31,361 nt of DNA from a virus. This document shows, piece by piece, positions 1 to 31,361 of this stretch. Where the stretch lies: positions 1-31,361 of the IMG/VR virus record IMGVR_UViG_3300025280_000108; one strand, written 5' to 3'. The stretch's first letter is position 1. The number at the start of each line of letters is the position of its first letter. The notes under the pieces are model-generated. The model was not told the DNA's origin. It did not search any database and was given only the letters and a program-made list of their open reading frames with translations. Both the position numbers and the translations under genes were made by a program.

Positions 1-140
1 TCCATGCGAGGGATAAATTTTAAACAGGCTGGGCATTGGTTGTTTTCAGAATCGTGGACTAGCTCGTTGCATTTCTTGCAATAGAAGTATTCTGCGTTTT
101 CGCACTCGTTGCTATGGTTATCGGTATCATATATGCTCAT
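1..140 (-). CDS. Small zinc-ribbon protein, partial (runs off left edge)
   Basis: The reading frame starts at an ATG at 140-138 behind a very strong purine-rich ribosome site (GGAAGGAAGG) and is open to the window edge, giving 46 residues so far. It holds two CxxC knuckles, CKKC and CPAC, about 15 residues apart, as in a short zinc ribbon. It lies downstream of the small gene ending at 223, with a stable hairpin between them. The function is unknown; small zinc ribbons of this kind in phages are usually thought to bind nucleic acid or protein. The C-terminus is outside the window. Confidence 0.7.
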   Translation of the reverse strand, partial: MSIYDTDNHSNECENAEYFYCKKCNELVHDSENNQCPACLKFIPRM

Positions 141-182
141 TTCGTCTTCCTTCCTTCCTTTCTTCTTGCTTTTTTAGGCTCC

Positions 183-220
183 CCATCCTTGCCCCTGACC
201 GGAGTCAGGGGCAGGGATGG
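183..220 (-). terminator. Strong hairpin with UNCG-type tetraloop between two minus-strand genes
   Basis: Two 17-base arms (183-199 and 204-220) pair with one G-T mismatch around a 4-base loop. Read on the minus strand the loop is C(UCCG)G, a member of the stable UNCG tetraloop class. There is no U-tract after it on the minus strand, so it is not a canonical intrinsic terminator. It may instead protect or process the mRNA, or attenuate transcription into the gene at 140-1. Confidence 0.5.
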
Positions 221-222
221 AG

Positions 223-492
223 TTACCTACTGCAATTTGTGCAAGCCTTGGGGTCTATCTCGTCCATGACCCAACCTGGATCCTCTTCATCGCCAGTGTC
301 TAGATAATTCTCGATGGCAGTGGCGAGATCGGGGAAAATGTATCCCTCTCCAAATGTTTCGAATAGTCGCCTAGTTTTAATGTCACCGCAACCCACCTTG
401 TGGATATCAATTCCATGCCCAGTTACGAATGCTACTACATAGAGGCCATTTGGATTCTCAAACCGGTTCCGGTTCCTGGTGGCTATAATCAT
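223..492 (-). CDS. Small protein of unknown function with C-terminal CxxC
   Basis: This 89-residue protein starts at the ATG at 492-490, chosen because a GGGGG ribosome site sits just upstream. A start at 561 would place the promoter inside the gene. The N-terminus is basic and Asn-rich (RNRNR), the middle is mixed, and the C-terminal third is acidic (DTGDEEDPG) and ends in KACTNCSR with one CxxC. I do not recognise the family. It is the first gene behind its own operator-bearing promoter (529-557), so it is probably expressed with the early genes and independently of the terminase genes upstream. Confidence 0.7.
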   Translation of the reverse strand: MIIATRNRNRFENPNGLYVVAFVTGHGIDIHKVGCGDIKTRRLFETFGEGYIFPDLATAIENYLDTGDEEDPGWVMDEIDPKACTNCSR

Positions 493-528
493 GTTGTCCC
501 CCTTGTTAATGTTAATTACCATAATTAG

Positions 529-557
529 AGTATACACCAATAGTGTATACAATGCAA
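529..557 (-). promoter_or_regulatory. Sigma-70-like promoter with embedded 13-bp operator (minus strand)
   Basis: On the minus strand the -35 is TTGCAT (557-552), the spacer is 17 bp and the -10 is TATACT (534-529). The palindrome ACACCAATAGTGT (534-546) fills most of the spacer and its end is the first base of the -10. The geometry is identical to the promoters at 5923, 6040, 6805 and 10349. A bound protein should block RNA polymerase. It would drive the gene at 492-223. Confidence 0.8.
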
Positions 558-635
558 CCATTTAACGCATCAATTTCACAACAATCGTTAAATTGGTTAA
601 AGAGGAAAGGGGCAATCAAAACCGAGCAAAAGAAG

Positions 636-653
636 GAACTAGCTAATTAGTTC
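636..653 (-). terminator. Weak hairpin at the terminase stop codon
   Basis: Arms GAACTA and TAGTTC with a 6-base loop overlap the TerL stop codon. On the minus strand they are followed by a pyrimidine stretch CTTCTTTTGC. This could be a weak intrinsic terminator closing the replication/packaging operon before the separate promoter at 529-557. The stem is short and AT-rich, so confidence is low. Confidence 0.3.
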
Positions 654-1940
654 TATGCCAGCTTCTGGAACCTGGAGCTTAGCAAACGCTCCGGAAACCG
701 CGTCGATCTGGTCGTCATGTGAGCCATTGGGGAAGGACTCGGCTTCGTCAAGGTAATCTGTAATCCAGGTTCCTGCGATCAACCGGAAGTTACCAGCCTG
801 GGCAGTAGAACTAACCGGATTGGCTCGTTCCTCTTTACTGCCGGTCGGTCGGTCACCGTAACAAATGTATCCTTGGAGGACTTTGCGGATGTAGTGGTCT
901 ATAGTAATGACACCGGAAGAACCTGGTTCTTGTTCAATGTAAATCGGAGTATTAACACCATCAAGGGCAGCGACCTGTTTGATAAGATGCTCGATATCAA
1001 GAGGGGTTCCTTGGATACGCACCATATGCATGATGTAGTAAATCCCATCTTCATCGATGCCGACAAGCGCACCGGCTGTCCAATCAGGATCTTTACCTGG
1101 CGCAGGGGCTGTAGCAGCCATGTCCCAATAACGCACTTTGTCTACGAGATTAACAGGCACACGATCCAAAGGAGCTTTGAACCATTCGCGCTTGAATTTT
1201 CCACCTTGCTGTCTGGCTGACCAATCTCCTCGTAGTAACTGCGCTTTTGTGACAGCATCTAGTTGCGACAAGGATTGCACATATGCTGCACGATCAAGGA
1301 ACGGGTTATCAGCAAGCCGTGCAGGAATGAAAATACGGCCCTTGGATTTTCCTTCCACCACAAACCGCTGCTTGACCCAGTCATGGCCTCTTCCACCAGG
1401 GTTGGAAGCAGAGCGCATCCTTAATGGGATGTTGCTTCCGGTAGGACGACGAAGTCGAGAGAATAAATAAGTGTATTGCGATTGAGTGAACTGGGTTAGT
1501 TCGTCGAATCCAATAAACTGGAATTCAGTGGACTGATATCGATATTTGTGGTTTTCATTATCCATGTAGGCAAAGGTCAACGTTGCCCCGCTCGGGAATC
1601 TCCACTCTTTCGTCATCTCGTGCCATGTGCAATCCTTGCCATTAAGCCATTCCTTGGATCGTTCCATAATTGCACCAGGAAGAGCAAGGTCGGCAAAAGT
1701 ACGCCGGAAGAGAATGGCGTGATAGTCAGGTTCATCTACATACTGTAATGCTGCCATGAGCAAAGCTTCTGATTTGCCACCACCGGCAGCACCACCGTAA
1801 AGGACTTCTTGTACATCGACCAGCATCAAAAAACGGGCTTCTTTGTGTGTCGGTTCATGAGGAATATAACGATTGCGTACAACGGTGAACCCAAGAATAC
1901 CTTCGCGTAGTTTTATTGGATCAATTGATGCAGTTACCAT
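639..1940 (-). CDS. terL: Terminase large subunit (packaging ATPase and nuclease)
   Basis: This 433-residue motor protein pumps DNA into the prohead and cuts the concatemer. The N-terminal ATPase has Walker A GGAAGGGKS (about 49-57) and a Walker B-like FIGFDE (142-147, Asp-Glu pair). The C-terminal RNase H-like nuclease has the expected acidic residues: RYWDMAAT (Asp about 273), IEQEPGSSG (about 335-343) and HDDQIDAV (about 408-415). Length is normal for the family. It starts 5 bases after the TerS stop, so the two are co-translated. The order methylase-TerS-TerL on one transcript places packaging immediately downstream of replication. The family assignment is secure. Confidence 0.96.
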   Translation of the reverse strand: MVTASIDPIKLREGILGFTVVRNRYIPHEPTHKEARFLMLVDVQEVLYGGAAGGGKSEALLMAALQYVDEPDYHAILFRRTFADLALPGAIMERSKEWLNGKDCTWHEMTKEWRFPSGATLTFAYMDNENHKYRYQSTEFQFIGFDELTQFTQSQYTYLFSRLRRPTGSNIPLRMRSASNPGGRGHDWVKQRFVVEGKSKGRIFIPARLADNPFLDRAAYVQSLSQLDAVTKAQLLRGDWSARQQGGKFKREWFKAPLDRVPVNLVDKVRYWDMAATAPAPGKDPDWTAGALVGIDEDGIYYIMHMVRIQGTPLDIEHLIKQVAALDGVNTPIYIEQEPGSSGVITIDHYIRKVLQGYICYGDRPTGSKEERANPVSSTAQAGNFRLIAGTWITDYLDEAESFPNGSHDDQIDAVSGAFAKLQVPEAGIELIS

Positions 1941-1945
1941 GATGT

Positions 1946-2464
1946 CTAATCCACATCGTATTCATCTTGTTCTACTACTTGAGACTGTCCATCAATAAGT
2001 TGATCCATATCCTGCCAGGGGTCAGCACGAATATCAGCAGCGTACGCAGCCAATTGTTCAGTTAAGCTCATTGTATGCTCAACTTGAATAGGCCCACCTT
2101 GATCTCCGACCAACTCAAGTCGATTACCTACAGCAACATCCAAGCCCAAAAGACGAGCGCGTCGCTCTAAAATTTTTAGGACACGATCAATAGTTGGGAG
2201 GTCTCCAGCCCTGGCTCGGCTCCAAAGGGCCATTAGCAAAGAGTCCAGTCGTGCTAAGTCCATTTGACGCGCTTCTTCAGATGGTTCTTGCAGCGTCTTA
2301 AACAAAGCGGTCTGGACGGCGTTATAGGCTCCTTGCTTGTTGCTATATCCTAACGCCTGGGCGATCTCAAGATAGGTCGCTCCAGCCTTTCGCAAATCCA
2401 CTGCACTTCGTTGTCGATCAACCGCTGCTATGCGCCGAGGGCTGGTTTTGCTTTCTCTAGGCAT
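1946..2464 (-). CDS. terS: Terminase small subunit
   Basis: This 172-residue protein should recognise the packaging site and regulate TerL. The N-terminal part (about 8-50) is basic and contains a helix-turn-helix-like segment (RKAGATYLEIAQALGYSN) typical of TerS DNA-binding domains. The middle (about 65-115) is alpha-helical and suited to oligomerisation, and the C-terminus is acidic (EQDEYDVD). The ATG at 2464 overlaps the stop of the methylase gene (TGATG), so translation is coupled. An in-frame GTG one codon upstream is possible. The assignment rests on the HTH, the size and the position directly before TerL. Confidence 0.88.
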   Translation of the reverse strand: MPRESKTSPRRIAAVDRQRSAVDLRKAGATYLEIAQALGYSNKQGAYNAVQTALFKTLQEPSEEARQMDLARLDSLLMALWSRARAGDLPTIDRVLKILERRARLLGLDVAVGNRLELVGDQGGPIQVEHTMSLTEQLAAYAADIRADPWQDMDQLIDGQSQVVEQDEYDVD

Positions 2465-3675
2465 CACTCCACCCTCCGGGGCTCCAGGCCCATCCCGGCC
2501 ATCCGCTCTAGGGTCACCGCCACATACTTCGGCTCGATCTCCATCCCGTAGCAGATGCGTTCGGTTTGTTCACAGGCGACCATGGTGGTCCCGGAGCCGA
2601 GGAAGGGGTCGTACAGCGTCTGGGCAGCATCGGTTATATTTAGAATTGCCGCAAGGAGTTCCACCGGCTTCTCAGTTGGATGGTTCGGATTACCTGTTCG
2701 CTGACAGCGAATAACATTACCCAGGGCCTTGTGGTTGTCAAATTTGATAATGTTTCGACAAGCAAACATGATGATTTCGTGTTGGCTGCGCCATCCAACA
2801 CCCATACCCGGAGACCCCTTATCCCATACAATCATCTGCCTTACACCAAAGCCTGACGATTCCATGACATCATAAAGGTTGACCCACATTTTCCAATCAG
2901 TAAAGACGTAGGCGCCCGCACACTCTATCTCCCCAATAGCTCGTTTAATCAATGCTAAATACCCATGTGTCGACAACCTGTCATTAACTATTTGGGGCAC
3001 AGGTTGGCCTTGCTGAACTGTTCCAATACTGCCACTGGCCCTTGATGCTTCTTGAAAACCCCCAGAGGAGTACGGTGGGTCAGTCATAATAAAATTAGGT
3101 GCCACACCTCCGTACAGCTTCCGCCTGTCTTCCGGGCTTGTACAGTCTCCGCACATTAAACGGTGTACCCCAACCTCCCAGAGTTGGCCCCGTTCGGTCC
3201 CCCACTTAGCTAGCAACTCAGCGGCCTGATCCAACTGAGGCCCTGGATCGGGTGCTCCTCCATGTTCTATGGGTAGGTGTTGCTGCTTCCGTATGTCATC
3301 CAGCATGGCACTCAGGTCCGGGCGCTGGATGCTCTCCAACAGCGCCGTGAGGTCTCCCTTGTCTGCCTCGGCCATCGCTGCCAGGGGATCCAAGGTCGCC
3401 AAGACCACGTCCGCCTCAGCTTCGTCCAGGTCCACCACGAGGACGGGGACAATGGCCTCGGGATCGAGCCCGGCCCGGAGGGGGCCATCCAGGAGTTCGA
3501 TCCCCTGGTCCGTCTCGCTGCCTATGAGGGCATCCGCCCACCCAACCTCGGCAAGGACCGCCTGGAGGTGCTTCTGCTGGGCCGGAGAATGCCGCCTCCA
3601 GTTCTTCGGGTTGGGAACCAAATCCCCGGCCCGGGCCCGGCGGAGGTCGGTTATTCGATCTCTAATATCTGCCAT
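2464..3675 (-). CDS. ParB-like domain fused to a DNA adenine methyltransferase (beta-type order)
   Basis: This is a 403-residue two-domain protein. Residues about 10-110 resemble the ParB/Sulfiredoxin-like N-terminal domain (VPNPKNWRRHS near 20-30), but the usual DGHxR motif reads DGPLRAGL (63-70). The methylase part carries catalytic motif IV TDPPY (198-202), HPTEKP (332-337) and the S-adenosylmethionine motif DPFLGSGTT (356-364). Motif IV precedes motif I, the beta-class order, and DPPY favours N6-adenine. Such genes beside terminase are common in phages and may protect phage DNA from restriction. No partner endonuclease is visible. The first 350 bases or so and the last 200 are much richer in G+C than neighbouring genes, suggesting a mosaic or imported origin. 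Target sequence unknown. Confidence 0.92.
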   Translation of the reverse strand: MADIRDRITDLRRARAGDLVPNPKNWRRHSPAQQKHLQAVLAEVGWADALIGSETDQGIELLDGPLRAGLDPEAIVPVLVVDLDEAEADVVLATLDPLAAMAEADKGDLTALLESIQRPDLSAMLDDIRKQQHLPIEHGGAPDPGPQLDQAAELLAKWGTERGQLWEVGVHRLMCGDCTSPEDRRKLYGGVAPNFIMTDPPYSSGGFQEASRASGSIGTVQQGQPVPQIVNDRLSTHGYLALIKRAIGEIECAGAYVFTDWKMWVNLYDVMESSGFGVRQMIVWDKGSPGMGVGWRSQHEIIMFACRNIIKFDNHKALGNVIRCQRTGNPNHPTEKPVELLAAILNITDAAQTLYDPFLGSGTTMVACEQTERICYGMEIEPKYVAVTLERMAGMGLEPRRVE

Positions 3676-3686
3676 CAGCGTCCCCT

Positions 3687-4025
3687 TTATCCATTTGATG
3701 CAGTCCTCTCGAGGGTCCGGACGATGTCATCCCAATCACGTGGTCGCCATATATATACCTGATGTCCAGGGATTTGTTGCAGCATTTCTAACACCTGTTT
3801 TTGCGCAGGTGTTAGCTTTCCCTTCTCGGTCTTTAGCTCGGCGATCACCATCCGTGGTGGTCGCAACAAAACAAGATCAGGCCATCCTGCCGGACTGTGC
3901 TTGCTGTTCCACGTGCGAAACTCCTGCCAACCGAGGCCACGGGCCAGTTGCACTACGTGGTTAGCAAAGGTTTTTTCGCTGATCGCCAAATTCGCTGGCA
4001 CCCTCGTTCTCCTAACGGTTGGCAT
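3687..4025 (-). CDS. VRR-NUC domain nuclease
   Basis: This 112-residue single-domain protein matches the VRR-NUC (PD-(D/E)XK superfamily) pattern: an N-terminal Glu (about 17), GWPDLVLL (47-54, catalytic Asp 50), AELK (62-65, catalytic Glu and Lys) and a following Gln in LTPAQ (75). The C-terminus IWRPRDWDDI is also typical. Stand-alone phage VRR-NUC proteins are thought to act as structure-specific nucleases, for example on Holliday junctions or replication forks. The start overlaps the end of the helicase loader gene by 14 bases. Its position between the loader and the methylase fits a role in replication intermediates or packaging-linked DNA processing. Confidence 0.9.
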   Translation of the reverse strand: MPTVRRTRVPANLAISEKTFANHVVQLARGLGWQEFRTWNSKHSPAGWPDLVLLRPPRMVIAELKTEKGKLTPAQKQVLEMLQQIPGHQVYIWRPRDWDDIVRTLERTASNG

Positions 4026-4857
4026 AATCCCAATGATCTACACCAGTGCGATGATCCCCTGCTGTAATGTACGCTAAAGTAGTTATGCCAGTATCGGTAT
4101 CCCATAGCCTACTTGCAATCGTGCTGCCCAATACGAGGGCGGTTTTATCACGGGATAGATGCGTGGCAAGGGCTGTCAGCTTCTCGTCTTGATAACGTTC
4201 ATTTATGATTGTAGAAAGGGTGGAGACGCTAAAGCTGGTAGCGTTCACCGATCCAAGTTCGTCCAGCAGCAGCACTTCGGCGTTAATGTAAGCAGCCTCT
4301 ACATCGTACATGCTAGGGCCATCAGGGTTCGCAATCGTGGCCCGTAGTTTGCGCAGGAGCATTTCGGCACTTTCATATTTAACCATGTAGCCATCCGCAA
4401 CCATACGTCTACCGGCTGCTTGCAGTAGATGGCTTTTGCCAGACCCATTGGTGCCGTTGAGCATCAAAAACGGGGCAGTGTCAGTGCGCATGGCCCATGC
4501 CTGCGCCAAAGCTAGCGCATCTTCCGTTCCAGGTATTCGGTCAAAGCCTTTGGTAGTGTCAGTTTCCCCGATGTCATCAAAAGTTCGTGGTTTACCCTTG
4601 GGGAAATTGTTGTAACGGATCATCATTTCCGCAGTATGCTTAATTGCTTCGGGGCTTTCAGAAACGCAGTGACAGCGAAACACATTGCCGAAGTCGGGAT
4701 GTTCCAAAGGCACTTTGTGACGTACCCAGCCAGTGCCTCTACAATCAGGACACTGCGTTACGGTTTCGTCGTCGTTCGGATAATCTTCGACTCTCGGTTT
4801 CAAACCGGTTCTCGATAGGATTGTGCTGAGGTTTTCCATTCCCTTTTGGTTGGTCAT
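4012..4857 (-). CDS. DnaC-like replicative helicase loader (AAA+ ATPase)
   Basis: This 281-residue AAA+ protein should load a host replicative helicase at the phage origin. The N-terminal zinc site is CPDC (36-39) and CHC (62-64). Walker A is GTNGSGKS (135-142) and Walker B VLLLDE (195-200). This layout is usual for phage DnaC/IstB-like loaders. The ATG at 4857 has GGAGGT five bases upstream. The first 113 bases overlap the end of the initiator gene in another frame, which is long for a phage overlap; Met7 at 4839 would shorten it slightly. Pairing with the upstream HTH initiator is the classic lambda O/P or DnaD/DnaI-type module. Confidence 0.9.
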   Translation of the reverse strand: MTNQKGMENLSTILSRTGLKPRVEDYPNDDETVTQCPDCRGTGWVRHKVPLEHPDFGNVFRCHCVSESPEAIKHTAEMMIRYNNFPKGKPRTFDDIGETDTTKGFDRIPGTEDALALAQAWAMRTDTAPFLMLNGTNGSGKSHLLQAAGRRMVADGYMVKYESAEMLLRKLRATIANPDGPSMYDVEAAYINAEVLLLDELGSVNATSFSVSTLSTIINERYQDEKLTALATHLSRDKTALVLGSTIASRLWDTDTGITTLAYITAGDHRTGVDHWDYANR

Positions 4858-5635
4858 TAGTACCTCCGGTCATCATGCACCATGTACGTAGCACGGCATA
4901 TAAGTTTCGATAGTGTCGTTTTCCTGTACCGCTGTGATAATCCCAACCACCACCTTTTTTGTAAGTGAAACTAGCAACCATAGCCCAAGCCTTCAACTCT
5001 ACGGTTTCCGACGGTATTTGATGTTCACGTTGCCAGCGATCAAAATTATCCGCTTGCTTATCCACATAAACAAAGCCTTCAATATACGCCAGGATATCGT
5101 GGACAGTCTGAATATTATCAACATCCACCGGTATAGATATATTTGATGTTTCTTCTGATGTTTCTATTGGTGTTTGGGGTGTCACTGGTAACACCCTAGC
5201 TTGTTCGTTTTTACACCCTAGGTCTAATTTATTACACCCTAGGTTTTTGTCATTGTGTCTAAAATTACGCCCTAGCTCTATGTCAGATTCAACAACGCTA
5301 TCCTCGGCACTTGGTTCAGCACGAGCGGAACTTTTAAAGGGTGGCTTAAGAAGACCTTTGCTTAGATCAATACGGTATTCGGTAGCATAACCGTTGCGAC
5401 CTCCACCACCACCACGGCCAGGACTAACGGGTATCAACAAGCCTATCTTTACCAGTTCCTGAAGAATAGTCTGCACTCTACGGCGAGAGTAACCGGTTTT
5501 CCACATCATACGAGCTACGCTTGGGAAGACCTTCGTTCCATCGTCTTGAGCATGGTCGGCAAGGCAAAGCATCAAAGTCTGTTGAGTATGTGTTAACTCA
5601 ATTGACCAAACCTGACCAGACAGTAGACCGCTCAT
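4745..5635 (-). CDS. Replication initiator-like protein with N-terminal winged helix; origin lies inside the gene
   Basis: The protein has 296 residues. Residues about 1-95 look like a winged helix-turn-helix: an early helix (THTQQTLMLCLADHAQDD), then FPSVARMMWKTGYSRRRVQ, then a Gly-rich wing (GRGGGGGRNG) and EYRIDLS. A low-complexity linker follows (about 105-165). The C-terminal domain is Trp/Tyr-rich (about 170-260) and the tail is very basic (SRRLSERRRNRN). This is the plan of phage initiators such as lambda O or DnaD-like proteins: DNA binding at the N-terminus and helicase-loader contact at the C-terminus. The linker DNA carries four iterons and nearby DNA carries DnaA boxes. The DnaC-like gene is directly downstream. 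No specific Pfam family is claimed. Confidence 0.82.
   Translation of the reverse strand: MSGLLSGQVWSIELTHTQQTLMLCLADHAQDDGTKVFPSVARMMWKTGYSRRRVQTILQELVKIGLLIPVSPGRGGGGGRNGYATEYRIDLSKGLLKPPFKSSARAEPSAEDSVVESDIELGRNFRHNDKNLGCNKLDLGCKNEQARVLPVTPQTPIETSEETSNISIPVDVDNIQTVHDILAYIEGFVYVDKQADNFDRWQREHQIPSETVELKAWAMVASFTYKKGGGWDYHSGTGKRHYRNLYAVLRTWCMMTGGTNDQPKGNGKPQHNPIENRFETESRRLSERRRNRNAVS
5046..5276. other. Probable phage replication origin (DnaA boxes, AT-rich stretch, iterons)
   Basis: Within the initiator gene lies a perfect DnaA box TTATCCACA (5058-5066), flanked by TTATCCGCT (5046-5054, 7/9) and TTATCAACA (5115-5123, 8/9). An AT-rich stretch covers about 5124-5165. Four direct repeats of consensus TTACACCCTAGS then lie at 5189-5200 (TAACACCCTAGC), 5211-5222, 5232-5243 and 5265-5276 (TTACGCCCTAGC). 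Start-to-start spacings are 22, 21 and 33 bp, close to whole helical turns, so all sites face the same side. One repeat is in a different reading frame from the other three, so conservation is at the DNA level and not protein level. Confidence 0.8.
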
Positions 5636-5645
5636 GTAATCATCC

Positions 5646-5882
5646 TTATTGCGTGGTCTCGGAAAATTGTTCCACCTGAATGCTTTCAGCTTTTCGTTTC
5701 AGGGCATCCTCCAGTATAGGCACTGATCGTGTGGTTTCTTTATGTTCCACAACGTATAGGCGATCCCAATATGGCGACTTACATTTGGCACAGCGTGACG
5801 GTTTCGTCATATTTCGGCTATACCATATGTGACCGCAAGCAGGTCGTGCGCATTGGTTCGCTTCCACAGATACAGTGGGCAT
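5646..5882 (-). CDS. Small zinc-ribbon protein, first gene of the replication/packaging operon
   Basis: This 78-residue protein uses the ATG at 5882 because AAAGGAG lies just upstream; a start at 5924 would overlap the promoter. It has CARPACGHIWYSR (about 12-24) and SRCAKCKSPYWDR (about 29-41). Together they form a C-x4-C...C-x2-C zinc ribbon followed by Trp/Tyr-Trp motifs, a pattern I recall from small phage and bacterial proteins of uncertain, probably nucleic-acid-binding, role. A basic/acidic helical tail follows. It is the first gene behind the leftward operator-promoter, ten bases before the replication initiator gene, so it could be a regulatory or replication accessory protein. Confidence 0.8.
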   Translation of the reverse strand: MPTVSVEANQCARPACGHIWYSRNMTKPSRCAKCKSPYWDRLYVVEHKETTRSVPILEDALKRKAESIQVEQFSETTQ

Positions 5883-5922
5883 ATTTAACTCCTTTCTATC
5901 CCGTGGGACATGGTTACCAACC

Positions 5923-5951
5923 ATTTAACACTAATAGTGTATAGTAGTCAA
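5923..5951 (-). promoter_or_regulatory. Leftward promoter with embedded operator for the replication/packaging operon
   Basis: On the minus strand the -35 is TTGACT (5951-5946), the spacer is 17 bp and the -10 is TTAAAT (5928-5923). The palindrome ACACTAATAGTGT (5928-5940) sits in the spacer with its last base at the first base of the -10. The -35 also touches a second operator (5951-5963). It should start the transcript of the genes from 5882 leftward. Confidence 0.75.
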
Positions 5952-6032
5952 CACTGTAAGTGTTACTAACACGTTTATTATACAGAGAGATGTAATGTTA
6001 CACAACACTATCAGTGTAGGCACTGATAGTTA
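5951..6032. promoter_or_regulatory. Operator cluster in the divergent control region
   Basis: Two further copies of the 13-bp palindrome lie between the divergent promoters: ACACTGTAAGTGT (5951-5963) and ACACTATCAGTGT (6005-6017). A degenerate copy, GCACTGATAGTTA, is at 6020-6032. The half-sites at 5960-5972 also form an everted pair, GTGT-TACTA-ACAC. With the two promoter-embedded sites this makes five or six sites in about 135 bp, suitable for cooperative binding or looping. The interval 5952-6039 contains no gene. Confidence 0.72.
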
Positions 6033-6039
6033 CTCAAGG

Positions 6040-6068
6040 TTGACAATAATACACTATTGGTGTATTAT
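6040..6068 (+). promoter_or_regulatory. Rightward promoter with embedded operator, start of the early block
   Basis: A consensus -35 TTGACA (6040-6045), a 17-bp spacer and TATTAT -10 (6063-6068). The palindrome ACACTATTGGTGT (6051-6063) ends on the first base of the -10. Its match to sigma-70 consensus is very good, so it is likely a strong promoter when unrepressed. A ribosome site (AAAGGAGAG) and the ATG at 6098 follow within 30 bases. Confidence 0.82.
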
Positions 6069-6097
6069 TTTAAGGAAGGAAAAGAAAGGAGAGTGCA

Positions 6098-6382
6098 ATG
6101 GAATTCGTGATATCTGACATCAGTGGAGACTTTCTAACATCAGTCACCATCGTTGCTGACAGTGTGGAGCAAGGCCATGAATGGGCAGCGTCTCATGCAG
6201 CTAGCCTCGGTTTCCCTGGAGTTATCTGTGTAAGCCCACGTTATCCGTTGGTCTGTTGCAACTGCGGTACACGAACAGAGCCGTTAGTGTCTTACCACCA
6301 ATACGCTGGCGGTCATGGCAGTGTAGTCGTTGTGTGCTGCGATGATCGATCTGCATGCTGGGAACGTGAGAGGAGCCAATAA
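6098..6382 (+). CDS. Early small Cys-rich protein sharing an N-terminal module with the gene at 14223
   Basis: This 94-residue protein is first in the rightward transcript. Residues 1-26 (MEFVISDISGDFLTSV, then TIVADSVEQG) closely match the start of the protein at 14223. The rest differs and carries LVCCNCG (about 51-57) and VCCDDRSACW (about 79-88), a likely zinc site. AAAGGAG lies upstream. The stop overlaps the next start (TAATG). I do not recognise a family. Early position and small size would suit a host-takeover or regulatory protein, which is inference only. Confidence 0.8.
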   Translation: MEFVISDISGDFLTSVTIVADSVEQGHEWAASHAASLGFPGVICVSPRYPLVCCNCGTRTEPLVSYHQYAGGHGSVVVVCCDDRSACWERERSQ

Positions 6383-6801
6383 TGATTGCTGAATCTGAAT
6401 TAACAGACGCAGAACTGGTAGCAGCATTGTACGAAGCCAAAGAAAGCCGCAAGCGGGCATACGCTACGCATGATGCGCTAGAGCTAGCGTTACTTCAAAG
6501 GATGTACGAAAAGAAGGCCCAGGCCCTCGCTGGTGTTGGGATGAACGCCATCTTCGATGAAGATACCACCTGGGATGTGGGCATCCTGGAAGGTTTAAAG
6601 GAGCACATTGGCCCCGAAATCATCCTGACCGCCTACACTGCCGAGCACCAAGAAACGGTACCGGCAAAATGGGATATGCGCATCGTGCGCTCTTGGGGAA
6701 AGTTTGGAGAGGAAGTCTCTGAGCTTCTTGACCGGGCTAAAATCCGAGGCAAGCAACGGGTGAAGATTGTCACCACGAAAGAACCTCCGTCCAGCCATTA
6801 G
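6382..6801 (+). CDS. Alpha-helical phage protein of unknown function
   Basis: The 139-residue product starts at an ATG overlapping the preceding stop, with AGGAG upstream. Residues about 5-50 form a charged amphipathic helix likely to be coiled coil. Residues about 58-75 (DEDTTWDVGILEGLKEHIG) and about 95-130 (KWDMRIVRSWGKFGEEVSEL) look like a compact helical C-terminal domain ending in a basic strand (KQRVKIV). The layout resembles small helical phage proteins that sit beside recombination genes, but I cannot name the family. It is transcribed with 6098 from the 6040 promoter. Confidence 0.78.
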   Translation: MIAESELTDAELVAALYEAKESRKRAYATHDALELALLQRMYEKKAQALAGVGMNAIFDEDTTWDVGILEGLKEHIGPEIILTAYTAEHQETVPAKWDMRIVRSWGKFGEEVSELLDRAKIRGKQRVKIVTTKEPPSSH

Positions 6802-6804
6802 GGG

Positions 6805-6833
6805 TTGACATGTGTACACCAACAGTGTATTAT
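6805..6833 (+). promoter_or_regulatory. Second rightward promoter with embedded operator
   Basis: TTGACA (6805-6810), a 17-bp spacer and TATTAT (6828-6833), with palindrome ACACCAACAGTGT (6816-6828) placed exactly as in the other four promoters. It begins 4 bases after the stop of the preceding gene and drives the genes from 6879. This gives the helicase-methylase region its own regulated start. Confidence 0.82.
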
Positions 6834-6878
6834 AAGGATAGAAAACAACATTAACAGATATGAAAGGAGCCCCACAAC

Positions 6879-7199
6879 ATGCAAGCCATCAAACAAGCCA
6901 AGGACTTCACCGGGTACATGATACTAAAGCACACCTGCGGAGCGATAAGCCGGGTGTATGTAGGCCCCTGGTACTTCAAGGGCTACGCCGCCGACGGTCG
7001 CACCCCAGCCGACCTTGATGCGACGATAACTTGCGCTTGTGGGAAGCAACTAAAAATAGAGCATGGCCGGGCCTTATATGGCCGGTATGTAACCACCACG
7101 ATCTGCTCCGATAAATGCACCGGAGCCAGCGGGCCATCCTGCGATTGCCAGTGTGGCGGCATGAACCACGGCGGCAAATACAGCAACGATGTGAAATAG
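6879..7199 (+). CDS. Small Cys-rich protein with a C-terminal CxCxCGGxNHG motif
   Basis: The 106-residue protein starts behind GAAAGGAG. It contains HTCG (about 18-21), ITCACGK (about 50-56) and a dense C-terminal cluster CSDKC...CDCQCGG followed by NHG (about 76-97). The spacing C-x3-C-x6-C-x-C-x-CGG-x-NHG is a motif I recall from small phage proteins of unknown role. It probably binds one or two zinc ions. It is the first gene behind the 6805 promoter and is followed by two hairpins and then the helicase-methylase gene. Confidence 0.8.
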   Translation: MQAIKQAKDFTGYMILKHTCGAISRVYVGPWYFKGYAADGRTPADLDATITCACGKQLKIEHGRALYGRYVTTTICSDKCTGASGPSCDCQCGGMNHGGKYSNDVK

Positions 7200-7203
7200 T
7201 GAG

Positions 7204-7253
7204 GGGCCTGGCCGAAGCCAGGCCCAACGCCAGGGCTGGTCCCAAGGCCAGCC
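7204..7253 (+). terminator. Two tandem GC-rich hairpins after the Cys-rich gene
   Basis: The first has perfect 9-bp arms GGGCCTGGC (7204-7212) and GCCAGGCCC (7217-7225) with a CGAA loop. The second has arms GGCTGG (7234-7239) and CCAGCC (7248-7253). Neither is followed by a T-run, so a full intrinsic stop is unlikely. They may attenuate or shield mRNA between the 6879 gene and the helicase-methylase gene. Confidence 0.45.
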
Positions 7254-7299
7254 AATATAAGCGAGAAGGTATAGACAATGGCTCAATATAAAGTGTTAT

Positions 7300-7395
7300 G
7301 TGGCTGCGGCCACGAATGCTTACCTCATGGAGGCGCTCAAGGTCTCCAAGGAGGACCTAATGCGGGAGCCCGATCCGGAGGAGGTATCGGCATGA
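7300..7395 (+). CDS. Possible very short ORF coupled to the helicase-methylase start
   Basis: A 31-codon frame from GTG 7300 (or 22 codons from ATG 7327) ends at a TGA that overlaps the ATG of the next gene (ATGA). The sequence from Met 7327 (MEALKVSKEDLMREPDPEEV) has a normal protein composition, whereas the other frame across the same DNA gives a Gly-rich, unlikely peptide. This supports moving the downstream start to 7392. Whether the peptide itself is real is uncertain; it could be a translational coupling leader. Confidence 0.35.
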   Translation: MAAATNAYLMEALKVSKEDLMREPDPEEVSA

Positions 7396-9515
7396 CTACG
7401 GCGGTAGACCTATTCCCTTTCCAGGATGCTATCAGTCAATGGGCAGTCAACAAAGGACGGGCGGCTATATTCGCTGATACAGGGTTGGGGAAAACTCGGA
7501 TGCAGCTTACATGGGCAGAGGCGATGGCAGGGCGCACGATCATCCTTGCTCCGTTGGCTGTGGCCTTACAGACAGAACGGGAGGCGCAGCTTATTGGCGT
7601 TGATGCTGGCTATGCCAGGCATCCCGACCAGGTCTCGGCCAGGGTGACTATTGCAAACTATGAAATGGTGGACAGGTTTAACCCCCAAGATTATCAAGCC
7701 GTGGTGCTGGACGAGTCTTCCATTTTAAAAAATGTTGACGCCAAGACTCGGGGTAAATTAACGGGGTTATTTGCCCAGACACCCTATCGCCTCTGTTGCA
7801 CAGCAACTCCATCACCCAATGATATCGCTGAGTTGACCAACCACGCCGAATTCCTTGGCATCATGCGCCGGACAGACGTACTCGCCAAGTTCTTTGTCCA
7901 TGATGATGATGGGTGGAGGCTCAAGGGCCATGCTCAGGAATCATTCTGGGAGTGGGTATCGACGTGGGCGATGGCTTTGCAGCGGCCATCGGATCTAGGA
8001 TATACCGATGATGGTTATGACCTCCCGTCCCTCAACATTCATCATGTAGAAGTAGAGGGTGAAGCGGCTGCCTATGCCCAAGCAACGGGGCAGCTATTCG
8101 CCACCGAACTGAGGGGGTTACATGGCCGTCTAGCGGCCCGAAAGACGACGGTCGAACAGAGGGCGCAAAAGGCCATAGACCTTATCTCTGAACATCCCGA
8201 CGATCAATGGCTAGTGTGGTGTGGATTGAACGAAGAAGGACGGCTACTCAAACGATATTTATCCTCTGCCACTCTGATAGAAGGTGCACATTCTTTCGAT
8301 ACTAAAATGGACGCCGCCCGCCAGTTCGCCGATGGAGGGCTAGGTGTCCTCATTAGCAAGCCGTCGATTATGGGGTTCGGCATGAATTTCCAGAAGGCGC
8401 ACCGCATGATCTTCCTCGGTATCAATGACAGTTTCGAGACTTACTACCAGGCGATCCGGCGATGCTGGCGATTCGGTCAACAAGAGGCCGTTGATGTATA
8501 TACCATCATGTCAGACCTGGAGCGGCCGGTTTGGGATAATGTCCAACGCAAGGCAAAAGAACATGAGGGGATGGTGCAAAAAATGATGGGATTTATGTCG
8601 GACTTTGGCAAAGCCGCCCTGCATGGTGCCATCGTCGACCATGAGAGGATGCCAGACGACACGGCCTCCGGACAGGGATGGACATTGCACCGGGGCGACT
8701 CGACCGCCGTTCTTCCCACTTTGGAGCCCGATAGCGTTGATCTGACAGTATTCAGCCCGCCCTTTCTCAGTTTGTTCGTTTACAGCGATGATGACCGAGA
8801 CCTGGGGAATAGTGATTCCGAGAATGTGTTCATGGAGCGGTTCCGGCCCATCGTCGCTGAACTCCTGCGGGTCACCAAGCCTGGCCGCCTGGCCGTGGTC
8901 CATGTGGCCCAGGTGGCGGCGACATTAGCCCATGATGGTTTCATAGGGATCAAGGATTTTCGGGGTGCCGTCATCAAGTTGTTTATCGAGGAGCAGTTCC
9001 ACTATCATGGTGATGTCACCATCGATAAGAATCCCCAAGCCCAAGCCATCCGCACCCACGCCAAAGCCTTGCTATTCAAGCAGCTCCGCAAGGACGCATC
9101 ATGGCTACGTCCTGGACTGGCAGACTATATGTTGCTGTTCCGTAAGCCTGGCGAGCCAGCGATACCCATCCAGCCCGATATCTCCAATGAGGAATGGATC
9201 GAATGGGCGCACCCCGTCTGGTATGGCATGAGAGAAACGGACACGCTAAATGTCGCCCTGGCCCGAGCGGAACGGGATGAACGCCATATCTGCCCCCTTC
9301 AGCTACCTGTTATCGAGCGATGTATCCGACTCTGGAGCAATCCTGGCGATGTTGTGTTGAGCCCCTTCGCCGGGATCGGTTCCGAAGGCTACGTAGCGTT
9401 ACAACAAAAAAGACGGTTTGTAGGGGTAGAGCTAAAGGATTCATACTATCGGGTCGCTTGCCGTAACCTGGACCATGCTGCGACGACCCGACAGGGCCAG
9501 ATGGAGATGGTATGA
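7392..9515 (+). CDS. SNF2-like helicase/translocase fused to a DNA methyltransferase
   Basis: The 707-residue protein starts at ATG 7392 behind GGAGGAGGT; an in-frame ATG at 7278 would add 38 Gly-rich residues. Residues about 5-400 form a superfamily 2 helicase: FPFQ near the start, Walker A ADTGLGKT (28-35), motif II DESS (107-110), TATPSPND, and a C-terminal RecA-like lobe with AIRRCWRFGQ (motif VI). Residues from about 428 form an N4/N6 methylase: HRGDS, FSPPF (about 453-457, motif IV) and a motif I-like SPFAGIGSEG (about 657). SPP-type motif IV is often seen in N4-cytosine enzymes, but specificity cannot be told. No nuclease domain is visible. The fusion may couple translocation with modification. 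The gene is more G+C-rich than its downstream neighbours. Confidence 0.92.
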   Translation: MTTAVDLFPFQDAISQWAVNKGRAAIFADTGLGKTRMQLTWAEAMAGRTIILAPLAVALQTEREAQLIGVDAGYARHPDQVSARVTIANYEMVDRFNPQDYQAVVLDESSILKNVDAKTRGKLTGLFAQTPYRLCCTATPSPNDIAELTNHAEFLGIMRRTDVLAKFFVHDDDGWRLKGHAQESFWEWVSTWAMALQRPSDLGYTDDGYDLPSLNIHHVEVEGEAAAYAQATGQLFATELRGLHGRLAARKTTVEQRAQKAIDLISEHPDDQWLVWCGLNEEGRLLKRYLSSATLIEGAHSFDTKMDAARQFADGGLGVLISKPSIMGFGMNFQKAHRMIFLGINDSFETYYQAIRRCWRFGQQEAVDVYTIMSDLERPVWDNVQRKAKEHEGMVQKMMGFMSDFGKAALHGAIVDHERMPDDTASGQGWTLHRGDSTAVLPTLEPDSVDLTVFSPPFLSLFVYSDDDRDLGNSDSENVFMERFRPIVAELLRVTKPGRLAVVHVAQVAATLAHDGFIGIKDFRGAVIKLFIEEQFHYHGDVTIDKNPQAQAIRTHAKALLFKQLRKDASWLRPGLADYMLLFRKPGEPAIPIQPDISNEEWIEWAHPVWYGMRETDTLNVALARAERDERHICPLQLPVIERCIRLWSNPGDVVLSPFAGIGSEGYVALQQKRRFVGVELKDSYYRVACRNLDHAATTRQGQMEMV

Positions 9516-9709
9516 GTCGCCCCCTCCGCCGTGGGGTCATGGACTCCGCCTGGAGGGAGATCACCCGCCCGATCTGGGAGACACACCTCCAGGAGGCGGA
9601 GACCGAGGGGAATGAGGGCCGGGCTGCATATGCCCGGTGGGGTCTTCACGCAGGCGGGGGCAGGAGTAAAAACAAACCTCCTCTTCTTCAACAAGGGAAG
9701 CCACACTGA
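9512..9709 (+). pseudogene. 5' end of a phage gene, apparently cut by the HsdM fragment
   Basis: The frame starts at an ATG overlapping the stop of the helicase-methylase gene (ATGA). The first ~40 codons (MSRPLRRGVMDSAWREITRP onward) read like a normal charged protein. From about 9625 the same DNA encodes HsdM in the +1 frame, and this frame becomes Gly/Lys/Pro-rich and stops at 9709. I infer that an original downstream gene was truncated by insertion of the hsdM segment. A genuine 65-residue protein remains possible. Confidence 0.45.
9619..9637. repeat. Short inverted repeat at the hsdM junction
   Basis: Arms CCGGGC (9619-9624) and GCCCGG (9632-9637) flank TGCATAT exactly where the phage-like frame ends and the HsdM similarity begins. 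It may have promoted the recombination that joined them, or only be a small hairpin over the ATG at 9630. Confidence 0.4.
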
Positions 9710-9995
9710 GAAGATTTGGTACTATGACCTATCTGACCTGAAGGTCGCTAAACGGAAGCCCTTGGCCGCATCTCACTTCGATGAGTTCTTCAAACTGCTG
9801 CCGGGGCGAGAAGAAAGTGAGAACAGCTGGACGGTTACGAGGGCGGAGATAGAAGCAAAGAACTACGACCTAAAGGCAGTCAACCCCAACAGGAAAGAAG
9901 AAGTAGATACTCGTACCCCAGAAGAACTCCTAGACATCATCGAACAGAAGGGTACTGAGATACAGGAAGCGTTGGCGATGCTGAGGGGATTATAA
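9630..9995 (+). pseudogene. hsdM: C-terminal fragment of a type I restriction-modification HsdM subunit
   Basis: The 121 codons from ATG 9630 match the end of HsdM in pattern: PGGVFTQAGAGVKTNLLFF, then KIWYYDLSDLKV, HFDEFFKLLPGR, ENSWTV and KNYDLKAVNPNRKEE, ending in a coiled-coil tail. Known HsdM proteins are about 500 residues with the catalytic NPPF motif well before this segment, so this fragment cannot methylate DNA. No hsdS or hsdR follows. The frame is intact and GAGG lies upstream, so a short protein could still be made and might interfere with host HsdM/HsdS assembly. That idea is speculation. Confidence 0.8.
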
Positions 9996-10006
9996 AATAA
10001 TTATAT

Positions 10007-10073
10007 TTAGGTTCTATTTCCCTATAGGAAGACTTTGCTGGAGGTCAACCAAGAGAATGTGGATAGAACCTAA
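10007..10073. repeat. 11-bp inverted repeat downstream of the hsdM fragment
   Basis: TTAGGTTCTAT (10007-10017) and ATAGAACCTAA (10063-10073) are perfect inverted copies 45 bp apart in an otherwise gene-free stretch (9996-10115). It may be a hairpin, a recombination scar or the edge of the imported hsdM segment. Confidence 0.5.
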
Positions 10074-10138
10074 CGCCTAGGAGTCAAGCCTGCAGTTAAT
10101 GAGAGGGAATACCACATGCGTATAGAGGAGTTAACGAC

Positions 10139-10348
10139 ATGGATGTTCTACATTGGGCTTGGATGCAGACTGACCGAACGACCGGATCATCAAGACCGGT
10201 GGACGAGACGGCGGTTAGAATGGCAATAATCGATTACACCCATGACATTGACCGTGCCATCGAACTCGGATATCAAGGTGAGAATTTGGAGACTTCCAAC
10301 AGTTTTTATCGATACGAGGGCAAGCAAGCAAACCGGAGTGTTGAGTAA
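10139..10348 (+). CDS. Small protein of unknown function
   Basis: The 69-residue frame starts behind GAGGAG. It has an aromatic N-terminus (MDVLHWAWMQTDRTTG) and a mixed polar C-terminus. A competing frame, ATG 10116 to 10229 (37 residues, starting MRIEELTTWMFYIGLG, also with a GAGAGGG ribosome site), overlaps it completely. Only one is likely real, and I prefer the longer. No family recognised. The stop lies exactly before the -35 of the 10349 promoter. Confidence 0.5.
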   Translation: MDVLHWAWMQTDRTTGSSRPVDETAVRMAIIDYTHDIDRAIELGYQGENLETSNSFYRYEGKQANRSVE

Positions 10349-10377
10349 TTGCATTATATACACTGTTAGTGTACAAT
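10349..10377 (+). promoter_or_regulatory. Third rightward promoter with embedded operator
   Basis: TTGCAT (10349-10354), a 17-bp spacer and TACAAT (10372-10377). Palindrome ACACTGTTAGTGT (10360-10372) ends on the first base of the -10, as at the other four promoters. The -35 is the same TTGCAT as at the 529 promoter, so these two may be weaker than the two with TTGACA. It drives genes from 10411. Confidence 0.8.
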
Positions 10378-10410
10378 AGTAGAGAAGAAAGACGTTAGGA
10401 GGATGAAAGG

Positions 10411-11049
10411 ATGATGTTACAGCAACGGGACATATCAATGGAGATGGAACTACGTGGCATTACGCAAAAAAAGACTAAGGCTGATAAATCCTATGCCGAT
10501 GTCGAGATACAGTTAGACCCTGTATACCGCCGAAAATACCCCGAAACCCTTAAATGCTGGGACTGGGACATGGTGGCGCACCTCGTGGATCAGGCTGGTA
10601 CTCGGCAGACATTTCACCTCAGTCCAGCAAAGTTAAAAACTAATCAAGACGGTTCTGTTAAAGACGACGATGGTCAGTGGGGAAGTTACGACTGGAAAAT
10701 CATCGGTGTTGGTGACGGTGATGGTCTACCAGCCTTGGATGTGCCAGTGTACCAACCGCAGACCAAATGGCATGACGAGCCGTCCGACGATTCCAAGCCC
10801 ATTTACGCCAACAATCTTGGCGATACGTGGTTGCGCAAGGATCGCTCAATTGAAAGTCAGACTGCCATGTATCAGGCGATAGATTCAGCCAAGTTCCTAA
10901 CTAAGGAAGCTGCCAATGTCCGAGATACAGTGTTTGAGCAAATCGATGGAGAGCTAATTGTTCACATTGACAAGTTTACCGACATAGTGAAGATGTTGCA
11001 TCCGGTGTATGTACAAATGATCCGAGAGGAACGGCCTGACAATTGCTGA
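10411..11049 (+). CDS. Unknown early protein, possibly an OB-fold single-strand-binding type
   Basis: The 212-residue product follows AGGAGG and is first behind the 10349 promoter. The N-terminal half is strand-rich with alternating charges (GITQKKTKADKSYADVEIQL; CWDWDMVAHLVDQAG; DWKIIGVGDGDG), compatible with an OB fold. The middle is acidic and Pro-rich. The C-terminal 70 residues are helical (TAMYQAIDSAKFLTKEAANV; FTDIVKMLHPVYVQMI). A ssDNA-binding role is a guess from pattern and context. The stop overlaps the next ATG (TGATG). Confidence 0.75.
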   Translation: MMLQQRDISMEMELRGITQKKTKADKSYADVEIQLDPVYRRKYPETLKCWDWDMVAHLVDQAGTRQTFHLSPAKLKTNQDGSVKDDDGQWGSYDWKIIGVGDGDGLPALDVPVYQPQTKWHDEPSDDSKPIYANNLGDTWLRKDRSIESQTAMYQAIDSAKFLTKEAANVRDTVFEQIDGELIVHIDKFTDIVKMLHPVYVQMIREERPDNC

Positions 11050-11192
11050 TGTTGTGGACGAAATGTTGGCATTGTAAATCGGATAAACTTAAAGTTGCCG
11101 ATGGCTCACACATGGTGCTGGAATGTACTATGTGTAGAGCCATCATGGTTGGTGTTATTGCCAACCATCCCAACACCAAACAACGAAATTAA
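11049..11192 (+). CDS. Short zinc-ribbon protein (47 residues)
   Basis: The frame starts at an ATG overlapping the previous stop by one base. It has CWHC (6-9) and CTMC (26-29) separated by 16 residues, including a strand KLKVADGSHMVLE, which is a minimal two-knuckle zinc ribbon. The stop TAA is followed directly by AGGAGG of the next gene. Tight coupling on both sides supports it as a real gene despite its size. Confidence 0.7.
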   Translation: MLWTKCWHCKSDKLKVADGSHMVLECTMCRAIMVGVIANHPNTKQRN

Positions 11193-11203
11193 GGAGGCTC
11201 AAC

Positions 11204-11962
11204 GTGCCGGTGTTTTATGACCGTGGAGGAAACCCGATCTCGCTGACGAGTTGGACACATAAACTCAACGATCCCGATTACTGTGTCATTGATATCACTG
11301 AGTTTGATGACGATCACTCCACCAAAATAATCACTCGATGGACTGGCATTGATCTCGGCATTGTGCCAGCGGAAGATGCTAATCCGAGTCGACATCTTAT
11401 CTACCAAACTGTGTTGTCGGATGCTCGTGATAACAATATCGTTTATGTCCAGCCCTGGGAAACCGAACGCGCTGCACAACTGGGTCATCAAGCAGCATCC
11501 CAAGCATTTACCGATGGACATATTCTGAGTTGCAGCGAACCGCTATCGGTGGCAGCAGAGCAATTAAGTGACGTTGAAAATACAGTTGTTGAACCGTTAG
11601 CAGTCGAAACTGTTGTTGAAGAAGCCTTACCAGTGCCAGTGCCAATTTTACCATCTGTTGCCGTGAGCGATGATCCGAACCGTGTGGTTCTTGACCACAC
11701 GCCAGCTATAGCGTCCGAACCCGTGGTACAAATGCAGCCATCAATGGCAGCAGGAGCCGTAGCAGACTATGTGGACGAAAATCGTGTCGTCATTGCGACT
11801 CCCGAAGGACAGCAAGTGGAACTACCTGGTACGCATCCCAGAGATCATGTTGAAATTAGACCTCATGCGTTCCACCATCCGGAAGGCGGTATCTTTGACG
11901 GGGCTGGTGCGCCCCTCTGTTCGCATTGTTGGAATCCTGAAGCATTACATCCCCCTATGTGA
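11204..11962 (+). CDS. Unknown acidic protein with Pro/Val-rich linker and C-terminal CxxC
   Basis: The 252-residue protein starts at GTG 11204 behind AAGGAGG. Residues about 1-100 look globular (MPVFYDRGGNPISLTSW; YCVIDITEFDDDHSTKIITR). Residues about 110-190 are a low-complexity Val/Pro/Glu/Ala linker. The end is globular again (about 200-252) and finishes with APLCSHCWNPEALHPP, one CxxC plus His residues. Two domains on a flexible tether suggest a scaffold or interaction protein, with no family recognised. Its stop overlaps the next GTG start (GTGA). Confidence 0.72.
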   Translation: MPVFYDRGGNPISLTSWTHKLNDPDYCVIDITEFDDDHSTKIITRWTGIDLGIVPAEDANPSRHLIYQTVLSDARDNNIVYVQPWETERAAQLGHQAASQAFTDGHILSCSEPLSVAAEQLSDVENTVVEPLAVETVVEEALPVPVPILPSVAVSDDPNRVVLDHTPAIASEPVVQMQPSMAAGAVADYVDENRVVIATPEGQQVELPGTHPRDHVEIRPHAFHHPEGGIFDGAGAPLCSHCWNPEALHPPM

Positions 11963-12228
11963 TCCGTGTGTCAGAATACCAACAACTTCAACAAGTTTAC
12001 ACTGAGGCGTTGAAAATACGGGATGCACTTATAGATAAGTCTCTACATATTGAGACGGATCAGGACATGAGGAACAATATGATGATAGTTTTGTCCCATT
12101 ATTTACTCTCAGGAGTAAATGAAGAAAATGTACCTCGAAAAATTGTGTTTGCCCAACGAAACGTGATTGATGCGGATCATGATCTGATGAAAGCAACAAC
12201 GGAGCAATCGGAGGGAGTGACAAAGTAA
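11959..12228 (+). CDS. Small helical protein of unknown function
   Basis: The 89-residue product starts at a GTG overlapping the previous stop. It is mainly helical (VSEYQQLQQVYTEALKIRDA; MRNNMMIVLSHYLLSG) with an acidic, Thr/Glu-rich C-terminus. Its stop overlaps the next ATG (TAATG). There is no recognised motif. Position in a tightly coupled run of short early genes supports expression. Confidence 0.65.
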   Translation: MIRVSEYQQLQQVYTEALKIRDALIDKSLHIETDQDMRNNMMIVLSHYLLSGVNEENVPRKIVFAQRNVIDADHDLMKATTEQSEGVTK

Positions 12229-12473
12229 TGGAACAGAATGTTGATCTTAGTAGTAGCGTTGAGATTGCCAAAACATCAAGCTATGTAGTTGCGAACGAAT
12301 TATTAGCGCACGGTTACAAATGGAGGTTCATTATCAATCGGAGTGAGGAGTCAAAACGTAGTGACGGTCAAACCTATCTACGCAAATGGTCGGAGTTTGT
12401 ACTCTCACGCTCGGCTGATGTGGAGAAATATGATCCTCCACGTCGGACACCCTATCAGCAATCCCGTGATTAA
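12228..12473 (+). CDS. Small basic protein of unknown function
   Basis: The 81-residue frame is coupled to the previous stop. It has a helix (about 10-26, IAKTSSYVVANELLAHG), a short strand pair (YKWRFIINRSEESKRSDGQT) and a basic/aromatic C-terminus with PPRRTPYQQS. No family is recognised. It lies 15 bases before the PAPS-reductase-like gene and shares its transcript. Confidence 0.65.
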   Translation: MEQNVDLSSSVEIAKTSSYVVANELLAHGYKWRFIINRSEESKRSDGQTYLRKWSEFVLSRSADVEKYDPPRRTPYQQSRD

Positions 12474-12488
12474 GGAGAGTAAAGGGAG

Positions 12489-13346
12489 ATGACAATTCAA
12501 GCACGATTCAGTAAAATCGATACCCCTGTTGAAGACATGGTAGAGGAAGCACTGAGCATCCTGATGAAAGCAAAGGAACTCTATAAGCCAGTGAAGACCT
12601 TTGTGCTTACGTCTGGTGGTAATGATTCAACCACGCTAATGCACCTAATCAATCCATACGTGGATGCTGCCGTTCATATAAAGACAGGGATCGGCATACC
12701 TGAGACATCGGAGTTCGTCCGAGAGGTGACGGCATCATTTGGGCTAGACCTCATTGAACTGGTAACGCCTCCAGAGGTATATAGGGACATTGTATTGCGT
12801 GATAAGGCTAATTTCTATGGATTCCCAGGCCCATATATGCACAACATTACTTACAATAGGCTCAAGAGAGATCGGCTCAGTGATTTGCAAAAGGACTACT
12901 CCAAGCGAGGTGAGCGGTTGCTCTTGGTAAGCGGTGTTCGTTCTAATGAATCAGAGAGACGCATGGTAAACATTGGGAACGCTGAACACCAACCCCCAGA
13001 TAGACAACTTGTACGATGCGCTTGGGTGCAACCCATCGTCCACTGGACAACCTTTGAGATGAATAAGTACCGATCAGCCCTTGAAGTACCTAGAAGCCCT
13101 GTTGCAGACAAGATTCATAAATCTGGTGAATGTCTTTGCGGGGCTTTCGCTCGCCCAGATGAACTGAAGGAGATTGAGTTCTGGTATCCAGAGACAGCAG
13201 CCTATATTAAATCAATGGAAGCAGAGGCACTTGCCATGGGTAAGAAGTTCCCATATTGGGGACATAGAATTGGAACGAAACCAAAGGCAACAGGGCCACT
13301 TTGCTCAGATTGCCTATTCAACATGGACGATATACCACAACAATGA
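12489..13346 (+). CDS. PAPS-reductase/DndC-like ATP-pyrophosphatase
   Basis: The 285-residue protein belongs to the N-type ATP pyrophosphatase (PP-loop) group. It has the PP-loop SGGNDS (42-47) and GVRSNESERR (149-158). Two Cys pairs follow, CLC (215-217) in KSGECLCGAF and CSDC (272-275), which could bind zinc or an Fe-S cluster. Members of this group reduce PAPS, or act in sulfur insertion into DNA or tRNA (DndC, TtcA). Phages often carry them with unknown substrate. No dndD/dndE-like partner is visible, so phosphorothioation is not established. GGAG lies upstream. Its stop overlaps a 20-codon ORF. Confidence 0.85.
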   Translation: MTIQARFSKIDTPVEDMVEEALSILMKAKELYKPVKTFVLTSGGNDSTTLMHLINPYVDAAVHIKTGIGIPETSEFVREVTASFGLDLIELVTPPEVYRDIVLRDKANFYGFPGPYMHNITYNRLKRDRLSDLQKDYSKRGERLLLVSGVRSNESERRMVNIGNAEHQPPDRQLVRCAWVQPIVHWTTFEMNKYRSALEVPRSPVADKIHKSGECLCGAFARPDELKEIEFWYPETAAYIKSMEAEALAMGKKFPYWGHRIGTKPKATGPLCSDCLFNMDDIPQQ

Positions 13347-13458
13347 CCACAACAATCACAACCGACCACAACGGTTATAAGATCGTGATAGAGGAGGTGG
13401 CGTGATGAGTAGCCTTATTACCTATATCGACCATACTAACCACAACGATGACCACAAC
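13334..13458 (+). repeat. Cluster of six ACCACAAC-type direct repeats
   Basis: ACCACAAC occurs at 13334, 13346, 13365, 13439 and 13451, and the variant ATCACAAC at 13355. The first four and last two are spaced 9-12 bp apart, about one helical turn. They cross from the end of the PP-loop gene through the 20-codon ORF into the next gene, so they are not explained by one protein repeat. They could be protein-binding sites or simple low-complexity coding. Confidence 0.45.
13343..13405 (+). CDS. Possible 20-residue coupled ORF
   Basis: ATG 13343 overlaps the stop of the PP-loop gene and the TGA at 13403-13405 overlaps the ATG of the next gene. The peptide (MTTTITTDHNGYKIVIEEVA) is short but has a strand-like end. 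AGGAGG of the next gene lies inside it. It may be only a coupling device between the two flanking genes. Confidence 0.35.
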   Translation: MTTTITTDHNGYKIVIEEVA

Positions 13459-13818
13459 GAAGGAGATCGCATGATACCCACGCAATCAGAATCGGCAGGT
13501 AACGCAGGTAGGCCACATATTGTTAGGTACTTAGAGACGGGGCAGGCAGGGTACATTCCTGCCAAGAAGCCTTGGATACAAGCTGCTAGACCCTGTTGTT
13601 GCCCTAATTGTGGAGCAGATGCACAATGTCATCTGTTGCGGATGGAACCGTGCAACGACGGTTGGTATTGCCAGCCATGCGGATGGACGCTCTTTGACCC
13701 TGGTATAGATGCAGACCGGCAGATCATCAGCAAAGCAGGCATCCATCAGAGAGCGAAACCAGGAGAGAGCAAATCGGATCAGGCAAAATCCGATAAATAC
13801 AAAGGAGAAAAATGCTGA
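13405..13818 (+). CDS. Zinc-ribbon protein of unknown function
   Basis: From ATG 13405 the product has 137 residues. A second in-frame ATG at 13471 also has a strong AAGGAG site and would give 115. The first 22 residues are His/Asn/Asp-rich. The centre has RPCCCPNCGADAQC (about 61-74) and WYCQPCGW (about 87-94), a four-Cys ribbon like those that bind DNA or RNA. The tail is Lys/Ser-rich and basic. No family recognised. The next gene starts inside its last codons. Confidence 0.7.
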   Translation: MSSLITYIDHTNHNDDHNEGDRMIPTQSESAGNAGRPHIVRYLETGQAGYIPAKKPWIQAARPCCCPNCGADAQCHLLRMEPCNDGWYCQPCGWTLFDPGIDADRQIISKAGIHQRAKPGESKSDQAKSDKYKGEKC

Positions 13819-13955
13819 CTGCCGAACGACCACCAGACGACACCACTTGCACCTGCGGACATGCAGAAGAGGAACACGAGGCGCAGGGCATGTGGACTCC
13901 ATGTGAAATAGATGACTGCGAATGTGGCAATTTTGAGGAAGAACAGGACGATTAG
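13812..13955 (+). CDS. Short Cys/His zinc-binding protein (47 residues)
   Basis: ATG 13812 follows AAAGGAG and overlaps the preceding gene by 7 bases. The sequence has CTCGHAEEEHE (13-23), then C at 32 and CECGNFEEE (37-45). The plan CxCGH...H...C...CxCxxF is one I recall from tiny phage proteins that look like treble-clef or zinc-knuckle units. It is strongly acidic. Function unknown. Confidence 0.7.
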   Translation: MLTAERPPDDTTCTCGHAEEEHEAQGMWTPCEIDDCECGNFEEEQDD

Positions 13956-14108
13956 ACAGCATTATTCTCCTTTCTCCTTGTAAAAAGACCCTGGCCCGTA
14001 ACACATTTCTATTCAAGTCATCAACCTAAAAGGCAAGGTAGCTATGTCTCACGTCGGGGAATGCTGGGAAGAGCAACATTAGAAAAACCACATAGAAAGG
14101 GGCATGCG

Positions 14109-14174
14109 ATGAATTGGGGACAAATTTATTGGCTGCAAATGGCGAACCGGTGGCGTGAGTTGAGGAAGAACTAA
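14109..14174 (+). CDS. Possible 21-residue ORF before the tandem repeat
   Basis: ATG 14109 has AAAGGGG seven bases upstream. The peptide MNWGQIYWLQMANRWRELRK is Trp-rich, amphipathic and ends in the first unit of the 11-bp tandem repeat. The surrounding interval 13956-14222 otherwise holds no gene I can support. It could be a leader peptide for the 14223 gene. Confidence 0.3.
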   Translation: MNWGQIYWLQMANRWRELRKN

Positions 14175-14207
14175 GGAAGAACTAAGGAAGAACTAAGGAA
14201 GAACTAA
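14164..14207 (+). repeat. Four perfect 11-bp tandem repeats ending in a ribosome site
   Basis: The unit GGAAGAACTAA occurs four times without change and runs into GGAGGTAG and the ATG at 14223. Each unit carries a purine-rich Shine-Dalgarno-like GGAAG and a TAA. Because 11 is not a multiple of three, stop codons fall in all frames across the array. It may have arisen by slippage and could tune translation of the next gene. Confidence 0.9.
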
Positions 14208-14222
14208 GGAGGTAGATAAGTA

Positions 14223-14429
14223 ATGGAGTTCGTAGTTACTGACATGACCGGAAATTTTTTGAAATCTGTCACTGTAGTTGCTGACAGCGTAGAAGATGGT
14301 CAGGCAAATGAATCTCCAGTATGTCACGTATTCCCAGCTAATGATCCTGAATCAAAAGGCTATACGCAATCAGTTGAATCGAAGTCTTCATTTGCACTGG
14401 GCGACCCCAACCGGTTCCATATAAATTAG
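14223..14429 (+). CDS. Small protein sharing its N-terminal 26 residues with the gene at 6098
   Basis: The 68-residue protein begins MEFVVTDMTGNFLKSV then TVVADSVEDG. It matches the first 26 residues of the early protein at 6098 in about two thirds of positions, with conservative changes and mostly synonymous DNA differences elsewhere. The remaining 42 residues are unrelated, Ser/Asn-rich and lack the Cys cluster. GGAGG lies upstream. The shared part may be a targeting or interaction tag. The tail could reflect truncation and replacement. Confidence 0.6.
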   Translation: MEFVVTDMTGNFLKSVTVVADSVEDGQANESPVCHVFPANDPESKGYTQSVESKSSFALGDPNRFHIN

Positions 14430-14449
14430 GCATTGAAAGGAGACCCATT

Positions 14450-15282
14450 ATGAGAGAACACGCACCCTTGGACGTACGAGCCGAATGGCTGACGATCACT
14501 CCGGCTATAGCAGCAAAAATGCTGGAGACTATGAATCGCAATCGCAAAGTAAGTGAGCGTCATGTTACCCAACTTGCTGAACTGATGCAAGCTGGTCAAT
14601 GGAGAGAGGATGCCGGTGACCCCATTCGGTTCGACAAACGTGATATTCTGTGGACGGGCAGCATAGGCTGTGGGCGGTTATTGAGTCTGGCGTAAGCCTG
14701 AACATGTGGGTCATGCGAGGCATCGACTCAACGACTATGGAGGTACTGGATACCGGCAAGCACCGCAGTTTGGCCGACTTTTTGCACATGCAGGACGAAC
14801 CCTATGCGCGCAGTCTCGCTGGAGCGTTGTCATGTTTGTGGTCATACGATCAAACTGGCATTGTCTCGAGTGATCAATGGGATATTGCTCCTTTTGCCAC
14901 CCCTTGGGGCCTTCAATTACTGGATGATAATCCTGAATTGCGCCAATCCCTAGTTCATGGTGATCGTGTCCGAAAAGTTCTCCGTGGTGGTTGTGGACGT
15001 TGGACAACGCTCCATTACATCCTCAGCCGAATCAACAAGGAAGATGCACACACGTTTTTTGAAATGCTATGTACTGGTGAAAATATACCTACGCAATCGC
15101 CAGTAGGATTGCTGCGGAAACGGCTGATAAATAACATGCGTGGCACCATGAGGCTCGGCCAAAAGGAGTACACGGCATTGGTCTTAAAAGCGTGGAATAT
15201 GTACAGGCGAGGAGAGACTGCCAAAACTCTGTCCTACAAGCCTGGAGGTGCACATCCCGAAGAATATCCGACTCCCATCTAA
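14450..15282 (+). pseudogene. ParB-like N-terminal domain protein split by a frameshift
   Basis: Two frames make one protein of about 277 residues. The first (14450 to about 14650) has ITPAIAAKMLETMNRNRKVS and LAELMQAGQWREDAG. The second (from about 14650) continues with DGQHRLWAVIESG, the signature loop of ParB/Sulfiredoxin-like phage proteins, then a helical C-terminal domain. The first frame reads RDILWTG at the join. One missing G in TGG-GAC would restore ILW-DGQHRL. Cause may be a sequencing/assembly error, a real mutation or, less likely, programmed shifting; no slippery heptamer is present. GAAAGGAG precedes ATG 14450. The second half has no good start of its own (GTG 14650). Confidence 0.8.
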
Positions 15283-15384
15283 GCACAGCAGCAAAGACCA
15301 TAATATACAAGTACCGTCGTAGAACAACATCCAATGTTTTGCCAGTCTGAACACGCAATCATCGGCGCATTGAAAGGTAGTCAT

Positions 15385-15801
15385 ATGCTCACTGTACACA
15401 ATACCGCAGAACTAGCAGATCATCTGAGCTTGATTGTAGAAAAGCTCCGGGTGACATCCAGTGCAATGGTATCGGTAGACCTGGAATCGGGGTTTCCGCT
15501 GAACTGGGGGAACATGGTGCCAGCAACAGAGGCAATCATAAACTGGTACGATCCCAATTATCCCAACGCAAATGACATGTCTGTTACCTATACAATTACA
15601 TCACCGATAGAGGCAATGATGGTGACTGAAGACAGGCCGAGTTTATATCTGTATATGAACGGTGATTGGCATATCATCTCGGCGAAGATGCTCTTGCCTG
15701 TTGCGTCGCATGGTTGCCAAGCGATCCTGTTGGAGTATGTAAAAGACCCTAGCTGGCACACAGTTATGGCAGCTGCGCGGAATGCAAGACGGGGAGATTG
15801 A
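15385..15801 (+). CDS. Unknown protein, last clear gene of the rightward block
   Basis: The 138-residue product starts at ATG 15385, behind GAAAGG; an in-frame ATG at 15334 has no ribosome site. It has a helical N-terminus (AELADHLSLIVEKLRV), a polar middle with EAIINWYDPNYPNAND, strands (MSVTYTITSPIEAMMV; SLYLYMNGDWHIISAKMLLP) and a helical end. It resembles a compact alpha/beta fold. I do not recognise the family. Confidence 0.68.
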   Translation: MLTVHNTAELADHLSLIVEKLRVTSSAMVSVDLESGFPLNWGNMVPATEAIINWYDPNYPNANDMSVTYTITSPIEAMMVTEDRPSLYLYMNGDWHIISAKMLLPVASHGCQAILLEYVKDPSWHTVMAAARNARRGD

Positions 15802-16204
15802 TATGTCCACATTATCCTAATATCCAACGTGGAACCGAAGGGCGGTGTTTCTTCAAGGCCTCGGATTAGCCGTCAAACTATATTCCGGGGCCTTGAGCCT
15901 TTTAGAGGATATTGAGGAGCAGGTTCAAGAACAGCTCAGGTCTGCGGAAGAGGTGCTAGACGCTATCAAGGTGATCCGAGCTTTCCAGATGTTTCTACTT
16001 TTTAGGTTGAGCAGTTTTCAAATTGCCCCTATTTAGGGTTGATCGGACGATAAGACTCGGAGCATCCCTTCATCTATCTACAATCGAAAGTCCCCCTTGC
16101 GCTTGATACAGCAGGGAATCAAGACGCTCAGGGGACTGAAAGGAGACCCATGCGAACCCTAGCCCACACAGGGCATTGCCAGCCTAGCATCTATACGTTA
16201 TTAG
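15802..16204. other. Gene-poor convergent interval between rightward early and leftward tail blocks
   Basis: About 400 bases without a secure gene. It holds the terminator-like hairpin at 15853-15896 and a 63-codon GTG frame (15845-16036) with heptad-like Leu/Ile spacing (LLEDIEEQVQEQLRSAEEVL) that overlaps the hairpin and has a poor start. It also holds an imperfect hairpin near 16093-16136, and AAAGGAG plus ATG 16150 opening a 36-codon frame that runs into the opposite-strand gene. The 14 bases before that ATG (TGAAAGGAGACCCA) repeat the ribosome site of the 14450 gene, suggesting a decayed gene start. Confidence 0.5.
15853..15900 (+). terminator. Candidate terminator of the rightward early transcript
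   Basis: Arms TCAAGGCCTCGG (15853-15864) and CCGGGGCCTTGA (15885-15896) pair over 12 bp with one G-T mismatch, around a 20-base loop, and are followed by GCCTTTTAG. The T-run is only four and the loop is long, so it is a moderate candidate. Its position after the last rightward gene and before the converging gene is right. Confidence 0.45.
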
Positions 16205-16468
16205 TCAAGACGCTGGCGTCTTCTGCCGTTTCATCAACCGCAAAATTGACCGCTGACTAACCGCAAACCGATTAGCAGCTTCTTCAATCGTTAGGTGTTC
16301 AGCAGATATGATGGCTGCCCGATACTGATCCTTATGGTTCTGTAAATGGGCCTTGTACCCGGCAGGGTCATCATATTTACATTCGGGCAATGGACAGGTC
16401 AGGCATGAGTCACTGGCATCACATCCATCCAATGCTGACCAAGGCCGTCTACCTGACATCAGAGCCAT
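16205..16468 (-). CDS. Cys-rich plus helix-turn-helix protein, candidate regulator
   Basis: The 87-residue protein has an N-terminal Cys cluster CDASDSCLTCPLPECKYDDP (about 16-35), likely one metal site. Residues about 60-82 (IEEAANRFAVSQRSILRLMK) form a clear helix-turn-helix. Similar small proteins combining CLTCPLPxCxYD with an HTH occur in phages and bacterial genomes; I infer DNA binding. It lies 5 bases after the tail hub gene, so it is read late with the tail genes, which would suit a late or lysogeny-switch regulator. It is the only small stand-alone HTH regulator candidate in the window, so it is one candidate for the operator-binding protein. Confidence 0.82.
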   Translation of the reverse strand: MALMSGRRPWSALDGCDASDSCLTCPLPECKYDDPAGYKAHLQNHKDQYRAAIISAEHLTIEEAANRFAVSQRSILRLMKRQKTPAS

Positions 16469-16473
16469 GTCAT

Positions 16474-17661
16474 TTATTTGTTCTTTTCCAATAGGTTCGC
16501 CCTAGCCAATATGGAACTGAGGTTGCCTGGTGGTCTGTCAGGGATGATATTGAGGCGATCCTGTATTGCATCATATGAAGTTTCGATGATGAAAAAGGTT
16601 CTCAAATCATCGAAAGCTGGGGTCGATACGGACTCTGGAACAAGGTCTTGTAGGCGTATAACATCACCGGCACGAACACGCCATTTGGGACATTCAATCA
16701 GGCTGCCATCAGCGGTTCCGGGTCCAGCATCAGTACAATAGATAGCACCGACAATATCAAATCCATTGTCCTGGCGAGGAAGGTTGCGTTCTATCAAAGC
16801 TGCATCACGCGCGTCATTCTGAGCATTCGCTGGAGTCCCAGTTGGCAGACTTAATACCATATCACGCCTCGGATAAATAGCCTGGCTATCCGTATTATTG
16901 GCCGCTGTTCCTTCAGTGCCACCAACGGATGGGATGATGCGGTTGCGAATGTGCTTACCTTGCTGTTTTAAGGACCCGTTGTCGGTATCATCAAGCCAAA
17001 CAAAAATATCAACCTGGGAAATTGTCCGTTTTGTTAGCACCGGGATACGGTCCTCATAGATATAAAAAACTGGCACACTATCATCTGTATCTGATAATGG
17101 CATCAATGTGTCAACTATAATATCCTGAGGATAGGCACGGGTTTCCAAATTCAAGCCTGCTAAATCGCGGCTGAAGGTTTCAATCTGAGGCCAAGTATCA
17201 GATACAGAATTGATATCAGGACACGATTTGTCTAGCAGTTCTTTGACTATATCATGGAGTTCATGGCCGCTTCCAGAAGTCCAATCTGTATTACCAGCAT
17301 CTTCAGAATCATACATTTGGTCTCGACACGATGACCAATAACCAAAGGCTTCGAAATCGATGCCTAATGAACCTGTTCCCCACCGGAGAGCAACATCAAG
17401 GATGCGACCTTCCCAGATGGTCCGCTTTTCTTCCGTTATCAATAGATGCTTGTAATGTACGCCTCGTTGGTTGTCCGTATGCAGATAAGACCAAGCGTCA
17501 ACCAACGACATATCGATGGATATGTTGCAGGTCGAGAACCCTCCATGTATTCGCGTCGTAAATGTCAACCCACTGAAGCTATCTGTAAAGTCCGCTTCTA
17601 GCGCAGCTTTGTTGTAGTCATCGTACAACTGCACTCTCAGGTTGGGCCAATACCGTGCCAT
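16474..17661 (-). CDS. Tail hub / tail-associated protein
   Basis: The 395-residue protein starts at an ATG overlapping the stop of the distal tail gene (TAATG). It is strand-rich with an N-terminal domain (MARYWPNLRVQLYDDYNKAA; GLTFTTRIHGGFSTCNISI; WEGRILDVALRW) followed by helical (HELHDIVKELLDKSCPDI) and strand-rich parts. The C-terminus DDLRTFFIIETSYDAIQDRL is typical of baseplate hub-like proteins that follow Dit in siphoviruses. Expected role is tail tip assembly next to the receptor-binding device. The assignment rests on position and general pattern, without a decisive motif. Confidence 0.7.
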   Translation of the reverse strand: MARYWPNLRVQLYDDYNKAALEADFTDSFSGLTFTTRIHGGFSTCNISIDMSLVDAWSYLHTDNQRGVHYKHLLITEEKRTIWEGRILDVALRWGTGSLGIDFEAFGYWSSCRDQMYDSEDAGNTDWTSGSGHELHDIVKELLDKSCPDINSVSDTWPQIETFSRDLAGLNLETRAYPQDIIVDTLMPLSDTDDSVPVFYIYEDRIPVLTKRTISQVDIFVWLDDTDNGSLKQQGKHIRNRIIPSVGGTEGTAANNTDSQAIYPRRDMVLSLPTGTPANAQNDARDAALIERNLPRQDNGFDIVGAIYCTDAGPGTADGSLIECPKWRVRAGDVIRLQDLVPESVSTPAFDDLRTFFIIETSYDAIQDRLNIIPDRPPGNLSSILARANLLEKNK

Positions 17662-20105
17662 TAAGCTTCAGCAACCTGGAGGAACTTGGGCAAATACGTG
17701 ATCCCTATGGTCCATTTATCAGCTATGTCGGCAGCTCCATCATCGGAAACAAAATAGACGCGAGTGCCTTCGGGATGAGCTTCTGGTGGACGACCTACCT
17801 GGTCAGCTGGGAAAGACTGGATAACATCAGCACTGTTCATTATGTACAAACCTTTCGGATTCGACCGGCTATCAGCCCAGACAATATTGGTAGCAAGCGT
17901 TTTATTGAGATAAGCAAATCCATTATCGACCGGCATTAACATCACCCAATCGACCCAAACACGATCTGTATAGGAGGGGCCACTTTTTGGATACATGGCA
18001 AGTCGCAGGGTCAACGTACCGACAGTGCCACCTCCAGGTGTTGCCACTGGAGGAACTGTTAATGTACCTATATCAATGATATGTCCAGTAGCAACGTTGA
18101 TTGTTGTATAGTCCGCGGCTACTGCTGGGTCTTTCGTCACTCCACCATAAGCATAGCCGATGCTCATGCCAAATTGGTCACCAGCATCAGGAGCCGCGAC
18201 ACGGGCAAGCACTCTGTATAAACCCTCTGGTGGTGTTGTCACATCTTTGGTAACAACTGTAGGAGATGCAGCCGTTGCACCAAACATGGCAGACCTAAAC
18301 GCCGCTGCTACTTGACACCAAGAAGCGGACCCGTCAGGAGAGTGGGTCATAGTGGTTGTGGTGCTTGTAGCAATTTCATAGGACGCTGTTGATTCCGGTG
18401 CGCTATTCTCGCCGAGATCAACTTGCCCAGCACCGGGTGTCCAGGCACGACTATTGCTGGTGTCAGAAGACACCATATCTATTACTATATCGCCAGCAAC
18501 CGTGGTAACGGCAACCGATGGTGTAGTGCCAGAGGCTCCGTCTGCGGTTGCATTAGAACGACGTGGATTAACTGCATCTACGCCGTAATAACTCGATGCA
18601 CGAACAGCGATTTCATCAATAGTGCTTGCAAAACTGACGACGATGTTATTACTGCCAGTATCTGGATTTACCATGTAGAATATGGTTGCCGAAGCATTGT
18701 CTTTGGTAGATGTATCTATTTTGGTCAGTGCATCGCCTGCATACGTAATACCTGATGGCCCAGATGTGGAGGTATCTTTGGTGGCAACACCAACAACCAA
18801 CAAGCGACTGCCTTGTGCCGTCCCAACGGTATGAGAAAGAGTTATGCTAGTCGTAGACGTTGCTACTCCACCAGACTGTGCATCGAAGATGGTGCCATTT
18901 ATCATCTCACCAATATTGCCAGACGATGGCGAGAGGTCAGTTGGTTCATCGCTAAAGGTCGCAAAATCCTCACCCTCATGCCAAATCACAACATCACGCT
19001 GTCTGGTGGCATGTCTGGCACCGCACCAAAAATCCGTATGCCCTTCAGCTTCAGTAGCTTTGATTTGTAGAGGACATGGTGCATCACCAGGGATGTTCTC
19101 GATATCGATGAAGTTCAACTTTGATTGCTGTATCTTGCCACCATCCTCATTGTTGTTGTAGACATTGCGACTGCTTACCCAGGCTGTTGGTGCCGTGGAA
19201 CCATCGCCAAGATATGCCAAATCCATGAGGACAATATCATCAGTATCGGTACCGCTTGCTGCACGAATTCCTGCGGTGATGGATGTATGGCTAGAACTAT
19301 CGCGAGTAACTGTGGCTGTCCGTTGGGTATTATCTGGAGTGAGGGCTGTTACTGTGGTGCCACCACTATCAGTCAGGAATATCTCGTATTCTTCACCTCC
19401 ATTGATCTTGTACGTAAGAGAGAAGATATGCACTCCGCCAGTCATTGTCTGCACTTGTGAACACTGGAATACTGAGCTAGACGTATTAAGGGTTATCTTG
19501 CCCCAGACCGCTCCCTCTGGAGCACCACTGGCTTCAACAGCTCTCGTACCATTTGCAACAGTCCAGTCAGCAAATAGAGTACCAGTGCTGCACTCAAAAC
19601 CAGGATCGTCAAGATAATTTTCAAGGCTTTCTTCTGTCCCTTGAGCAAAAGGCTCACACTCCACAATAAGACGAGCATCGCGAAGCCGTGTGTGCTTTTG
19701 CAAGAACACGCCCATCATGGTAGGCCCAAGATCAAGGTCACCCTGAAGCACATTGAAATAAACCGGGTTAGTTGCACTATTCCACTGGAACTTGACCTGA
19801 ACTTGGTTACCTACTCCCACAGTGCTAAACTCTTTAGCCTTCCGGAGCAACGTGTGGACAGACTGAATACGGGTAGCAAGATTATCTGTGCTGGAGCCTA
19901 AAACTTGGAAGTTGATCTGGACTGTACGGTTATTGTATGCAAGGGATATTAGGTCCGAACCATGCCGAAAAAGATTGTCGCCGGTATAGCTCGTCCGTGA
20001 AGTCGGTGGTGGACATTGAAAGCCGTTTTCATTGACCCAGGTATTGCTGAGATCATTGCAATCGAATGTTGTAGTCCCGTCTGTTAACTGGACTGTCCAC
20101 GCCAT
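17661..20105 (-). CDS. Distal tail (Dit-like) protein with extra adhesion-type beta domains
   Basis: The 814-residue protein directly follows the tape measure gene with overlapping TGATG. The N-terminal ~155 residues look Dit-like (MAWTVQLTDGTTTFDCNDLS; VQINFQVLGSSTDNLATRIQ; LLRKAKEFS). Residues about 160-310 form a jelly-roll-like carbohydrate-binding type domain (NYLDDPGFECSTGTLFADW onward). Residues about 410-610 form a Ser/Thr-rich beta domain (ITLSHTVGTAQGSRLLVVGV; GITYAGDALTKIDTSTKDNA; GDIVIDMVSSDTS) of the kind found in large bacterial surface proteins. The C-terminal part is again jelly-roll-like (RVLARVAAPDAGDQFGMSIG). Extra sugar-binding domains suggest direct host attachment. Classical Dit proteins are near 250-300 residues, so this is an enlarged, probably receptor-binding version. 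Confidence 0.75.
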   Translation of the reverse strand: MAWTVQLTDGTTTFDCNDLSNTWVNENGFQCPPPTSRTSYTGDNLFRHGSDLISLAYNNRTVQINFQVLGSSTDNLATRIQSVHTLLRKAKEFSTVGVGNQVQVKFQWNSATNPVYFNVLQGDLDLGPTMMGVFLQKHTRLRDARLIVECEPFAQGTEESLENYLDDPGFECSTGTLFADWTVANGTRAVEASGAPEGAVWGKITLNTSSSVFQCSQVQTMTGGVHIFSLTYKINGGEEYEIFLTDSGGTTVTALTPDNTQRTATVTRDSSSHTSITAGIRAASGTDTDDIVLMDLAYLGDGSTAPTAWVSSRNVYNNNEDGGKIQQSKLNFIDIENIPGDAPCPLQIKATEAEGHTDFWCGARHATRQRDVVIWHEGEDFATFSDEPTDLSPSSGNIGEMINGTIFDAQSGGVATSTTSITLSHTVGTAQGSRLLVVGVATKDTSTSGPSGITYAGDALTKIDTSTKDNASATIFYMVNPDTGSNNIVVSFASTIDEIAVRASSYYGVDAVNPRRSNATADGASGTTPSVAVTTVAGDIVIDMVSSDTSNSRAWTPGAGQVDLGENSAPESTASYEIATSTTTTMTHSPDGSASWCQVAAAFRSAMFGATAASPTVVTKDVTTPPEGLYRVLARVAAPDAGDQFGMSIGYAYGGVTKDPAVAADYTTINVATGHIIDIGTLTVPPVATPGGGTVGTLTLRLAMYPKSGPSYTDRVWVDWVMLMPVDNGFAYLNKTLATNIVWADSRSNPKGLYIMNSADVIQSFPADQVGRPPEAHPEGTRVYFVSDDGAADIADKWTIGITYLPKFLQVAEA

Positions 20106-22474
20106 CAGGAACTCCTCACTTGTTCCTGATTCTCGGCAATCTCTCCCAGACGTTCATTGAGACGATTAGCAACTTGATCCGCAAATTGTCGAGCCTGGTG
20201 CATATTAGAAGCATCAGCACCATTGATATTGATAGTGGCGTTCACGGTCGTTCCATTTGGATGACTAGGCGAGTGACTGGAATGGGAAGCTCCGTTAGAT
20301 ATGTTTGAAGAGTTACTTCGGTCAGGACGGTAATGCCACAATCCTGTTGGTATATCCGGAATTATGGGCGGAACATATGAAGGGTGTTGTAGACCGCTCC
20401 TGACATTGGACGTGCCACCAGGGATGTTTGGTATATCAGGCAACAAAGGAATCGCATTGATCTCATCAATACGGGCGTTAAGAAAATCAATGAGTTCCTC
20501 CATTGCCCGTTTAATAGGACTGGCAAAGTCAATGCTAAAAGCATCTTTGATACCACCCCAGACAGCATTCCAGTTCTCCTTAATAAAAAGGATTGCCTTA
20601 ATCAATGCTCCGCCAGGGAGTAACCACCCCCATTTGCTTTCGTAGGCAGTTTGAATACCAGTACCGGCAGCACTAAAGGTTGTTTTTACCCCATCCCATA
20701 TGGGCTTCCAATTATCCCTGATCCATAGAATAGCCTTAATCAATGTTCCGCCAGGGAGTAACCACCCCCATTTGCTTCCGTAGGCAGTTTGAATACCAGT
20801 ACCGGCAGCACTAAAGGTTGTTTTTACCCCATCCCATATGGGCTTCCAATTATCCCTGATCCATATAATAGCCTTAATCAATGCTCCACCAGGGAGTAAC
20901 CATCCGAAATTGCTTTCGTAGGCAAATTTAATACCAGCACTGGCAGTGCTAAAAGCATCTTTTGCCCCATCCCATATGGGCTTCCAATTATCCCTGATCC
21001 ATAGAATAGCCTTAATCAATGCTCCGCCAGGGAGTAACCATCCGAAATTGCTTCCGTAGGCAGTTTTAATACCATCACAAGCAGTGCTAAAGGTTGTTTT
21101 TGTCCCATCCCATATGGGCTTCCAATTATCCCTGATCCATAGAATAGCCTTAATCAATGTTCCGCCAGGGAGTAACCATCCGAAATTGCTTTCGTAGGCA
21201 GTTTTAATACCAGCACTGGCAGTGCTAAAAGCATCTTTTACCCCATCCCATATGGGCTTCCAATTATCCCTGATCCATAGAATAGCCTTAATCAATGTTC
21301 CGCCAGGGAGTAACCACCCCCATTTGCTTTCGTAGGCAGTTTTAATACCATCACTGGCAGTTTCAAAAACTGTCTGTGTTCCCTTCCATGCAGCACCCCA
21401 AACATCCTTAAGAAAAAGGATTGCCTTAATCAATGCTCCACCAGGGAGTAACCACCCCAATTTGCTGCGGTAGGCTTCAGAAATGAAGTCAAAGGCTATG
21501 GAGAGGCCATGTATAATATCATCCCATTTCTTCCATATCACGATGCCAGCCAATACGACTGCGGCCAACGCCAGGATGATCAGCGTAATCGGCCCCATTG
21601 CAATCGTGAGTGCAGCAAAAGCACCGGTTAAAATCGTAATGGAAGCAACCAGGGTTGGAAGGATAAGAAGGAAAACACCAGCAGCGAATGACATTGTTCC
21701 AAGGGCAGCGGCTGCGATAACGATAACTTTGGTCAAGTGTGGATGTTCTTCCGCAAATGCGGTAACCTTTACGGCTACTTTAGTCAAAAAAGCAGCCATC
21801 TTTTCAAGCGCAGGTAACAATCCAATGACTATAGCCTGATGAACATCGCCCATTGAATTTTTTAGTTGGATAAATTTATCGGCATCAGCTTCGGCATGAC
21901 CGGCAGCAACACCCATGACGGCAGCCAATCTTTCTGTGAAATCAGCTGTCGCATCTACAGATACACCGGTTGCGTCCGAAGTATTAGTCAAACCAACCAT
22001 GAACTTCGATAAGGTTTCAGAAACAGTAGTGGCTGATCGCCCAGAGAATGCAGCGGCATCAAGGACAGCAGGGAGAGCCTGAAGAGCCTTTTCTTCATCC
22101 CCGATTACAGCAACTAACCGAGTGAGAACTTCACGTTGTTCTTCATCGCCGAAGTTCGTCTTTCTCTGTAGAGAAGTGATAGTGCGTTCAATCTCTTTTC
22201 TACTACTTGCATAAGATGAACCAACCCCTTGTAGTGCAACGTCGAGTTTACGAATACCTCTCTCTTGCTCATTAACACTTTTGATACCTAATGCAAGCAC
22301 ACCCAACGTTGCAAGGCCGAAACCAGTCAAGGCAGTTCCGAACCCTCGTATCTTTCCAGCATTTTGTTTGATGCTGTCATTAAACCGTGCGAACCGGCCT
22401 TGAGCTTGATCAAGCGATTTCTTGGATTCATCCTTGACCTTTAGCAGCACTGATAGAGTGGCAATATCAGCCAT
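20105..22474 (-). CDS. Tail tape measure protein with seven 46-residue repeats
   Basis: The 789-residue protein sets tail length. It starts behind AAAGGAG. The N-terminus (about 5-110) is helical and coiled-coil-like (KVKDESKKSLDQAQGRFARF). Hydrophobic helices cover about 250-315 (VIVIAAAALGTMSFAAGVFL; ITLIILALAAVVLAGIVIW), consistent with membrane or channel activity at DNA entry. Residues about 340-661 are seven tandem 46-residue repeats (GWLLPGGTLIKAILWIRDNW...). The C-terminus is Ser/His/Pro-rich. It follows the frameshifted chaperone genes, the standard order. By the usual rule of about 1.5 angstrom per residue the tail would be near 120 nm. Confidence 0.95.
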   Translation of the reverse strand: MADIATLSVLLKVKDESKKSLDQAQGRFARFNDSIKQNAGKIRGFGTALTGFGLATLGVLALGIKSVNEQERGIRKLDVALQGVGSSYASSRKEIERTITSLQRKTNFGDEEQREVLTRLVAVIGDEEKALQALPAVLDAAAFSGRSATTVSETLSKFMVGLTNTSDATGVSVDATADFTERLAAVMGVAAGHAEADADKFIQLKNSMGDVHQAIVIGLLPALEKMAAFLTKVAVKVTAFAEEHPHLTKVIVIAAAALGTMSFAAGVFLLILPTLVASITILTGAFAALTIAMGPITLIILALAAVVLAGIVIWKKWDDIIHGLSIAFDFISEAYRSKLGWLLPGGALIKAILFLKDVWGAAWKGTQTVFETASDGIKTAYESKWGWLLPGGTLIKAILWIRDNWKPIWDGVKDAFSTASAGIKTAYESNFGWLLPGGTLIKAILWIRDNWKPIWDGTKTTFSTACDGIKTAYGSNFGWLLPGGALIKAILWIRDNWKPIWDGAKDAFSTASAGIKFAYESNFGWLLPGGALIKAIIWIRDNWKPIWDGVKTTFSAAGTGIQTAYGSKWGWLLPGGTLIKAILWIRDNWKPIWDGVKTTFSAAGTGIQTAYESKWGWLLPGGALIKAILFIKENWNAVWGGIKDAFSIDFASPIKRAMEELIDFLNARIDEINAIPLLPDIPNIPGGTSNVRSGLQHPSYVPPIIPDIPTGLWHYRPDRSNSSNISNGASHSSHSPSHPNGTTVNATININGADASNMHQARQFADQVANRLNERLGEIAENQEQVRSS
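20492..21457 (-). repeat. Seven 138-bp tandem repeats inside the tape measure gene
   Basis: Identical blocks such as CCAGGGAGTAACC recur exactly every 138 bp (for example 20613, 20751 and on to 21441). Units 5 and 6 (about 20630-20905) differ at only a few bases, while the two outer units are most diverged. Each unit keeps Trp at positions 2, 15, 20 and 24 (variants Phe at 15) and ends with AYxSxF/W. The pattern shows recent amplification by unequal recombination of whole 46-codon units. Confidence 0.95.
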
Positions 22475-22491
22475 GCTGCTCCTTTGCTACC

Positions 22492-23252
22492 TTATTCATC
22501 TTCATCATCATCTTCATCCAACAGATCGGTCATCCACTTCCAGAGCTTCACTTGATCCGAAGTCAACTTGTCAAACCCTTTGTCCTGATTGATCTGTGCT
22601 TTGATAGCTTTCCATGACCGGTAAACATTAACCATCCGCACTTCTGTGACATTCTGTCCTTTTGCGGTTTCAAGGTCACAGTTAAATGTTTCTGCGATCT
22701 CACTTAAAGTAGCGTCTGGGGGTTGGGGGTAGTCACCGTTACGGTCTGCGATATATCGGGCAAGAGCTGTGTACCGTTTTTTAGTTCATCATCCGATTGG
22801 TCATTTATAGACTGCACCATGAGATAAGCCAGTTCATCATTGGACAGGTCTTTGAACGCTGATGGATTGTTCCAAGGTTTTGGAAGAAGCTGACCTTGGA
22901 GGTCTGTCCAATTCCAATCAATAATGCGTCTTGCTAGAGACTCACAAGTTGCATCAATCCAATCAGTAGTTTCCTCCGCATCAATGTCTTTGCCACTCAT
23001 ACCTTGAAGCCTACTCAGCATAATCGATTCCCCAACGGTTATCACGGGAATATATTTGATCCATTCGCCGATGTGTACATAGGATAACTGGCCTTCCTTA
23101 ACAATCGCACCATCTGCAATGATCCTCCCGATGCTGATAGTGCAATCATCCGATTTACGACATATTGGAGGGATTTTCCAGTTAGGTTGTGGTGGGACGA
23201 TCTCGCTATCCACCACAACCGCTGGCACTTGACTTTGATGTTCTTGCTGCAT
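22492..23252 (-). CDS. Tail assembly chaperone, -1 frameshift product (GT-type)
   Basis: Slippage at A_AAA_AAC (22782-22776) joins the first 159 residues of the upstream chaperone to 94 residues in the -1 frame, giving 253. The -1 frame is closed by two TGA codons just before the site and coding-like right after it: RYTALARYIADRNGDYPQPP, TLSEIAETFNCDLETAKG, VNVYRSWKAIKAQ, VKLWKWMTDLLDEDDDED. This is the lambda G/GT arrangement: the short form coats the tape measure protein and the long form recruits the tube subunit. The extension ends 18 bases before the tape measure start. Confidence is high for the frame switch, moderate for its rate. Confidence 0.88.
22704..23252 (-). CDS. Tail assembly chaperone, zero-frame product (G-type)
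   Basis: The 182-residue protein starts behind GGAGACCC. It is the usual small acidic-helical chaperone between tube and tape measure genes, with a strand-rich N-terminal half (CTISIGRIIADGAIVKEGQL; LSYVHIGEWIKYIPVITVGE) and a helical C-terminal half (DIDAEETTDWIDATCESLAR; NDELAYLMVQSINDQSDDEL). After the slip site at about residue 159 it continues to TTPNPQTLL and stops. Residues after the slip site are poorer in secondary structure, as expected for a short terminator tail of the unshifted product. Confidence 0.85.
   Translation of the reverse strand: MQQEHQSQVPAVVVDSEIVPPQPNWKIPPICRKSDDCTISIGRIIADGAIVKEGQLSYVHIGEWIKYIPVITVGESIMLSRLQGMSGKDIDAEETTDWIDATCESLARRIIDWNWTDLQGQLLPKPWNNPSAFKDLSNDELAYLMVQSINDQSDDELKNGTQLLPDISQTVTVTTPNPQTLL
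22776..22782 (-). promoter_or_regulatory. -1 ribosomal frameshift slippery heptamer A_AAA_AAC
   Basis: In the zero frame the codons are CTA AAA AAC GGT, so the heptamer A-AAA-AAC is in the X_XXY_YYZ phase required for -1 slippage. A_AAA_AAC is one of the recognised slippery heptamers, though bacteria usually slip more readily on A_AAA_AAG. After slippage the next codon is CGG at 22776. No strong stem was confirmed by eye downstream. Confidence 0.88.
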
Positions 23253-23290
23253 TGGGTCTCCTTTACTTAGTTCTGTTATTTAGTCTTTAT

Positions 23291-23698
23291 TTAAGCTCTG
23301 GTCGGTGCGGCTCCATCAGCAGCAGCGGAGCCACCATTGTGCCGCAAACTGAGCGAATACTTGATAGCGTCGTTTACCGAGGCTGTGATTGAATAGCTGG
23401 TTACGATAGCGAAACCGTTATACCCTGTGGAGCCATCCGGCTCGAAGTCCCATTCTTCGCCTTCCAAACCCAACTCACCGAAGATCGTTGCATCGCCCTG
23501 GGACGATGCAGGGTCCCAAGCACCGTCTGCATCCATCGTAGCTGTAGGTTTGCCAGCTAGGAAGTTCTGCCACGAATCCGCAAAGGCTGTGATATCTGCT
23601 TCCGGAACACTGAAGTTGACCGTAGCGGAACTAAGTTCATCTTCTAACGCCACTGAATCAAAAGAGAAATCCGCATCTTTACCATGAGTTCTTGCCAT
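23291..23698 (-). CDS. Tail tube protein paralogue 3
   Basis: The 135-residue protein starts behind GGAGGTGCATA. It begins MARTHGKDADFSFDS and contains ADITAFADSWQNFLAGKPTA and WDPASSQGDATIFGEL. These blocks match the paralogue at 23751 almost position for position and the longer one at 24222 more loosely. The C-terminal strands (YNGFAIVTSYSITASVNDAI) are tube-like. Position directly before the chaperone pair is where a major tail protein is expected; this one is most likely the main tube subunit or a co-subunit. Confidence 0.82.
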   Translation of the reverse strand: MARTHGKDADFSFDSVALEDELSSATVNFSVPEADITAFADSWQNFLAGKPTATMDADGAWDPASSQGDATIFGELGLEGEEWDFEPDGSTGYNGFAIVTSYSITASVNDAIKYSLSLRHNGGSAAADGAAPTRA

Positions 23699-23750
23699 TA
23701 TGCACCTCCATAATTTGCCCTCTGAGGGCTTAAATTGGATTCTAGGGCTA

Positions 23751-24176
23751 TTACGACACTACCCTGGTAGTTGCACCGGAATTTTGGATAGAAGCCGAAT
23801 AACTGGCTTTATCCCCGACAGGAAAAGAAATCGAAAGAGACGCTACCAGAGAACCGGTTGGGGCTGATGCTGCACATTGATACTCCGGATCATTGGTATC
23901 CGGCCCAGAACCAGTAGGGTCTAAAACGGTTGCAACTACTCCACCACCCACGGCATCAAATAGAGTATTGACACCCTGGCTGGCTGCTGGATCAAGAGAA
24001 CCTCCAATATCAATCGTGACGTTTTTCTTGCCAGCCAGAAAGTTTTGATATATATCTGCAAAAGCCGTAATGTCGGCTTCAGCAACCGCGAAGTTGATTG
24101 TCGCCGTATCGAGTTCATCTTCAATAGCCACTGCGTTGAAGCTGAAATTCAAGTCTTTGCCGTGCGTCCTCGCCAC
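23751..24176 (-). CDS. Tail tube protein paralogue 2
   Basis: The 141-residue protein starts at GTG 24176 with GGAGGTGAAGA upstream. It begins VARTHGKDLNFSFNA and shares ADITAFADIYQNFLAGKKNV and LDPAASQGVNTLFDAV with its neighbour, but its C-terminal third differs (about 85-141, PTGSGPDTNDPEYQC). Conserved N-terminal two thirds with a variable end suggests a shared tube core with altered surface. Each paralogue has its own ribosome site. Confidence 0.82.
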   Translation of the reverse strand: MARTHGKDLNFSFNAVAIEDELDTATINFAVAEADITAFADIYQNFLAGKKNVTIDIGGSLDPAASQGVNTLFDAVGGGVVATVLDPTGSGPDTNDPEYQCAASAPTGSLVASLSISFPVGDKASYSASIQNSGATTRVVS

Positions 24177-24221
24177 TCTTCACCTCCACATTTAATCTAA
24201 TGATCCGGATCAACCATGTCG

Positions 24222-24974
24222 TCAGTCATTATATTCTCGAACGCCGAAAGCTATCACAATGCTAAACGCCCTACTACCACCACCAGACACAGTGGCCACC
24301 GCCCTCCAATATGTATCAGTGACCGTAGCTGTAATTTCTTGGACTTCATAGGTGGCTGTACTGGTCTGATTGAGAGTGGTAAAGGTAGCCCTGGTAGTTT
24401 CACCGCCTGCTGAAGCATTAGCATCACTCTCTATGGTAACCACCAGATCATTGCTTCCTGATCCTGATGGAGCAGCTAGCAATCGCAGGACTGCAACACC
24501 ACGTTGACTGGCACCGATCGCTCCCTGTTGGTACTTGGTGCCAGTAGCAGTGGACGAAATAGCTGTAGCAGTATAGAGGATGATGGATCGGTTTAAGGCA
24601 TTATCACCCCGCCAGTTAACATCAAGAGTGATCGCTTCACCAATCGTGGATGCCCTGGCTTGATCGCCTGGATTAGTCAAACCTTCATATCCGAAGGAAC
24701 CAGCTACTGTATCTTGATAAATTCCCAATTGGCGGTCTACTGTCGTAAGGTCAGCAAACATTTCAATATCATAGCCACCAGAGGCGGGGTCAAGTAGACC
24801 ACCTATGCTGGCTGTGAATCCTGGCTTGCCTTCCAGGTAGGTCATATCAGTATCAGCAAATGCAGTGATGTCAACTAACGCATTGGTTACGTCAATTGTA
24901 CAAACATTGGATACACCAGAAAAATCAAATTCATCTACATAATGGGCAACTGATTTAGCATGGATTCTAGCCAT
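24222..24974 (-). CDS. Tail tube protein paralogue 1, enlarged
   Basis: The 250-residue protein starts behind GAGGTAC. It opens MARIHAKSVAHYVDEFDFSG and has VDITAFADTDMTYLEGKPGF and GGLLDPASGGYDIEMFADL, aligning with the two shorter paralogues. About 100 further residues form beta-rich segments (AITLDVNWRGDNALNRSIIL; NDLVVTIESDANASAGGETT; VTDTYWRAVATVSGGG). The extra region could be an Ig-like or surface decoration domain. It may be a distinct tube, tail-terminator or tip-proximal ring protein. Confidence 0.8.
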   Translation of the reverse strand: MARIHAKSVAHYVDEFDFSGVSNVCTIDVTNALVDITAFADTDMTYLEGKPGFTASIGGLLDPASGGYDIEMFADLTTVDRQLGIYQDTVAGSFGYEGLTNPGDQARASTIGEAITLDVNWRGDNALNRSIILYTATAISSTATGTKYQQGAIGASQRGVAVLRLLAAPSGSGSNDLVVTIESDANASAGGETTRATFTTLNQTSTATYEVQEITATVTDTYWRAVATVSGGGSRAFSIVIAFGVREYND

Positions 24975-24976
24975 AA

Positions 24977-25273
24977 TTATGTACCTCGCGACCGTTCATT
25001 TTTCTTACGTCTGAGCGGGTTGTCTCGTTTCTTTTTTATCGCAGCAGCACTCCGCACCAGTAAGGCTTTTTGTTCTGGAGACCCATCATAGACTGCAATG
25101 GCTCCGGTGCTAAAAAGTCTTTCAGCATTAACACTTTCATCGCCATCCAGTTGGAACCTTTGCCCTGCCTCAACCTTGGTAGAACTCGGAATAGAACCTG
25201 GAGCATTCAGTATGTTTAGACGAACAAGTGCAATCAACCATTCTTCAGCTAATTCGTTCTGCGAATCCTCCAT
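24977..25273 (-). CDS. Small structural-region protein, related to its neighbour at 25245
   Basis: The 98-residue protein starts at ATG 25273, overlapping the previous gene by 29 bases, with AAGGA upstream. Residues about 35-60 (VEAGQRFQLDGDESVNAERL) followed by FSTGAIAVYDG look like the motif FSLDGDEPLTEKELIDGG in the preceding gene, so the two may be duplicated. The C-terminus is very basic (KKKRDNPLRRKKNERSR). Similar small proteins of unknown role lie among connector genes in other phages. Confidence 0.65.
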   Translation of the reverse strand: MEDSQNELAEEWLIALVRLNILNAPGSIPSSTKVEAGQRFQLDGDESVNAERLFSTGAIAVYDGSPEQKALLVRSAAAIKKKRDNPLRRKKNERSRGT

Positions 25274-25493
25274 CGATCAATTCCTTCTCAGTTAGTGGTT
25301 CGTCACCGTCTAGGCTGAATACATCACCATGCGAAATTATCAAGAATGTGCTAGAACTAGAAGGCCCATTCATAAGCCGGAACTTTTTCAATGCCTTTAA
25401 CACAATACTAGGATATGTACCCAAGGTCTGACGTTGAACTTCTCCTTGCTTGCTCAGCTGTTCCAGGCGATCAGCTGCATCCTGAGCATTCAT
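25245..25493 (-). CDS. Small structural-region protein
   Basis: The 82-residue product uses ATG 25493, chosen for the GTAGGAG site eight bases upstream; ATG 25529 would lie inside the previous gene. The N-terminal half is helical and charged (NAQDAADRLEQLSKQGEV), the middle has IVLKALKKFRLMNG and the end has VFSLDGDEPLTEKELIDGGF. See the paralogue at 24977. It lies between the tail terminator-like gene and the tube genes. Confidence 0.65.
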   Translation of the reverse strand: MNAQDAADRLEQLSKQGEVQRQTLGTYPSIVLKALKKFRLMNGPSSSSTFLIISHGDVFSLDGDEPLTEKELIDGGFAERIS

Positions 25494-25503
25494 AGTTATA
25501 CTC

Positions 25504-25929
25504 CTACGGCTCATCAGCCCAGATATCATAGAATGCTCCTACGTGGAACCAGCGTTCACGTCCAACGTGTTCAGAGAAGATCACATCCCGCACTTTCTCG
25601 CAATAAAGGAAAGTATGATTTTCAATGCTCAAAGTAGCGCGATCCAGAAGATTGATAATCTGGCTCTGGATATCCTGGCCTGGTTTAGGCCATCCATCAT
25701 CCGTAACAGCCTTCACAAGGTAACGAACTGTGTGGTATTTCTCGGTAGGACTGAAGGATCGAGAGGAATCCACATTGTCAACGAAGTTAAAGACCACGAA
25801 TGGTGGTGCAGTCTCTTCCGGTGCTATCCAGTTATGCACTCCACCTGTTGCAAGACTAGTAACAGCAGATACATTTAAGGCTGTGAAAAGGCCCTTATCG
25901 CAAGCCTGCACTATATTGTCAGTCGACAC
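25504..25929 (-). CDS. Tail terminator/completion protein (DUF3168-like)
   Basis: Starting at GTG 25929, which overlaps the stop of the preceding gene and has GAGGAG upstream, the product is 141 residues. It has STDNIVQACDKGLFTALNVS, then WIAPEETAPPFVVFNFVDNV, YHTVRYLVKAVTDDG and the C-terminal VGRERWFHVGAFYDIWADEP. This matches the DUF3168 / tail terminator pattern (helix, then PPFVVF, then a strand pair). Such proteins cap the tail tube and meet the head connector. A longer upstream ATG at 26070 would overlap the gp10-like gene by 150 bases and is not favoured. Confidence 0.82.
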   Translation of the reverse strand: MSTDNIVQACDKGLFTALNVSAVTSLATGGVHNWIAPEETAPPFVVFNFVDNVDSSRSFSPTEKYHTVRYLVKAVTDDGWPKPGQDIQSQIINLLDRATLSIENHTFLYCEKVRDVIFSEHVGRERWFHVGAFYDIWADEP

Positions 25930-26266
25930 TGGTGAAAAGCTCCTCAATCTCATCATGAAATCGCGGCTTGACAGACAGGAGAGCTGGCACCATGTAAGGA
26001 CGGGCTGGCATGTTGCGAGTGCCGAGTTCAAGGAAATGGGCGTAATCGGTGCCGGTGTTAACCTGACCACCGATTCCCATTGTATCTAATTCAGTGTGAA
26101 TCGCTGCACGGTTTCTACCAGTATCGACAGGAGACCTCTTTTTAGCCTCAGCTTCAACCCTAAATAGGTTGCGCCGCACAATTTTCTTTAACTCCGGATG
26201 GACCGTATCTATTAATTTCTGTAGCTTCCGGTCATCAAGTTCGCTGCGAAAACTGACACTAATCAT
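25919..26266 (-). CDS. HK97 gp10-like tail component
   Basis: The 115-residue protein starts at ATG 26266, overlapping the previous stop (TAATG). It contains RNLFRVEAEAKKRSPVDTGR, then IGGQVNTGTDYAHFLELGTR and MPARPYMVPALL. SPVDTGxxR, a Gly-rich turn and YAHFxELGTR...MPARPY are characteristic of the HK97 gp10 family, a small protein at the head-tail joining site. Length is normal. Confidence 0.93.
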   Translation of the reverse strand: MISVSFRSELDDRKLQKLIDTVHPELKKIVRRNLFRVEAEAKKRSPVDTGRNRAAIHTELDTMGIGGQVNTGTDYAHFLELGTRNMPARPYMVPALLSVKPRFHDEIEELFTSVD

Positions 26267-26607
26267 TATGCGTTTTTCTCACCTACTGAAATTTCTAGGT
26301 GACCAATACCAAAAGCCAAATTCGAAGGCTTCCGCACTCCTACAACCTCAAAGACACGCGATCCACTATCCATTGTGACCCTCTTTGTTTCATCAACCGC
26401 CACATCATGATTGGCATAGATAACGTATGTCCTCAGGTTATCTTCTCTGTTGAGCCGTATGGCTTCAGTGGTGCGACCACTGATTTCGGATAACCGGCCT
26501 TGAAAGGTGTTACCGTTGGCATAGCTACTGCTTCGCCCACCGTATCCATCGGCACTTAACGTCCGGTTCTGAATGGTAAATGTGGTATCTAGGAGTCCTG
26601 TAAACAT
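26266..26607 (-). CDS. Head-tail joining / head closure protein
   Basis: The 113-residue product opens MFTGLLDTTFTIQNRTLSAD, followed by GYGGRSSSYANGNTFQGRLS and an RVTMDSGSRVFEVVGVRKPS strand set. It fits the phage head-tail joining protein family (SPP1 gp16-like head closure), with the typical N-terminal strands and DGYGGRS turn. It is followed directly by the gp10-like gene, the standard order. Confidence 0.85.
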   Translation of the reverse strand: MFTGLLDTTFTIQNRTLSADGYGGRSSSYANGNTFQGRLSEISGRTTEAIRLNREDNLRTYVIYANHDVAVDETKRVTMDSGSRVFEVVGVRKPSNLAFGIGHLEISVGEKNA

Positions 26608-26610
26608 GTA

Positions 26611-26862
26611 CTACGGCTTCGCTTTCGATTGCTTCGCTACATCAGCTTTTAGTACTGGCTCAACTAATCGGTATTGCAATATCGAAACAATGGCATTGAC
26701 TGACATATGGCCTAGTGCCTCAAGCTGTTTCGGATCGTCTATGGTTCCATCTTCGATTCTAGCCCGGGCATAACGGATAGTATCTCGCAGCTGTGTAAAA
26801 CCTTGCCCTGGAACTAACCGTAAGATTGTTTCCACTAGTCGTTCCACTAATTTATTAATCAT
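26611..26862 (-). CDS. Small helical protein of unknown function
   Basis: The 83-residue protein starts behind GAGGAG and is helical (INKLVERLVETILRLVPGQG; DDPKQLEALGHMSVNAIVSI) with a basic C-terminus (KQSKAKP). It has no clear membrane span but is amphipathic at the start. It ends 3 bases before the head closure gene and follows the membrane cassette; whether it belongs to that cassette or to the connector is unclear. Confidence 0.65.
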   Translation of the reverse strand: MINKLVERLVETILRLVPGQGFTQLRDTIRYARARIEDGTIDDPKQLEALGHMSVNAIVSILQYRLVEPVLKADVAKQSKAKP

Positions 26863-26874
26863 GTTTTTTACTCC

Positions 26875-27084
26875 TCACCATAACAACCATCGGGACAGAA
26901 CTTCCATAGAAATAGCCCCAGTGCCGATCAGACCACCACCGGCCATCACCTTCTGCCGTGTTTTGTTTCCGCGTTCATAGAGTATTTCTACTCTGGCTTC
27001 CATAGCCTGGATGCGCTCTAAAAGGTTATCTTGGCTAACCTCTATTCGTCCCAACATGCGCTGAACATCATCCCAGGGAGTCAT
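26875..27084 (-). CDS. Coiled-coil protein with hydrophobic C-terminus (XhlA/holin-accessory-like)
   Basis: The 69-residue protein has a coiled-coil N-terminal half (VQRMLGRIEVSQDNLLERIQ, then AMEARVEILYERGNKTRQK) and a mildly hydrophobic end (VMAGGGLIGTGAISMEVLSR, WLLW). Coil plus C-terminal membrane segment recalls XhlA-type holin accessory proteins, but the segment is short and weak, so this is a suggestion. It starts 3 bases after the preceding stop (27090-27088), within the membrane cassette. Confidence 0.6.
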   Translation of the reverse strand: MTPWDDVQRMLGRIEVSQDNLLERIQAMEARVEILYERGNKTRQKVMAGGGLIGTGAISMEVLSRWLLW

Positions 27085-27087
27085 TGG

Positions 27088-27240
27088 CTATTCATTCTCC
27101 AATACCTTCATCCCCAATGCGATAACCCCTCCGATGGTACCGGTGGCTATCTCAGGCATCCCCTCGGTAATGCCTACCACTGCAAGTCCACCAAGCACTA
27201 TTATGGCGAGGAATATCTGCGGCCGTACCTTGCCGATCAT
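27088..27240 (-). CDS. Very small membrane protein, holin-like (50 residues)
   Basis: The frame begins at ATG 27240, two bases after the stop of the beta-rich membrane protein. It has one clear hydrophobic segment (IFLAIIVLGGLAVVGI) and a second, more polar one (IATGTIGGVIALGMKVL), with a short charged start (MIGKVRPQ) and acidic end (ENE). Two short spans in 50 residues is a small-holin plan. No enzyme domain is present. Its size explains why it is easily missed. Confidence 0.68.
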   Translation of the reverse strand: MIGKVRPQIFLAIIVLGGLAVVGITEGMPEIATGTIGGVIALGMKVLENE

Positions 27241-27242
27241 GA

Positions 27243-28055
27243 TTACTTCACCGTCGTTTCGATCTCAATGTTGTTGTCGCCAGTGCTGTTTTTGACTGTC
27301 AAACTACTAAACAGGAAATCCGCCGTAGCTAGGCCGTCTCCTGTCCCGATCACCATGTTCTTTAGCGTCATCGTGCCTACGTTGAGGTCACTGATCACGC
27401 AATCCCCGCCAAAGGTGCGTACATTCGTTACTGTGAGCGTCTTGATGACTGCACCCGAGGTGCCGCCCCGAAGAATGATTTTATCGTACGTCTCATTGGT
27501 TGCAGTGAGGTTGGTATTGCCTCGGCTGGATGCTACCGACACGTTGCTCGGAGTGCCTACGGTCAAGGCGAAGCTATTTCCGTCGGCTTGGTTGTCCTCA
27601 TAAATGAGATCATGGACGGTCGCATCGCTAACCGTGAGTTTTCCACAACGCAGTCCATCTACTGTCATGGTCTCAATCAGAGTGTCGCCAGTGCCACTAA
27701 TCTCAAACACATTGACTACGCCACTAGCTACACCAACATCCAACTCGGATAGGTTGATGGTGCCGAACCGCTGTCCATCAATGGTCAGGTCGAAGCTGCG
27801 GGTTTCGGGGAGTTCTGCTAGATCGGAATTGCTGACCAGTGATCTGGGTGACTCTCGTAGATCGTAGATACCAGGATCGGGGATCGATGCCCAGGTTTTG
27901 CCATTGGCAAACAGCAGAATGAGGCCCACGGTAACACCGAATGCTATCACCAGAGCCATGCCTACCCAGATCATGGGGTTGCTATGCCCCGTAGCCATTG
28001 TGGGCATCGAGTAACGATAAGCTTGACGGTCTAACATGCGGATGCGGAACTTCAC
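27243..28055 (-). CDS. Single-pass membrane protein with beta-rich extracytoplasmic domain
   Basis: The 270-residue protein starts at GTG 28055, overlapping the previous stop, behind GGAGGTGG. A basic N-terminus (MKFRIRMLDRQAYRYSM) precedes one membrane helix (about 29-50, IWVGMALVIAFGVTVGLILLF), so the rest (51-270) should face outside. That part is Thr/Val/Asn-rich with short alternating strands (VVNVFEISGTGDTLIETMTV; DGLRCGKLTVSDATVHDLIY; KTLTVTNVRTFGGDCVISDL), like a beta-solenoid. No known structural phage family fits. It may alter the host surface, take part in lysis or exclude other phages; these are inferences. Confidence 0.75.
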   Translation of the reverse strand: MKFRIRMLDRQAYRYSMPTMATGHSNPMIWVGMALVIAFGVTVGLILLFANGKTWASIPDPGIYDLRESPRSLVSNSDLAELPETRSFDLTIDGQRFGTINLSELDVGVASGVVNVFEISGTGDTLIETMTVDGLRCGKLTVSDATVHDLIYEDNQADGNSFALTVGTPSNVSVASSRGNTNLTATNETYDKIILRGGTSGAVIKTLTVTNVRTFGGDCVISDLNVGTMTLKNMVIGTGDGLATADFLFSSLTVKNSTGDNNIEIETTVK

Positions 28056-28396
28056 TTGCCACCTCCATTAACGCCAGTGGCTGCGTTAGTATCCTTTACA
28101 CCGCCCTCACTCACCCACCGGCGGAAAAGTTCTCCGAGGACTGCTCCAACAGGCAGGTTTAGGGCCGCTACAGGTATCATGAGTCCCTCCACGTTATCCA
28201 GGAGGGATATGTCTCCGAGAATCCTTAAGCTGATCATCAAAAGCAGGATGAGCCACATCCAGACCACGGGGACGGCGACGAGGGCAACCAAAATTGTGGT
28301 GCCTGAAATGGTATCTGGTAACCCTCGCCCTGTTGGTTGTGCTGGTGGAGAAGGTGGTTGTGGTGGTGGTGATATATCGTCAGATGGTGTTGTCAT
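28052..28396 (-). CDS. Two-helix membrane protein with Pro-rich N-terminus, holin-like
   Basis: The 114-residue protein starts behind GGAGG. A Pro-rich cytoplasmic stretch (DDISPPPQPPSPPAQPTGRG) is followed by two hydrophobic segments (about 34-58, ILVALVAVPVVWMWLILLL; about 70-90, VEGLMIPVAALNLPVGAVLG) and a Gly/Asn-rich end. Two spans with such a tail fits a holin or a membrane partner of the next protein. No endolysin is seen in the window. Confidence 0.68.
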   Translation of the reverse strand: MTTPSDDISPPPQPPSPPAQPTGRGLPDTISGTTILVALVAVPVVWMWLILLLMISLRILGDISLLDNVEGLMIPVAALNLPVGAVLGELFRRWVSEGGVKDTNAATGVNGGGK

Positions 28397-28423
28397 GTAT
28401 CGTCCTCCGATTTAATGCAAAAC

Positions 28424-28446
28424 TCCCTGGACACAAACGCCAGGGA
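28424..28446 (-). terminator. Short terminator-like hairpin before the membrane cassette
   Basis: Arms TCCCTGG (28424-28430) and CCAGGGA (28440-28446) form a 7-bp stem with a 9-base loop. Read on the minus strand it is followed by GTTTTGC, a weak T-run. It lies in the 112-base gap between the Com-like gene and the membrane cassette, and could attenuate entry into the cassette. Confidence 0.45.
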
Positions 28447-28508
28447 AGTCATATTGACTACACCGACGCTCTAGGCGTTCATCGAACCTCTTGGGTCTCT
28501 AGGGTGCT

Positions 28509-28745
28509 TTATTCGATTGTCGTAGAAGCTAGCTGTTTAATCCAACCACCTATGCCATCCGGAAGAAGTGCTACTTGTTCCTGGTCAACACCGAATTGAT
28601 TGAGATGACTGCACTTGCACTGAATCTCAACGGACGATTTAAGTTCTAGATATAGTCGCTCTAGCTTCCGGTGGCACCGTTCACAGTAAACCCATTGCAT
28701 CGCTTCAAGTTCATCTTCGGGAATGTGGATACGCACGATTTTCAT
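28509..28745 (-). CDS. Com-like small zinc-binding protein
   Basis: The 78-residue protein starts at an ATG overlapping the previous stop (ATGA). It has YCERCHRKLERLYLELKSS then VEIQCKCSHLNQF. CxxCxKLL, a strand and IxCxxC-xLN is the layout of the Mu Com zinc finger family, which activates translation of the Mom modification gene in Mu. Here the second pair is CKC, closer than usual. No Mom homologue is visible. It may act on another mRNA or be a structural zinc protein. Confidence 0.65.
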   Translation of the reverse strand: MKIVRIHIPEDELEAMQWVYCERCHRKLERLYLELKSSVEIQCKCSHLNQFGVDQEQVALLPDGIGGWIKQLASTTIE

Positions 28746-29632
28746 AATACTGGGATTCCATAAGGGACCAAGGAATCCCAGATCGTTTCATATTCTTCCT
28801 TCACGCTGCCTTTGGTGTAGCTATAATCACCAAGTCGCTCTGCGGCCATGCCTTTACCAACTCGGCTATAAGCAAGCTCCGTCATGCGTAGCACAGCTTC
28901 CTGCACGGGGTACGGATATTCGTAGATATAGATATCACTGTTATTTGCGTGAGATGCTGCGGTCGTCCCATTGACACCACGCTCAACGGTGAGATTGTGG
29001 GTAGAAATGGCCGAAATCCAAAGCTGTTCGGACTCAATAAGGATTGTTTGACCGACTTCAAACTGTGTTCCAGCATCAACAGTCAGAGTAGTATCGGTTG
29101 AATTAAAAACTTCATTGACATCTGTTCCGGCATCATTATAAGGCGTCGCAGACCTACCTGTTCCATAACCCCACAATGCAGCAATCTCAATGACACGCTG
29201 ACCAGATGAAAATGTAGCATAGTCCCCTTGCCGTTCATCCATCTGAACACCGCGTTTAGGGAACCTGGAACTTTCAAAGGGCCAAAGAATGTAATCAGTT
29301 GCTGCCAGGGTGTCTTCGTATGTTGCATCCTGGTTAGAGTCCATCTTGATCGTGGTGACGCTTAGGATATCCGGCACCCACAGAGTGCGAGTATCGTCAC
29401 GAATGATGGGCTGTAAACTGAATTCCTGACGTTGGCGGGTATTGTTGAAACGCTCCAGAGGAATGTCAAAATACTTGGTGTCGGTAAGAACGTAGAAATG
29501 TCTTCCACAATAACTGTCAACTTCTCGGCTAGCTGCCTCAAGACGGCGAAGAAGCTGAGCATCCCACGTGGTGGTAGCGGCAGCGATGCTCAGGTTCTCC
29601 TTGATTTGATCTAATGTGGCGTATAAATTCAC
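28742..29632 (-). CDS. Head-tail connector/adaptor protein (gp6/gp15-like) with an insert
   Basis: The 296-residue protein has the typical helical start of connector adaptors (TLDQIKENLSIAAATTTWDA; LLRRLEAASREVDSYCGRHF) and a strand-rich part (about 50-160). A beta-rich insert follows (about 175-235, DTTLTVDAGTQFEVGQTILI; LTVERGVNGTTAASHAN), and a helical end (VQEAVLRMTELAYSRVGKG). HK97 gp6/SPP1 gp15 proteins are near 100-200 residues, so the insert is extra. The adaptor sits below the portal and starts the neck. Confidence 0.8.
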   Translation of the reverse strand: MNLYATLDQIKENLSIAAATTTWDAQLLRRLEAASREVDSYCGRHFYVLTDTKYFDIPLERFNNTRQRQEFSLQPIIRDDTRTLWVPDILSVTTIKMDSNQDATYEDTLAATDYILWPFESSRFPKRGVQMDERQGDYATFSSGQRVIEIAALWGYGTGRSATPYNDAGTDVNEVFNSTDTTLTVDAGTQFEVGQTILIESEQLWISAISTHNLTVERGVNGTTAASHANNSDIYIYEYPYPVQEAVLRMTELAYSRVGKGMAAERLGDYSYTKGSVKEEYETIWDSLVPYGIPVL

Positions 29633-29872
29633 CTACAGGTTGTCCTCCCAGGCTTTTTCATCAAGTTCGATTTCTTTCCTGGTTCTATGGGGTCCAACCT
29701 TCCAGGGCAATAATCCATATCGATCACGCAGCATAGCCGCTTGTTCATCTCCTGTCAGTAATTTCTTGTCCGGTGCTGCTTTGGTAACTGATCTGGTTAT
29801 CATCTTGTGATTCGGAGGACGTTCCAACAAATACTCCTGTGGGGATCGATTGGGTTTTCGTTGATTGTTCAT
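29633..29872 (-). CDS. Small basic protein overlapping the preceding gene
   Basis: The start used is ATG 29872 (79 residues), with AGGA ten bases upstream; TTG 29893 and ATG 29878 are alternatives. The first half is basic (NNQRKPNRSPQEYLLERPPN), followed by TGDEQAAMLRDRYGLLPWKV and an acidic end (RKEIELDEKAWEDNL). It overlaps the gene at 29745 by 128 bases in the +1 frame. Function unknown; it lies just before the adaptor gene. Confidence 0.55.
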   Translation of the reverse strand: MNNQRKPNRSPQEYLLERPPNHKMITRSVTKAAPDKKLLTGDEQAAMLRDRYGLLPWKVGPHRTRKEIELDEKAWEDNL

Positions 29873-30383
29873 GACCATTCGATCCTGGGACAATTATGCT
29901 AGATAGCAAATCATGAGGATTGGCTTCCTTGCCATCTGGTGTTCGGCAGATATCTTGCAACCGTTCTTTAATCAGGGCCATATCCATCCTCAGAGCAAAT
30001 GGCCCTTGGCTATCTGTCCATTCTACAATCCAGTCATAGTCGGTCTGTTCCAGAGCAACCCAATCCAACTGATTAGCTAAGGTGTATTGGAAGGCACGGA
30101 TGACTGAAGCCGCTGATACCATACCACTAGCTCCCTCTATCCGCTTTGGCCTACCTTTATCATCGATATCATGACCATAGCCATCATTAATCAGAAACAT
30201 TACAACTTGAGCGAAGGTAGCTTCTTCAATCATGGCTTTGCTGTAGACGTTCGCACCAAGAGGCCATTGAGCAGCTCTGGCTTCTTCTAAAGATTCCCGC
30301 TGCTTACGAGCATCAGGGTCTACAATCCGAATAGGAAAACCTTCGACACCTAAAAAATCTGGGTGATATCTTATGTACTTCAA
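29745..30383 (-). CDS. Unknown protein of the neck/head region
   Basis: The 212-residue protein starts at TTG 30383, chosen for AGGAG five bases upstream. Residues about 1-155 look globular and helical (PDARKQRESLEEARAAQWPL; MIEEATFAQVVMFLINDGYG; VSAASVIRAFQYTLANQLDW). The C-terminal 50 residues are Ser/Thr/Gln-rich and likely disordered; this is where the next gene overlaps. No family recognised. Position before the adaptor gene suggests a minor head or neck protein. Confidence 0.65.
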   Translation of the reverse strand: MKYIRYHPDFLGVEGFPIRIVDPDARKQRESLEEARAAQWPLGANVYSKAMIEEATFAQVVMFLINDGYGHDIDDKGRPKRIEGASGMVSAASVIRAFQYTLANQLDWVALEQTDYDWIVEWTDSQGPFALRMDMALIKERLQDICRTPDGKEANPHDLLSSIIVPGSNGHEQSTKTQSIPTGVFVGTSSESQDDNQISYQSSTGQEITDRR

Positions 30384-30414
30384 TGGTCTCCTCTCATTTC
30401 AGCACCTTCATGGC

Positions 30415-30630
30415 TTATCGGGCAGCCGCAGTGTCCAGCGCAGCAATGGCAGAAGCAGAAAAATCGGCCAACGGTAATGCCACAATCCTGACCGAAGTAG
30501 CTCTCCGTGACGTAGCAGCGTCCACTACTTCACATTCAACCGTCAATTCGTAACTGACTGTGACGCTTTCATCTGCGTTTACGGTCTTCACCTTCCTCAC
30601 CCTTGTCCACTCGTTATTCTCAATAGTCAT
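30415..30630 (-). CDS. Small protein of unknown function
   Basis: The 71-residue protein starts behind GAGGGG. It has strands (EWTRVRKVKTVNADESVTVS; YELTVECEVVDAATSRRATS; VRIVALPLADF) and an Ala-rich helical end (SASAIAALDTAAAR). It overlaps the preceding gene by 11 bases. No family recognised; its strand-rich plan and position would suit a minor structural protein. Confidence 0.6.
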   Translation of the reverse strand: MTIENNEWTRVRKVKTVNADESVTVSYELTVECEVVDAATSRRATSVRIVALPLADFSASAIAALDTAAAR

Positions 30631-31048
30631 TGCGTCCCCTCTCAGTTCGAATTCTCGTTTCCCGTCCGGTGCCGGTGGCTACTCGTGAAGGAGGCGTTTG
30701 ATCCTTTAGCCTTGCTCTGACCACTGCCAGGGGTTCGCCGGTTTGGATAGCGACTTGGCGATACCATAGATATCGGGGCATATCATGCTCCTCGCTATCC
30801 CAGGGCTGAACGCTGAAAATGTGTTGTTGGCGGTTATGGTCGAAATAAGCATCAACCGCTTCGAAATACTGGGGGAACATTGTCGCAAGGTCTCTTAACA
30901 GACAGCACATGCGGATACGAAGGGTCTGTCCTAGGTAGGGATTTGTCCAGTCCTGTATGTTGTGAAATGTACAATCACATAGATCATCGCCATGCTGCCA
31001 CCACGTTGTAGCAACAGGTTGTTGCAGAAGTTCTTGAAACGCTTGCAT
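30620..31048 (-). CDS. Unknown protein of the structural region
   Basis: The 142-residue protein has a helical start, aromatic and Cys residues (LCDC at about 23-26 and MCCLL at about 47-51), a central EAVDAYFDHNRQQHIFSVQP and a basic C-terminus (RLKDQTPPSRVATGTGRETR). It does not match a known head or neck family that I recognise. It lies between a decoration/fibre-like small protein and the next small gene. Confidence 0.6.
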   Translation of the reverse strand: MQAFQELLQQPVATTWWQHGDDLCDCTFHNIQDWTNPYLGQTLRIRMCCLLRDLATMFPQYFEAVDAYFDHNRQQHIFSVQPWDSEEHDMPRYLWYRQVAIQTGEPLAVVRARLKDQTPPSRVATGTGRETRIRTERGRNDY

Positions 31049-31053
31049 CCTAC

Positions 31054-31347
31054 TTACCCCACATTGCTGACGGTGCCGTCAGCGACAATTTTTTTCAGAA
31101 CTCCAGATGCAGAGAATATCCCGCTCGCATTAGTAATAGCACCCGCAGGAGCAGTGCCGTCGCGCAGCACGATAGCGTTGGTCGGCTGCGTAGTGCCAAA
31201 TGTCGACGCTGTCCCCATAGTGAGCTTGACGCTGCCGTTGGCTACATCAATCTGTTGTCCCGATGATCCCAACGTCATAGTTGCTGAGGTACACAAAATC
31301 GTTGATGCTTGAGCAAACGTCAAACCTCCAACATCGGTGAGGCGCAT
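31054..31347 (-). CDS. Small beta-rich phage structural protein, decoration or fibre-like
   Basis: The 97-residue protein starts at ATG 31347 with TTGGGGA upstream and is complete. It is Ala/Thr/Gly/Val-rich with short strands (SATMTLGSSGQQIDVANGSV; KLTMGTASTFGTTQP) and ends with RDGTAPAGAITNASGIFSAS then GVLKKIVADGTVSNVG. That end is typical of beta-prism-like or trimeric structural proteins in phage particles. It may decorate the head or form a fibre stub. Head genes are expected just beyond the right edge. Confidence 0.65.
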   Translation of the reverse strand: MRLTDVGGLTFAQASTILCTSATMTLGSSGQQIDVANGSVKLTMGTASTFGTTQPTNAIVLRDGTAPAGAITNASGIFSASGVLKKIVADGTVSNVG

Positions 31348-31361
31348 TTTTTCCCCAACGC

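Follow-up and report, generated by a model that had tools for sequence, protein, structure and literature searches.

The window analysed here, a stretch of 31,361 nucleotides from a viral record (IMGVR_UViG_3300025280_000108), carries a short palindrome that recurs at scattered promoters, and this raises the question of which regulator would recognise it and where this regulator would be encoded. We found seven exact copies of ACACYNNNRGTGT in the window, against 0.15 expected (shuffle mean); the largest count in a shuffled sequence was 2, and none of 100 shuffles reached 7. These copies start at positions 534, 5928, 5951, 6005, 6051, 6816 and 10360, exactly as the initial annotation had located them. 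The looser form ACAC-N5-GTGT with at most one mismatch is not enriched (15 in the window vs. 11.56 expected); the exact palindrome is therefore what stands out. According to our hand-drawn gene list for the window, on which this assignment rests, all seven sites are intergenic, while the intergenic share of the window is 8.1%. The motif density in coding DNA, proposed earlier as a check, is thus zero within the window. The sequence at 6020-6032, which had been presented as a degenerate copy, does exist but has three mismatches, and is better described as one half, the second, of a perfect inverted repeat (6007..6030) composed of 10-bp arms (6007-6016 and 6021-6030) and a 4-nt loop.

Five of the seven sites lie within the 17-bp spacer of a sigma-70 promoter, the last base of the palindrome being the first base of the -10 hexamer. 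The earlier description of two leftward and three rightward promoters holds, with the same register in all five. The leftward ones are P534 (529..557, minus strand; -35 TTGCAT at 552-557, -10 TATACT at 529-534), with the candidate operator ACACCAATAGTGT (534..546) within its spacer, and P5928 (5923..5951, minus strand; -35 TTGACT at 5946-5951, -10 TTAAAT at 5923-5928), with ACACTAATAGTGT (5928..5940). Facing right are P6051 (6040..6068, plus strand; TTGACA and TATTAT) with ACACTATTGGTGT (6051-6063), P6816 (6805..6833, plus strand; TTGACA and TATTAT) with ACACCAACAGTGT (6816-6828), and P10360 (10349..10377, plus strand; TTGCAT and TACAAT) with ACACTGTTAGTGT (10360-10372). At this fixed register, the hexamer matches out of 12 are 8 for P534, 9 for P5928, 11 for P6051, 11 for P6816 and 8 for P10360. 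Among the control intergenic positions (151), six score 8 of 12 and none as high as 9, and the binomial probability for five of seven sites in the promoter register is about 2e-6. Some hexamers are weak, namely the TTGCAT -35 at 534 and 10360 (3/6) and the TTAAAT -10 at 5928 (4/6). A generic promoter scan picked up only P6051 and P6816 among the five, and its count in the region (23) is not above that in shuffles (20.5).

The two remaining sites score at most 4 (5951) and 3 (6005) of 12 at the fixed register. The first, ACACTGTAAGTGT (5951..5963), is a second site of P5928: it lies exactly 23 bp from the 5928 site and ends at the first base of the P5928 -35. The second, ACACTATCAGTGT (6005..6017), is outside any promoter spacer and 46 bp from the 6051 site. 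Each of these neighbour spacings, 23 bp and 46 bp, thus occurs once, and three promoters have a single site.

Each of the five promoters stands at the head of a block or unit: two leftward blocks, one for replication and packaging and the other for a methylase and structural genes, and three rightward units. P534 heads the block that passes through the methylase gene into the structural genes; its first gene (223..492, minus strand) encodes 89 aa with no Pfam family and no PHROG at 0.01. P5928 is placed ahead of a zinc-ribbon-like ORF (5646..5882, minus strand; 78 aa, match below cut-off), the replication genes and the terminase. These include, all on the minus strand, a replication initiator (4745..5635; HTH_36, PHROG O-like), a DnaC-like helicase loader (4012..4857) and the terminase large subunit (639..1940). 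On the plus strand, the first genes behind P6051 (6098..6382; 94 aa) and P10360 (10411..11049; 212 aa) match no family, and that behind P6816 (6879..7199; 106 aa) weakly matches PHROG 6842 (function unknown). As all five recognisable unit-heading promoters carry the same candidate operator, one regulator could silence the blocks together.

We then compared these sites with known systems. The initial annotation did not recognise the palindrome as the site of a named repressor; it now appears less anonymous, since its anatomy points to operators of the HTH_3 (CI/Cro-like) kind. As in HTH_3 systems, where dyad-symmetric operators of 13-17 bp overlap early promoters, the window sites are symmetric and overlap promoters. 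In the available text of PMC10742460, the lambda operator consensus is TAtCACCGCcaGTGaTA, and the lambda CI/Cro operators share with the window sites the dyad symmetry, the core CACYnnnRGTG and the promoter overlap; in addition to this likeness of the core, the same palindrome is found beside HTH_3 genes elsewhere. Unlike in lambda, the flanks are different, the sites are spread over five promoters, and no cI/cro pair was found; the two other traits of HTH_3 systems, a repressor gene beside the operators and an integrase (PF00589/PF00239), were likewise not found in the window phage. Neighbouring lambda operators are about 23-24 bp apart, which allows cooperative binding of dimers, and the single 23-bp spacing at P5928 may correspond to this arrangement.

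In the regions 5' of 12 XRE relatives from named phages, palindromic 13-mers built of two 4-bp arms around a 5-bp centre, their letters left unconstrained, are enriched (29 vs. 16.2; matched by none of 200 shuffles), with families such as TCAC-N5-GTGA (three copies) and ATAC-N5-GTAT (three copies). In LR1, PLE3 and LmoS_188, a 17-bp spacer contains a palindrome of this form. The exact window motif is absent from these 12 regions, and their palindromes lie outside the exact register of the window, with scores of 6 or less. The XRE switches of these Gram-positive temperate phages (phig1e Cng/Cpg, LR1, PLE3, LmoS_188) resemble the window in having several 13-bp sites per region, but differ in their arm letters, in a position 1-4 bases further from the -10, and in forming one divergent switch instead of five scattered promoters. 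The available text on phage mv4 also places the rep operator between the -10 and the -35 (PMC10848424).

Among systems with scattered sites, the mycobacteriophages of the L5 clade have many stoperators for one repressor, and D29, whose repressor gene lacks its 5' end, keeps such sites and is yet subject to immunity, according to the available part of PMC6550527; the window phage, with its sites and no repressor found, would resemble D29. The stoperator class itself is ruled against, as stoperators are asymmetric and mostly outside promoters, whereas 7/7 window sites are palindromic and 5/7 lie in promoters. In phiC31, palindromes at scattered early promoters are bound by one repressor that the phage encodes; these conserved inverted repeats resemble the window sites in their placement and differ in sequence, length and possession of their own repressor. 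The Phi13/TP901-1 half-site AGTTCAYR differs from the window palindrome. The literature listed by topic searches includes no description of the motif, and six exact operator strings, sought in full text, matched only an unrelated mammalian paper.

Four other contigs (G005, G008, G012 and G434) carry the same palindrome next to genes whose HTH_3 match exceeds the Pfam cut-off; three of the four possess an integrase. At one locus (L105, in G008), a neighbour combines HTH_3 and Peptidase_S24, i.e. a CI-type repressor. Overall, HTH_3 is present in 8 out of 62 flanking ORFs, compared with 1 out of 64 ORFs at the control palindrome (P = 0.014); one of these eight was substituted by hand for the automatic ORF, and the rule alone gives 7/62 (P = 0.028). 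The association is modest, and promoters with the motif but no HTH_3 neighbour are numerous elsewhere. Three temperate loci from IMG/VR (L104/G005, L105/G008 and L115/G434) share with the window the palindrome, a leftward promoter and the register, and L104 also has a 23-bp operator pair; in contrast to the window, they have XRE genes of their own on either side of the operators. An enrichment of the promoter-operator pattern among viruses was dropped: it occurs in 73 stretches (40 of them distinct and from beyond the window family), and the control palindrome AACC gave nearly as many distinct promoters (53 stretches, 42 distinct). This fair control replaced CACAY..RTGTG (5 stretches), which provides no T as first base of the -10.

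We also screened the phage itself for a regulator. Taken together, three near-identical records (G001, G002 and G003) span a 42,050-bp circle. A scan of the whole phage, as initially suggested, gave the same seven sites on each of these records and none elsewhere, and the sites are retained in 4/4 near-identical records. In the three records, searches up to E = 1 gave no match to HTH_3 (PF01381), the tyrosine integrase (PF00589) or the resolvase (PF00239). The left 14.5 kb of G003 are unlike the other records and carry other structural genes; no repressor is named there, and the PF01381 profile has no match. The genes flanking P5928 and P6051 match no HTH family, the majority of early ORFs are without a match to any functional family, and a scan of 30 small ORFs gave no DNA-binding family over the cut-off (best HTH_17 at 0.0066). 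The protein at 16205..16468 (minus strand), put forward in the initial annotation as regulator candidate, is not supported: its HTH_17 match is below the cut-off (17.1 bits vs. 27), its gene occupies the distal end of the leftward structural block, and the predicted structure of the protein is of low quality (mean pLDDT 64, with two helices). The initial interpretation is partly supported: scattered operators that answer to a single regulator are the best reading, extended through P534 to the structural block.

Relatives were gathered through the terminase (47 loci), the helicase-methylase (36), the initiator (3) and the 6382-6801 protein (3). The fetched loci hold no exact motif beyond the three near-identical contigs, so the operators are not traceable through related phages. 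The replication initiator had no match among annotated phages. Two larger, related IMG/VR phages, G432 (129 kb) and G433 (145 kb), have 10 and 9 scattered ACAC-N5-GTGT sites (reversed control, 0), of which 10 out of 16 distinct sites among the matches listed score at least 8/12 at the register of the window. They differ from the window by freer central letters and much larger genomes. Neither has an integrase or an HTH_3 match over the cut-off. They share the terminase (48%) and little else with the window; the window family and the 129-kb phage have matching terminase, small-terminase-like protein and helicase. Another contig, G004, carries tandem operators with the same layout at two promoters, and shares nothing with the window proteins except one 29-aa chance match. 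It was dropped as a clean second case because of one HTH_3 match below the cut-off (18.7 bits), at the opposite end of the contig from the operators.

We see an even chance that the palindromes are operators of an HTH_3 repressor that was lost or acts in trans, and we favour this over a regulator encoded by the phage. A dimeric repressor of the lambda CI/Cro type (HTH_3/XRE fold) would recognise the seven palindromes; on each promoter site, the dimer would occupy the spacer together with the beginning of the -10, thus keeping RNA polymerase off, and at P5928 two dimers 23 bp apart would cover both the -35 and the -10. One regulator could then silence early, replication and, via P534, structural genes at once. 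As neither a recognisable repressor nor a tyrosine integrase or serine recombinase was found, the repressor would be external, from a resident prophage or another host element, or lost as in D29. We infer from sequence the protein binding, the HTH_3 identity, the repression and the external or lost origin alike. The data searched yielded no XRE gene or prophage able to serve this phage, and the tandem operator occurs in 0/400 genomes from the phylum of the sole MAG with a related terminase. More tentatively, and with rather less confidence, this could be a complete phage with CI-like operators on every main promoter but no repressor of its own, remote-controlled by a repressor from another genetic element in the host, and G432, G433 and perhaps G004 could be likewise. 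If the operators do answer to a repressor encoded elsewhere, a phage that looks lytic would be subject to immunity conferred by a resident element; this is relevant to the origin of virulent phages from temperate ones and to which elements can superinfect. The operator is short and symmetric and recurs in several unrelated contigs, which makes candidate repressors directly testable.

The main rival, which we regard as possible but rather unlikely, is a phage-encoded regulator of an unrecognised family, either an early protein that is expressed from one of the five promoters and later shuts off its own synthesis (a Cro-like switch in a phage that is lytic) or the protein at 16205. It draws on the many early ORFs without functional family and on the integrase-less G432 and G433, where scattered sites again occur with no clear CI gene; against it, none of the 30 small ORFs has a DNA-binding family over the cut-off, the window family and the 129-kb phage have no early candidate in common, and the structure models of the 16205 and 6382-6801 proteins are too poor to decide their role. 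A chromosomal host regulator (e.g. LexA-like or stress-related), whose operator the phage adopted to sense the host state, appears less probable still. It would fit the conservation of the sites in 4/4 records although no phage repressor was found, but elsewhere the palindrome adjoins phage HTH_3 genes, and the MAG with a related terminase is near the control level (2 single sites in 1.4 Mb vs. 1). Moreover, the LexA boxes of Gram-positive bacteria and Dehalococcoides are of the GAAC-N4-GTTC type, which the motif does not fit.

The position in the spacer, together with the weak HTH_17 match of the 16205 protein, would also suit the site of a MerR-kind activator between the -35 and the -10. MerR sites, however, have overlong spacers of about 19 bp, and the optimal 17-bp spacer of 5/5 promoters makes this very improbable. 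Chance, or a by-product of the promoter consensus, deserves the least credit of all: the outer TA of the palindrome does help to form the start of the -10, and the generic scan is not above shuffles, but the motif counts (7 vs. 0.15) refute it, the binomial for the register points the same way, and the 5951 and 6005 sites keep the palindrome even outside spacers.

Finally, a search for tRNA genes found none, and short repeats inside the replication initiator gene (4745..5635) are a possible replication origin.

The initial annotation had placed seven exact copies of a palindrome in the window, five of them inside 17-bp promoter spacers and ending on the first base of the -10, and both points were borne out. 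Exact matches to ACACYNNNRGTGT numbered 7 in 31,361 bases (starts 534, 5928, 5951, 6005, 6051, 6816 and 10360), against 0.15 expected from shuffling, and none of the 100 shuffles contained seven. The five that share this register belong to the predicted sigma-70 promoters P534 and P5928 (leftward) and P6051, P6816 and P10360 (rightward), named after their palindrome's start, which match the consensus at 8, 9, 11, 11 and 8 of 12 positions, respectively. At the same register, 6 of 151 comparable intergenic positions reached 8/12 and none reached 9/12. In a generic scan of positions 1-17000, promoter-like sites were no more frequent than expected (23 vs. 20.5); of the five palindrome promoters, the scan listed only P6051 and P6816, which were its two top-scoring sites. 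By a hand-drawn gene list, all seven palindromes are intergenic (8.1% of the window), and coding DNA, where equal motif density had been named as evidence against an operator set, holds none.

P5928 heads leftward genes for a zinc-ribbon-like protein, the replication initiator, a DnaC-like loader, a nuclease, a methylase, a PHROG 645 protein (a match labelled Rnase E, which we read as perhaps the small terminase) and the large terminase. P534 heads a second leftward block, with a small gene, a cytosine-type methylase, then portal, protease/head and head genes, continuing around the circular genome into connector and tape-measure genes; the large ORFs 17661-20105 and 16474-17661 of this block have no PHROG match. 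Because a gap of ~0.7 kb upstream of the portal gene contains one weak promoter-like site, a separate late promoter may lie there. Rightward early genes, a helicase-methylase fusion (7278-9515) among them, follow P6051, P6816 and P10360. From gene order, we infer that each block is transcribed from its predicted promoter. Within the initiator gene (region 5186-5275), ACACCCTAG occurs three times, spaced ~21-22 bp (5191, 5213, 5234), with a variant near 5267. Lambda gene O also carries origin repeats inside the gene, which these repeats resemble.

IMG/VR, the source of the window, holds three near-identical records, G001 (33.4 kb), G002 (43.4 kb) and G003 (26.4 kb). The whole-genome scan proposed in the initial annotation found the identical seven sites in each, and none additional. 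G001 runs from window base 20739 beyond the window end and back to base 12104 (99.8-100% identity), an overlap that makes the genome circular at 42,050 bp. The closure depends on G001; G002 and G003 depart on the left side, G002 past about base 131, where 1.25 kb containing a second methylase gene follows, and G003 further left, where the structural genes are different ones; the population is therefore variable in that region. At the branch point (locus L096, 11155-12409, vs. window 131 onward; also L174), G002 has its second, related methylase and G003 a different structural module; the branching reflects either phage mosaicism or joins made in assembly. Eleven positions in a 13.6-kb stretch distinguish the window from G002; none is inside an operator and one (5941) adjoins the operator at 5928. 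Selection that has left every site intact would point to a factor still reading them, although the records are too near-identical for conservation to serve as a test. Four of the 11 differences are located at 5167-5269.

Scanning IMG/VR for single copies in the promoter register returned 73 stretches. Outside the window family there were 70 hits, of which 40 were distinct, and three of the 40 were within an ORF >150 aa. With a control palindrome of like composition and register, 53 stretches were returned, 42 of them distinct, so the test motif is not one that viruses prefer in promoters. HTH_3, a CI/Cro-like (XRE) repressor DNA-binding family, was found in 8 of the 62 ORFs that flank the test motif vs. 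1 of 64 for the control (P = 0.014), or in 7 of 62 (P = 0.028) by the strict rule, i.e. without the hand replacement, at locus L105, of one automatically picked ORF without family by an overlapping HTH_3 ORF; flanking ORFs of the same locus are not independent in these P values. L105 (record G008) has a small HTH_3 gene on one side and an HTH_3-Peptidase_S24 gene on the other, with the palindrome at both promoters in between; L115 (record G434) has it between two HTH_3 genes. Pairs spaced 23 bp were found in five contigs, i.e. three near-identical ones, G004 and G005. The G005 pair (locus L104) sits between two divergent HTH_3 genes, and G004 has the layout operator, -35, operator, -10 twice, one first copy carrying one mismatch. 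By eye, L104, L105 and L115 encode small proteins that resemble one another (EVA...GIS...YE..). In whole-record profile searches, HTH_3 was detected above its cut-off of 23 bits in G005, G008, G012 and G434, and integrase in the same records except G434; neither was detected in G001-G003, G004, G432 or G433. Below the cut-off, G004 has one HTH_3 match (18.7 bits), and G432 and G433 four each (≤17.6 bits).

G432 and G433, two related phage contigs (129 and 145 kb), show a dispersed layout, with 10 and 9 ACAC-N5-GTGT sites and none of the reversed control motif; 10 of the 16 distinct sites listed reach at least 8/12 at the window's register. With the window they share a terminase (48% identity), similarity in the helicase and a weak match of small-terminase type, but no early protein fit to be a common regulator (ORFs ≥40 aa, E ≤ 0.01), which speaks for unrelated or outside regulators. 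The exact motif was absent from 12 regulator regions of named phages (out of 74 records found). Palindromes with 4-bp arms and a 5-bp centre were enriched there (29 vs. 16.2; 0/200 shuffles), as were those with a 7-bp centre (29 vs. 16.6; 2/200), the latter partly because longer arms get counted twice; L247 and L248 yield the same palindromes and should count as one in this set. LR1, PLE3 and LmoS_188 have a 4-bp-arm palindrome inside a 17-bp spacer, and no named-phage palindrome, these included, has the window's exact register.

The window's sites form a real, well-placed set of putative operators of a known kind. At each promoter, a dimer bound to the palindrome would most likely block polymerase, and the pair of dimers at P5928, spaced 23 bp, would cover both -10 and -35. 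The corresponding core in lambda reads CACCGCcaGTG (PMC10742460). Putative operators spread over all recognisable main promoters are unusual in a phage with no detectable repressor or integrase. Of the dispersed set for one regulator initially proposed, the seven sites and the five predicted promoters stand, and no gene for the repressor was detected. Since none is seen in the phage, our first choice is a repressor that has been lost or acts in trans; mycobacteriophage D29 is a precedent for loss (PMC6550527). One terminase relative (62%) is carried by a Dehalococcoidales MAG, on what may be a phage contig that was binned with it, and the tandem operator was found in none of 400 genomes of that MAG's phylum.

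Elsewhere in the window, ORFs 14450-14695 and 14650-15282 overlap in different frames and resemble a single gene broken in two, a split also present in G002. PHROG 5931 matched two (unnamed) members in a set of 30 small ORFs. By eye, the proteins of 6098-6382 and 14223-14429 have a common N-terminal stretch, MEFV.(S/T)D...G.FL.SVT.VADSVE, likely a partial duplication. Self-matches revealed long internal repeats in the tape-measure gene (20530-21475), in steps of about 138 bp, and a short tandem repeat, AAGGAAGAACT, was seen by eye at 14165-14215, immediately ahead of a gene start.
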